Shown here: positions 1 through 64,000 of the stretch, piece after piece
How the letters are laid out: every line of letters begins with the position of its first letter
How positions within the stretch are numbered: position 1 is the stretch's first letter
NCBI GenBank assembly: GCA_015179125.1
Contig: WHVA01000103.1
Location: forward strand, 124,001 to 188,000
Direction of reading: 5' to 3'
Source of the DNA: Gautieria morchelliformis
Lineage: Eukaryota > Basidiomycota > Agaricomycetes > Gomphales > Gomphaceae
Length of the DNA: 64,000 nucleotides
Position numbers and translations under genes: made by a program
Notes under the pieces: model-generated
Seen by the model: only the letters and a program-made list of their open reading frames with translations
Database searches by the model: none
Told to the model about the DNA's origin: nothing

Positions 1-867
1 AAAGACACTCATAAGATAGCTAAATATATCGTCACATTCCAGCAGCTCGCTCCTCGAGTCCAATGGGGAGAAGCCACACTCCGACGCCAGTTTTACATGG
101 GCTTGCCATCCCGGATCAAGGATGAAATTGCCCGCGTCGGAAAACCCGCCACCCTTACTGACCTTCGCAACCTTGCCCAATCCATCGATTCGCGCTACTG
201 GGAAAGACATTCTGAGATCGCTCGCGAAACTTCCGCCCAGAGCAAGAATGACAAGTCTTCCGACAAGAAGTCCGACAAAGACAAGAAGAAGACTAATTCC
301 GGAAACAACAACCCCGGAAACAACAACCCCGGAAACAACAACAACAGTTCCGGATCCAACTCCGGCAACCGGAACAACAACTCCACCCCTCGCAACAACC
401 AGGCCTCTGGTTCCAACACCAACACCCGGAAGAGCACTCCGGACCTTTCCGACAAACTTGGGAAGGACGGAAAACTAACCCCTGTAGAACGCCAGCGTCG
501 CATGGACAACAACGTTTGCCTTTTCTGCGGCAAAGGCGGTCACGTCGCTCGCGATTGCACCCGAGCTTCCGCTTCCGCTGCAAAGGCCAAAGGCCATGCA
601 GCGAAGACGGAAGAGAAATCCGAAGCGGCTCCCGCTACGGATGCAAAAAAATACTCAGCAGTCCTCCGGCCTCCGCACGAGCTGAGGGCTGTGTTGACCC
701 CATTCGTGCGACAAATGAGGTTAAACTCAACACATCCGCTCTTTCGTCCTCCGACTCCCTCTCTGTTCCGCTCACTTCCGACACAATTTCCGCACCCCGT
801 TCACAGCACTGGTCGACTCCGGTTCGACTCATTGTTTCCTCGATTCCGACTTTGTTTTGAAACATAA
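1..867 (+). pseudogene. gag: gypsy-1 Gag (nucleocapsid), 5' partial
   Basis: Frame 1 is open from base 1, so the start codon lies upstream; the first internal ATG is at 97. The N-terminal part is a helical retrotransposon Gag core. A low-complexity Asn/Pro/Gly/Ser/Lys linker follows at about 290-470. One CCHC zinc knuckle (C-x2-C-x4-H-x4-C) lies at about 520-560, inside CLFCGKGGHVARDC. Gag packages element RNA into cytoplasmic particles, and the knuckle binds RNA. The protease follows in a different frame (frame 2, seen from 797), so gag and pol are separated by a frameshift between about 650 and 797. The last 60 or so codons of this frame are probably out-of-frame read-through. Whether the shift is programmed or a mutation cannot be told from one copy. 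Confidence 0.85.
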
Positions 868-3800
868 ACTTCCGACCCGCAACATTCCGACTATTCCGCT
901 CCGCCTTTTCGACGGATCTTCCAACATGGCAATTTCTCAAGTCGTGGATCTGTCTATCCGTTTCGCTACTGGGGACAACCATGAAGTTACGTTTTACGTT
1001 ACTCCACTAGATGCTAGCTGTTCCGTTGTACTAGGACACAATTAGCTCACCCGATATAATCCGTTGATTAACTGGGCATTGGGTCAAATACAGTTCCGTA
1101 CCCCGGATCAACTTCCGTCTATTCCGACGTCGTCCGCAAAGATGGCTCAGGCCTCTTCTGCAACTCCGCTTGTGGATTCAGTTCCGCACTCCGGTCCCGC
1201 TTTAGCACCTCCGCCCCTTGAAGCTCCTCGAATTGCGCTCGTTTCCGCCACCACTTTCCACGTATTGCAACGGCAATAAGACACGACCGTTTTCCAGCTT
1301 CACCTTTCCGACTCGGCTTCAGTCAAGGCTCGTTCCGCCTCAACTTCCGCTCCGGTCGACATGAGCTCAGTTCCGGAAGAATATTGTGACTTCCCAGACA
1401 TGTTCAATAAGGCCAAAGCCGACAAACCTGCTGAACATCGACCTTATGATTTGAAGATAGATTTGGAAGAAGGAGCATCTCCGCCCCTTGGACCGATCTA
1501 CTCTCTTTCGCAAAGTGAACTCCAAACTCTCCGCGAGTTCGTCGATGAACATCTCAACATGGGCTTTATCCGCCCTTCGCTGTCTCCACACGGCGCTCCG
1601 GTCCTTTTCGTCAAGAAGAAGGATGGATCTCTCCGACTCTGCGTCGATTTCCACGGACTCAATGCCCTCACCAAGAAGGACAAATATCCGCTTCCGCGCA
1701 TTTCCGACCTACTCGACACTCCCCGCAGGGCGAATATCTACACCAAAATTGACCTCCGGCACGCTTATCACCTTGTCCACATCCGGGAAGGTGACGAGTG
1801 GAAAACCACTTTCTGCACCCGCTACGGTGCCTTTGAGTGGGTTGTCATGCCTTTCGGTCTAACCAATGCTCCCGCCGCTTTTCAGTGATTCATGAATGAC
1901 GTATTTTCCGACCTTCTCGACGTATGCGTCCTAGTCTACATTGACGACATCCTCATCTATTCCGACACACCGGAAAAATATTGGGAACATGTCCGCGAAG
2001 TACTCCGCCGTCTACGCAAACACCATCTCTACGCAAAAGCAGAGAAATGCGAATGGCATCGCGACACGGTTGAATACCTCGGCTACATCCTCTCTCCTAC
2101 AGGTCTTACCATGGCAGAGGACAAAGTCAAGGCAATTCAAGAATGGCCGGAACCCTGACGTGTTAAGGATGTACAGTCTTTCCTTGGCTTCGCCAACTTT
2201 TACCGGTGTTTCATTTATAACTTTTCCGACATTACTGTTCCGCTCACGCATCTCACCAGGAAGGGTGCCCCATGGAATTTTACTCCGGAATGCCGTTCCG
2301 CATTTGAAGCTCTCAAATCGGCCTTCACTACGGCTCCCATACTCGGTTTCTGGATTCCTGATGCCCAACCTGTACTCGAAACCGACGCTTCCGACTACGC
2401 GCTAGCCACCATTCTTTCCATCATTTCCCCCAACGACGGAGAAATTCATCCGATCGCCTTTCATTCCCGCTCCTTTTCCGCCCTGGAACTCAACTACGAC
2501 GTCCACGACAAGGAACTACTTGCGATTTTCGAAGCCTTCAAAATCTGGAGACACTACCTCGAAGGTCCAACTTTTCCGATCGACGTTGTAATGGATCATA
2601 AAAACCTTGAGTATTTCGCGACTACTAAGATTTTGACTCGCCGTCAAGTCCGCTGGTCTGAATATCTCTCACAGTTCAACATGGTGATCCGCTTCTGCCC
2701 CGGAAAGCTCGGAGCCAAACCCGACGCGCTCACTAGACGTTGGGACGTCTACCCAAAAGAGGGAAGTAGCGACTATGCCAGCATTAATCCGCACAACTTC
2801 CGCCCAGTATTCTCCACTGAGCAACTGGCATCGTCCCTGCATGCCACAGCATTGCAGTTTCCGCTACTCCACGCCTCAACCATTATGGACACCGAGTCTC
2901 TCCATTCCGACATCCGTTCCGCACTCCGTTCCGACCCCATCTCCGCAGCCCACCTCAATGACCCCACCAGTCCTGGATGGTCCCTTGATTCCGACAGATT
3001 TCTCCGGTACAAGTCCCGGATTTACATTCCAGATACCAACGATCTACGACTTCGTGTGCTCCAGCAAAGCCACGATCATCCGCTCTCAGGACACCAAGGC
3101 CAGAACAAAACCCTCGACATAATCCGATGTACCTATACTTGGCCTCTCCTCCGCACGATGGTCCAAGGCTATTGCAAGTCATGCACCACCTGTATGCGAG
3201 CCAAGCCTCAACGTCACAAACCATACGGCCTCCTGAAGCAGCTTCCGATCCCGGAACAACCGTGGAATTCAATATCCATGGATTTCATTGAGAAACTTCC
3301 TAAGTCATCTGGCTATGATACCATTCTAGTGATCGTTGACCGCCTTACAAAGCAGTCCATCTTTATTCCGACCTACGACACCATCACTTCCGCCCAGCTT
3401 GCACAGCTCTTTGTGCTCCACATCTTTTCCAAGCACGGAATCCCTTCCCATGTCACTTCCGACCGTGGATCAGAATTCGTGTCATCCTTTTTCTGCACAC
3501 TCGGCAAGGCTCTCGACATGAAGCTCCACTTCACTTCCAGTTATCACCCCGAAGGAGACGGACAAACGGAACGTACTAATCAGACCCTTGAGCAGTATCT
3601 CCGTGTCTATTGCAACTACCAACACAGCAATTGGTCCGACCTCCTTCCGCTCGCGGAATTTGCCTACAACAATGCGCCTTCCGCTACCACCGGAATTTCA
3701 CCCTTTTACGCCAACAAAGGCTACCACCCGAATCTCGCCATCCACCCTGAACGCGACCTCACCTCTGCAAGAGCCCGAGATTTTGTTGTGGAACTCGACG

Positions 3801-4357
3801 ACCTTCACCAGCACCTCTGAGAGAACATTTCCGCCGCCCAGAAAAGATACCAGACTTCCGCCGATCAGAAACGACTTCCGCAACCGGCATTCGAGATAGG
3901 TGACAAAGTCTTCGTCAAAGCTGAAAACTTCCACACCACTCGCCCCTCGAAGAAGCTCTCTGAGAAATACCTTGGCCCTTACGAGATCATCGCTAAGGCT
4001 GGCAGTCGTTCTTTCACCCTCAGACTTCCTGACAATATGCGCGCAGTACACCCGGTATTCCATGTCTCCATGCTTGAGCCCGCAGTTCCAAATACAATTC
4101 CGAATCGAGAACAACCTCCGCCTCCGCCAGTTATCATCGACGGAGAACCGGAATATGAGATCTCGGAAATTCTCAACTCCAAGCTCAACAGACGATACCG
4201 CTGCCAACTCCAGTACCTAGTCAAGTGGGCAGGCTATGAAAACACCGACGAAGAGACCTCGTGGATTTCCGCCACGGAACTAGACCACGCCTCTGACCTC
4301 GTCACTGATTTCCACAAGTCTTATCCTGATAAGCCTGGCCCCATTTCCGCGCCCTAG
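797..4357 (+). pseudogene. pol: gypsy-1 Pol: protease, reverse transcriptase, RNase H, integrase, chromodomain
   Basis: One frame runs from the protease to the chromodomain, broken by stops at 1043 (TAG), 1277 (TAA), 1886 (TGA), 2156 (TGA) and 3818 (TGA). In order: retropepsin with a LVDSGSTHCF motif near 812; reverse transcriptase from about 1400 with catalytic VYIDD at about 1935; RNase H at about 2380-2640 (ETDASDY, then MDHKNLEYF); HHCC zinc-binding domain of integrase at about 3060-3200; DDE integrase core (SMDFIEKLP, TSDRGSEF, and the Glu of the GDGQTER block); chromodomain at about 4150-4340 with YLVKWAGYE. The terminal TAG is at 4355. The protein copies element RNA into DNA and inserts it, and the chromodomain usually targets chromatin. 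The internal stops read as decayed Arg, Trp or Gln codons. Confidence 0.93.
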
Positions 4358-4486
4358 TCATTTCCGACCTCATTTCCGATGCCCCATTGAATCTTACAGA
4401 TCTCAAGTTATATGTCAAATCCGATTAATATTCCGATACACTATTTTCCGACACTTCAAGAAATTATCTACAAGACCTTTCAACCC

Positions 4487-5748
4487 CTACTCCTCCTGCA
4501 TTGTTTCCCCCTCACCCTCGTTCTCCGCTTCCGGACCTTCTTCCGCATGGCCTATCTCCACGTTCGTCAATTCAGTCTCCACCCTCGCTTCCGCCCTTTG
4601 GCTCGTACCCGCTTCCGCCTCGTTCTCCTGCTCCTGCATGCGCACCTCCATGCGATCCCGGAGCAAGTCGTTCCGCCACCAGAATTCCCGTTTGAATTGT
4701 TCCAAAACCGTCGACATGACGGTCATCTGGTTTTGGAATGACAGCAACTGCTGTTCCTGGACCACCGCCATCTCCGCAAGGAGGTTCCGGATCCCGCGTT
4801 GGGTTTTCTGGATGCCCCTCAACGAATCGGCGATGTCAAACAAAGGGGATACCATGGAGAAGCGGTTGAGCACCGCTGTCTCCGAGTTTCCGGTCACCGG
4901 AAATCCTTCCGCGACCTTTTTTCCGCTTGGTCCCGGTTTCGACTTAGGGGTTTCAGGCCCCTCGGTCTCAACCCTGCGCCTTTTCCTTTCCACCCTCACG
5001 GCACAACCGTCCACAACACAGCGCCTCTTCTTGTCCCGACACTGTTCGCAGGAGGTTTCCCGCGGATTCTTGGACCACACGCAATCCCGCCCCTTGGTTT
5101 TGCATGGGTTGCACGGGGCTTTCTCTTCTTCGTCATCGTCCCTCATTTTCCGTTTCCTTGTAGCAGGATTTTCCGGCCCCAACTCCCGCAACTCCAGTAT
5201 CTGGGTCATCTTCTCCTTCCGAGCCTTCTGGAACTCATCCGCCCTCCGTTTCCGCTCTGCAACGATGTTCGGCATAGGAGCACCTTCCTTCTGCTTCCCC
5301 TTGCTCTCTGGAGTCGGTGTGCTTTCCGCACTGCTTTCCGCTTCCGACTCCCCCTCGGATACTACGACCCTCTGGCAGTTTTCCCGTGAGCTTGGGAACA
5401 CACCACATGACATTTCCGACTCACCTGGGATTTCCCTGCCTTTTCCGCCGCGGCCTTGTCTTCCACAGCTTTTTTCGCCGCGTCCCGTTTCCACTGCTCC
5501 TCGCGGAGGCGCGACTCCTCCTCGCGGTGTTTACGGTCCTTTTCTTCCCTCTCCTTCCGCTCCTGCTCCCGACGCTCCTGTTCTTTGCGCTCTTTCTCCT
5601 TGCGCTCCTCCTCCAGACGCTCCCTCTCTTTCCGCGCGGCTTCCTCGGCCTCGCGCTTTTCGGCCAGTTCCTTCTGCGCAAGCATGTCAGCAAAGTGCTG
5701 CTTCATCTCGGCACTGGTCATTTTGGAGAAGTCGATTGGAGTGCTCAT
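4487..5748 (-). CDS. Antisense accessory protein of gypsy-1: coiled coil plus Zn(II)2Cys6-type cluster
   Basis: This gene lies between the chromodomain and the 3' LTR, on the strand opposite gag-pol. Two overlapping open frames join cleanly through a GT-AG intron at 5424-5372 (donor GTGAGT, acceptor CCAG), giving about 402 residues. Residues about 20-100 are Glu/Lys/Arg-rich and predicted coiled coil. Six cysteines at about residues 195-226 (bases 5113-5018) have the spacing C-x2-C-x6-C-x10-C-x2-C-x6-C, which fits a fungal Zn(II)2Cys6 DNA-binding cluster, with a basic RDKKRR stretch. A second amphipathic helical region lies at about 280-340 and the tail is acidic. There is no internal stop, in contrast to pol. 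A related gene lies in the same place in gypsy-2 (47348-49763). The function is unknown. DNA binding is inferred from the cysteine spacing only. Confidence 0.72.
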
Positions 5749-5854
5749 GATGGATTAAAGCGAAGACGTGTTTGTTTCCCGCCTATCTTTCAAACTCCGA
5801 CGCATTTGTTCACAGGTCACGTGATCCGACTTGTGGCCTCGCGGGGCTCGACCT

Positions 5855-5868
5855 TAGAAGGGAGATAC
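5855..5868 (+). other. Polypurine tract of gypsy-1
   Basis: A purine-rich run (AGAAGGGAGA) ends three bases before the TGTTAC start of the LTR. This is the expected site for priming plus-strand DNA synthesis. Confidence 0.7.
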
Positions 5869-6560
5869 TGTTACGACCGTTCATTTCCGACTTCCGACCC
5901 TCAGTTCCGCAGCACCTTCCGCCCCTCCGATATTTCCACAACACCTTCCGCCCCTCCGATATTTCCGACATTCCGCCCCTTGTACATTTCCCTTGTTCTT
6001 TCGACTCTATTACTCGGACCCACCGGACCCACCTCACCGTTCATCAAGATCATACGTCCGGCCCTCCTTGTGTTTCGTTGTCAGATATGTTTTCCCGACC
6101 CCTTGTTCTTTGCCATTGTTCTACCTTACCCTGAACCCCCCTTGTAGTCCCATTGTTCCCAATTAGTTAGTTCCCACGCATTGTCTACTCGACTTCCGCT
6201 TCCCCCGGAATTTGCTTAGTACCATATCATTACCTGTTGTCTCAGCTCTTTGTATAAAAGCCTGTCATGTATGTCTCTTATTCTGCAATCAGATAATCGC
6301 CTTCGATACTTGATTTCCTTCGCTCCATCTCCTGTTCTTAGTACAGCGAGTCTAGCAAGATCTCAGTCTCTCTCCCCCTTCCGTCTTCCGCCTTCCGCCT
6401 CAGTTCCGACTCAAGTTCCGACCAACCTTGGGTTCAGTACTTTCCGACTTCCGACTCAGTTCCGAAATACTTAGGACGATAGTTCATTGGGGGCGCAACC
6501 TATAAGTTGAAGCCGCTGTCCTTTCCAGTTCTGACTTAGTGGAATTCTCGATACGTAACA
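5869..6560 (+). repeat. 3' LTR of gypsy-1 (692 bp)
   Basis: It starts TGTTACGACC and ends ATACGTAACA, so the ends form a perfect 6-bp inverted repeat (TGTTAC/GTAACA). The left part carries tandem copies of a short TTCCGCCCCTCCGATATT block. A TATA-like GTATAAAAG lies at about 6251, a likely promoter element. A second, 5'-truncated copy lies at 33652-34270. The 5' LTR is outside the window. Confidence 0.92.
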
Positions 6561-6561
6561 C

Positions 6562-6804
6562 CACCCTGAATTATGGCTCACTTCTGCTGGCGTCAGCCCC
6601 ACTTCTTCCTGGTTCACCACCCGCCTCCATGCCACTCTCGGCCTCAAGTTCGGTGGCCACTCCATCCGTTCCAACCCCACCACCACCCTTGCCTTGCAGG
6701 GCATCCCTGACAACATCATTCAAGGCAGGGCTGATGGTCTTCTGACACATTCAAAACACCCTGTCGTTCTCCATGCTCTTATCCATGGCCCACTCCAACA
6801 ATAA
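6562..6804 (+). pseudogene. Tyrosine-recombinase C-terminal remnant (Crypton-like)
   Basis: The open frame starts immediately after the gypsy-1 LTR and ends with TAA at 6802. It reads like the C-terminal half of the tyrosine recombinases that are abundant in mushroom genomes: LWLTSAG, then GGHSIR (the catalytic H-x-x-R), LALQGIPDNIIQ, then KHPVVLHALIHG. The block that normally holds the WSS...IYIRKHP nucleophile region is shortened, and the catalytic tyrosine is gone. It is therefore inactive, and its 5' part was cut off by the gypsy-1 insertion. A second remnant of the same family lies at 46486-46769, also directly against a gypsy LTR. The family assignment rests on motif recall. Confidence 0.65.
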
Positions 6805-7368
6805 CATCATCATCTTATCACTTTCTACCTCAGTACATCTCTCTCAATTTAGCTTCTTGCGGCACCTAGCTCGGCGCCAGTGTCCCTTATGCAGAGCCGC
6901 CTCGCGGGCTTAACTGGATTCATCTGAGTTTAAGTAGTGCAGTGTTATTACACGTGGTGAATTCCACGCATGCCTGCGGCTCTCCCACAAGACTGTGCTG
7001 AGCTCTAGACCTATTTCCTTCCTTCTTCTCTCACTCTGTTTTTTATCTAGCGGTAAGTTGATGTTCTACATTTATGCTATCGCTGAAGTTCCGCTGAATT
7101 TCATCACTCGCGTAGGCTCGAGTCCCATGAGACATGTCAGCATCCACATCATGGACCGGCATGCATGTCTCAGTGGATGAATCATTCCTGCTTACTTAAC
7201 ATTGTCGCTAGTAGCCCCTGTGCATTGCTCGCTCGCGACACTCCCCCATTGCACAGGTAGTTCCAACGCTTGGCTCACTAGCCGCGCTCACGCTGACATT
7301 TGCACAGTTTACTGTGATCACGTCATTTCCCCTCCCTCCCTCTCCCTTCATATCCCTGTATGCCATGA
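6805..7368. other. Non-coding stretch with one repeated motif
   Basis: I see no coding signal. At about 6867-6910 there is a block containing GTGTCCCTTATGCAGAGC that recurs at about 8044-8085 beside the palindromic element. It looks like a degraded dispersed repeat. Confidence 0.4.
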
Positions 7369-8044
7369 CACTGGAGGCATGGCAAAATTTCTTAAGTCAG
7401 GAAACCTTCTGAAAAAGCCTATGGAAATTCCATGTTTCTTGAGAGTTTCCTGAGACAGGAAATTTAAAGGAAATTTAATGTTGTACAAGGGTTTCAAAAG
7501 TTCAGGAAATTGTATAAAAATTGTAAAAATATGGCCCAGGAAATCATGAGAAAACTGGCTCCAGAAACTGACAGTTTAACCATGATTTCCTATCTAAAGA
7601 AATCATGGGTAAATTCTAAATTTCTTCACAGTTTTCTGGTACAGGAAAATATTAGGAAATTGTGCAAATCTTGGCAGGAAATCTTGTGAAAATTTTATAG
7701 TTCTCTATGATTTCCTGAATCTGGAAATTATACTAAATATTCAGTTTCTAGTAGCAGGAAATTCACAATATCTCAAATATTTCCTGAGGATTTCCTGGGT
7801 TGGGAAATTGTCCAGAAATTGGAATAGCAGTGCACGTCAGCGCACAGGGCGTTGGTGGCTGGTGCTGTCAGTGCATGGTGCGCTGGTGGCTGGCGTTTTA
7901 TACAATTTCCTGAACTTTGGAAACCCTTGTAAAACATTAAATTTCCTCTAAATTTCCTGTCTCAGGAAACTCTCAAGAAATGGAATTTCCATAGGATTTC
8001 TCAGAAGGTTTCCTTACTTGAGAAATTTTGCCATGCCTCCAGTG
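7369..8044. mobile_element. Long palindromic (foldback) element with CACTG ends
   Basis: The left end CACTGGAGGCATGGCAAAAT is matched in inverse by the right end at 8025-8044. The arms are inverted copies of each other for well over 100 bp, and much of the 676 bp is built from AGGAAATT-like units. There is no coding capacity. The terminus CACTG(G/C)AGGCAT is shared with the smaller element at 41089-41486. The flanking triplets differ (TGA and CGG), so no target duplication is visible, and the flanks may have been rearranged. A CACTA (EnSpm/CMC)-type non-autonomous element is the best guess from the termini. Confidence 0.7.
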
Positions 8045-9130
8045 CGGCGCCGGTGTCCCTTATGCAGAGCTGCCTTGCGGGCTTTAGGTTCGGCACAAGC
8101 CCCATCTCCGACTCAAAGTTCACGCTCTGCGAGCACCTTCCGGAGAAGGGGCTTGTACCAAGATGCCGCGAAACAGGGCCGTCTCCCGCCACCTCTACCA
8201 CCAGCCACACACTTACGGCTTCACTCATTATAACAATCTACTAGACCATATGTCTCTTGAGCTCCCCAGCTAGTTAGAATTGCTTGATCACTGAGCAGCT
8301 GTCTTATATCCCATTGGGAATAGTGGGGGTGGGCACAATTGTGCTATCTCACTTGTCAACACATTACAGACGGCCGCTCATTGATTTTTATGGACTTCTA
8401 TAGTTGGAAATGTATGCCAGATATCCTAAATATTTTTAGAAGCAAATGGAACAGCTTGATCGCTATGATAGTAATGGTACGAATAAATTGACTGGAACGG
8501 TTTCAAACCTTTGGGCAAGGAGAAGAGAAGAGAAATGTTAATAGCTCAGAATATGATTCCCAGATGACTCAGGAGAGAGAATATGCCAATAAGCCTGTCC
8601 TCTAGAATGTCTTTTCATGATAGCAGCCGGAAATCTCCCCAGGACACGTCGATGTCCATTTTTGCGGTAAAGCGCAGGCGTGCTTAAAGTCACATGACGT
8701 AACGGACTGTCGACACCGTCGTCTGGAAAAGTGCCTGGTGCTGCCCCCACCGGTCACCGAGCAGGAAAGTAATCCATGGGATCACTTTAAAACATACTAG
8801 AGGTCATTTTTATAATTTTTTAAAAATTATTCTTGAGTGACTGGTTCAACTACGTGCCTCACAAGCCATTTGTCACTCATCCCAGAAGGCACATACATCA
8901 TGACATAATTAAATTGATTCTTAGCTATTCACACAGGACAAGTTGTCAGAATACATCTCTGTTTCAATAATCTAAAGAAACCTTGACTCGAGAGGTGTTG
9001 TGGCCAACGCAGCATCGTGAGGAGACGACCCCTCTAGCGCGGCATCTTGGTACAAGCCTCTCCTCTGGAGATGAAGTCGGAGCTTCAAGGCTTGCCGAAC
9101 CTACGCGGGCTTAACGGAATTCGGCACCTA
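8045..9130. repeat. Inverted pair of a short repeat around an unassigned spacer
   Basis: The block at about 8080-8170 (containing GGCTTGTACCAAGATGCCGCG, read in two parts) recurs inverted at about 9030-9125. The roughly 860-bp spacer shows no coding signal. This could be a degraded inverted-repeat element. Confidence 0.45.
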
Positions 9131-10770
9131 AAATTGAACCGCCGCGCACTCTCTGAGCTAAGCCGGCGGCAATACTATTTCACGGTTCACCGGGGCCAGT
9201 GCCGCCTGGCACCAACCGCCGCTGACTTTCGGCCGTCAACGGTGGCAATTACCATTTGCAGCACTCGCACCCACTCGCACCCACCCCCATCTGCACCGCG
9301 CGCTGTTGCACGTTGTCACACAATGCGTGGCACCGTGGTTCACCACGTCCCATCGAACGTCGCTCGCACCCAACGCTAAGGGGCCGCCATTTGTGCACCC
9401 TCGAGTTCCACGAGGAACGTCGTACCCACTCGCTCCCCCTCTCAGGTGAGCGATGTTATCTAACGTTCAGCGCTGAGACTCACCTGCCCCACCTGCCCTT
9501 GGCCTCACTCCCTGTACCCCGCCGCCCCCTCGTGCTTGACATCGTATCCCGGTCATTGTCGCTTGCCGTCCACTCGCGCTTTAGGTGAGCGATGTTATCT
9601 AACGTTCAGCGCTGAGACTCACCTGCCTCACCTGCCCTTGGCCTCCCTCCCTGTACCCCGCCGCCCCCTTGCGCTGTACACCGTATCCCGGTCATTGTCG
9701 CTCGCCGTCCACTCGCGTTCCACCCCGCGATCCACCACTCAGCGATGCTCCCTGTCCACATAGGCCACAGCCTCGACCATCATTTCCGAGTCGGGCCGCA
9801 CGCGGGGGGAATGGGCACTTCTTTGCGTGTACAGAGAGTAGAGTCACGACGCAGGTCCCATGTCACATGCTCCATCCTCGCGCATGGAGAATCACCCAAG
9901 CCCATGGCTTATGGGTCGACAGCCTTGTTCCAGGCTTCTACACCTTCCTTCATTTCGCACTGAGCATATTTGTTCTTAACTGAACTGAATGGCATGCCTA
10001 GTAATTGCAATTCAGTTCAGATAACATAGATTGGGAACAAATATCTCAGAAATTTATGGCGTATGATAGACTATTCTACGATCTGCAAGGTCACTAAAAG
10101 CCTTGGCAGACTATGCTAGGACAGACCATATAGGAGAAGGGGCAGATCAATACATGTATTATGCTTCCCTCTGGGTGGCATAATGAGTACAAACGGGCAT
10201 GCCCACCGTCCGTCAGCAATATGCACTATTTATCAGTGGCGGGTAGTACTCACCGCAGGCCACATGGTGTGTGGCTACCCTGCGTCGGTGTTCGAGGCCG
10301 TGAGGTACAGGCCGGCCGTGGACAGCATGAGTCAGCACTGCTGCACACCGGTGGCCAGCGCTGTGCACCGGCGATTACCACCGTTTAGCACCACACGGCG
10401 CTAACCCCTGTGAACCGTGTATAACTCACTATTTCGGGTAGCTGGATTTCAGTTTTTCGACTGTGTTCACCAAATCAGCAGATTTGAGATACTGCCCGAT
10501 TAGCGCAGTTCGCAGATTTTGGTCCAACAGCGTCCGATCCTAGCACTGCGCAGCGGCTAAGTGTTCTACCTGAGGGGCTCACACACACCCTTTATAGCTC
10601 GCTCACGCGGACGCCTGTCTGCACTCAATCGCTGTGCCCCCCACCACGCAGAGGTAAACCGCAGCGTTGTGCGCCTGCTAACCGAGCTATAGACCCGCAG
10701 GTTTTGTGCGGCACACTCTGAGCACTGAGCTCGTGGAAATTGCCTCTTTAGCTTCAAGCTTCAGCTGATT
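9131..10770. other. Unassigned region
   Basis: Apart from the tandem repeat at 9444-9721 and a small hairpin at about 9966-10045 (arms around AACTGAACTGAAT and ATTCAGTTCAG), I recognise nothing here. The open frames are short and their composition does not look coding. Confidence 0.3.
9444..9721. repeat. Tandem duplication, 2 x 139 bp
   Basis: AGGTGAGCGATGTTATCTAA begins at 9444 and again at 9583. The two units are nearly identical through a C-rich stretch ending near CCACTCGCG. Confidence 0.85.
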
Positions 10771-11601
10771 ATGATCCTCAAGTTTGATACTCTACCTACC
10801 GACGTTCTTATACATGTCTTTTAAGGAGTTGGATGTATATGACGTTCACCGTTGTTCATTGGTATGTGCCACTCTCAGACCTCCGATTGGTTGTACTTGA
10901 TATTCGCAGACATGTCGCATCTTTCATGAAACGATCCGGGACACTCTGCTCTTGCAGTATCGCCTGGAGCTTGATGTTGCGGACCTTAGCTTCCGCCAGA
11001 GACTCTCAGTAACCTTGCCTGGGCCGGGCGCCCCGTCTGGAACCTACATGGCGGTGTACTAGTACGCGAATTCGCAACAGACATGGCACGGTAGACGGTA
11101 GCTGCATAAATGACAGTCCAAAGATATGTCATTCATACTACTACCGTCTGCCGTACGAGGAACTCCTGTGCATACGTGGCAAATTGATATAGAAGTGAGC
11201 ATACTATATTTCGCCATATATCCTGCTCAGGACCTCGCCGTTCTCGTCGGTTGGCCTGTGTGCGTCGCGTTCTCTTAAGAGGGCGTTTGTTTTCTTACTC
11301 GTTATGCCGGACAAACGATGAACAGCGGCACACGTTCGGGATACATTTACGCACTATGAGTACTGGGGCATATCATCCTTGCGCGTCCGATTCCGTCCTG
11401 GCTTGTGCCGTGACCCTCAAGGGCCCACCAGATCATTTTGTTATTCAGATTATGGGCGACTGCCTTGCCGTACTTCACGACACTCCTGCAGGTGGTTTGA
11501 GGGACATACTATTTATTTGGGACTGGAAAACAGGTCAACTTCTCACCGTGCACTTGCTTTTCCTTTCGTGCTCAAGACACATGTGCTCAAATACAGTATA
11601 G
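10771..11601 (+). pseudogene. F-box protein pseudogene
   Basis: ATG at 10771 opens a frame reading as an F-box start (FDTLPTDVLIHVF). An extra T in a T-run near 10820 then shifts the frame; in the next frame the F-box continues as KELDVYDVHRCSL. A GT-AG intron at 10862-10909 joins to CRIFHETIRDTLLLQYRLEL, the usual end of the F-box. Downstream, in separate frames, are blocks typical of the C-terminal half of mushroom F-box proteins: PAQDLAVLV near 11215, FGIHLRTMSTGA near 11335 and IQIMGDCLAVL with DILFIWDWKTG near 11445-11530. F-box proteins link substrates to SCF ubiquitin ligases. The frameshifts mean this copy is broken unless several unrecognised introns repair it. Confidence 0.65.
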
Positions 11602-11723
11602 ACTTTAGAAGCTTCGTCTCTAGCCACAGGCTGCGAAGAGAAAAATGTAAAACATATCATGCCGGTGACCGGCATCATATGTTTTTCATTTCTCCCTTCG
11701 TGACATTGTCATAGCGAGTTGCA

Positions 11724-12201
11724 CCACGTACCGAGAAAGGCGGGAGTCGACCCACGGGTATTTCTACCCTACCAACTGAGGATGTTGGACTTCAGTCCGC
11801 TGTGGACGTGGTGGGTCTCAGCCGGTTATTTTTTGAATAGTACATTAATAAGCCCTTCATGAAATTAGGATACAACAATTTGACACATCGATGTCGCCAT
11901 CGGAGGATCTTCAGAATCCGCACTCGCTCAAAGGGTAAGCACTGCCCTACCATACCGGGATGTGATTGGGGGAGATTCAAATATGCGGATGCAATGATTG
12001 GCCGAGAATGCGTGGTCCTGCTCGGCCGGGGTGCTTCGGTACGTGTCTCATTTATACCTTTTCAAGGATGATTGACGCAGATGTCACCAGGGGGATAAAC
12101 CTGAAATAGAGTTCCTATGTATCTAAACAAACGCCTTCGATAAACGTAGTCAACACTGCGGAAAAGATCTCTTTTGAATTCCGCTGAATACGCACGGGTA
12201 A
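11724..12201. repeat. Dispersed repeat, copy 1
   Basis: The block starting GAGAAAGGCGGGAGTC recurs at 15691-16364 with the same order of sub-blocks: GAGGATGTTGGA, GACGTGGTGGGTCTC, a cluster with TGAATAGTACATTAATAAGC, GAATGCGTGGTCCTGCT, and the end CTATGTATCTAAACAAACGC to GAATTCCGC. The reverse strand of the first 80 bases has weak tRNA-like boxes. The type of element is not clear. Confidence 0.6.
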
Positions 12202-13397
12202 TTGCTGACCGGTGCAGTGCCATCGACCCATGTCCAATTTCTCGCCCAGTTACGATCAAAAACCACCTGGAGTGGTGCATCAGTAGAAATTCGTGCGCTC
12301 ATCACCATGCAGCGTCTCTGGGAAATGATCACTGGCCTTCTTTAGTGAACCTCTCCGCGCACAAACCACCGAATCGTTCATGGCCTCTGCTGGATGCAGT
12401 GCATGGTCTTCACTACTTCTTCCGAACTGCCGGCTTACCATGGGGCTTTTACGAAGGTGTACAGCAAAAAACCCTGGCATACACAAGCTGTGACCTGTGA
12501 ACGACTAACTATTCAGTGCTGAATGGCAACATTCAACGACGCGCGGCTCCGTCGCAGCTAGCTATGCATGCTATATCAATGCTGGCCCAACGATACTCGA
12601 TATTTGCACCAGGATCCCAGGCAGATTTAGACGGAGGATCAAGGCTTGGTGCAATTGCATTCGTTATGCAACCTATGAAGACAAAACTAGACGGCTAAAT
12701 AACTTGAAGGGTATGTGTATCACATTGGAATATATAAGTTAACGTAGATGCCCGATGGTCGTCAGCCCTCAAGCTTTCAAAATCGATATCATATCTTCCC
12801 GCTCGATCTCTTCATGCCCGTCATCCCCCAAGATGCCACGCCGATGAAAATCAACTCTGTCCACCTTGATCGACTCCTGGATGCTTTCTAAGGACATGTC
12901 CGATAGTGACATTCCTGCACATGGACCAGTAGCAATTTGCAACCGGACAATATTGCCAGACATGTGACTCGGCGCGCCATTGTCGTCAAGATCTGGGCAT
13001 CCCGTGCCCTCAACTTCCCCTCTCGTATCATTCGGAGCTCGCCTCCGATGTTGGTGTTGAATAGTGGCACTCCAGTACACGTATGTAACCCACAAGGTGT
13101 AGACAAAGGTATGGAGTGCACAAGGCTTGGGATCTAATAAGAACAATATCTATGTATTTAAGGCAGCGACTTGCGTCGACTGCAGACAATCGAATCAACT
13201 CTCTATGTGCCATATTTCACAATACTAAGAGGGCTGGAGGAATAAATGTACACTAGGCAAACGTTCAGCACTAGCAGGTTCAGTGAACGTATGTACATAT
13301 GGTTCGTAAGTTCGTAGCCTTTGCAATAAAGCCTACCACTACACATCTAATATCTTTACCATATGCTTCATGTATATCCATCACACTTAATCAGGTT
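12202..13397 (-). other. Unassigned region with a possible C-terminal exon
   Basis: A minus-strand open frame at 13146-12769 ends in a plausible hydrophilic tail (VDRVDFHRRGILGDDGHEEI). A second minus-strand frame overlapping it (13121-12888) could be an upstream exon. I do not recognise either. Bases 13112-13212 recur at 15249-15394, so part of this frame is repeat. It is a coding candidate only. Confidence 0.25.
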
Positions 13398-14330
13398 CTA
13401 GTAATGAATCCCCAGTAACATACCCGCCTCGGCAATCACTAGGTCCTTAATCTGCATGTCGAAGGGAAACTTCATAGCATAATAGCCCTTCTCTGGCCTG
13501 TTAGTTCCATGGCCTTGGATTTTCAGGACGTGACGAGACCTAGCATCATTCAATAGGTGCTGTGCGGATACAACAAACGAAAAACTGCCGACATACCACC
13601 CGGCATTCAGGTAATCATTATTCGTATCAACGTGCTTCGGCTCATTCCATGACTCCAGTGCCTCACCGAGCTCTGCCAAAAAAATGTTGTGGCTTACAAT
13701 GACAACATGTGGCACGTCTTTGACGAGCTTGTCGACCGTTCCGCGAGGCGTGTAGTCAGACTGGCTCATTTCCTCGGGCTGTGCAGGGAGGGGCACAGCA
13801 TGCCTGAGTACGATGTCTCGCAGTTCAGAGATACCTCTGTGGACGAGGTCTTCCAGACTATCGCCGCCGCTAGGCCGATGGTTTCTATCCGGCAACCCCC
13901 ACACGTTCGTTCTGGTGCGCTCGCAGCGTGCTTCCTCATGACGGTTTGCTGCCATGAGCTGACGGACAACGGGTCCGAAATCATGTTCTACAAGCCCAGC
14001 ACAATCTATGGGCTCCGGGTGGGAGTGGTTATTATCAGCGAGTAATTGAGCAGTATCCTTGGCTCTTTTGTAAGGAGATGTGTAGAGCGCGTCGATGCGA
14101 ACGTTAGCCCAGCGCTCTCCAAGTCTTCGGGCTTGTTCTCGACCATATTCCGTCAAAGTGTCTCGTCGCCAGGAAACCATTTGTTTGTTGTATTACCGAT
14201 GCTCTATGGGGCAGGCCATCAACAGAGGGCAGAATTGAGAGCCATAAGCGGACAGCCATCTTACCTGTCCATGGCGTATGAACGACAGATTAATGTACCC
14301 GGGATCAACCCGAAAGCTGGCTGACGCGTG
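13398..14330 (-). pseudogene. Histidine phosphatase (phosphoglycerate-mutase superfamily), broken or mis-read 5' end
   Basis: The main minus-strand frame (14180-13398, 260 codons) reads TLTEYGREQARRLGERW, LYTSPYKRAKDTAQLLA and, near its middle, VVIVSHNIFLAELGEAL, the block holding the second catalytic histidine. The first catalytic block, SFIRHGQ, lies upstream at about 14280-14300 and is followed by GTAAGA and a short intron ending near a CATAG. The stretch between (NTTNKWFPG) matches the family but is one base out of frame with the main frame. The family removes phosphate from small molecules or proteins using RHG and a later His. Either the gene has a frameshift at about 14165, or the splice sites differ from my model. 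The translation start is not resolved. The C-terminal half is intact. Confidence 0.6.
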
Positions 14331-14465
14331 GAAAAATGTGCATAGGGAGTCGTAGCAAGCATCAATGGGGAAACGGCGTACCAGGGATCCTTGTTTTGTT
14401 CACTGGCCACCAAGTGAGTTTGAATGTACGGATAACGACGAAATACAAGGCTTACGAAAATACTC

Positions 14466-14796
14466 TTATAGCGGGATTAGTACGCGCCAGACACGAATAT
14501 CGAGCGACAAACCTAGTGCAGGCTGAAACTTTGAAGTTGCAACACACCGTCGGATGATGTCCAGATCCTTTCCAGAATCATCCCGCGAACGCATCACCCT
14601 CCCAAGATCATCATCCATCACTACATGGGCTTGCAAGAGGATGACGAGCAGTATGACGGAGGTGTCATTATCCGTAGGTGGGCCGAATGCCTTAGATTGT
14701 AAGGCTTGGAGGACTCTGGCATCGAAGTCGGCCTCCACGTCAACTCGCAGTGGCATTGTCTCGGGAGCGTCGTTTTCCGTTTGAGGTGGCTGGGAC
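14466..14796 (-). CDS. Hypothetical protein (weak)
   Basis: The minus-strand frame from an ATG near 14796 (MSQPPQTENDAPE) encodes about 110 residues with an acidic N-terminal part and a leucine/valine-rich middle (ILLVILLQAHVVMDDDLGRV). I recognise no domain. It lies upstream of the histidine phosphatase on the same strand and could be an upstream exon of another gene or a chance open frame. Confidence 0.25.
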
Positions 14797-14965
14797 ATTG
14801 CAGAAGGGAACTCAGTGGCCGCGATTTGCGAGTAGTAGAATCGCGTACGTGACTTCACCCGGCCAGAGTCAATGACATCATGATCTGCGGTATACTGTAA
14901 GGGCCGATGCCGGCAGATCCCTTGCTCCGGAATCAAGCAGGATCATAGAAACTTGTACAGTTGGG

Positions 14966-15095
14966 CCCGTTCGGTGCCCAGAAACCGTTCCAATTTCCAA
15001 AAGTAGTTTCGGTTTTCTTTGCAGGGTGCAGAAACTGGAACGGTTTTTCAACTGTTTTGGAAATTGATGTGCCGCCGAACGCACAAATTTCTACA
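14966..15095. repeat. Small foldback element
   Basis: GGGCCCGTTCGGTGCCCAGA and AACCGTTCCAATTTCC on the left are mirrored by GGAACGGTTTTTCAACTGTT and GGAAATTG...CCGCCGAAC on the right, with imperfect pairing. It has no coding capacity. It looks like a miniature inverted-repeat element, but I see no target duplication. Confidence 0.5.
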
Positions 15096-15248
15096 ATTTC
15101 TGAAAACCAGTACTGTCCCGCCCATCGCCTCCTGCACTGAGTACGGCTCGTTGGCTCCCCTTACCTCGACAGCGACTGCCATACTACTCCTGCTTACGAC
15201 TCAAGCTTAATGACCGTGCCGGCAAGCCTTGAGCAGTTTCTGATTTGC

Positions 15249-16364
15249 ATATGGAGTGCACATGGCTCCTTGTACTTCGCAAGACAAAGGATACAAGACA
15301 AAGGATATCGTTATAATTAGAACACTATCTATGTATTTAAGGCAGCGACACTTGTGTCGCTGCGGACAATCGAATCAACTATCTATGTGCACAGTTGAAT
15401 CTGCATTATTTGTGCATTTGGCATATGCGTCCAAATCATCTCCGGCTCTCAACCCCCACGAGGGGTGGACGGGCAGGTTAACCGATAATAGACGGTCTAT
15501 TAACGGTTAACATGCATTTTAAATGCCGGGGGCATCCATCGTACGTATGTACGAAGAGGTGGAATACTGAACAACTAACTGTCCTATGCGAAAACTGGGT
15601 CCGCTGAAGACATTCCATGGACATGGTCATCTAGCCGGTCTGGCATCCTCTATGTGACTACCGACTAGATTACCATGTTTATGGAATGCGGCAGGTACTG
15701 AGAAAGGCGGGAGTCCACCCACGGGTACTAGTATATCAACCCTGCCAGCTGAGGATGTTGGATTTTAATCCGCTGGCGAATTCGACGTGGTGGGTCTCGA
15801 GCGCTCAGCCGGTTATTTCTTGAATAGTACATTAATAAGCCCTGCATGAAATCAGTGTATACATCGGCGAAACAGCACACAACTTTTGTATGGCGACAAC
15901 GATGTGTCATTGGAGCCATACAAAGTTGGGCAGAACGGTACAGATTCTTCACCCGACGATCGATCCGGAGGAAGAATCCGTACCGTTCTGCACAACTTTT
16001 GCAGCATTCCCAACCCACAATAATTGATGAATCCGCATTCGCCCACAGGGTAAGTACTGCCCTACCATACCGGGATGTGATATGGGGGAGATTCATATTT
16101 GCGGATGCAATGATTGACCGAGAATGCGTGGTCCTGCTGGGCTGGGGTGATTCGGTACGTGTCTTATTTATGCCTTTTCAATGGTGATTGACCCAGATGT
16201 CACAGTGGGGTAAAAATGAAATAGGGTTCCTAAAACACGTTTGTTTAGATACATAGAAATTCTATATACATAGGAACCCTATGTATCTAAACAAACGCGT
16301 TGATAAACGTAGTCGACACTGCGGAAAAGATCTCTCTTGAATTCCGCGGAATATACACAGGTAA
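15249..16364. repeat. Dispersed repeat, copy 2, with internal inverted repeats
   Basis: Bases 15249-15394 match 13112-13212 and 15691-16364 match 11724-12201. Compared with copy 1, this copy carries an extra block at about 15855-16020 with an inverted repeat (GCAGAACGGTACAGATTCTT and its reverse complement). It also has a second inverted repeat at about 16228-16300 formed by two copies of GTATCTAAACAAACG in opposite orientation. A perfect-looking palindrome around GGTTAAC also lies at 15476-15511. Nothing in this stretch looks coding. Confidence 0.55.
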
Positions 16365-16731
16365 TACACTCAAGGGTGGATAGTAGAAACTTGGCCGACG
16401 CTTAGTAGAAGGCCACCCACGCGCCTGACAATATTTCCGATGTTGCCAATAAGCGTCTTGCCTGCCAGTGATAGACTGAGTGTTTAATGTGAGCATCTGA
16501 AACCCACATTTGGAAATTGATGAATACCTTTCTACAAAAGATCGAGGCTGAGCATTGTGGCATATATATAGAACTTCAATGGTGTCGATACTGTACCGTT
16601 CAGAATTATAAAATCACGATCTAAGTATGATAGCTTTTTCCTTGAATAGTAAGTTGACCTTGATTTACATAATCAAGTGTATCTTTCGGAGTTAGAACTA
16701 TATACTCCCCGAGCCACGTACACGACCAGCC

Positions 16732-19700
16732 ATGAAGCTCAAAGAGATTCACAGGACTTCGACATTTGCATGGTCGCCTTCACTGTCCATTCCGCTGCTC
16801 GCCACTGGGACCGTGGCGGGGGCGTTGGACGAGTCCTTCAGCAACGACAGCCAGCTCGAAATATGGGGCCCTGACTTTCTCGATAAAAATGAGTATGCTT
16901 TAGGGGGGGATGCAGGCCAACCTGGCCCCAAAGCATCCGTTACGACTACCTCAAGGTTAGGTGCTGGAATGCAATTCATGTAGCTTGTGCTGACTTTGCG
17001 TTCAGATTTAATCGACTCGCATGGGGCTACGTGGACAGCGCCAGACCCCGCGGTGTGCTAGCAGCGGGCATGGAAAATGGAGAGCTTGGCATATGGGACC
17101 CTGCCAAGATCCTTAATGGCGATGAGTGTGTATCTATCTAGTGTGTAGCAGAATGTCGGCCTTACTCTCCCCGCCATAGTGCATCCGATTCTCTCGTGCT
17201 CCGGAATACGATCCACACTGGACCTGTTCGTGGCTTGGATTTCAACCCTCTGCAAACAAATCTGTTGTCCTCAGGCGCCACCAACGGCGAGGTGACCACG
17301 CTGCTTGTTCTCGCGGCTCACTGCTTACACCGTCTCAGATTTATATTTGGGACCTTAAGGACCCCAGCAAACCTTACTCTCCGGGAACTCGTAGCACGAA
17401 GCTTGACGAAACCACCGCGATTGCATGGAATAATCACGTTCCCCATATATTGGCAACATCCAGTAGTACCGGATACACCGTGGTGTGGGACTTACGCGGC
17501 AAGCGTGAGATGGTCGCACTTGCGTACAGTGGCGGCGCGGGTACTACTGGTGGTTCTGTTCATGGTGGTGGCGCCATGGCAATAGGTGGCAGAAGAGGGA
17601 TGAGCGATGTAAGCTGGCATCCGGACAACGTTGGTCATTACCGTGCATTTGTCCCGTCTCCTCCACTTATGTAGTTATACAGGCTACGAGACTTGTCACG
17701 GCGTCCGAGGACGATACTTCGCCGATCATTATGAGTTGGGACCTACGAAACGCGCGCGCTCCGGAAAAGGTGGGCCGCCATCATTAGATGGCATCGCAGA
17801 ACGTCCTCTAACAGTCACACAGATTCTCACTGGCCACGAAAAGGGCGTCCTCTCACTTTCATGGTGCAAGCAAGATGCCGACCTCCTCCTCTCGTGTGGC
17901 AAAGACAATCGTGTCCTATGCTGGAATCCACAGACGAGCGAGATTATCGGCGAACTCCCACCCGCGAACAACTGGGCGTTCCAAGTCCAGTGGTGCCCAC
18001 GCAATCCAGATCTCCTCGCCACTGCCTTCTTCGACGGTACCATTGGGGTCCATTCTATCCAGTCGACGAATGAGACTGCTGCGCCGGCGCCTGTCCCACA
18101 GCAAGACGGTGCAGACTTGTTTGATGCTCCTGGCTTCGGCCAAACCAGTCAATCGAATCTTTCGCTTAAACAGCCACCGAAATGGTTACGTCGCCCCGTG
18201 TCAAGCTCGTTCGGCTACGGGGGACGCCTCGTAACCGTCAACAATCTGCCGAACGCGCAGGGTAGAAACCAAAGCAGCGTTGTCCATCTTCGCACCGTAA
18301 TTACTGAGCACACAGTCATTGAACGTGCGAACAAGCTCCAGGACGCTGTCGACGAGGGGTCTCTTAGCGAGTTTGCAGAAAGAAGGAGCACGGAGACGCA
18401 AGGAAAGGATCAGGGGAACGAGAGCTGGAAAGCGCTGCTTAGCTTGTTCAAGGCGAATTCCCGAGAGGAACTTATCACACTCTTCGGATTCTCTAAGACT
18501 GGGATCGTCGCCGAAGTCGCTGAGACTATCAAGAACGTCAAGGCGACTGCTGTATCCTCAACCGGACAGGAGCAAGATGACGCTGAGGGTACGCCACATG
18601 AACCCGTGGTCTCTTTCGTCGAGCCGGAGAAAGATGCGGAACCTTCTCGAGAGGGGGCAGAGAGTCCCGATCAACCCCAAAGCGCTGGCCCAATGGCTTC
18701 TGAGACTACGCCATCCGAATTTAGCATGAGTGCCACCTCAGAAGGTACTAAAGCCGCCGACCTCGAATCGACTACGACAGAGCACAGCCTGTTCGCAGAC
18801 GATGCCGTCAATGGTACACCGCAAACTGACGCTGCTGCGGACTTTTTTAGTTCTATGGGCACGATCCGCGGTCCACTTCCAGGACACGTACTTGTGCCTC
18901 ATACCAACTATGGTCAGGATTCATCAGTGGCGGCCACCATCGGTTCTGGCCCATCTTCTGTAGCGTCGGAGGTCCTCAAGAGCAATACATTTGCCATCTA
19001 CCCCAAGGAGACGTCTGAAATGGACAGACTTGTCACCAAGGCTCTCGTTCTTGGGGATTTCGAGTCCGCCGTTTCACTCTGCGTTGCCTCCGACCGTTTC
19101 GCAGACGCGATTTTGCTTGCAGTCAAAGGAGGCGTGGAGCTCTTGCAAAAGACGCAGAAGGCTTATTTCGAACGCCAGACGACTACTCTACCATACCTTC
19201 GTCTATATCAGTCGATCGTGACCAACGACCTCACGGACATCGTTCAAAACGCAGACCTGCGCGAATGGCAGGAAATTTTCGTCGTTCTTTGCACGTTTGC
19301 GAAGCAGGAGGAATTTCCGGCATTGGCGGAGCAGCTTGGGCAACGTCTCGAGTTCCAAGGTAATCTTATCAAGGTCTCGGCCGTGGACGATTCTGCGGAG
19401 AAATCCTTGGAGTTCAGGAAGCATGCGACGCTGTGCTATTTGGCAGCTACCAAGCTAGAAAAAATCGTGAATGTCTGGGTGGACGAGATGCGAGAGGAAG
19501 AAGAGTCGCTTCAGCGGAACACCGAAGAGCTGCCGGATGATGCGTCGCGTTACTCTACCCACGCTCAAGCTTTACAGACGTTCATCGAAAAGGTTACTGT
19601 CTTCCGCAGCGCGACGGACTACGTCGACGTTGATCTAAAACAAACACCCGAGGACGCCGACGCCAAATCGTACAAGCTGGCGGCTCTTTATGACCGTTAC

Positions 19701-21592
19701 TTTGAGTATACAGATCTTCTCGCCTCTCAAGGCCTAGTAACTCACGCCGTGAAGTATTTGGAGTACACACCCGCGGATTACAAAGGTAGCCAGGGCTCTG
19801 AGGTGGACTTTGATGTCGCTAGGCAGCGTCTGCTTCTTGCTGCGGGTACTACAGCCACTCCGAAAGTGTCGGCTGCTCAACCCCTAGCATCGGCGCCAAT
19901 CGCGCCTGCAGTGGCAACCTCGTATGCCCAGCCTACGTACACTAGCAATCCTTACGGAGGGGTGCAGACCCAGGGTGTTCAGCAGCAACAGGCCCAGCCT
20001 CAGACCTCATATGGAGCTTATAACCCACAGGTGGCCCCGAACGCGAGACCTACTTCTGTCAACCCATACGCGCCGCCCCAGGCGGCAGCTCCACTGCCGT
20101 CACAGCCTTACCAGAGTATGGCACCGCCGCCGCCGTCATATCCTTCATCACAGAATACCTATGCGCCGGGGGCTTCGTCTTACCATCCTCCCGGTTCGGT
20201 TCAACAAGGCATGGTCCCTCCACCACCGCCTCCGATCACCTCTGGTCCTGGTGGCATGCATCCTGCCCCACCACCTCAAGCTATGCCGCCTCCGCCGCAA
20301 AAAAGGGAGAATGGTGGTTGGAATGACGCACCAAAAGTTTCAGACCGGCGCAATACTCCAAGTCAAGTCAATCTCGCTAACAAGCCAAACCCTTTGACTA
20401 CACCGTTCCCGAATGCCCCTGCGCCCGCGCCAGGCACCCCATCTAATCCTTATTTCCATGGGCAGCAGCCTCAGGCGCTACCTCCTCCACCTAGGGCTGG
20501 TGCATCGACTCCTCAACGCTTGCAAGGTCCTCCGCCACCACGCGGGCAATCACTGTCCCATCAAACGCAGCCTCCTCCCCCTGCATCTCAAGGCTCATAC
20601 GCACCTCCCCATCCAGGTACGCAGAGTCATCCGCCTCCCCCAACCCAGTTCCCGCCACCCCCCGGCCGTGTCCTTTCCCCTCAAGGTCAGGTCCGACCCG
20701 GATCAGGCGGACCAGGGCAGTACTCTCTCCCCCCCAGTCGTCTCTTGTCACCCCCACAGGGCGGCCCTCCGCCTCCACCGTCCGGAGCTGTCCATTTCGG
20801 CGGTCAGCCGCCGCCCTCTGGAATGGCGCGCGCGACGCCACCGCCACAAAATGGACCCTATGGCCCTCCTACACATGCTACTCAGGCCCCACCACAACTT
20901 GCAGGCAGGGCACCGGGTCCGTATGGCGCACAAGGTCCTCCCCGGGCAGGTCCGCCTGGAATGCAGGGCCCACCTCCGCCCGGCGCTTCTGCCCAAAGAA
21001 GTCACGGTGCCCCAGGAGACGTCGCTGGAACATCTCGCAGCGCTCCCACGCCTCCACCCAAAGCGGTAGCGCCCGCTGCAAAATACCGTACGTCCAAAGA
21101 GTCACCTATATCCTTGGTAGTATCATGCTGACATTCTTTGGTTACTGAATAGCGCCCGGAGATCGTAGCCACATCCCAGAGTCATCTAAGCCGGCGTATG
21201 ACGTCCTCTCAGAGGAGTTGAGACGTTTGAGACAAATTTCCCCTGTACGCATGATTACTACGCCAGTTGCCCGTTCCTGACCTGTTATTGCAGCCACAGC
21301 AAAAGCGTATGGTTGACGACACTGAACGGCGACTGAATGCCCTTTTCGATGCGCTCAACTGTGAGACGCTCTCAAAACCCGTTGTTGAGCAGTTGGTGAA
21401 TTTGACAAACGGTACGATATTCTCTTGCGGTAATCTTGATGATCTTCAATGGAGGTTTCTTTCGCAGCGATGTCCACTAGAAATCGAGATGCGGCCATGG
21501 CCATACATGTTGATTTATTGACAAGAGGATCAATGACCGACGACATTGGTCTCTGGATGGCTGGGGTGAAGCAGCTGATCATTCGACTATAA
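16732..21592 (+). CDS. SEC31: SEC31, outer-coat subunit of COPII vesicles
   Basis: Nine exons can be placed by eye: 16732-16955, 17006-17125, 17180-17291, 17339-17629, 17683-17769, 17823-21087, 21153-21244, 21294-21411 and 21468-21592. They sum to 4434 bases, an exact frame of 1477 residues plus TAA, and all junctions are GT-AG. The N-terminus ([16 protein letters not shown]) and the WD40 blades, with [29 protein letters not shown] and MSWDLRNA, are typical of Sec31. A helical ACE1-like region follows at about residues 600-870. Then comes a long Pro/Gln/Gly-rich linker, which binds Sec23 in the family, and a helical C-terminal domain ending [13 protein letters not shown]. With Sec13 it forms the cage of ER-to-Golgi vesicles. 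Length, order and all splice sites look intact. It is the only certain housekeeping gene in the window. Confidence 0.96.
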
Positions 21593-22539
21593 ATTCCTCT
21601 AATATTTCAATATTCCGGGCTATCACAATAAAGCCAGAGCAATGAATATATCGATTCCACTTCATTTAGTTGTGCTAGGTAATGGATTATTAGCTACTTA
21701 GAGATGACCAATCTCCTTGACATTGGGGAAGATTATTTCACGATCAATTCCGTCCAACATCGTCTTGCTGCATGGACACGAAACATCTGTCGCCGGATGG
21801 AAACTACCGGCCGCAGTACATGGGTTAGTCAGCTCGAGCTAAGGGCCTTGGGACGCCTCCGTCTCCTGACTAACTCACCACCCAACCGTAACACTTCCCG
21901 CTGGTGGGTCCCGAGTGCTGTAGCGGCCTCTTGGCGGATGGCTAAAGGCACCGTTCACGCGCACAGACCGTTCACTCCCACTAGGCACAGGCTCAGAAGT
22001 AGTGACTCCTAAACAGAACTGGAAGGGCGAGCGGTCGGGGTAGCGGTATCCCCCTGACGAGAGCTTTCGTCGGCTCGAAACCGCTACACACCCGTCTCCC
22101 TAGTAACCCTCTTCCCTACCTGGCAGGAAGCCCAATCTTCGGAGACGGCTGCCTGCGGTAGGTGCAAAGGTTGTGGTCTGCCCAGCGGCGCTCTGTTGGA
22201 CGCAGCGGCCTGCGGCTTCGCTTGCAGGCAGCATAGCTAAAGACCTGTCCGTTCACTTTAGCGGTCGTGATGATCGTACAGGCGATCGGCTCGATCGCCT
22301 GCGCGCGCGTCCTGACACCCTTCAATCTCATCGACGGTCAGCAAGACAGGCCACTGTATATATCTACCATGCGTATATACAGCGGTCAAATTAATATGTA
22401 TTCCCCTGTAGCCAGCGCAGAACTCACCACCACGTGATTCGATACGCTCCGTTCTTCCATGAAGACTCGCACTCAAGCCCGGTAAGTTAGTTTAAATTCT
22501 GACTATGCTTCTTTATTGGAAAAAGTAATCTACTAGCAT
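21593..22539. other. Unassigned GC-rich block downstream of SEC31
   Basis: From about 21830 to 22330 the sequence is GC-rich and rich in short hairpins (for example CCTGCGGCTTCGCTTGCAGG at about 22208). The open frames are short and do not resemble known proteins. It is perhaps an untranslated part of a transposon. No family is recognised. Confidence 0.3.
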
Positions 22540-23584
22540 ATGAATGAGATCGATGCTAGGCGAATCGAGGATGATATCAAAGTTACTCTGAAGAGAGTTC
22601 CCACCACCACCAAAGAATTGCCTATCGCTCGCTATCTCTCGTCTGAGGCGCTCCTGCCAGATCCCAGAAATCGGACTGTCCGTATATTAGATGTCATACC
22701 TCTGCCTGACGATGACGAGTGGGCCATGCCGTACCTAAGGCAATTCGATCCAGTTTTGAGTGGAATGCCTAGAATTTTTCGGGCAATCGCTCCAGGTAAG
22801 TCAGCATTTGTACCAGAATTTCTTTGTTGAGTTTCCCATTTTTCTGCACTGGCAGGGACTAGAGTTCATGCATGAACACAACGTAGCCCACAGGTAACCT
22901 GCCTCGTCTCATATTTGAATTCCTTCGGACAATTTTTGCGGGGATGCGTGTCATGGGAATATCATGATGGACTCGAGCAGGCTGATACCGGGTTTTTTTT
23001 TACAATCGGCGCATGATGGCGCCCCCGTCAGAAGGATTACATACACAACCCGTCTAGCTGTGGCTCCAACGGATTATTTCTTCGTTGATTTTGGGCTGTC
23101 TTCTCACTTCGCAAGCTTCGAAGAGAGGCATCTAGTGACAGGCATGGCAGGCCAGAACAAAACTGTGCCAGAATTGTCATATGAAGTCCCACACGACCCT
23201 TTCAAAGTGGACATTTACCATTTAGGAGGCGTTTTTGAAGAATTAGTCGAGGTGTGCGGCCAATGGCTTATCGATATATAGTATCTTCACTCGGGGACAC
23301 AGAACTATCATGGTCTTGGTGTATTCCAGCCTCTGGTGACTGCCATGATGTGCCGAAATCCGACGCAACGGCCTGATGCATCTTCAGCTCTAGCTCAGTT
23401 CGAAACCATTGTGTCTAAACTAGGATCTCGGGCACTCAAATCGCCGGTCCTACTTTACGAGAAGTCGCTCTACGCGCCGACATGCTGGAAAATACGGACA
23501 GGATTGGGGCACTCGGTTTGTTTAATTCTTATCTCTCCACTTCTAACATTTCTTACCGTTGTTTTACTCTCAGGAAGGGGGTGA
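22540..23584 (+). pseudogene. Kinase-like protein pseudogene, copy 1
   Basis: It belongs to a multi-copy mushroom family with a protein-kinase-like catalytic core. Probable exons are 22540-22795, 22856-22893, 22942-23251 and 23303-23584. Motifs in order: LKRV with the presumed ATP-site lysine, IARYLSSEAL, LDVIPLPDDDEWAMPYLRQF, GLEFMHEHNVAHR, then DACHGN, which completes an HRD-type catalytic loop across an intron. YFFVDFGLSS (DFG), KTVPELSYEVPHDPFKVDIY and a C-terminal MTAMMCRNPTQRPDASSAL follow. Defects are visible. The acceptor at 22940-22941 reads GG where copy 2 (63501-64000) has AG. The segment after PYLRQF is shortened and shifted, and the exon lengths do not sum to a multiple of three. 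Substrate and role are unknown. Confidence 0.72.
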
Positions 23585-25586
23585 CAATGTAATAGGGTGT
23601 TTGCCTCAAGTCCTGTCCCAGATCATACTTCGGCGAAAGAATACAAAGTCGGTGATAGGAGGCACGTGCGAGGTACAACATCCGGCGTCTCAGGAAGCAA
23701 GTCAGGACTAGATCTCCACGTGAAATAATACAGAGGCCATGAGACTTGTTGGTAACGCATCTTTTCGACTTTATTGCTGTAACCTTGGAAAAACATTGAT
23801 TGAAAACGTGAGCATTCTCTAGCTCCACATACGCAAGGAGTGCCACCAGCGAATATCCAGGTGTTATGTTAGTCTCGCAGTTCTGCGAGATGAATGCGTG
23901 ACGTATGAGGCACGGGGAAAGTAAGGTTCGATTTGCCTATGTGGCCTTGGCCTTTATAGAAATGCGCGCGGGATGCTTCTCGCATCATGCCGAGCCATCA
24001 GTCGCCATGATCCAAGCGGGAGTGCGGTGGTTGGAACGCACGAGAAATGTCGGAACGGCGCCCGATAAATTCAATATCTAATACGCCGAGCCCTATGATG
24101 TAACCATTTTTAGGTCTCGATATTCCAAAAGTTCCCCAATATGGCTGTCACACCGACGCTTCGATAGACACACGGACGATCCTCCTCAACCAGCCGAATA
24201 TCCTCGCTACATGCTACGGATCTCTTCCCGACTCCCGCACTATCAAATTGGGCACTACACTATCATGGACCCACGGAGCTCTATGTGACCTTATGCAAGG
24301 ATCGGTTTAGCAGCCAGCGGATCAGGACGCAACCGATCGAGCCATGGTATAGCGCTCGTTGTCCGCGCAGGATATCCACCGTTGTCTTCACCAGATGACG
24401 CTGGATGTCTGAGCTTCTAACAGAGTGCCAGAATCATGCTATTGTAGATGATAGATGCTACATCAGTAAGAAGGAGAAATATGGATAGAAGTATATAGCT
24501 TACGTGGCCATAGCCAGCTCTCGACTATTTTTAGCCAGCACTTATGGACCCCTATGCCATTGTCGACTGGGTTGATGGCTAGGCCTAATTCAGAGAAATG
24601 AACACCGGACCCATTTTGGCCCTTTCAACATGGAAGCTGACATGGAGAATGATCTCAACAAACTCCACATGAAGGAAACTCATGAGATAGATACATGCTA
24701 TCACTGTGCAGGAAGTGGATCAATCTCACCAAATATTTTTTTGTGGGTACTGAGACTTTATGAAATCAAATATAATTTTACTAGAGCTCTTACTGTATAA
24801 ACATGTCTCCAATGATTTACTAATTTGGTGATATAAGGGCAACCTAGGCAGCGGAGTGATCAGAACAGGAAAGGACATGAATACAACACAAGCTGGAATG
24901 CACTGAAGGTGCAGGACACCCAGAGGCAGTGGGGAGCAAGGTGGGGGTGACCATGAACAACCACCTGGCCAGTGTGGGTGCCAACATGAGTGAAGATGAA
25001 TATGACTGAATCTGAAGATGAGTGGAAGTGAACAGAAGCGAGTGGAAGTGAATGGAAGCGAGTGGAGTTCCCCTGATAGCACCCTACAGTGTAAGACGCT
25101 GAAAACCAACCACTCGGTCATAGGCGCCACGCGGATTGTATCTAGCCCTTGGATAATTAACTTTGTAACTCCAAATGTGGTGGAATTGACTCTTATTGAG
25201 CTTAGCTAGACCTGTATCTGATTACTTTTTCAAAATTCCAACATTTACCCAGGGACCCCCTCCAAAATTTGGACTTTGAGCGGAGATGTCGGAGTTTGTT
25301 GTTAGCCGAGTTAGCGCTGGTTGCCGGCGGTTGCTAAGTGACATCGCTGTGTTGCTCCTGCAGCACATAATAATAGTATAAAATATATATCAATTGTTCT
25401 AAAAATATTTAGACAGGATTGTCTAATATTCCAAGGCTCATCATGACACTAGGCCCACATCGGCGGTGGGATTTGAATTTTTTCACTGCAAACTCAGCTT
25501 GCTTTGCATTTAAGCCATGCGTGGATTACCAATTAATAGAGTAAAAGGGCTTTAGTGTGACCTCACCTATGATATGCATCCATATA
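23585..25586. other. Unassigned region
   Basis: I see no convincing gene. At about 25010-25075 there is a short degenerate tandem repeat of an AGTGGAAGTGAA(C/T) unit. The rest is AT-richer than SEC31, with only short open frames. Confidence 0.3.
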
Positions 25587-27071
25587 TCACCATGACTTGC
25601 GGAAAAAGGCTCTTATTGTTTTTGTTGGGCATGAATTAAGGATCTCTGGGACAAGCCGTTTAGATGTTGAAAAAGTTCCATCGGATGCAGCACGCAAACC
25701 TTTGTAAAAGAATAAATGATTCATGTATCTGAAGGAATGAATTGCTAGTTGCTCATGAGTTTTAGTCCACCCCCAGTACATTTCAATAGGATTGAGCTCA
25801 CAGTGAAATTTTGGAAGGAAATAACACTTGTGGCCAGCCTGCTCAATGACAACCTGCAGGAGAGGTTTTTCCACATGGAAGTCTGCCTGGGATGTAAGAC
25901 ATTTTCGCATGCAGCAAGTGGTAGAGCTGGGAGCCTGTAGAACATCCTCTGCTGTTCCATCTGGCTCATCACCACCCGCCATGGCAGCTTGTGCTTCATG
26001 CAGAAGTTTTTCCTGCATCTCACATGAAGACTTTCAAAAAAGGCATTCTCCTGGTACTTTCCCATTATTTGCCACTTTGAGAAGATTGATGAGGCCTCGC
26101 TCCTCAAGTACAATGCGCATTCCTTTGGGTTGACCACGGTATTTGTAATTTGGGTCAGTTTCCATGAGATTGGGGTCAAAGATCATGCTCTGGGGTTTCC
26201 CCCCAAGTCCAGCATGTGGATTGTCTTCAGGAATCCATGTGTCATGCATGTGGTGCTGTTTTCCACCAGGACCAACATTCATCTCCTTTGCATTGAGTGC
26301 ATCCTTTGCAAATGCACCATGAGCTGAAGACTGGTCAAAAATCAATTCCCCAACTGCATTTGGGGACATTCTTTCGAAAATTGGAATGGTTCCTTTAAGC
26401 TGCATTGATAATGAGCAACAAAATATAGTATATGTGATGAAAATATGAAGTACCTGAGCAATTAACCGCTCCATGTTCCACCATCCTTCATTATTTTTCC
26501 CTGGATAGATTATTTTGCATGCATCTGTATATGTAAGCTGCTCATGCTTTGGAAGTGCTGCATTCTCCTGCAGCTGTGCCTCAGAAAGTGTGAGCCAGCC
26601 AGTGTCTTCAACAATAAAGTCTGATATATGTATTGCATGGCCTTGGCCCTTCTTGCGCAGAGGCATCTTCCCATCTCTGACCCATACCCTCCGCCGCAGC
26701 TCATTTGAGTGTACAATTGACTCATCATGTGAAATTTGAATGTGCAATTTCTCGCCAGGTCCTAAATTAGGTTCAACTGGTTCCAGATCTTCATCTGTAT
26801 AGGTGCGCCGTAACCTACAATTCTGTGTGAGTGGGCGATCACGCACAGGAATTATTACCAACCGCTCATTTTGCAAAAACTGAGCAAGAAATTCTCTCTG
26901 ATATGCCACCACATCTGGACGCTCATGCCCATCAACATACATGCCCTTCGTGACCTCTTTCATTGCATAACCTAGCTTCACAAGCCATCTTCTGGCACAC
27001 TCTTCTGATATTGTTTTCCCACCAAGATCAAGGCCCAGTCCAGGAATGATGATGTCATTGACTTGTTTCAT
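25587..27071 (-). pseudogene. DDE transposase (fungal Tc1/mariner-like family), one internal stop
   Basis: The minus-strand frame runs from 27071 to 25587, with a GT-AG intron at about 26453-26399 (donor GTACTTC, acceptor ATGCAG) and one in-frame TGA at 26036-26034. The N-terminal part holds a helix-turn-helix-like segment (TISEECARRWLVKLGY). The catalytic acids can be placed as follows: first Asp in HISDFIVED, second in ELIFDQSSAH, and Glu in FHCELNPIEMYWGW near the C-terminus. A Cys-rich CCMRKCL segment precedes it, as in many mushroom transposases of this kind. Such enzymes cut and paste DNA. The single TGA follows a T-run and looks like a decayed CGA. No clear terminal inverted repeats were found on either side. 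Confidence 0.8.
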
Positions 27072-27832
27072 GAGCCGCAGGGGTGTTATCTTAATTTCTG
27101 AATATAAATGACCTTCAGCAAGATAAATTAAACCAAAACCATCACCCCTCCATCTGCAAGCACGTTAGATAACGGCAGACTGCCCATCCGACATTCTCAT
27201 TATTTAAGAGAGATGGGTGTGCATGATGCTTGCCGGAATTTATGGGCAGCAACGTGCCAAACTGACCAATATTACTCTTCTATTAAGCATACGACGTGTG
27301 AAAGTTTGTGCTCCTTTGCCCCTGTTTGTCTCGGCTTTCTCTGTTTTTTTTTGGGAGCATCAGCTCCATTTGTCTCACTCTTCGTTCTTCTTTTTTGTGA
27401 TTAAACCTTTTTGAGCTACAGGTCCATTTGTCTCACTGTCGCTTCATCATTTTTGCCGTGAAACCTTTCCGCGCATCGTCACCGTTTGTCTCACCGTAGC
27501 TTCTTCATTTTAGCCGAGCTCTTGGTTCATCGTTATTGCCAACGTTGACTCATGACCAGCCTTCACTGTTTGTCTCACCGTACCTTCTTCATTTTTGCCG
27601 TCAACCCTTCTTAGGAGGTATGCATGTCCACAGAAGTCAACTAACCGAATTCTGTACCGATATTTCCGCTAGCGCACACCGGGAGTTTCCTATTACTGAA
27701 ATATTTCGTGTCTCGTATATGTGCGTAGAACTCCAATGTCACGTCTTTCACATGGGATTTTGCCACCTGATCACCTCCCATTTGTGAAAGATTCACCTCT
27801 GAATGTGACAGATTTGTCTCAATCTTCAATGC
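27072..27832. repeat. Degenerate tandem repeat upstream of the transposase frame
   Basis: Between about 27300 and 27620 a unit containing TTTGTCTCACCGTAGCTTCT and then TCATTTTTGCCG recurs about five times at 55-80 base spacing, with substitutions. I see no coding signal. Confidence 0.6.
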
Positions 27833-28856
27833 AAATTATGAATCAATAGGCCTCGATGCGACGTGCATGTGGCTTGCCAAGACAAACTGCCCAGTATATG
27901 CTGTTGGACCGTTGATTCCTCCTGGGTTCGGAGAATTTGCACTGTCCGACGCAGCAAAGCAGCTGGACATTGCTTCGTCGACAAACGGTGGAGAATTTCA
28001 AACCTTTCTTGACAACATGCTCAAGAGACATGGAGAGCGGTCTGTTATCTACGTGAATCACACTTGAACGTGAAATGCTACGGGCTGATAACCGTCCTTG
28101 GTTTTAGGTCTCCTTCGGAAGCTTTGGTGGCCTAAAAATAATGAGCACATATGGGTGCTGGTAGATGCACTTCTGGAGCTTGGCTTCCCTTTCGTAAGCA
28201 CCACTGCTCTTTTACTCTTGAGACATGCGCTGACCATGATTCAGATATTGTCTCATGCTTCACCCATGGCGGTCATACCGACGGTATATGTTGAAAAGAT
28301 CAAACAATCCGGAATAGGACTTCTCTCGAAATGGTCCCCACAACAGACTGTCTTGAATCATCCTGTTAGTGCCAAGTACAATGATGGATTGAAGCCTGAT
28401 ATTATATATCCCAGGCTACTGGGTGGGTCCTAACACACTGCGGGGCGAACAGTGTGACGGAAGCGTTGGCGCAGGGAATACCAATGTACGTTCATGTCCA
28501 CTGTTGTGCATACTCTATATTTATTTGCACCACCAGGATTGCGTGGCCACTCAACGCTGATCAGCCACCCAATGCTATACATCTCGCCCTCGGTATCGAC
28601 GTTGCATTTGAAATGCTTGAAGTTCGTATGGGACATGGACTGAAGCCACTCTATCGGGGAGTGCACCCAACAGGTACTATCGAAGCTGTGACAGCTGAGG
28701 CACATGACATTCTCCAAAGAGCTCGTGGACCTGAGGGCGAGAGGAAGAGACGTAATGCAGAGTCGATTTGATACAAGTGGAAGCAAGACTGGGAGGAGGG
28801 GGGGGATGCCCTAAACAACCTGAGGAAAGTTTTGACTGACCTTTGTTCGCAACATT
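27833..28856 (+). pseudogene. UDP-glycosyltransferase pseudogene (C-terminal half)
   Basis: Exons can be followed by motif. PVYAVGPLIPPGF at about 27883 leads to RSVIY. An intron (GTGAATC to TTTTAG, about 28050-28107) leads to VSFGS. After a one-base shift come HIWVLVDALLELGFPF, an intron (about 28193-28244), ILSHASPMAV and LLSKWSPQQTVLNHP, the donor-binding block. THCGANSVTEALAQGIPM, another intron (about 28483-28537) and IAWPLNADQPPNAIHL follow. Such enzymes transfer sugar from UDP-sugars to small molecules. The N-terminal acceptor-binding half is absent, at least one frameshift is present near 28120, and a TGA at about 28768 interrupts the C-terminal tail. It is therefore a pseudogene. Confidence 0.78.
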
Positions 28857-28930
28857 GAGGATATCCTGAACCATTAGAGACGCACTGTAATGAATCTGTC
28901 AAAGTCATGATTTAAAATATTGATATCTGC

Positions 28931-29556
28931 ATGGAATGCTCGAACGTGTGTAGGAGTTCTCTGTACGAACATAACGGCTCCTCCCATTTTAGAGCCTCCG
29001 TGTCCGAACCGGCCCAACACAGCCAAGTCGAACAGACGCGGTGTGCTACAGAGAGGCTGCGCATGATACACAGCCGCCATGTAACAGACTGCGACTATTT
29101 GACTTGGCTGCGTCGGGACGGTTCAGAGGTAGTTTTGAAAATGGCTTGGTGCAAATCGTGGGAGGACCGCAGGAGGTCAACCACCTTTTTCATCCTTCGG
29201 GATGACGTCATTTTTGCTTCCGGTGCTCTTCCCCTGTCTCCGCCTACCCGCCCTCCTCTTTCATCAGCCTCCTGTGCCCCTCCTCTTTCTCAACAGTACA
29301 CTACTCAACCCTTGAATGATGCGCTCATTGGACTCGAGAAGAGTTCCAATAAGCTCTTCGTCTTCTACAAGGTAAGGGATGCGATGTCAACACGCACAGC
29401 ACGACTTGAAGAACGGTGAACACGATTATCTAACAGATTCTAGACTATCCGTCTACACACGACATGTGCACGAAAGCTGATTTATAACACCTACGAAACT
29501 GTGAACAGCATCACTGAAAGTTTGGGTGTATTTGTGGACGAGGTTACTAGGTGCGT
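28931..29556 (+). CDS. Unrecognised exons (weak)
   Basis: One exon candidate ends at about 29370 with LNDALIGLEKSSNKLFVFYK followed by GTAAGG. A second at about 29444-29540 reads TIRLHTTCARKLIYNTYETV and continues helical to VFVDEVTR. The two fit as consecutive exons of a helical protein that I do not recognise. There is no clear start codon. It may belong with the TPR fragment that follows. Confidence 0.3.
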
Positions 29557-29581
29557 ACGGTTTGCTGCGGTGTGTCTAAGG

Positions 29582-29705
29582 GAGACCCTAATGTTTGGAA
29601 TGTCTTAAAGGGTGGCACGAAGTACGGTCCACGCGAAGACCTGGAGGAGGCGATTTCATTGGATCGAGAAGCTCTCCAGCTGCGACCTGCACTGCGTTCA
29701 TGAGT
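29582..29705 (+). pseudogene. TPR-repeat fragment
   Basis: The frame reads EDLEEAISLDREALQLRP, which fits the tetratricopeptide repeats of the large TPR/CHAT-type proteins common in mushrooms. Only about one repeat is present and the frame closes soon after, so it is a gene scrap. Confidence 0.5.
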
Positions 29706-29804
29706 TGCGTGGGGGCTGTCATCATGATATTCCTCGGCAGCACACTCGCTACTGCAACGCAGCTACTCTGTTTCGCAACGTGGCCGCGTGATGCAGCCAA
29801 TACG

Positions 29805-30905
29805 GTCCACATCCCTTCTCTTCTCTGTGCCTCGATCCCTGGATGCAGTACCCAATCTCCGCTCCTTTCATCCTTTGACATTCTATTATGTCCTCCAACG
29901 CACGCGCCCGCTCCACGTCACCCTCCGCCCCCGTCAAGCGCGCCCCGTCTCCTCCTTGCCACCCACGCACACCTGCCGCACCAAGCGGTGCGCTCCCATC
30001 CCCGCCCAGCTGCGCATCCCCCACACCCTCGCTGACCTCCGCCGCGCGTCCGTCCGTCTTCGATTTGGCCCTCATCCTTGGGCCGCACGTTGTGGACTGG
30101 ATGGTCGAGGGGAACGTTGAGGCTGCGCACCGCATATCCGGAGAGGTACGCACCCAGCGCAACTGACCCCTCCCCTCACCCGCTCACGCATGTCTGCCCC
30201 TACAGTCCCCCCGCGAGCACGCCCACATTGGCCTCCATCCATGATGGACGCGACACGGTGGGCCATCATAGATGCTGCGCAAAGCCACGCGCAGTTGTTG
30301 GCGTTGATGTGTGTCCGGGCTTGCGCCTGTCACTGGTTGAGTAAAGTACGCTTACCGTACGTCCGACGTTACTGAACACTGTTCAAAGGGGGAAACTTGA
30401 GCTTCTCTTCTCTATGCCTCGATCCCTGGCTGCAGTACCCAATCATACGGTCCCCATCGCTTCTCTTCTCTATGCCTCGATCCCTGGATGCAGTACCCGA
30501 TCTCCGCTCCTTTCATCCTTTGACATTCTATTATCTCCTCCAACGCATGCACCCGCTCCACGTCACCCTCCGCCCCCCATCAAACGCGCCCCGTCTCCTC
30601 CTCGCCACCCGTGCACACTCGCCGCACCAAGCTGCGCGCTCCCATCTCCGCCCAGCTGCGCATCCCCCACACCCTCGCCGACCTCTGCCGCGCGTACGTC
30701 CGTCTTCGATTTGGCCCTCACCCTGGGGCCGCTCGTCATGGACTGGATGGTCGAGGGGAACGTCGAGGCTGCGCACCGCATATCCGGAGAGGTACGCACC
30801 CTGTGCACCCTGCGCAACTCACCCCTCGCCTCACCCGCTCACGCATGTCTGCCCCTACAGTCCCCCGTGAGCACGCCCACACTTGCCTCCGTATTATCGC
30901 CAGGC
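29805..30905 (+). repeat. Direct duplication of an unknown gene fragment
   Basis: A block of about 450 bp at 29805-30265 recurs at 30451-30905, about 645 bp downstream, with strong identity. Each copy encodes a Ser/Pro/Ala-rich N-terminal stretch, then SVFDLAL, then DWMVEGNVEAAHRISGE, directly followed by GTACGCACC, a good splice donor. The acceptor CTACAG and a TCCCC(C)G exon start lie about 60 bases further on. The first copy has its own ATG at about 29888. The protein family is not recognised. The conserved DWMVEGNVEAAHRISGE and the splice donor in both copies argue for a real coding origin. Confidence 0.55.
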
Positions 30906-31136
30906 GGGTTTTCCAGCGCTGGTACCCATATGCGTGGGGTGCGTTCTCTCTCTCACACACCGTCCTATACTTACCCTACGCTGCAGAGGTAATCGTCTCG
31001 GTTATGCATCGTTCGACGAGTAGGGAGGCAAAAAACAATGTAGTCTGCTATTAATACACGTAGTTGGCTGAATAGTGAACTGCTTCGTCTCCTGCTTCAA
31101 TTCGCTTTCACTATTGTGTACCCATCACCGGTACCT

Positions 31137-31367
31137 TCATCCATCGTTGTTGACTATTTCCAGTAAGTGGCCTCTCACGCATTGGATATGATTGGCGATA
31201 TGCGTTAAAGCTTCCACAGGCACAGGAAGTGTCGTCACTTCGTACTCCAGGATTTCAATGTCTCTCAGCAACGGCAACGTGCGGTCTCTAGCAGAGAGGC
31301 TGCGAAGATGGTAAGGAGGGTGCGTAGTCTCGAAGACTTCGATCAGTTGGTCCACTGCGGTCTCCAT
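31137..31367 (-). CDS. Hypothetical small protein (weak)
   Basis: A 76-codon minus-strand frame (METAVDQLIEVFETTHPPYH at its start) has a plausible amphipathic composition with no low-complexity runs. There is no recognisable domain. The frame remains open a little upstream of the ATG. It could be an exon of a larger gene. Confidence 0.25.
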   Translation of the reverse strand: METAVDQLIEVFETTHPPYHLRSLSARDRTLPLLRDIEILEYEVTTLPVPVEALTHIANHIQCVRGHLLEIVNNDG

Positions 31368-31974
31368 TGAGACTTCGGGGCGACTGGTCTGAAATAGATG
31401 TTAGCCGTTCTCACGTGTGGAGTTAAGTTGTTGTACATTTCTACTCCTGCCCCTTCTCTCTGTTGCTTTAGTTGTGCGCCCGGGCATGTGAGTGGTTGAT
31501 GTGAAACTGATTGAGTGGTAGTAGGGGTTCTGGATAAGTATTTATATTGTTTAGTTGATGCAAAGTCGCTGTCTTTCGGTTGTCTCATGTCGTGTCGTCA
31601 TTGGAAATGTTTACAGATGAGACATGTCATTAGAATTTAAGTCATTACAAATCCAACCAATGTTCATGGCTGTAGAATGGATGTGCCTATCTGAAACATA
31701 CTTACAAATGTGATCCGTGTTTTGGGTGTTCTGGGTTGGTGCATGATATCGGACATGATCACGTGATTTCTGGAGTATAAGTTCACAGTCCAGGCCATAG
31801 TTTTTGTACTATACATATGTCTACCGTCAATCTAACTGCCAACTTATGTCTTACTGGGGGTCGTCGTCAGACGGCGTCTCCTAGTTACTACTGTCATTAT
31901 AATACTGTCTTGCAGACCTGCCATGAGGACGTGGTAATCCCCATCGACCTCCGTGTCTATAGTCCTCCTGGGGA

Positions 31975-32678
31975 ATGTCTGTTGCCCGCGTTGTCGGCCG
32001 CATCTTCGCCCCCCCATCTTCCAAGGTTTTGATGGATGTGTTATCTATTGTACCATATCCTGGAGATCCAAAGGCCGACAATTATGAAGATAACATTCTA
32101 GATGACATGTCTGTGGCCATTTGGGGGGTGGGGGCTGTGATCAATAATGCGGAGTATGGAGCAGATTCTGAGATGCGCTTTTTTAACTTGGCTGTCTCTG
32201 ACTATGTTCGAGATGGCACAAAGTCGTTCATGTTGGGGTTTGTGTCTTATCTGTTTTTTTTTTTTGTGGTGTCAGTGTTCACTTTTGGGTGACCAGTTGT
32301 ATTTATGATGGCAACTCTGTTCGTTGGAGTCGCACCCCAGCTCCTAACATAAACACTGCGATTTATGTGTATGGGTTGCTGAAGGACGTTAATGAGCAGG
32401 GGAACCTGTCCATTGTTGTGGATCATGTTGCTTTGAGCCTTGGGTCTGGAACAATTGCTGGGAGGGGGGGAGGTGGTCCAGACAGGGGTGATAAAGGCAG
32501 TCGCCGTCGCAGGAAATTCGCAACTGCAGCTGTTGATGAATATAGGGCAGATGATGTCAATCAGAGGGATGACACCAGCGTGCCTGCCACGCACAGCCCC
32601 TCAAAGGAAACTATGGCATCTGTGGCTGATGATTCCTCCAATTTGATGACTAGGAGTGGTAAGCGTCGTGCGACGTAG
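31975..32678 (+). CDS. Unknown protein, possibly OB-fold-like, two exons
   Basis: The ATG at 31975 and a GT-AG intron at 32238-32275 (with a long T-run before the AG) give 666 bases, an exact 221-codon frame ending TAG at 32676. The N-terminal half (VARVVGRIFAPPSSKVLMDV, then DDMSVAIWGVGAVI) and the segment INTAIYVYGLLKDVNEQGNL have the alternating pattern of a beta barrel and resemble the single-stranded DNA-binding-like proteins that occur as repeats in mushroom genomes. The C-terminus is basic (KGSRRRRKF). No catalytic motif is visible. It lies among transposons and may itself be mobile cargo. The OB-fold idea is inference from pattern only. Confidence 0.5.
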
Positions 32679-33651
32679 ACACCTTAACATATTTTGTCTT
32701 AGTGTTTACATGTATTTTTTGACATCCATGTGTATTCTCTGCAGATTTGTAAATTTATTATTGTCTGTGATACTTCTTGAGGATGGCATGCGTGTGTATT
32801 CTCAGCAGATTTATGTGGAAAGAACTGACCAGGAGGATGTGATAGCCTGGATGACACCTACACCTCAGTGCATTGACTGATGGTTACAGGTGACATCAGA
32901 CTAGGAAAACCATTAGTAAATACCATAAGGAAATCAGGAAGCATCACTCATTTCAAGAACACATCGATGCAGAAACCATGTGTCGTCTGGCTCTCACCCT
33001 ACCGGGCATCCCGGGCAGGTATCAGTTGTGGGTATGTCTTGGATGTGAGCACAGAACAAACAGGCGTGCAGATCCCTTGCCTACGGATGAATTACTATTC
33101 GAACACTGCGCGCCTAGGAAATGAATGGCCAGCTAACCAGGAAAATATACTGCATCTGGTCGCCGTGGCTGATACCTAGGCACGGGAAGAACCTGTCTCG
33201 GAGCGTCCGTCTCTTCTGTTACATAGCTGTGATGGAGACGACGATTCCTTCCTGGTGGATATATAGCCCAGGCTTCGAGGTCCAAGTACAAACTGTATGT
33301 TAAAGTTGCTCTGGATGCCTCCAATATCGCCTGTGTGAACCACCTTGCCTCGCGCGTGAACCACTGCATGGGCAACCACTGCATGGGCTCGACTGTCACA
33401 GCTTCTTTTTAGGAAGGCCCCAAACAGGACATGGGCATTGCCACGGCATGAGGTAGCTGCGCCGGACTGTCACATTTCACCCTAAACATTGACTCGGCGC
33501 AATGGCTGAAGCCCTGCCAGGTCTCGCAGTAGCAGGTAAGTCGGCTGTATTCATCTCCCTTCTACATCGAGGATGATCATCGTTTGATTGGCATGCGATA
33601 TATCGAATGCGGTCATCAATGTCGCAATTGCGCATGTCGCGTTCATGCTTC
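32679..33651. other. Unassigned region between the unknown gene and the LTR
   Basis: Open frames at 32880-33179 and on the opposite strand at 33133-33399 do not resemble known proteins. At about 33501-33538 there is a possible start exon (MAEALPGLAVA then GTAAGT), but no continuation was recognised. Confidence 0.25.
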
Positions 33652-34270
33652 AGTTCCACAACACTTTCCGCCCCTCCGATATTTCCGACATTCCGCCCAT
33701 TGTTCTATTCCTTGTTCTTTCGACTCTATTACTCGGACTTAACGGACCCACCTCACCGTTCATCAAGACCATATGTCTGGCCCTTCTTGTGTTTAGTTGT
33801 CAGATATGTTTTCCCGACCCCTTGTCCTTTGCCATTGTTTTACTTACCCTGAACCCCCCTTGTAGTCCCATTGTTCCCAATTAGTTAGTTCCCACACATT
33901 GTCTACTCGACTTCCGCTTCCCCCGGAACTTGCTTAGGACTACCCCATTACCTGTTGTCTCAGCTCTTTGTATAAAAGCCTGTCATGTATGTCTGTTATT
34001 CTGCAATCAGATAATCACCTTCGATACTTGATTTCCTTCGCTCCATCTCCTGTTCTTAGCACAGCGAGTCTAGCAACACCTCAGTCTCTCTGCCTTCCAT
34101 CTTCCACCTCAATTCCGCCTCAAGTTCCGACTAACCTTCAGTTCAGTACATTCCGACTTCCGACACATTTTCCGAAATACCTAGGACGATAGTTCATTGG
34201 GGGCGCAACCTACAAGTTGAAGCCACTGTCCTTTCCAGTCTCGACTTAGTGGAAATCTCGATATGTAACA
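33652..34270 (+). repeat. 5'-truncated LTR of the gypsy-1 family
   Basis: It aligns with 5869-6560 from the TTCCACAACAC(C/T)TTCCGCCC block to the shared end GATATGTAACA, including the TATA-like GTATAAAAG. About 30-80 bases of the left end are missing. It joins gypsy-3 gag sequence directly at 34271. Confidence 0.88.
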
Positions 34271-34657
34271 CAGGGACCTAGGGTGACAAACAGTGGCCCT
34301 CCCCCACCGCCAGCTTTTCGCAAGGCAGGTGAATCACACACCAGGTTCACCAGTCAGCTCTCTTCAAGGCCAGCGATAATGCCAGTGCCCACACCCCTTC
34401 CAAATGCCTCTGGGCCTGCTCCGATGGACGTGGATGCTGCGAAGAAGCGATTCCCACAGCCACTCACCTGTCGACGCTGTGGAAAGGTCGGACACTTTGC
34501 ACGAGAATGCCCGCAGGCCTACGACATCCGCTACATGACAACTGATGAACGCAAGGAGCTGCTGGAGCACTGGATGGTCGCTGCAGATGTGCGAGATGTC
34601 GCTGAGGAAGAGGTCGAGAAGGATGATGCTGAGGATTTTGTGTCACGCAGCGAGTGA
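34271..34657 (+). pseudogene. gag: gypsy-3 Gag, C-terminal part
   Basis: The frame is open from the LTR junction. A Pro/Ser-rich stretch is followed by one CCHC knuckle (CRRCGKVGHFAREC) at about 34465-34510 and a helical RYMTTDERKELLEHW segment. It ends TGA at 34655. Pol sequence (VRDVPSLPLSNRF) starts in the minus-one frame, overlapping this stop. That would fit either a programmed -1 shift or a single-base loss. Confidence 0.8.
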
Positions 34658-37600
34658 GAGATGTGCCCTCGCTGCCCCTGTCCAATCGCTTTGCTGCTCT
34701 GTCAATAGCCCCAGATATTGAAGGTACAATTCCTGTGTCAGAGACTGGGTCGCACACAGCAAGTGATAAAGACACATCAACCGCCGACATTCCGAAAGGT
34801 CCTTCACCATGATTGAAACGTTGGGAGCGAGCCCTTCCCAAGCACTTCGTGGTCGCATCCGTCCCCTCTCCAAATTCGCTGAACCTCAAGGTAGAGATCC
34901 AGACAACAGACACTGCTGAATTCAAAGGGGTGACTGCATTCCTTGACAGTGGTGTGACTGGGTTGTTCATCGACAGCGAATTTGTCGCCGCTGAGAAGTT
35001 AACCATGCTCACACGTCCTGCCCCTGTGTACAATGTTGATGGCACTCCCAATGAGGGTGGAGCAATTCGCAATGTTGTTGATGTCATCCTGCGATTCCGT
35101 GACCACTCTGAATGTGCTGTCTTTGCCATTATGAACCTTGGGAAGCACAAGATGATCCTTGGCTATCCATGGCTCTGGGAGCACAACCCGGAGGTTAACT
35201 GGCGAACGCAGGAGGTGACACTGAATAGATGCCCTGCGCAGTGCCACACCTGCAGAGCAACATTGCGGGAAGAGCGGAGAGAGGAGGCGAGGATACGTGC
35301 GTGCCGCATGGGCCCCCTGCCTCAGATGGTGGAAGAGGAAGAGGGCGACACAGAAGGAGATGAGCCAGGTGATGTTGAGCCCCTTCTGGAGCCAGGCGAC
35401 CGCCTGTTTGCGACTGTGTCCACACCCAATGTACCTGTACCCATTACCGCAGCCACCACAACCACTTCACAGCAGCTAGCTGAGAAGTCCCTTCGCAGTG
35501 TACCCCCAGCGTAAAAGGAACTCATCCCTCCTTACCTCCATGACTTTGAGGATGTCTTTGCTAACGAGTCCTTTGATTCACTTCCTGAACGCAGGACATG
35601 GGACCACGCAATTGAGCTTGAGCCAAGAGCCAAGCCATCTGCATGCAAGGTTTACCCACTTGCCCCCAGTGAACAGTCGCAGCTGGATGAATTCCTGCAG
35701 GAGAACCTGCGCACTGGCCGCATTCGCCCCTCGAAATCGCCTATGGCCAGCCCAGTGTTCTTCATCAAGAAGAAGGATGGATTGCTGCGCCTGGTCCAGG
35801 ATTATCACGTGCTCAATGCCATGACAGTGAAGAACCGCTACCCTCTTCCCATCATTTCTGAGCTCATTGCGCAGCTTCGTGGAGCGAAATACTTCACCAA
35901 GCTAGATGTGCGATGGGGCTTTAATAATGTGCGAATGAAGGATGGCGATGAGTGGAAGGCTGCATTCCGCACTAATCTCGGCCTCTTTGAACCCCTCGTC
36001 ATGTTCTTTGGACTCACAAACAGCCCTGCGACATTCCAGACCATGATGAATGACATCTTCCAAGACCTCATCATGGAAGGGCATGTGTGTGTGTACCTGG
36101 ATGACATCCCGATCTTCACCGACACCCTTGAGGAGCATCGCCGACTTCTGCGAAGAGTCCTTGAGCACCTATGGCAGCACAAGCTCTATCTTCGCCCTGA
36201 GAAATGCGAATTTGAGTGAACAAAGATTGAGTACCTTGGACTCATTGTGTCACATGGCAAGGTGGAGATGGACCCCATCAAGGTCGCAGGTGTCATGGAC
36301 TGGCCAACCCTAGCAAATCGCAAGGAGGTGCAGGCCTTCCTGGGATTTGCCAACTTTTATTGCCGGTTTGTCAAGGGCTTCTCACATCATGCGCAACCCC
36401 TGTTCGAGCTCACCAAGAAGGATGTACAATGGTCATGGGGTGATCGCGAACAGCAGGCATTTGATGGGCTGAAGCTGCAATTCACATCAACGCCGATCCT
36501 GCACTTTGCTGATGACAATCAACCATACCGGGTGGAGGCTGACAGTTCAGATGTCGCCACTGGTGCAGTCCTGTCCCAGCGATCTCCAGATGACGACAAA
36601 TGGCATCCCATTGCGTCTTACTCAAAGAGTCTCACTCCTGTGGAGCGAAATTATGAGATTCATGACAAGGATATGCTGGCTATTATTCGCGCCTTAGAGG
36701 AATGGCGACATTTCCTTGAAGGCACTAAGCATCACATTGAGATCTGGACAGACCACAAGAACCTGGAGTATTTTCGCACTGCAAAGAAGCTTAATCGCAG
36801 GCAGGCTAGATGGTCTCTCTACTTGTCGTGTTTCGATTTCGAGCTTCACCATCGGCCTGGTGTCACGATGGGCAAGTCAGATGCACTGTCGCAGCGCTCA
36901 GACCATGGGTCAGGATCAGGTGACAACAGCGATTTGACACTCCTACACCCAGAGCTGTTCATTGTTCATGCCCTGAAGGGGCTCACCCTGGCAGGGGAAG
37001 AACGTGGGATTGTTCGCGACATGAAGAAGGCATGTGGGGATGGGTCACTGGAGAACAAGGTCGCAGGGGTGGTAAAGAAGCTGCGAGAGTCTGGTGGGAA
37101 ATCGCTGGTGTCTGCAGAGTGGGCTGAGATGGATGGGCTGCTCACATTCCGAGGTAAAGTTTACGTTCCAGATGTCCAGGACCTCAGGCGACGAATTGTC
37201 ACCCAGCACCATGATTCGCGGGTCGCTGGTCATCCTGGGCAATGGAAGACCCTTGAACTTGTCTCACGAAATTACTGGTGGCCCCACATGTCGCGGTATA
37301 TTGGCGAGTACTCCAAGACGTGCGATTTATGCCTGTGAACAAAGGCACGAAGGCAGCCACCCCTCGGTGAACTCCATCCACTCCCTGTCCCTGAAACTTG
37401 CTGGGACATGATCAGTGTTGACTTCATTGTGGAACTGCCTGACGCACATGGCTACGATGCTGTGATGAATGTAGTGGACTTGGTCTCCAAGCGGGCACAC
37501 TTCATCCCCACCAACACCACGATCACTGCAGCCGGAGCAGCGTGACTTTTCCTACACCATGTCTAGAAGCTGCATAGCCTCCCGCGAACAGTGGTGTCAG

Positions 37601-38565
37601 ATCGTAGGGTCCAGTTCGTGCGCGAATTCACTCGCGAGCTTTATCACCTGCTGGGAATTCGCATTGCAGCCTCCACAGCATACCACCCGCAGACTGACGG
37701 GCAGACGGAGAGACTCAATCAAGAGCTAGAGCAGTACCTTCGACTCTTTGTCAATGAGCGACAAGACGACTGGGATGACCTCTTGCCCATGGCTGAGTTC
37801 CAGTACAACAACCATGTGCATGCTTTTACTCGTCAATCGCCCTTCATGCTGGACACTGGGCGGCACCCACGAATGGGCTTCGAACCACATTAACCCCCAT
37901 CGAACCTTGAGTCTGTCAATGAATTCAAGGAACGCATGGCGGAGTCACTGTCAGAAGCGAAGTTGGCACTGGCAAAGTCGAAGGAGGACATGGCGACATA
38001 CTATAATCGCCGACGTGAACCAGCACCTACATTTTCTCCGGGTGACAAGGTTTACCTCGATGCAAGCGATATACACACCACCCGTCCTTCGAAAAAGCTA
38101 GCTCATCAGCGACTTGGCCCCTACGTTGTTGAACACCAAGTTGGGTCACAAGCCTACCATCTCTGCCTCCCAAGGTCTCTAAGTCGCCTCCACCCTGTTT
38201 TCCCCATCATTAAGCTCACTCCTGCTCCATCTGATCCAATCTTGGGTCGGCGACCATCCCCACCACCTCCACCCATCCTTAGAGAGGGTGATGAGCACTT
38301 TGAAGTTGAACAGGTGTTAGACAGTCGCATGCGAGCAAATCGCCTCCAGTTCCTCATCAAGTGGAAGGGGTATGGCTATGAAGAGAATTCTTGGGAAAAT
38401 GAGGGCAATGTCCAAGCTCCTGACCTCATTGCTGACTTCTACCGTTCGCATCCAGGTGCCCCTCATCGCATTCGCTCCTTGGAGGCTGTCACGTTTCAGA
38501 ATCGCATCCCTGTTCCACCAGTGGGACTTCATGTGTTGGGTTGCCGCATTCTAGAGGGGGGGTGA
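34658..38565 (+). pseudogene. pol: gypsy-3 Pol: protease, RT, RNase H, integrase, chromodomain
   Basis: A single frame runs from about 34658 to the TGA at 38563, interrupted by stops at 34810, 35512, 36217, 37336, 37543, 37564 and 37891. Domains in order: protease (FLDSGVTGLFIDSEF near 34942), reverse transcriptase with VYLDDIPIF near 36095, RNase H (EADSSDVATGAVLS, TDHKNLEYF), integrase zinc domain (RRRIVTQHH, KTCDLCL near 37330), DDE core (SVDFIVELP, VVSDRRVQF, GQTERLNQELEQYL) and chromodomain (VEQVLDSRM, FLIKWKGYG near 38355). With no insertions or deletions in almost 4 kb, decay has been by point mutation. In each case the stop can be explained by one transition from the family's usual Arg, Gln or Trp codon. 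Confidence 0.93.
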
Positions 38566-39099
38566 TGTCAGGGGAACACTGATCGCACTGTGTATGATCG
38601 CACTGTGGATGGCCGCGCTCTGCATGATCGCACTGTGCATGATATCACTGTGCATGGTCGCACTGTGCATGATTGCACTGTGCATTATCACACACTGCAT
38701 CATCGCAGCATGTTGTTGGTGGCCCCTGAGCTTCTCCTAGCCTTTAGCATCCTTCTGCCTTGTGTTCCGTTTATTTCCCTTCCTGTTCCGGCCCCTTCCG
38801 ACATCATTCCTTCCTTATCTGTCCAGCCCTGTTATCGCTGGCATGATTGCTTATGTAACTCGGGCATTCGGTGATCGGGCTAGCATGCCCGCGTTTGCTT
38901 ATAGTCGTAGTTAGGTGGTGAAGGGGTTCCTTAGAGTTTTCTCTTTGGATCCCCCTTCGCCAGGTATGTCTATGTCCTGTATATAGTTCTCTATCTCACT
39001 TTGGATCCCCCTTCGCCAGTTCGCCGCTTGAGTGTAGAGTGTCTGCCCAGGTTGCCCTTATAAGTGCCCTTGTGATACAAGGTCCTAAGATCGACATCT
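38563..39099 (+). repeat. 3' LTR of gypsy-3 with an internal 15-bp minisatellite
   Basis: It follows the purine tract AGGGGGGG and starts TGATGTCAGG. The best right end is GACATCT at about 39092-39099, a near-perfect inverse of the start. From about 38579 to 38712 it holds about nine degenerate copies of a 15-bp unit built on ATGATCGCACTGTGC. TTTGGATCCCCCTTCGCCAG occurs twice near 38945 and 39000. Confidence 0.8.
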
Positions 39100-39193
39100 T
39101 TACAATATGCCTCGGGTGGCAGGCGAGTGGCAGGCCCTCATTGGAAACAGGTTCATAGCTGAGCAGAGGGACTATGACCCTGTTGAAGAGAGG

Positions 39194-40461
39194 TGTTAAG
39201 ATTGGTTTTTAGGCATCAATATCGTGTATTAGTGAACACAGCGAATGCCCAAATAACTTATGTGAATAAGTATGCCATTCGGCGAATAGGGTGAACCAAT
39301 AAATGTTCAGAAGATAAGAGGGCTGCCCAATTGGGGCTCACCCTATCTACAGTTGTAGCGAAATAGCCCATGGCACTTGATGATGTAATGTGCAAGGTGT
39401 CACGGCAAGGTTGTTTAAGTAGCAACAATCCTTTCGCCGGTGAAGGCTCTCCTTCGGAGCCCTTTGCCAACAGCACAGATAATAGTTCGAAGGCTAAGGT
39501 AACGAAGATGAAGTATGAAAACTCACCAGTGATGCTTAAGTCTTCCTCTGGTTGAAGATAGAAATCTATAGGAGAGGGCTCAAGTTGATAGTCACAGTGA
39601 GGTCAAGTTGTGCACAAGATAGACGTATGATAATTGAACTGGGGAATATACATGTGAATGTAGACTAGTTATACCGAATGCTCATATGATGCTAGTGAAT
39701 AGGAAAGAGGCCGTCTTGAGTCAGGGTTGGATAGGGTGCGCAGTCAGGATACAGAAAATATGGAACATGTATACAATAGGAACAGGGAGGAGTGCGAATG
39801 TGAAACGATGGAGAGAAAAGATGACGAAGGCACCTATGTATGAAAACACACCTTGAGACATGCATATATGTTACCCTGCACGGACTCTTCGTCTGCTGGG
39901 CTGATCCCACAGGATCTACAGTTAGGACGTCCTACGAATGCATGCTGGCCATATGAACACCTAAAGGGGTTGCATCGGGAAGATGATGGGGCCAGTGATG
40001 AACCATCATGCCGGGTAGAGGATGTCAATCATGTTTGATGGTGTGCCTGGTGGCAAATGATGCGAGCAGCGACTGGTCGTTTGGCAAATGTGGCGAAGGC
40101 TGAATGCATCGATCATAGACGAGGCGTGGTCGGAGGGCAGGGTGAAGTCGGGTGAACGCGAAGGAGGAGTGGTGAAAGGGGAAACAGGGACAGCTGGGTG
40201 CAGGAAACACATGGGTCGTGACAATCCGGCCATAGGAACATCCAAAAGGGGCTCGAGCCGAGTAGGTAAGAGAGTCAGTAATGGACCATCAAGCCAGTCA
40301 AGGGACATTGATCGTGTTTTGATAGCGTGGCCATGGCGAGTGAGGCGAGTAGCCAAGATCGTTTGGCGAACTCGGTGAAGGGCAATCAGAGTGAACATCA
40401 AGGTGGAGTGAAGAAGGGAAGGACAGGGCTACTGGGTATAGGAAATAAACGCGTCATGACA
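39194..40461 (-). repeat. Solo LTR, family ABC, copy A (1268 bp)
   Basis: The ends are TGTTAAG...CATGACA on the plus strand, and the element is oriented on the minus strand. It is flanked by AGAGG on both sides (39189-39193 and 40462-40466), a 5-bp target duplication. It is homologous to 47634-48663 and 59463-60446. It is about 240 bp longer than those because an internal segment near 39960-40200 is roughly duplicated at 40220-40420. It interrupts the Helitron helicase. Confidence 0.9.
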
Positions 40462-41088
40462 AGAGGGACATAGCTGATGAGGAGGTTCCCAAGCTGAATG
40501 AGGGGCAAAGGTCTGCGCATGATCAGATATTACGGTCGGCACTGACCAAAGATGCTCATGGGAAACCTGATGGACAAATGTTTTTTGTCACTGGCTCAGG
40601 TGGCGCTGGGAAATCATTCACATGGAACACTCTAATCCACTCTTGTAGATCAGAGAGCCTCGTTGTGCTTGCGGTAGCCTCATCTGCAATGGCTGCACTT
40701 ATCCTCACTAAGGGGACAACCTCTCATAGCATGCTTGGAATTCCCATTCCTGTCCATGAGCGCTCTCTCTCCTCCATCAGAAAGAACTCTGACAAGGCTT
40801 ACATGCTGAGAAAGGCCAGTCTCCTCATCTGGGATGAGGCTGCAATGCAGCATCGCCATGCCATAGAGGCCATTGACAGGACACTGAGGGATTTCCTTGG
40901 CCAGCCTGACCGACCCTTTGGTGGCATCACAGTCGCATTTGGAGGTGACTTTCAGCAGACTCTCCCAATTGTCCCTAAAGGCTCCAAGGAGGATATCGTG
41001 GGACCTACCCTTCAGAAGTCATATCTGTGGCCAAAGATCAAGGTCCTCCATCTGACAGAGAACATGCAGGTGAGAAATGACCCTGACA

Positions 41089-41486
41089 CACTGCAGGCAT
41101 ATAAAAGTTTTCTTGTCTGAAAAACTGTTGAAAAAACTGTAAAGATTTTCCAAATATTTCTAGTGTTTTTTATGTAAAAAAACCTATAATAAAATTTTGT
41201 GTTTTTGTTAGAATTTGTTGAGCAAGAAAATTGTAAAAAAATTCAAAGTTTTTTTCATGGTTTTTCATGGGTTCTTTGTGTTTTTACAAAGAAACTTATA
41301 AAAAGACATAAAAAACCCTGCAAAAAACTTTAAATTTTTTTACAATTTTCTTGCTCAACAAATTCTAACAAAAACACAAAATTTTGTTAAAGTTTTTTTA
41401 CATTAAAAACACTAAACAAATTTGGAATGTCTTTACAGTTTTTTGAACAGTTTTTCAGACCACAAAATTTTTATATGCCTCCAGTG
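41089..41486. mobile_element. CACTG-ended palindromic MITE (398 bp)
   Basis: The left end CACTGCAGGCATATAAAAG and the right end ...TTTTATATGCCTCCAGTG are inverted repeats that continue inward for about 190 bp per arm, so the whole element is a near-perfect AT-rich palindrome. It is flanked by ACA on both sides (41086-41088 and 41487-41489). Removing it with one ACA rejoins the helicase frame. CACTG ends with a 3-bp duplication fit a non-autonomous CACTA (EnSpm/CMC) element. Confidence 0.85.
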
Positions 41487-42407
41487 ACAGAGCCAGATTT
41501 GCAGAATGGCTGCAGAATGTGTGTGGGCCAGGGAAAGGATCTCCCACTGGATCATACCCTCTCACTCCCTCAAAACATGGTTTGTGGCCCTGGAATTGAA
41601 GATCTGATCCAGGAAATATACCCCAGCATTGGCAATCCAGTCCCCGCCCAGGATGATTACTTTTTGGAGTGGGCCATCCTCTGTGCCAGAAACACTGAGG
41701 TCAATGAGATCAATTCCATGGTGTTTAGGGAGTTTCCAGGTGATGCTCAGGTCTTGCACTGTGCAAATTCCATTACAGAATCCGACAATGCAGATCGGTA
41801 TCCTGCAGAGTATCGGAATTCCATAGAGATGGGCAGTCTTCCTCCTGCTCACTTGGAAGTCAAGCCTGGAGTGCCTCTGATACTGTTGTGCAATTTGGAT
41901 CAGAGGCAAGGACTATGCAGTGGGACAAGGCTGTGAGTGGTGAGGATGAACATTAGAGTGTTGGAGGTCAGGAACATCTCAGGTCCATGTGTAGGAAATA
42001 TTGCTTTCATCCCCAGGATCATCATTAAGCCATCAGAGGGAGAATTGCCATTTGTGCTGCAAAGGAGGCAGTTTCCAGTGCGTTTGGCATTTGCAATGAC
42101 TATCAACAAGTCTCAGGGACAGTCTTTGGGTACAGTTGGGCTGGACCTGAGATATCCAGTGTTTGGACATGGTCAATTGTATGTTGGTGTATCAAGGGGG
42201 ACCAACTGGAACAGGGTTAAGGTCTTGCTTGAGGAGGGTGTGCAAACCAAAAATATTGTATATGAAGATGTATTGCTTAGAGCTCCTTGAACTGTGCCAT
42301 TCACTTCCCTGATACAATTTACTTAGTATACTTTTCTTGATGCAAGTTTCTCAATGCCTGTGAATTTACTGATGCGTTTGACCTTACCAATGTGTTTGAC
42401 CTAAACC

Positions 42408-42435
42408 CCTGCACGAAGTGCAGGTACCCACCTAG
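42408..42435 (+). other. Helitron 3' terminus
   Basis: CCTGCAC-GAA-GTGCAGG forms a 7-bp stem with a 3-base loop (42408-42424). It is followed by TACCCAC, then CTAG at 42432-42435, and the flanking base is T. This is the standard Helitron 3' signature (hairpin plus CTRR before T). Confidence 0.9.
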
Positions 42436-43288
42436 TGTGATATGAAATGGCATTATTCATTTTAGCCTACTGTATAGTACTACGCCTGACTAAGCAGGCG
42501 ATTACGTCACGTGAGAGCGTCACTGCAACACATGACCGTGTGGTCAAAACTGATTGGATGTGCCGTCGATGCACACCACAAGGTTTCGTCCTTTCTTCTC
42601 ACCCAAACACGGACAGCTCGTTCGCTCTTCATCAGGTTTCACGGCATCAGATTCCATATCCTGCAGCAAGTATGTGAGTAGATTGTGTAAGAGCAGCCGG
42701 TCAAGGGTATGCCCTGAGCGTCAGAAGCATCGGCCACGGCGTGGGGCAAACATAAGCTTCTTCGCCCTTTGATAGGTGAGCCCCTTCCCACAGATTTCCT
42801 GGCAAGTGTCCACTAGGTCTGTAAATACACCTAGTACCTTGGACATACCCCGTATGATCCGTATGGCGGCCGTATACGGCCGTATGACTGCCGTATCCGT
42901 TGGGGTTCCAGCAGCCCAATATACGGTACGAATGAGGCCGTAATGTCGCCGTACGATGTACGGCCGCACACGTATACGGTACGGCGCCGAGCCCTAGTCA
43001 CACCGGACCCGCGCGGTTTTCCTGATGGGGGTTGCTGGATAAGCCAACGAGTTGTCTTTCCCACAGGGGGTTGCCGCACAGAATTATCCCCCTATCTGCG
43101 TGTCTACGCTGGCATGCAAAGGCTGCGCCGCCGTTCTACGCAACTATACAGGCCGTATGGGAATAGCTACAGGCCCTACGCAGCCATTGGGCCACGCTGC
43201 TGCCCCCTACATCGCCGCTCTAGTGCCCTGTAGCGGCTGGCCTCAGCAGACTACAAATCCTTGGTGGAGTGCTACAGCGCACTACGTC
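42436..43288. other. Unassigned region with a CGTAT/ATACG-rich cluster
   Basis: No gene is recognised. Between about 42845 and 42990 the hexamer CCGTAT and its reverse complement ATACGG occur many times in both orientations, so the stretch could form several alternative hairpins. Confidence 0.45.
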
Positions 43289-44185
43289 GCACCCGGGCTC
43301 GCATTGATGGACTATGGTGTAATCGAACGCGAGTCTACTTGAATAAAGCCAAACGTCGGCCGAGCATGGTAATCGGAAAAGGAAGCGATGTTGCAGTGCG
43401 TGACTTTTAAGATGCAATAATAGAATGAGAAAACTTGACGTGTGATTACACTAACTTTCTAACAATATATTTTCCTTTTTGCTCTTAACATACCGGCACG
43501 CCGAAGCGAAGCGCAGGCGACGCTTGTGTAATATAAATAACGGGCACCGGTGGCTGCCGGGCGTCTTCGGTACACACCAAATCTGTGCCGTGCACTTCGT
43601 CTTCTTGCAGCTAAAGCGTGTCCGTGGCGATGATATGCGGATGGATGTCTGCGAATGTCGCGGTAGGTCGGTTTGGTCGATATACATAGTCCATACCGGT
43701 GGCTGCCGGGTGTCTTCGGTACACCGTGCGGAAATCTGTGCCGCTCTTGCACTTAGTCTTCTTGCAGCTAAAGCGTGTCCGTGGCGATGATATGCGGATG
43801 GATGTCTGCGAATGTCGCGGTAGGTCGGTTTGGTCGATATACATAGTCCATACCGGTGGCTGCCGGCCCGCGTCTTCGGTACACCGTGCGGAAATCTGTG
43901 CCGCTCTTGCACTTAGTCTTCTTGCAGCTAAAGCGTGTCCGTGGCGATGATATGCGGATGTGTTCTGTCGCTGATGTCTGCGAATGTCGCGGTAGGTCGG
44001 TTTGGTCGATATGCATAGTCCAGTATTACTTATATAATTGTCGAGCCAGATCTGTCATTTCCACTGCAAGTCTGCAACATCGCTTCCTTTTCCGATTACC
44101 ATGCTCGGCCGACGTTTGGCTTTATTCAAGTAGACTCGCGTTCTATTACACTATAGTCCATCAATGCGAATGCGAGCCCGGGTGC
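43289..44185. mobile_element. Non-autonomous inverted-repeat element (897 bp)
   Basis: The left arm (about 43289-43404, starting GCACCCGGGCTCGCATTGAT) and the right arm (about 44068-44185) are inverted repeats of about 115 bp, both holding GGCCGAGCATGGTAATCGG. Between them lie a hairpin motif at 43499-43526 and about three tandem units of roughly 150-165 bp. It has no coding capacity. The target duplication is not clear. Confidence 0.75.
43549..44022. repeat. Tandem repeat, about three units of 149-167 bp
   Basis: GGTGGCTGCCGG starts units at 43549, 43698 and 43855. Each unit includes TTCTTGCAGCTAAAGCGTGT and GATGATATGCGGATG and ends in GGTCGGTTTGGTCGATAT(A/G)C. Units two and three are nearly identical, apart from small insertions such as TGTTCTGTCGC in the last. 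Confidence 0.88.
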
Positions 44186-44703
44186 CCGTAAGTATTCTTA
44201 GAGGTCACATGATCTAGAATCGCCAGGACGGCATGGCCCCGTTCCCAGTACCAAACGAATATTGCATCTCTCGACACAGATGATGCACATCCGATTCAGG
44301 GCCCGTTATGGAATACATAAGGATTGTCTGTGATACCCTAACAGCGCTTGGTCGGCTGGACACGTTTACAAGCAAACGCCGGGCAGCCGGGCCTGGCAAC
44401 TTTTAGTGCTAAAACTAATGTATAACCAGATGTGGCGGTAACATGACGGATCCCTACGAGCCAGTCCTGCAAGGTTGCAGACTGGGGTGCGTGGTATGCG
44501 GCTGGACAGGGGCATCATCGTGCCAGACATCGGCGTCCGCGTGCGTTCCTGAGATCCTACAGTACCTTCGATACTTTCGAAGCTTTTGAAAGGCTGTTCA
44601 AACATTATACTTCATATCCAGCGGCGCCATGCATTCTTACATAAGGACTCAATATGGGATCATTATTTCGTCCCATCGTTCAGATGTATTTAAGCAACTC
44701 AAC

Positions 44704-45651
44704 ATGGCTACCACTCACTCCCCACACAAATCTCACTGTCCTAGGTACAACTCCCGACTTATCATAAACGACTCATCCTGTTTCACGATGGAGCTCGACT
44801 TCCTGGACCCCATGCGGGCAACTGTTGGAGCTACCCATACGACACCTTGTATCAGTCTGGATTATCTTCGTATTTTACTCACCGACACACACCCTCTTAC
44901 CGATGGAGGCATTGCTGCCTCCAATGCCCCTACGGAGGCCATCGGTACGTACCTTGCAGCACCACACAAAACAACAATTAACCATACACCCCTCAACTCT
45001 ACTGCAGCACCCGCATTGACCATCCATTCGCCACTGGTGAGTCGTGCATCTAGTGACCTGCGTCGCTAGTTGTCACTACACTGATGTGGCATGCAGAACA
45101 CTACTGTTAATTCCATGGTTCCACCACAAGCGTCCGCCCTTCCTCCGTCCGAGTCTCCCCAGCACACATTCAGCCAGGTCGGCACCCTCACCAGCTTGTC
45201 CGACCTGGAAATATACATCATCAAGACCAATGATGAAGGCAACACATACCACCGCTGTGCGTATCCCACCTGTTCGGACAAGGCTCGCTTCCCCAGCAGG
45301 AGACACGTGATCTCTCACATTCGTCGTGTCCACCTTAAAGAAAAGCCCTTTATATGCAGCTGGTATGTCGATCCCGGGTGTGAGCCTGACACACTTACAG
45401 TCTCTACAGCGGCAAGATGTATGCATATGCCCAGGATGCGAAACGCCACGTCGATACAAAGAACCAGGGCAAAATCCACGAATGCTGCATCTGGTGAGCA
45501 CATTCTCCCCATTCTGTTCCTGCACAGTTAGTCAATGCGTCAGTCTACCAGTAACGAGCGGTATGCCCGCCAGGACTACCGAGACCTACACGAAAAGCGC
45601 TGCGTACTGAAAGAGCGGGACTCAAATTCGGCTTGCGCAATTTCATCATGA
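44704..45651 (+). CDS. C2H2-type zinc-finger protein, five exons, intact
   Basis: Exons 44704-44944, 45008-45036, 45097-45362, 45410-45493 and 45552-45651 sum to 720 bases, an exact frame of 239 residues plus TGA. All introns are GT-AG (62, 60, 47 and 58 bases by this model). An in-frame ATG at 44629 would add 25 residues. The C-terminal half holds a C2H2 finger (YHRCAYPTCSDKARF then HVISHIRRVH), a second C-x-C...H finger spanning the fourth intron boundary (ICSC, KMYAYAQDAKRHVDTKNQGK) and a third CIC...DYRDLHEKRC block. Such tandem fingers usually bind DNA. The N-terminal half is Thr/Pro-rich and unfolded-looking. There is no internal stop, which is notable among decayed elements. Confidence 0.72.
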
Positions 45652-45946
45652 TCATGTACGGGTTGCTGTATCACAACCATGTAGAACCAGTGGCGTGCTT
45701 GAGCAATAAATGTCAAGTATTTTACTGTCAATTGGCCGCGAGGATGACTGGAAAGAAATGTGTGGAAATAACTGGATGAAAACGAGAATGACAGCGCTCT
45801 AGCAACTGGTTAAATTCCGGGCCAAGGAAAAATTTAGCGTCTACTGCATCAAGAATATGTAATAGCATAACCGAGAGATGTACCTGCGGATAGGTTCGAA
45901 GGCGATAGCTGTTGGGGTTATGCGCGCAGTAGCTAAACACACAAAG

Positions 45947-46197
45947 CTCAGTGAACGGACGGTTCACTGAGTATACTATTACTATACCTAGACAAACGAA
46001 GCTGAGATACGAGTAGTTAGTAGCCCCTCAGTGAACCGTCCGTTCACTGAGGTGCGTTTCCTGTTGTTCACGTGAGTGTACATTTACTCATCGATTCTCA
46101 GCCATTTGTCTAGGTATAGTAATAGTATACTCAGTGAACAACAGGAAACGCACCTCAGTGAACAGATGGTTCACTGCGGGGCTACTAACTACTCATA
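45947..46197. repeat. Nested foldback built from CAGTGAAC palindromes
   Basis: The stretch with TATACTATTACTATACCTAG (from about 45972) is mirrored at about 46107-46128. The stretch GTAGTTAGTAGCCCC...GTGCGTTTCCTGTTGTTCAC (46011-46072) is mirrored at 46134-46196. Each arm also carries its own short palindrome, GTGAACGGACGGTTCAC or GTGAACCGTCCGTTCAC. It has no coding capacity. Confidence 0.75.
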
Positions 46198-46485
46198 CAC
46201 TAGATATAAGGTCTTGGTCATCAACTGTCACAGCTCCACTCTTACCATTACAATCTGACCCTGTATTCACATCTTATACTCCTATATGCATGCCTACATC
46301 AACAATAGCGGTGTACTGCTCCGTGTGAACTATAAGTGTCATGGATGCCATCCTCAATGCTTTTGGCCTCGCTCTCTGTTCCTTGGGCCACCTTAGCTTT
46401 TGCACAATGTTTCATACACATGACTTGAATCCTTGGACCTGAGCCAGGGTCGGCTTAGAGCGAGATATAGTGTGCCAGCGCCTAG

Positions 46486-46769
46486 TCAGAGGTCGCCATG
46501 GCAGAAAAGATTTTGAGAGATGTAAATGGTAAAATGATGATGGGATGATGTAGGAGGAAGGAGAAAAAGTGTTAAAGCTGGGTGTCGACGGGGTTGGCCA
46601 TGAAGGAGGGCATGCAAAATGACAGGATGCTTGTGAATGTAAATGCAAAAGGCTTTGGATGACCAGCATCCCATGCCCTGGATGATGCTGTCAGGGACTC
46701 TGGAGAGAGCTAAAGAGGTGGCGCCGCTGGAACGAATGGAGTGGCCGCCAACGTCTGGGCCTAGGGTGC
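46486..46769 (-). pseudogene. Tyrosine-recombinase C-terminal remnant, second copy
   Basis: On the minus strand, directly after the gypsy-2 LTR end, the frame reads GGHSIRSSGATSLAL (catalytic H-x-x-R), VPDSIIQGMGCWSSKAF, then CIYIHKHPVILHALLHG. The Tyr of CIYIHKHP is the presumed nucleophile and is kept here, unlike in the copy at 6562-6804. The frame then runs into a Pro/Ser-rich tail and stops at 46486. The N-terminal catalytic Arg region is missing because gypsy-2 inserted in front of GGHSIR. Confidence 0.7.
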
Positions 46770-47219
46770 TGTTAAGGTTGTGTTTGTACTGCAGTTCGGC
46801 TATACCAAGCCGAACTCGGGTCTTGGGTCGGAGCGCTTGGCTTCAACCTCTTGGGTTGCACCCACTCTATGTTCCACCCTAATTTCGGGAGCGGTCTTGG
46901 CTATAAGCCAAGATACGGGTTTTGATATTAAGCAGAGGGTCTCAAGTATGATAAGCTAATTCGATATCTGAACTGAGGAGCTACTGTACATGGACTGGAG
47001 GTCTATATAGTAAAGTAGCGTGCAGGGTCGCAAAGAGAACATGATCAGATCAATGGTCAGGGGAAACAAGGGTCAGGCAAATGGGGAACTAACTAGGAAA
47101 GGAAATCAGGGGTGATGGGAAGTGCAAAGGGAAACCCGACGGAAGCCGAGAATAACCCGAGGTTCCCAAATGAGAGCCGAAGCCGAGCTTGGGTCCGGAT
47201 TCGGGAACGGGTCATAACA
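46770..47219 (-). repeat. 3' LTR of gypsy-2 (450 bp)
   Basis: On the minus strand it starts TGTTATGACCC and ends ACCTTAACA, an inverted TGTTA/TAACA. The purine tract of the element lies immediately upstream. A TATA-like CTATATAG lies near 47003. Near its end is a GGGTGCAACCCAAGAGGTTGAAGCC-like block (split here) that resembles the corresponding GGCGCAACC...TTGAAGCC of the gypsy-1 LTR, so the two families are related. Confidence 0.88.
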
Positions 47220-47347
47220 GTACCTCCCCCTTATGGCCAAACCCATGAGGCCATAAGCGAGATCCCGGAGATCGCCGGGTCAGGGTAGTTACGTAAGCTT
47301 TGTTTCACGTTCTGCGTCTTCTCCCATCATCATCAGAATTGTGGATC

Positions 47348-49763
47348 ATGCCAGATGCACGTGAAAATCCCATCAGCGAGGTCGAGGAGGTTGATGAGGT
47401 TGACACGGAGCAAGCGCAGGCTGAGCGCGAAGCTGCGGAGCGGATGAAGGAGTTGCAGGAAAAACGATGACTTGTGCAGGAGCGCCAGGCAGCTGCGGAG
47501 AAGAAACGGTGGGAGGACACCGAAAAAGCCGAAGCGGAATGGAAGGCGCAGGCCGAAGCTGCACAGATAGCGGAAGAAGCACGGCTAGCCAAAGAGGCAC
47601 GGAAAGCTGAGGAAGCTCGGGAAGCCGAAGAGGTGTCATGACCTGTCTATTTCTCTTACCCCACTGCCTCTATGTTCCCCCTCGTCACTCCCTAACATCT
47701 TCGCCAGCGTTCGCCTCACCCTTCGATCACTCTTCCCCTACGTCCACTCTATTCACTGTTCTCCCCATTCTCCGAACCGCTGTTCGCTGCTTGAACATTT
47801 CGCCAGCAGGAACGCCATCAAATTCGATCGATACCATTTACCTGGCGTGATGATTCATCACTAGCCCCATCATCTTCTCAATCCAACCCCTTTGGGTGTT
47901 CATATGGCCAGAATGTGTTCACGGGACGTCCCGTCTGTAGGTCGTGTGGGATCAACCCGGTAGACAAAGAGTCTGTGCAGGATAGCATGCATGCAGGTCC
48001 CAAGACATGGTTTCGCACATAAGTGCCTTTGCCACCTTTACTCTCCATCGTTTTATGCTCGCACTCTTCCCTCACTCTATTGTATGTTTATTTCATCTAT
48101 TTTGTATCACCACTGTGCACCCCTATCCTACTCTGACTCACGACGGCCTCTTTCCTATTCACTAATACCTTACGAGCATTCGATATAAGTAGTTTACATT
48201 CACATGTATATTCCCCAGTTCAATTATCATACGTTGTCCATCTTGTGCAAACTTGACCTCGCTGTGATCATCGTCTTGAGCCTTCTCCTGTAGATTTCTA
48301 TCTTCGACCAGAAGAGGACTTAGGCATCACTGGTGAGTTCTCATACTTCATCTTCGTTACCTTAGCCTTCAAACTATTTTCTGTGCTGTCGGTGAAGGGT
48401 TCCGAAGGAGCGCTTTGCCAGCGAAGGGATTGTCGCTACTTAGACAACCCTTCCGTGACACCTTGTACGTTACATTGTCAAGTGCCACGGGCTATTTCGC
48501 TACGACTGTAGATAGGGCAAGCTCCATCCAGGCAACCCTCTTATCTTGTGAACATTTATTGGTTCACCTATTCGCCGAACGGCATACGTATTCGCACAAG
48601 TTATTCGGGCATTCGCTGTGTTCACTAATACACAATATTAACGCCTAAAAACCAATCTTGACAAGAGGCTAGGAAAGCTGAGGAAGCGTGGGAGGCGGAA
48701 AAGAGGGCTTTGAAGGTGAAAGCCGTTGAGGCTCGGAAAGCGAGGGGCCCGGTAGCCGAACGTGAGCAACTTTGACTATTTGCTATGTTGGAAGCTGAAA
48801 AAAACCGACAAGCCGATGTGAATCAAAATTATCACATCCCATCGCCCGAGCCATTAATCATGGACTCGGCAACTGCACAGGCGCGGATATTGGCCATGAA
48901 GCATGCAGCCGAAAGAAATGTGGGTAAGGCAAAGCTGAAAGCCTCAGGGTTGCGGAAGCGGAAAATGACCGAGGAGTCAGACGAGGAAGAGTCTGAGGAA
49001 GAGGTGAGTCCTCGGTCGGGTCGGGTCGGTTCGGTTTCTTTTTTGACTTATATTTTTTAGCGTGAACCTTGCGACACATGCAGATGTCGTCAAGCCCAGT
49101 GCTTACGCGGGAGGAAAACTGCATGTCAGCAATGCATGGACCGGAAAGTCTGGTGCAGCTTCCTGGATGGGAAGCAGAAGCGGAAGGATGAGGATGCGAC
49201 CGAGGGACAGGGGCCAAAGAAGGCCAAAATGTCTCCGGTCAAAGCCATCGGGAGCCATACCGACAGTTGACATCCGTATGGGGCCGTCGGGCATGGGGAT
49301 AAAGGGTCTGAAACCCGATGGGTTTTCGGGAGCGGAAGTCTCCCGAATGGTGAGGGACTTGTTGTCCCGGCAGAGCGAACAACTGGAGCGGAGCAACCAC
49401 TTGCTCCAGGGTGTCTTGGACTTCATGCAGCGAATTGAGTGGCACAATTCCAGACTAAACAAGTGGCTGGAGTTGTGGGCCACAGTGGCCGAGAACGCGT
49501 CCTTATGGATGGGAACCTGTTCGGATTGGGGCAGGTTCGATTTGGCTGGGTGTTTGGGTTTGGGTTTGGGTTTGGGTTCAGGGGAAAAGGGAGCGGAGGA
49601 AAGGGATAAGGGAAAAGAAAAAGAGAGAGGGGAGACAGAGGGAAAAGTGGGAGCCAGGTCGGGATTGGATTCAGGTTCGGAAGATGGGAGCGGGGAAGAT
49701 GAGCAGAATGACGGGGAAAAGGGTGCGGGAGCGGATGAGGAAGAGACTATGGAAGACAACTAA
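47348..49763 (+). pseudogene. Antisense accessory gene of gypsy-2: coiled coil plus Zn(II)2Cys6-type cluster
   Basis: It has the same place, orientation and layout as the gypsy-1 gene at 4487-5748. The ATG at 47348 starts an Ala/Glu/Lys/Arg-rich coiled-coil region, cut by the solo LTR at 47634-48663. Reading resumes in frame after the target duplication. It holds TGA stops at 47468 and 48773. RKRKM and an acidic run lead to an intron at 49004-49060 and then the cluster at 49070-49156, spaced C-x2-C-x6-C-x7-C-x2-C-x6-C. A one-base shift between about 49160 and 49270 follows. Then comes a helical region (VRDLLSRQSEQLERSNHLL) and a long acidic tail ending EEETMEDN, close to the EGETMQEE end of the gypsy-1 protein. 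This copy is dead, but its similarity to an intact copy shows a conserved gene. Confidence 0.75.
47634..48663 (+). repeat. Solo LTR, family ABC, copy B (1030 bp)
   Basis: The ends are TGTCATGACC and AATCTTGACA, with an inverted TGTCA/TGACA. It is flanked by AGAGG on both sides (47629-47633 and 48664-48668). Removing the element and one AGAGG restores the reading frame of the antisense gene it interrupts. Confidence 0.92.
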
Positions 49764-49999
49764 CTAATGTTTTTGTTGTTTTTTGTATCCTAATATGAAT
49801 CTTTTTTCTTGGTACTTTTTGTTTCTGAATTGGGATCGGGAACGGAAGTGAATGAACAGGCAGAGAGAGGGAAATCCGAGAACTACAAGTGTAGCTATTT
49901 GGCAAAACGGCCGAGAATAAACATAGCAAAAGAGTGTTTGTTTTTTGTCTAACTAAGAAAATTACCGTCAAATGAGAGAAAGGAAACAGGGAGCCGAAG
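49764..49999. other. Spacer between the two convergent gypsy-2 genes
   Basis: The stretch is T-rich then purine-rich, with no coding signal. It separates the 3' end of the antisense gene from the chromodomain end of pol, so the two genes converge here. In gypsy-1 the matching gap is about 130 bp (4358-4486). Confidence 0.5.
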
Positions 50000-52900
50000 C
50001 TCGGGTTCAGGGAACGCATGGTCCAGGCTTGGCAGGGTGGGCTGAGTGAAAGTTGATCACGATCTCGGCTGTGTGGCTGAGCTTGGTTGCAAGGACCCAT
50101 GACGTCTCTTCATTGGTATCTTCATAACCAGCCCAACGGACAAGGTACAGGAGATTACAGGGTCTACGGCATCAGTCGATCTTGGAATCAAGAATTTCAG
50201 AAACTCATACTCTGCCTCGCCGTCGACCTCGACTGGAGGTGGTGGACACTGAACTCGGTTCGGGATGGTATTCAGGATTGTGGGTTTGAGCATGGAGACG
50301 TGAAAGACTGGGTGGACTGCCCGAAGGTTATCTGGGAGGTGTAGAATGTAAGCTTGGGATCCAGCCTGGCCAATGATCTCAAAGGGACCGAGGTACTTCT
50401 CAGCCAGCTTCTTCGAGGGCCGTGTTGTCCGGAAGAACTGCACTTTCACAAACACGGAGGATCCTATCGCAAACACAGGAGCAGGAGCAGGACGCGTGTC
50501 AGCCGAGACCTGATACCGAGATTGAGCAGATTTAATTTGCTCTTTCAGGGCAGTGTGAAGCTGGTCAAGGTCTACTGCGAAGTCTCGGGCTCGGGAGGAT
50601 GCGAGGTCCCGTTCGGGGTGAACTGTGAGGTTTGGGTTGTATCCCTTGTTGGCAAAGAAGGGTGATATGCCGGTAGTTGCACTGGGAGCATTGTTGTATG
50701 CAAACTTGGTAAGTGGTAGCAATTCGGACCAGTTGTCCTGTTGATAATTGCAATACACATGAAGGTACTGTTCCAGAGTTTGGTTGACACGTTCGGTTTG
50801 ACCATCACCTTTGGGATGATATCCCGAGGTGAAATGCAGTTTCATGTTGAGAGCCTTGCCCAGGGAACGGAAAAAGTGCGAAACGAATTCCGAACCTCGG
50901 TTGGACGTCACATGGCTAGGGACACTGTGCTTCGAGAAAACATGCAAGATGAACAGGCGGTTGAGGTCTGCGGATGTGACCGTGTCGTAGGTCGGGATGA
51001 ATATGCTCTGTTTGGTTAGGCGGCAAACTACTACAAGGATTTCAGTGAATCCTGAAGACACTGGCAACTGCTCAATGAAATCCATGGAGATGGAATTCCA
51101 AGGTTGCTCAGGTATCGGAAGCTGCTGCAGGGAGCCGTAAGGCTGATGACGCTGTGAATTTGAATGCAAGCAAGTAGTGCAGGACTTGCAAAAGTCGATA
51201 ATGAAAGACCGAAGTGCGGGCCATGTGTATTCCCGTCTGATGAGTTATAAGGTCTTTTTTTGACCGAAATGTCCCAAGAGTACATGATCATGTTTGTACT
51301 GGAGTACTTGGAGCCGGAGATCATTGGCATCGGGAATGTATATGTGGCCATCGAGGCGGAGGAAACTGTCCTCAGTTTGCATCCATCTCGGGTCGGAACT
51401 GTCGCCGAGATGCTTAGTGGCTATGGGGTCGGATGCCAGGTTAGCTAGTATGTCGGCATGAAGCTTCTTGGAGTCCATCACAATGCTTGCCCGGAGAACA
51501 GGTTCAAGCAGACAAGTTGCCCGGAGGGATTCCAACAGTTGTTGATTCATGAAAATTGGTCCGAAGTTTTGCGGGTTGACTGAGCCGTATTACCTCCCTC
51601 TTTAAGGTAGACATCCCATCGTCTAGTTAGAGCATCGGGTTTTGTACCGAGCTTTCCAGGACGGAACCGGATAATGAGGTTAAACTGTGAGAGGAATTCG
51701 GACCAGTGGGCTTGTCGTCGGGTTAGTAACTTTGTGGTGGCAAAATACTCCAAGTTTTTATGATCAGTGACAACGTCGATAGGGGAGCCGGAGCCCTCCA
51801 GATAGTGTCTCCAACGTTGAAATGCTTCAAAAATTGCCAATAGCTCTTTATCATGGACATCGTAATTTAATTTGACACCGGAAAATGTTTGGGAATGGAA
51901 AGCGACCGGGTGCAGGACACCTTCTTCATCTAACAAAGACAGGATTGCACCGAGGGCATAATCTGAGGCGTCGGTTTCCATGACCATAGGCTGGTCAGGA
52001 ACCCAATGCGACAGGATCGGAGCCGAAGTGAAAGCCTCCTTAAGGTAATTGAAGGACTTTCGGCATTCTTTGGTAAACGCCCACGGGGTGCCTTTTCGGG
52101 TAAGCCGGGTTAGGGGGACCGTGATATCAGAATAGTTATAGATAAAGTGGCGGTAAAAATTGGTGAAACCAAGGAAGGACTGTATGTCTTTTACCTTCCA
52201 AGGTTCAGGCCAATCGCGGATTGTCTGGAATTTGTCTTCGGACATGGTAAAGCCGTTGGTCAACAGCATATACCCTAAGAATTCCACGGAATCTCGGTGC
52301 CATTCACATTTGTCGGGTTTAGCATAGAGACCGTGTTTCCAAAGAAGCCGCAATACTTCACGGACGTGTTCCCTGTGTTTGACCGGGTCATCGGAGTAGA
52401 TGAGTATGTCGTCAAGATACACAACGACACATACATCAAGCATACAAGCCTGGCCTGTGCTTCGCTCCGGCCAGGATTTCAGGCAAGAATAATTCCATCA
52501 TATACAATGTTTTCCATTAGGTGATTGTCTAATGGAAAGGGAGTTGATATCTATTTCTTGAGAGAAGCCCTTAGGCCCATGGCATCACCAGCTGGCTGAA
52601 ACCCCATGTCCCCCACCATCCTCCACAGCCACCAACCCCAACCCCAACCCCAGTCCACCCCTGCCCCTGCTGGCCTGGGACATCCTTGTGCATCGCATGC
52701 CTCCTGCATGTCTCAACAGGGAGGAAGCCGCACGACATGGGTGTCAAAACAGGATTACATGTCTAAATTTTACCCTATAGTAACCCCCCGGCTGTATGGT
52801 GTGAGAAATGTGAGAAGTGTCATGTAGTGAGTAGAGCAAGTATTTACAGAAGATTAGCACCATTTAGCTTTGTATGTCATGACTGTTGGCTTATTACCAT

Positions 52901-53331
52901 CTGTTTTGGAATGATCTCTGCTGAGACATATTGTCGATCCATGTGCCCATCCATCATCAGAGTCCCTCAACACCTGTTTCAACCTAGTCTTATTAGGTCT
53001 TCAGAATTCACCCTTGTGCTTGGATTCATTGTTGAATTTTGATGACCTGCCACCGGACCTGACCATCCACCAGTCAGTATCCTGTGCACAACAGATGTGA
53101 GAATGGCGCTAGTTTCCAACACTGCAGATGGAACACACATGAAAAGGATGACAATGAATCGTGCATCATAGAATCACTAAAGAACAGGCAAAGTTCCTGA
53201 AGAGGAACCACCACTCACCAAGAATATCTCTGCATGCTTGGGGTTGGCAGATAATACCATACAACGGTGGGTGCAAGTATCCCGATTAATCAGACAGACC
53301 CTACCAATGGATGAGTAATCCTCGAAAAAAA

Positions 53332-53437
53332 ATGCAGATTGTTGCTGCTTCTGACTTGAGCGGGCTTGATGCGCGGGGGAACATGATTCGCTTTGGGGCG
53401 TAGTTTGAGCTCGAAAAGACTATCGTTGTGTTTATAA
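53332..53437 (+). pseudogene. AhpC/TSA-like antioxidant protein, exon fragment
   Basis: The frame reads LSGLDARGNMIRFGA, a TAG, then FELEKTIVVFI, directly before GTGAGT. This resembles the start of the thioredoxin-fold AhpC/TSA domain of fungal peroxiredoxin-like proteins (LDA-G--IRFG, then KTIVVFIRHF). The Cys-containing part that would follow the intron was not recognised. It is a scrap. Confidence 0.4.
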
Positions 53438-54503
53438 GTGAGTAGCCTGACTATGTGGTATGCGATGTGTTTGCTGAGGCTGGACGTACGACACCAAACC
53501 GAACGCCCCAACCCAACTTCGCAGTCTCTTGAACGGACCTTGACGCTCACCTTCTTGAGCGTCGCCACACCCGAAAACATAACCCTATAAAAGCTCCCGT
53601 CCCTCCTGATGATGTATTTCATCCAGATCATCCAACCCAACGAAACCCCGATCCATGTCGAATATCTTGTCAGTCTATTCGAGAAAAGTCCGCACATCAT
53701 CATAGAAGAAGAACTGTTCATCAAGGAATGGGCCATAGATGAATTTGTCACACATAATAAGACACGCGAACTCAAATTATCGTCTTGGAAGGAGAAAAAT
53801 CTTGACCAAGTACAGTATGCTATGTAGAGCCTTGAGAATAGGGTCCTTGGCATCCGATGTCATATCTTGAGACAATGAGAGCATTTGAACAGCCGAGGAC
53901 ACATGTGCAGTGACTCAGAACCTACAACAATAGGGTAGATGGTCGTATACATTTATGATGAGTGGATCCAGCTACCGGGACAATGTTCGACGAAAAGCTG
54001 TCAGCACGGCATGACACGTGAGACAGAAATGACAAACCTGTTACAAAGTACTTGTCAGTCACCTTCCTCACCTGCTGATGCCGCTACGAGACCCTCTTAC
54101 CCATCTGGCCGGCCTAGTAGGTCGACGACCATCCTCATCGAGGCGGCTGTTGGGGGCGGCGGCATGTGTGTGCGGGGGTGGGGGGATGTGCGGTGTGCCA
54201 GCATGGACGCGACGTCGTGAAACAACCCGATTTATCGATAGATGCTATGGATGCATGAGTAATCCCTGAAAAAAAAAAACCCCTCCAGCTGGTACAAAGA
54301 ACCCAATTAATCGGATGTACAGTATGAATGGATATGTAATCCCAGAGAAAAACCCCTTCGATTGCTGTAAGGAACACATTTAAATGGAGAGGCGCTACAT
54401 GTAATCCCTGAAGTAAAAAATAAAAGACCAGGAAAAATGAGGGCCGCATCCTATCTGCATCGCCACGCACTCCATAGCACAGGTCGTGTGCCCCGAGGAT
54501 GCA

Positions 54504-54662
54504 TCAACGTCCTTTGCGGGGTTCATCCTCCAGCCCCTGAGGAGGCGCTACCGTGAGCAGCTCGAGTGCTTCTCGATACAATGAAATTGCCTCAGCCAGG
54601 TCTTCGTGCCACGCCTCAATCCATGACGGTAAAGCTGCTGCGATGATGTGGAGGGAGGTGGA
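54504..54662 (-). pseudogene. TPR-repeat fragment inside the insertion
   Basis: The minus-strand frame reads EDLAEAISLYREALELL, a tetratricopeptide-type helix pair, then a Pro-rich tail and a stop. It is related in pattern to the fragment at 29582-29705. Only one repeat is present. Confidence 0.4.
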
Positions 54663-55119
54663 TCGTTGAAACTTATGAACCTGACGCAAATTGCCACGGT
54701 GGATCGTATGATGAGTGATTGAAATCATAGCGGATAGGCCGCACATACCTAATGTGTGAGGCATCCGTGTTCCCTCTGAACGATTATCCACCCATACGCA
54801 TGCTAGAAACCCATTTGCCGCAGATGACCGCTCATCTTCAGAGTCTATGGCAGCATCTCTGCCAATTCGGCTGTCCATGGTATATCACCGCTGCTTACTC
54901 CGTCTCCCTCCATGCAGCCCTCCATGCAGCGTAAGTACTCTTATTCCCCGAGAAAATTGCTCATACCTGACCTGAAACGACTATCCTCGTCCATCTTATC
55001 ATAAACTCCGCGAAGCGGGAACAGGGGCAATTCCCATGTGCAATCTTAGTTACTGTGTGTACATGACTTTCTTCCGGTATACCACAGTTCTCATTGACGA
55101 TTCGACCCGAAAGGTACAC

Positions 55120-56000
55120 TTATGCTTACAGAAACATCCTGCCTGCGAGAATGAAGCCAATATTGAAGTTAACTATCAGCCCATGATCTCAAAGATAGTG
55201 ACGCGAGGTAGAGATCGAACAGAAGCTCACCGTCGAGACTGCTTTCATTACCGTATGTTTGATTTCCCCTGTTTTGGACATGTGCTCATGAGGTTTGAAT
55301 TAGAAACACCACGCAGAACTGTTTCCCGACCTTACCAGGACACCTGCCGAGATTTTTGCTCTCGCTGCCGTCTGCGTGGCATTAAGAGATCGTCCTTCAA
55401 TTGGGGCACAAAATTCACTGTGGATTTCCCTGGGTGCTAGAAGGTGTGGAGGTGAACACTATGAACGGCTGATTACGCTTCAGACGGATTTGTCACCACT
55501 CCAAACGACCGTCCGCACTACCACCATGTCATCACTTTTGACATCCATCTCCCACTGGAGAGATTGTATTTACCTCGATCCCCGCGTCATTGCGGATGTT
55601 TCCACATTGTTGCCTACCCTCAATGGCGCAAAGCTGCGCACGACGATTGTTTCGCAAGCAGCTCCTCCAATGCCGCCTCCCAATTCATCTGCGTCTACTT
55701 CTATCGTGGAGCACCTACATATCTTCTATCATGGTCATAAGGCGACACCTGTACTTCCAGCTCCTACGTGGTTACAGGAGAAAGGCAAAGCCGTATTGAA
55801 TGCTGCGAAGGGGGTTCTCAAGGCACGTATGCCTAGTCTCGGAGTCGAAGTTAAGGTTGATATTGGAGACAGGGTAGAGATTGGGCTGGCTATCGTCATG
55901 CTTGAGAGCATGAAGACCAAAACTGTGCTTAGAGCTGATGGCGCTGGATCGATCAAGGGTATCGAGTCTGTCAATCAATGCTCACATCATGGCAATGTTT
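55120..56000 (+). pseudogene. Methylcrotonoyl-CoA carboxylase alpha subunit, C-terminal fragment
   Basis: At about 55155-55230 the sequence reads QPMISKIVTRGRDRTEA, the end of a biotin-carboxylase domain. After a broken stretch come AEIFALAAVCVALRD and LGARRCGGEHYERLITLQ. From 55526 an open frame continues with HLHIFYHGHKATPV and a biotinyl domain, LGVEVKVDIGDRVEIG and VMLESMKTKTVLRA; the biotin-accepting Lys is at 55913-55915. This order fits the C-terminal 300 residues of fungal MCC alpha, which carboxylates 3-methylcrotonyl-CoA in leucine breakdown in mitochondria. The N-terminal two thirds are missing, several frames are used, and the end is lost after about 55985. It looks like a captured host fragment. 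Pyruvate or propionyl carboxylases are less likely because of the ESMKT motif. Confidence 0.65.
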
Positions 56001-56840
56001 GGGGGAACAGGCGGTAGTCCAGGGGGGAAATGGTGGGAGCGGGAAAGGAGTTGGATGAAATTGAATCCGACAATGTCGCAGTCTTGCCAATGATTTTCCG
56101 AGTAGAAGAACTCCATTCATGGTAAGCTCAGGGCTCACAGCCCAAGAAATGTCGGAATCCAAGTGATCAACGAACTGCTACAAAGTGAGAACCACTGGCA
56201 CGATATCAGAGAGATCCGTGTAGAAGGAACTTACCTTATCTCGAACTCAGCGTGCGGCAGTAAACACCTGCTGAGACTGGCTGGCGGTGGCCCCATCGTC
56301 ATAGTCGCTCATGCGACACAGGAGTCCCAGGGAGCAAGGAGAAAGACCCACTAGGTCTATGTAGAAAGATGTAACGAACTCTTCAGCACACCCACTCCGC
56401 ATGCATGTACATGGGGGGAACAACTTACCCTCGTCCTTCCTGTCCATGATCGCCACACCATCCTCCTTTGCCATGGAGAACGGCTACTTGGCCTAAAGTG
56501 GAGGAAGACGTTTGTTGCATCTAAGAACGGAGCACAATGGAAGAGGTGAAGTAGGAGCGGACATAAAGGGTGTGGTTAGATAAGCAAAACAGATGCACCA
56601 AACGTAATCACGGGAATGTAGGAGAAGAAACCATGGATACGGATAAGTAAAACATAGCACACGTCACTGACTGTTGATTGATGATGGTAGTGAGCCCGTG
56701 CATGCAGAGGGAAAACCTTGGTAAGCAAACAGTGCAACACACACACAAAGCAGAGGAAGGGCCAATAGCCAATCACAGGAGTGCATATGAAGGACTGTGT
56801 CAGTTCTCAGCCAATAACATTTGACAGACAACATCACATG

Positions 56841-57170
56841 CCACCAAAACAGGGGAAAACATATGCAAACCCCTGCTACACCCAATCACATGAATGCTGA
56901 GTAACACTTGTCTGACACGATAGCCAATGAAGTGCCAACAATCCAACATCTCACAATGTCACATGGGTGGAAAACACGGTAAACTACTGGCAAAGCAATG
57001 CAAAGCCACCAAAACAGAGGAAAACATATGCAAACCCCTGCGACACCCAATCACACGAATGCTGAGTAACACTTGTCTGACATGATAGCCAATGAAAGGG
57101 CTACAATCTGATGTCTCAAAATGTCATATGGGAGAACACTGGCAAAGCAATGCAAACGAAATGGTGTCGT
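56841..57170. repeat. Tandem duplication, 2 x 165 bp, at the right side of the insertion
   Basis: CCACCAAAACAG(G/A)GGAAAAC begins at 56841 and 57006. Both units contain GAATGCTGAGTAACACTTGT and end near GGCAAAGCAATGCAAA. A more degenerate relative lies at about 56640-56840. Confidence 0.8.
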
Positions 57171-57837
57171 ATGCTTAATAGAAGATAGATCTCCAAAGAC
57201 GTCATTCATAAAACATTGAAAAACCGCAGGACCATTGGTCAAGCCGAAAGGCATGACTAGCCATTCGAACGAGCCGTACTGGGTCCGGAATGCTGTTTTC
57301 CACTCATTGCCTTCGGTGACTTGGACGAGGTGGAATGCATGCCAAAGGTTGATTTTGGTATAAATCCGAGCCTTCCAGGGTGCATCCAACAAGTCGGTAA
57401 TCAATGGGAGTGGATAGCGGTCCTTCTTTTTAATCTTATTGAGTGCTTGGAAATCCATGCAGAGCCGAAGTTCACCACTCTTCTTTTTGACAAAGAGGAT
57501 AGGGGCTCCATGGGAGGACCGAGTGGGCTGAGTGTACCCCAAGTTCAGGTGCTCATCAATGAAAGCTCGGAGCATGGCAAGCTCCAAGGTAGAGAGTGAG
57601 TATAACAGGGGTTGAGGAGGAGTAGCACCATCCTCCAAAGCGATCTTCAGATCATAGGGTCGGTGGGGAGCGAAGGCGTCACCCTTGGATTTACTAAAGA
57701 CATCCGCGAAGTCGTGGTACTCCTTCAGAACATCCTTTAGATCCACCAGATCGGGTTGCACAGAGGCCAAATGGGCTGACGTCTTCGGTTCAGGTTGTGC
57801 CAGGTTTAGCTGGAAACATTGGGAACCCTCTAGTTTG

Positions 57838-58240
57838 CAGGCAATGCCGCTGCATTCAGGAGAGCCACCCGGGGAGCTTCCAAGCTCGGGTTTGGCTCAG
57901 TCTTGGCTGTATAGGCGCGAGCAGCACTATGATGGACTCCGAAAAGCTTCATGCCGACATCTTAGCCAATCTGGCATCCGACCCTGTTGCCTGCCAGCAT
58001 CTCGGTGATAGTTCTGACCCGATATGGACGCAAACCGATGATGGCTTTCTACGCCATGATGGCCGCATATACGTTCCCAATGCCGACAATCTCCGGCTCC
58101 GAGTACTCCAGTATAAACATGCCCACGTACTCTCGGGACACTTCGTCCAAAACAAGACCCTTGCTCTGATCCGCTGGGAATACACCTGACCCGCAATTCG
58201 GTCTTTCATCATCGACTTCTGCAAGTCTTGCACCATGGAT
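57838..58240 (+). pseudogene. Inverted fragment of a gypsy-2-like element (before and within the integrase zinc domain)
   Basis: The plus-strand frame with MMDSEKLHADILANLASDP, FLRHDGRIYVPNADNLRLRV and KTLALIRWEYT, then a TGA and FIIDFCKSCTM, matches the segment of gypsy-2 at 51480-51150, but on the opposite strand. It abuts the truncated start of gypsy-2 pol, so it comes from a second copy or from an inversion. Confidence 0.85.
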
Positions 58241-58536
58241 GAGGTAAGACAGAGGAGCAGAAAGATACGAGGAATCTAAGTCAATATCAGAACTGAGGAA
58301 TTAGTGTACATGACAGGGGTTTATATACTAATTGCAAGGAACGGAAAGAGGGCATCAATGCCCGTATCGAGCAGGAAGCAGGGTCCACGGACGATCATCA
58401 GAAATGGAACAGGACTATCTAGGAAAGGGGATCAGGGTGAATGATGAACCAATAGGGAACCCGAGTTAAGCCGAAGGTTCCTGAGCGATATCCAAGGCCA
58501 AGGCCGCGGGTCTGGACTTGGGAACGGGTCTTAACA
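58241..58536 (-). repeat. LTR fragment of the gypsy-2 family
   Basis: On the minus strand it starts TGTTAAGACCCGTTCCCAAG and runs through a TATA-like TATATAAAC at about 58326. It aligns with 47219 to about 46960. The right part of the LTR is missing where it meets the inverted integrase fragment. Confidence 0.8.
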
Positions 58537-58744
58537 AACTTCAGAGCTCTCCTCTTCTTTGATGACATCCTCTCATTGGTCCTTTGATTTGTCAGCAGGG
58601 ATCCAGAAACCCTGCATAGTCATTCTCTCACCAGTCCAGTCCACCAACCTGATTTGTCAGCAGGGATACAATGACCCTGCTTAGTCAGATTGTGTATACA
58701 TTGAACTGTATATTGAAGAACACTCATTCCTGAGTGTTTTATCA
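58537..58744. other. Short unassigned stretch, LTR-like
   Basis: It contains two copies of TGATTTGTCAGCAGGGAT(C/A) about 65 bp apart and AT-rich sequence. It is possibly copia LTR-derived. Copia RT sequence starts at about 58745. Confidence 0.3.
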
Positions 58745-61700
58745 TCTACACTATCCATTCAATCTGATATAAATCACAAGATGGCACATATAATCCGTAG
58801 GGAGGATAACCGAGCAACAGGTGAGTATGTCTCATCATAGTCGACTCCAAACTTCTGTGTGAAGCCTTGGGCGACCATTCTTGATTTAAGCACTATTGGT
58901 TTCCCTTCTGGATTACATTTCCAAATGTAGACCCATTTATTACCGACAATATTGGCTCCAGGAGGTGGTTTGGGTCATTCCCACATTCCCTTGTCTATTA
59001 GGGCCTCATACTCTTTGTCCATTGATTTCTTCCATACAGGATTATTTAGAGCTTTGTCTGCATTGCTAGGTTCAAGTTGGTTCAAATCTGGCACCTTATT
59101 ATTGTTTTGACCGTTGGCTGGAAATGCACTGATGGCAAACCCATTGCTACTGATGTACTGATGCCATCAATCTCAGAGGATAATTCTTGGTCGAATAGAT
59201 TTTTATTATGGTCCTCAACGTCCTCATAAGCTAGCGTGGTCATATGTGTGCCAGCTTGTCTCTGAGTCTGAGATTTTGTTACTGGACCTGTTGGGGCCGG
59301 CTGCACTTGTTGTTGATGGATCCTTTCGTGTCTCCTTATTGGTTCAGCTTCTCTAGGTCTGCCATCAACACTCTGACTAGGTTGCAGCTCTTCAAGACGT
59401 TCCTCTGGTGCGCTTTCATCAAATTCTTCGATCTTTGCCTCTTCACTGACTAAGCAACTGGGTGTCATGACCGATTTATTCCTGTATCCAGTAATCTCCA
59501 TTTTCCCTTCCCTTTCTTCAGCCCTTTGTTCAATCCATTCACTCTTCGCCGAATTTGCCAAATGGATATTCACTACTCACATAATTCGCCAGTAGGCATG
59601 CCATCAAACACGATCGACATCCTTTACCCAACTTGATGGTTCATCACTGGTCCCATCATCTTCTTGACTCAACCCCCTTTGGGTGTTTCTATGGCCGGAA
59701 TGCATTCGCGGGATGCCCTACCCGTAAATTGTGTGGGATCAACCCAGCAGATGAAGAGTCCGTGCAGGGTAACGTGTATGCAGGTCTCAAGGCATGTTTT
59801 TGTACATAGGTACCTTCACCCTCTTTCCTCCCTGTCATTTCACATTCGCACTCCTCCTGATTTCTATTGTATATGTTTTTCATCTATTCTGTATCCTGAC
59901 TGTGCACCCATCCAACCCTGACTCATGATGGCCTCCTCCCTATTCGTGGATATAATATGAGTATTCAATATAAGTAGTTTACATTCACATGTATATTCTC
60001 CATTCAATTATCATACATCTATCTTGTGCAAAACTTGACCTCACTGTGACTATTGTCTTGAGCCCTCTCCTATAGATTCCTATCTTCGACCAGAGGAGGA
60101 CTTAAGCACCACTGGTGAGTTTTCGTACTTCACCTTCATTACCTTAGCCTTCGTACTATTATTGGTGCTGTCAGCGAAGGGCTCTGAAGGAGCGCCTTCG
60201 CCGGCGAAAGGATTGTTGCTGCTTAAACAACCTTTCCATGAGACCTTGCACATTACATCGTCAAGTGTCATGGGCTACTTTGCTAGGACTGTAGATAGGG
60301 CGAGGTCCATTCAGGCGGCCCTCTTAACTTCTGAACATTTATTGGTTCATCTTATTCACTGAATGGCACACTTCTTCACACAAGCTATTCAGGCATTCAC
60401 TGTGTTCACTAATACATGATATTAACACCTAAAAACCAATCCTGACACCGGGCACAGGCGCTGATGCTGGAATGGCCTTATTCCTGTCTCTGGACATAGG
60501 TAGCTTGGATTCCTCAATAGAAACAATTGGGACTTTTCTCTCGTTCATCTCTGAGTCAAATACCACGTTCTGTTCAACAGAAACTTTGTGAGAGTCAGGC
60601 CAATAAACATAATGACCATGGCTCTGCACAGAAATTCCTATCCACTGAGCTCTTTTGGCATGAGCTGCCAATTTATCTCCCTGAGTGACCTTAACGTAGA
60701 CTTCAATTCCCCATGCATGAATATCTTTTAGATTCGGTTTCTCATGGTAAAATCATTTCGTAAGGCGTTTTATCCAGTAGAGCTCTTGTATGCGTCCTAT
60801 TCCTAAGATAATTGGCATGCTGTATTGCATAGCCCCATAATATCTTAGGAAGACCTGATTCCAATAACATGGCACGAGTTCTCTCAGTGAGAGTTTGGTT
60901 TAGATGTTCGGCAACACCATTAGACTCTGGTATGTCGTGTAGTGTCAATCAATGCTTCGTGCCTTGCTTGGCCAGGTGCTGTTCGAATTCAGAGCTCGTA
61001 TACTCGCCCCCTCAATCAGAAACAAGTGCTTTAATATGCACATTTCTCTGTCGAAGCATTAAAGCCTTGTACAGCTTGTATTTTGAGAATGCTTCTGATT
61101 TGTTTGCCATGAGATAGATCACCGATTCCCCTGAGTAGTCAGTGATAAAACAGACATAATATAACTTTTTATTGATCGTGAGGTGCCTTGCAGGTCCCCA
61201 GACATCAGAATAAATTCTGTCACCGAATTTTGATGTTTGGTCTCTGGGTTCTTGAGGAAGAGGTTTGTGTGCAATCTTGGCTTGAATGCACGCATCACAG
61301 ACAATTCTATTGCCTGTGGAGCTCAGTTCAATGCCCAATATCATGCCACAATTAAGTACATGTTGTAGGGACTTCTGTGAGATGTGCCCCATTTTTTGAT
61401 GAATTTCCATGGCAGACATACACATGTGGGCTTGAGCACTTGGTGACTGGAGGTCAAGTCGATATAAGCCATTGACTTTCAGTGCTTGCATCAATATCTT
61501 TCCAGTAGTATTAGATATTGTGCATTTCTGGCCACCAAGTCGAATGTCGTAGCCAGCATCATCGCACCAACCAATCAGGACTAGGGTAGCAGCAATTTTT
61601 GGTGCATAGTACGTATCTTGCAATGTCATTTCTACTGTTTTATTTCCAACCTTATTGGATAATACGAGCAGTCCTGAGCCGAAGGCATCAAAAGTGCCTT

Positions 61701-62001
61701 TGTTGGCTGCTCCAATAGTCCTCGGCTGTGAAAATTGACAGTAGTTCCTCAATAAATTTGTATGAGGAGTCATATGCAATATTGTTCCGGTGTCGAGTAT
61801 CACTATAACTCCTGAGGATGTGCTCAGATTAAAATTAGAGCACTCGTCGAAATTGGTGGAGGCAAGGTGCCCATCATCACTTTCCTCAGAAGAGGTCTCT
61901 TCTTTGGCAACATTCGCTTTTGCTTTACCCTTCTTCTTCTTTTTGCCTTTGTCTCTTTTCTTCTGACGTGGTCCTTGACCTTCTTTACCACCTCCTTTAG
62001 C
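58745..62001 (-). pseudogene. pol: Copia Pol: protease, integrase, start of RT
   Basis: The protease ILDTGTILHMTPH lies at 61803. The GAG-pre-integrase block has HQKMGHIS and VCDACIQAK as the zinc ligands. The integrase core shows IYSDVWGPA, then SD-stop-GGEYTS at about 61012 and SNGVAEHLNQT with the catalytic Glu at about 60925. After a one-base shift near 60745 comes AHAKRAQWIGISVQ, and after the solo LTR PSCLVSEEAKIEE and an acidic linker. RT begins with ALNNPVWKKSMDKEYEALI, a TGA, then GNKWVYIWK and SRMVAQGFTQKFGVDYDETY, and is cut off there. Stops at about 61012 and 60955 look like decayed CGA. It is not functional. Confidence 0.92.
59463..60446 (+). repeat. Solo LTR, family ABC, copy C (984 bp)
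   Basis: The ends are TGTCATGACC and AATCCTGACA. The flanks are CTGGG (59458-59462) and CCGGG (60447-60451), a 5-bp duplication with one transition. It interrupts the copia pol frame between integrase and RT. Confidence 0.88.
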
Positions 62002-62745
62002 CTAGCAATTTTCGATAGTGTGTCCAGGCTTTTTGCAGTTGGTGCATATATGCGCCTTCTTCCCTTTCTGGTCCTTCTTAGTAGACGAACCAATAAACAC
62101 TTGCTCTTCTTGCGGGAGTGTTTTCTTACTGTCATACTGAGCCTTTAGTACCCTAATAATGTCATGAGGGACTGACCTCCCGCATTCTTCAAGCGAAGTG
62201 GTGAGGGCATTCATGACTGCCTCATAGGATGGTGGAAGTGACGCAAGGATGATATCCATAAATTCTTCTTCAGAAACTCTGGCTCCCATCTCATTAAGAC
62301 GAGCATATAGGTCTTGGGCCTTGTCCAAGTGGTCTCTCAAGTCTCCATCCTCAGGACATCTCATACTGCGGAGTTGTCTCTGCAGGCTGGTGAGGACCAT
62401 CTTGGGCTTTTTGGTCATTTCATTGACCAGTGCATCCCAAGTCTCTTTTGCTGTCTTTTGTTTCTGTAGCATCAGAGCTAGTGACTCTGACACTGAGATG
62501 ATGATTTGGGTCTTGGCTTGACCTTCTCTAGCAAGATATCTCTCCAGCTTCTCCTCAGCCTTATCCATCTGAGTTTCCTCAGCTTCTGTAAGAATATGCC
62601 CTGGGGGCATAACTGGAGGATCAGGAGGTCGAGTGACTCTCCCTTCTACATGCTTGAGTAGATTTTTGGACTCAAAATAGCTGATGAGAGTGGCTCGCCA
62701 CAATGGCCAATTACTTCCATCTGTAGCAAGCTTCTCAACACCCAA
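62002..62745 (-). CDS. gag: Copia Gag with one CCHC zinc knuckle
   Basis: 248 codons are open on the minus strand. The N-terminal part is typical of copia Gag (LATDGSNWPLWRATLISYF, then ARLNEMGARVSEEEFMDIIL and LASLPPSYEAVMNAL). The C-terminus has a basic stretch, then CTNCKKPGHTIENC (C-x2-C-x4-H-x4-C), and ends with TAG at 62002, where pol continues in the same frame (AKGGGKEGQG). The stop probably replaces a Gln or Trp codon of a longer Gag-Pol frame. The true start may lie upstream of 62745, because the frame stays open to about 62810. Gag forms the particle around element RNA. This is the least damaged part of the element. Confidence 0.85.
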   Translation of the reverse strand: MGVEKLATDGSNWPLWRATLISYFESKNLLKHVEGRVTRPPDPPVMPPGHILTEAEETQMDKAEEKLERYLAREGQAKTQIIISVSESLALMLQKQKTAKETWDALVNEMTKKPKMVLTSLQRQLRSMRCPEDGDLRDHLDKAQDLYARLNEMGARVSEEEFMDIILASLPPSYEAVMNALTTSLEECGRSVPHDIIRVLKAQYDSKKTLPQEEQVFIGSSTKKDQKGKKAHICTNCKKPGHTIENC

Positions 62746-63471
62746 AAGCTTCTGTGAAGTGTCTCCGGGGCCTATAACCCTGTAGAGGACAGGAATTATA
62801 GGCAGTAAGTTTGGACTTGGTGCTCAAAAGAAGACTAGAAATTAATTCACTCTCTCAGTGAATTTAGTTGTCACTGTTAATATTATACACTACCTAGAAA
62901 TTAATTCACTACAGGATTTCTAGGTCAACAAATCGAAAAGAAACAAGACTAATTTACTTGCCTCTCTCAGTGAATTTAGTTGTCACTGAGAGAGGGGAGA
63001 AATGTGTCTCATGCGCATGTACTACTAGCTGGCACTTTAGCGCCCGTGATGCCATGGTGTGCCATGCTAAGCGCCCATAGAACGTAGCGCGTTAGTGAAC
63101 GGCCGCACCTCAAAAAGGAAACTTGTCCACAACCACCCACAAAGGGTCGGTTTGACAGAACATGAAAAGAAGTAGAAATACAGCTTTGAAAAATCAAAGA
63201 AAAATTTGACAAATCATAGAATGAATGTCAGCATGGTTTCAAGTCAAAATCGAAAGAAATACGAATGGTGGAATCTATTTGGCTTGATTTTGGTGCAGGA
63301 GCATAAATGCACCCAACATTATGGGTGCATATAGTGTGGTCCATCAATGGTATCGAGAGTAGTTTCTATAGTTCAAACCCTACGGTGTCCAATTCTGAGT
63401 AGATCAGTTTTTTAACTCCGTAAGTAGTATACTTGCAAAAGAATTTCTATTCTTCCCACGTAATAACCATC
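62746..63471. other. Region upstream of copia gag with direct repeats
   Basis: CTAGAAATTAATTCACT occurs twice (about 62836 and 62892), and TCTCTCAGTGAATTTAGTTG occurs twice (about 62850 and 62970). This may be the copia leader or LTR in decayed form. No gene is seen in the rest. Confidence 0.4.
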
Positions 63472-63500
63472 CGCCGAAGCAAAGCGCAGGCGAGGCTTGT
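63472..63500 (+). repeat. Hairpin terminal motif, third occurrence
   Basis: CGCC-GAAGCAAAGCGCA-GGCG followed by AGGCTTGT. The same motif with small changes occurs at 43499-43526 (plus strand) and 52445-52475 (minus strand). Kinase-like sequence starts right after it. Confidence 0.6.
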
Positions 63501-64000
63501 TAGATGTGATACCTCTGCCTGACGATGACGAGTGGGCCATGCTGGTCATGCCATACCTAAGGCAATTTGATAATCACCACTTCCAGTTTCGAGTGGAATG
63601 CGTAGAATGTTTCCGGCAATCGCTCCAGGTAAGTCAGCATTTGTACCAGAATTTCTTTGTTGAGTTTCTCATTTTTCTGCACTGGTAGGGACTAGAGTTC
63701 ATGCATGAACGCAACATAGCCCACAGGTAACCTGCCTCGTCTCATATTTGAATTCCTTCAGAAAATTTTTGCAGGGATGCGTGTCATGGGAATATCATGA
63801 TGGACTTGAGCAGGCTAATACCGGGAGGTTTCCAGCCCCTCCCCACATCAAAAGAATTGTATATACAAGCCGTCTAGCCATGGCTCCAGTGGATTATTTC
63901 TTCGTTGATTTTGGGCTGTCTTCTCACTTCGCAAGCTTCGAAGAGAGGCATCTAGTGACAGGCCCGGCAGGCCAGAATAAAACTGTACCAGAATTGTCAT
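63501..64000 (+). pseudogene. Kinase-like protein pseudogene, copy 2, runs off the window
   Basis: It is highly similar to 22686-23175. LDVIPLPDDDEWAMLVMPYL and a GTAAGT intron of about 60 bases lead to GLEFMHERNIAHR. A second intron with an intact TTTGCAG acceptor leads to DACHGNIMMD, completing the HRD-type loop. SRLIPGGFQ follows, then a frameshift near 63845. In the new frame VDYFFVDFGLSSHFASFEER and KTVPELS are kept up to the window end. The 5' part of the gene is absent: homology starts immediately after the hairpin motif. It keeps residues after PYLRQF that copy 1 has lost. Confidence 0.78.

Follow-up and report, generated by a model that had tools for sequence, protein, structure and literature searches.

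A conserved antisense gene in Gautieria chromoviruses encodes a probable zinc-cluster-like protein that may read family-specific DNA words

What is a stop-free, two-exon reading frame doing on the strand opposite the polyprotein gene of an LTR retrotransposon, and what might its product recognise? The question is raised by a locus in a 64,000-nucleotide stretch of Gautieria morchelliformis contig WHVA01000103.1 (the window), where an earlier note had described an antisense gene of about 402 codons, joined across a GT-AG intron, lying between the chromodomain and the 3′ LTR of a chromovirus and encoding six cysteines with fungal Zn(II)2Cys6 spacing, flanked by coiled coils. Reading of the window bore out the stop-free two-exon structure, and mapping of the element bore out its location.

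The element is a chromovirus (Ty3/gypsy LTR retrotransposon), given its LTR pair, its reverse transcriptase-RNase H-integrase order and the chromodomain at the C-terminus of its integrase. The part lying within the window occupies positions 1-6560 (plus strand) and is packed with the word TTCCG, mostly in one orientation. Its pol gene (725-4357, plus strand) encodes reverse transcriptase, RNase H, integrase, SH3_Tf2-1 and the chromodomain, with Pfam domains RVT_1, RT_RNaseH, Integrase_H2C2, rve (32.1 bits, just under the cut-off of 32.6), SH3_Tf2-1 and Chromo, and contains five internal stops in addition to the terminal one. The 3′ LTR lies at 5868-6560 (plus strand) and the 5′ LTR upstream of the window; the two repeats (L017:1457-2094 and 8769-9461) are 90.6% identical. 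Elsewhere in the window, a TTTCC-rich inverted repeat (7435-7519 and 7896-7980; 85-nt arms, 96% complementary, 376 nt apart) resembles a small MITE or foldback element.

The antisense gene (5748-4487, minus strand, 402 codons) lies between the end of the chromodomain in pol (4357) and the 3′ LTR, on the strand opposite pol, and thus shares with HBZ of HTLV-1 the feature of adjoining the 3′ LTR. Exon 1 (5425-5748, 108 codons) holds the ATG and a charged, E/K/R-rich region resembling a coiled coil; the 53-nt intron (5372-5424) begins with GTGAGT and ends with CAG; exon 2 (4487-5371) comprises 294 codons followed by TAG.

We searched the genome (122 Mb, 1113 contigs) for exon 2 and found at least 133 matches, those scoring best among 733 first-look candidates; 110 of these 133 have no stop inside. 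A set of 20 copies, the window's included, was taken from the best 25 exon 2 matches, a choice that favours good copies. The ATG, GTGAGT and CAG are all present in each of the 20, the intron varies between 52 and 57 nt without being held to multiples of three, and changes in exon length are mostly multiples of three. All six cysteines are complete in 19 of the 20 copies, one being lost in L031, and the antisense frame shows a single stop in 7946 codons. Single-nucleotide length changes occur in seven copies (L023, L024, L028, L029, L030, L032 and L034) and a 104-nt insertion in L025; an early stop follows in L024, L025, L028, L029, L032 and L034, and none in L023 or L030. Across 190 pairs the gene has a dN/dS of 0.23 (ratio of means), far below 1, and exon 2 one of 0.21, whereas exon 2 read in its remaining frames yields 1.0 to 1.6, with one exception discussed below. 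Among ten stretches tested, the lowest value (0.10) falls on codons 190-235, the region of the cysteine cluster, and part of the C-terminal helix (codons 310-355) gives 0.12.

The association with pol is equally regular. Among 106 pol matches, 76 places resemble the family of the window element (family A), and a gene match was sought up to 3 kb from the 3′ side of each. A listed gene match was found near 33 of the 76, on the opposite strand in all 33 cases and 273-424 bp away, which answers in the affirmative whether such genes sit antisense in gypsy elements; the other 43 places have no gene match among the matches listed, which allows no conclusion. A further pair, lying within 4 kb and on the same strand, is probably L018, an internally rearranged family A element with pol inverted relative to the gene and LTRs 97.7% identical.

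The antisense frame is in all likelihood a genuine conserved gene, a claim strongly supported by the copies, the intron ends and dN/dS, and by the sister families described below. Two outcomes that the earlier note had named as refuting it, a general lack of the cysteine cluster in other copies and a dN/dS near 1, did not occur. Its transcript would be spliced, judging from the conserved GT-AG intron. One argument of the earlier note fared less well: its stop counts, five in pol against none in the gene, are correct, but as a sign of conservation the contrast is partly one of composition, because the window gene has no CGA codons and pol has 13, CGA becoming TGA by C-to-T change, and CpG decay is visible in the family; the case for conservation is therefore made by dN/dS and the intron. 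Of 7501 CG cases, 1611 had changed to TG or CA (21.5% per dinucleotide, which offers two sites), compared with C-to-T changes of 2.7-4.6% per site at CC, CA and CT and with 12.4% changed in a cruder GC control.

The gene is more diverged than the element that carries it. Over the same 171 pairs, dN and dS are 0.032 and 0.160 for pol and 0.094 and 0.413 for the gene. Measured in 400-bp bins against the window copy, the LTRs and pol of 19 copies have diverged by about 2-9%, whereas some bin of the gene (window 4556-5748) has diverged by 15-19% in 13 of the 19, and the bins differ between copies; in the remaining six (L018-L023) no such peak sets the gene apart. From this pattern we infer that elements otherwise alike have apparently swapped old variants of the gene, as a mosaic cassette.

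Two sister chromovirus families, B and C (pol 67-70% identical), each carry at the corresponding position an antisense Cys6 gene of their own, strongly diverged. Family B is represented by a second chromovirus in L024, whose pol is 67-69% identical and whose antisense frame reads CARCEERDYTC, 15 residues, CVWCRTRSLGC; the cluster is complete in L024, L044 and L045, lacks one cysteine in L042 and is split in L043. Family C is present in the window as an old, decayed element on the minus strand, with inferred boundaries at 47731-60447 and pol around 50016-51589, between LTR-like repeats (47731-48663 and 59515-60447) that are 79.6% identical. Its Cys6 frame, CDTCRCRQAQCLRGRKTACQQCMDRKVWC, lies at 49061-49267 (plus strand), with an upstream frame at 48776-49060 and a downstream helix frame at 49047-49763 in another phase. 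The LTR-like repeat of about 930 bp occurs three times in the window (39192-40118 and the two copies above, which appear to bound the old element), the copies being 80-84% alike and one of them inverted. In another family C copy, L046, the cluster is CDNCYRRKVSCIRGTNMACRDCNSRKVHC, and in L047 and L048 the second half alone was seen in the frames read.

By profile comparison, the clusters of A and C are homologous (E 1.8e-5, probability 78%), no homology was detected between the antisense proteins of A and B (E 0.34 and 0.53), and the match between C and B is weak (E 0.36; 0.029 in the cluster). What ties B to the others is therefore position, strand and cysteine pattern. Across the three families the antisense proteins diverge far faster than pol. 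In a more distant family, D (pol about 40-46% identical), no antisense Cys6 frame was found at the 3′ end in L038-L041; family D could carry an extra gene elsewhere.

We then considered what kind of protein the gene would encode. Proteins of the Pfam family Zn_clus have the spacing C-x2-C-x6-C-x(5-12)-C-x2-C-x(6-8)-C. The cluster of the window copy (CNPCKTKGRDCVWSKNPRETSCEQCRDKKRRC, 5018-5113, minus strand) fits C-x2-C-x6-C-x10-C-x2-C-x6-C exactly, as had been claimed, and the linkers between the cluster halves of A (10 residues) and C (7) lie within the family pattern, whereas that of B (15) lies outside its range. The assignment to Zn(II)2Cys6 thus stands for A and C as far as spacing goes, and is not borne out by the Zn_clus profile (PF00172; gathering cut-off 21 bits), for which the best scores of A, B and C (9.5, 12.7 and 18.9 bits) all fall below the cut-off; the spliced A protein scores 8.8, and a second score for C is 12.2 bits. 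Zn_clus nevertheless heads the Pfam matches of B and C, and in A stands second, behind another weak match. In A the basic half, C-x2-CRxKKxRC, stands second, as if the halves had been swapped. The C cluster gave a weak match in the PDB to Cep3 (E 2). Neither DUF1985, the domain of VANC proteins, sought at E up to 10 with the spliced protein, nor a bZIP family was among the Pfam matches of A.

A single-sequence AlphaFold2 model places the cluster at pLDDT below 50 and predicts a long C-terminal helix (residues 282-383; 4547-4852, minus strand) at pLDDT above 90 over most of its length, a probable dimerisation coiled coil. Together with the coiled-coil-like composition of exon 1, this agrees with the flanking coiled coils described previously. 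The product is probably a Zn(II)2Cys6-like, putative DNA-binding protein that pairs through its helices. With fungal Zn(II)2Cys6 factors it shares six cysteines and, in A and C, a permitted spacing; it differs from them in its sub-cut-off scores, the linker of 15 in B and the apparently swapped halves of A, and in being encoded by a transposon, on the antisense strand.

If the protein binds DNA, candidate targets are found in the element itself. The 8005-bp family A element contains 112 copies of TTCCG (17.2 expected from dinucleotide composition) and 26 of its reverse complement CGGAA (8.2 expected), as compared with 6.3 of each per 8 kb in the rest of the window. At 20 loci the density of TTCCG tracks the element edges by eye, and the word is dense in pol, LTR and gene alike, with 7 TTCCG and 8 CGGAA in the gag piece (1-724). 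Pol holds 45 TTCCG (6.6 expected) and 13 CGGAA, and the 3′ LTR 16 TTCCG (1.9 expected) and a single CGGAA. In order to hold protein and codon usage fixed, we shuffled synonymous codons 500 times; none of the shuffles reached the observed counts in pol of A for TTCCG (45 vs 12.2 ± 2.9) or CGGAA (13 vs 4.5), and CCTCG was not in excess there (8 vs 9.7).

Family B carries other words, CCTCG/ACCTCG. In its pol, CCTCG occurs 33 times (13.2 ± 3.1 in shuffles, 0 of 500 reaching this), CCGAG 24 times (7.4), CTCGG 14 times (7.5) and CGAGG 12 times (5.0; 1 of 500), and TTCCG 10 times (6.0; 25 of 500); over L024:1-4040 there are 36 CCTCG for 7.6 expected and 10 TTCCG for 6.2. A 2.7 kb stretch of the B copy L042 has, besides CCTCG, eight TTCCGA where 0.8 are expected, possibly owing to an inserted neighbour. 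Both families show a strand bias (TTCCG 112 vs 26 in A; CCTCG 59 vs 18 in B), which is partial, as the reverse complements CGGAA and CGAGG are also in excess in pol of A and B respectively. Over 1157 aligned pol codons (67% protein identity), B has none of the 40 TTCCG sites of A, and A has 2 of the 33 CCTCG sites of B, whereas two A copies (the window's and L033) have 32 of 44 TTCCG sites in common.

Family C shows CTCGGC (12 and 10 copies in L046 and L047, for 1.3 expected) and CCGAAC (9 and 13, for 1.0 and 1.3). Its counts are small and mostly outside pol, the words are weaker in L048 and in the old window copy, where they are absent from the 57.2-59.5 kb piece, and CCTCG and TTCCG are also in 2-3 fold excess in L046 and L047. 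The word difference between A and B is thus clean, whereas B and C overlap, CTCGG/CCGAG being in excess in both. The triplet CGG is a common half-site of Zn(II)2Cys6 proteins; it is present in the A word CGGAA, in the C words and in CCGAG/CTCGG of B, and absent from CCTCG.

No marked excess of these words was seen in a further element of the window, family E (35.4-38.5 kb; its pol likewise shows none in shuffles), in a gypsy piece in L026 or in six control blocks; two other words do stand out there, AATCGC in family E (7 vs 0.6) and CTGCGC in the control block at 30-34 kb (9 vs 1.1). Family D, in contrast, has the A word: in pol of L040, TTCCG (16 vs a shuffle mean of 6.0) and CGGAA (12 vs 3.1) exceed all 500 shuffles, and L038, L039 and L041 show both in excess on both strands by dinucleotide expectation. 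In L038:1-1690 and L040:1-1690, from this abundant family, a Ser-rich pol tail is rich in TTCCGAC. A triple TTCCGAC pattern has 2665 matches in the genome, against 124 for the reversed pattern; as the matches listed fall by eye into A-type LTR or pol contexts and, about as often, D-type contexts, the figure cannot be credited to A alone. Between A copies, motif sites are kept only slightly better than other CpG words (69.8%, where 98 CpG 5-mers average 63.9% and the motif ranks 22nd), and motif CpGs were not spared decay (20.1% decayed, against 19.9% of other C-preceded CpGs). Tandem amplification of the word occurs locally, TTCCG recurring at 15-bp intervals in antisense exon 1 at L037:3593-3803, and a 12-bp unit, TTCCGACCTCAT, is repeated at C14:211148-211225 beside another gene match.

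Taken together, the diverged genes and differing words suggest, short of proof, that each element's protein recognises its own DNA, and the repetition of CG-containing words across each element lends indirect support to the proposal that the protein regulates the element; the overlap between the words of B and C and the excess of reverse complements weaken the case for self-recognition. The mechanism that we consider most likely, with a little less than an even chance as a whole, is the following. Antisense transcripts would start in or near the 3′ LTR and yield the protein; the protein would bind a short CG-containing word all along the element that encodes it (TTCCG/CGGAA for family A, CCTCG and CCGAG for B, CTCGGC and CCGAAC for C); the high density of sites would mark the copies of its own family; and marked copies would stay active against silencing by CpG methylation in the host, much as VANC proteins keep plant VANDAL transposons active. 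We prefer this mechanism because the anatomy matches that of VANC together with an HBZ-like placement.

VANDALs are DNA transposons. In Arabidopsis, VANC is an extra transposon gene with dense, mostly same-orientation words in its own family (PMC5735166, PMC10398659). VANC21 motifs are described as dense and in one orientation, and VANC6 motifs as different, while VANC proteins vary beside a conserved transposase, and the unrelated element AT9TSD1 carries the VANC6 word (PMC5735166). The chromoviruses share with this system the extra gene, the words and their differences between related families, a protein that diverges fast next to a conserved core enzyme, a varied exon-intron layout and an unrelated element with the word, here family D. 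A dense, mostly oriented and family-specific word separates A from B; for C it is weaker and overlaps B. The systems also differ: VANC words, as described, lie mainly in non-coding tandem repeats, whereas here they also run through pol; VANC has DUF1985 and the antisense protein a Cys6 cluster; and anti-silencing has been demonstrated for VANC, whereas for the chromovirus it is our inference.

A wider reading, which we hold more tentatively, is that of an independently evolved VANC-like code: the antisense zinc-cluster protein of each family would read a CG-word throughout LTRs and coding sequence, protein and word changing together as families split, with the gene forming an old cassette of mosaic make-up (its mean dS is 0.41, that of pol 0.16) and the unrelated family D riding on the word of A. 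Family D may indeed ride on the A protein, much as AT9TSD1 carries the VANC6 word, or the word may have another reader.

An alternative possibility, which we consider rather unlikely, is that the protein acts as HBZ does, at a few LTR sites, repressing or tuning sense transcription as a control of copy number, and that the body-wide word has another cause. HBZ is likewise encoded antisense beside the 3′ LTR of its element, by a spliced transcript that starts in that LTR, and is a DNA-binding-type regulator, and the 3′ LTR here itself has its 16 TTCCG. Nevertheless, the word is in excess in pol as much as in the LTR, which a regulator acting at the promoter would not need. HBZ is moreover a bZIP protein of a human retrovirus, whereas the protein here is zinc-cluster-like and belongs to a chromovirus, and we know of no element-wide repeated word in HTLV-1.

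Alternatively, the word might be an RNA signal, UUCCG, read by Gag or another RNA-binding protein for packaging, the antisense gene being unrelated. Strand bias would then be natural; but the reverse complement is in excess too in A, B and D, the DNA motifs of VANC21 also lie in one orientation (PMC5735166), and a CG in every word would suit a DNA or methylation context; we regard this explanation as improbable. Slightly less probable still is a case in which the words have no partner protein in the element, a host factor reading them or conversion tracts or slippage having left them behind. The excess of TTCCG/CGGAA in family D, where no antisense Cys6 frame was found, and the local tandem amplifications in L037 and at C14 speak for it; against it, A and B differ in their pol words within one nucleus, with no TTCCG site shared, and family E and the L026 piece are without the words. 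Finally, that the antisense frame is due to chance or mirrors a long sense frame (4284-5750, 488 codons) is hardly credible, as this frame, open in the window copy, sharing its wobble positions with the gene and with a dN/dS of 0.35, is refuted by 29 stops in 15 of the 20 copies, against one in the antisense frame, and the intron keeps invariant ends while varying in length.

It has been proposed that transposon-borne TET/JBP genes help elements of fungi to evade methylation (PMC12730594), and a fungal transposon gene thought to counter methylation-based silencing is what they would have in common with the antisense gene; they are enzymes on DNA transposons, whereas here we propose a putative sequence-specific protein of an LTR element. 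In the open-access literature searched we found no paper describing an antisense gene or word of this kind; descriptions may exist elsewhere.

Should only the gene prove real, it would still be unusual for a chromovirus to carry an antisense zinc-cluster-like gene under purifying selection, and we speculate that such genes could underlie some of the transcription-factor-like gene models in repeat-rich genomes. If the proposed mechanism is true, sequence-specific anti-silencing would not be a speciality of plant VANDALs, LTR retrotransposons having arrived at it on their own with another kind of protein, and the three families in one nucleus would form a natural set in which to follow how the specificity of a DNA-binding protein and its many targets change together.
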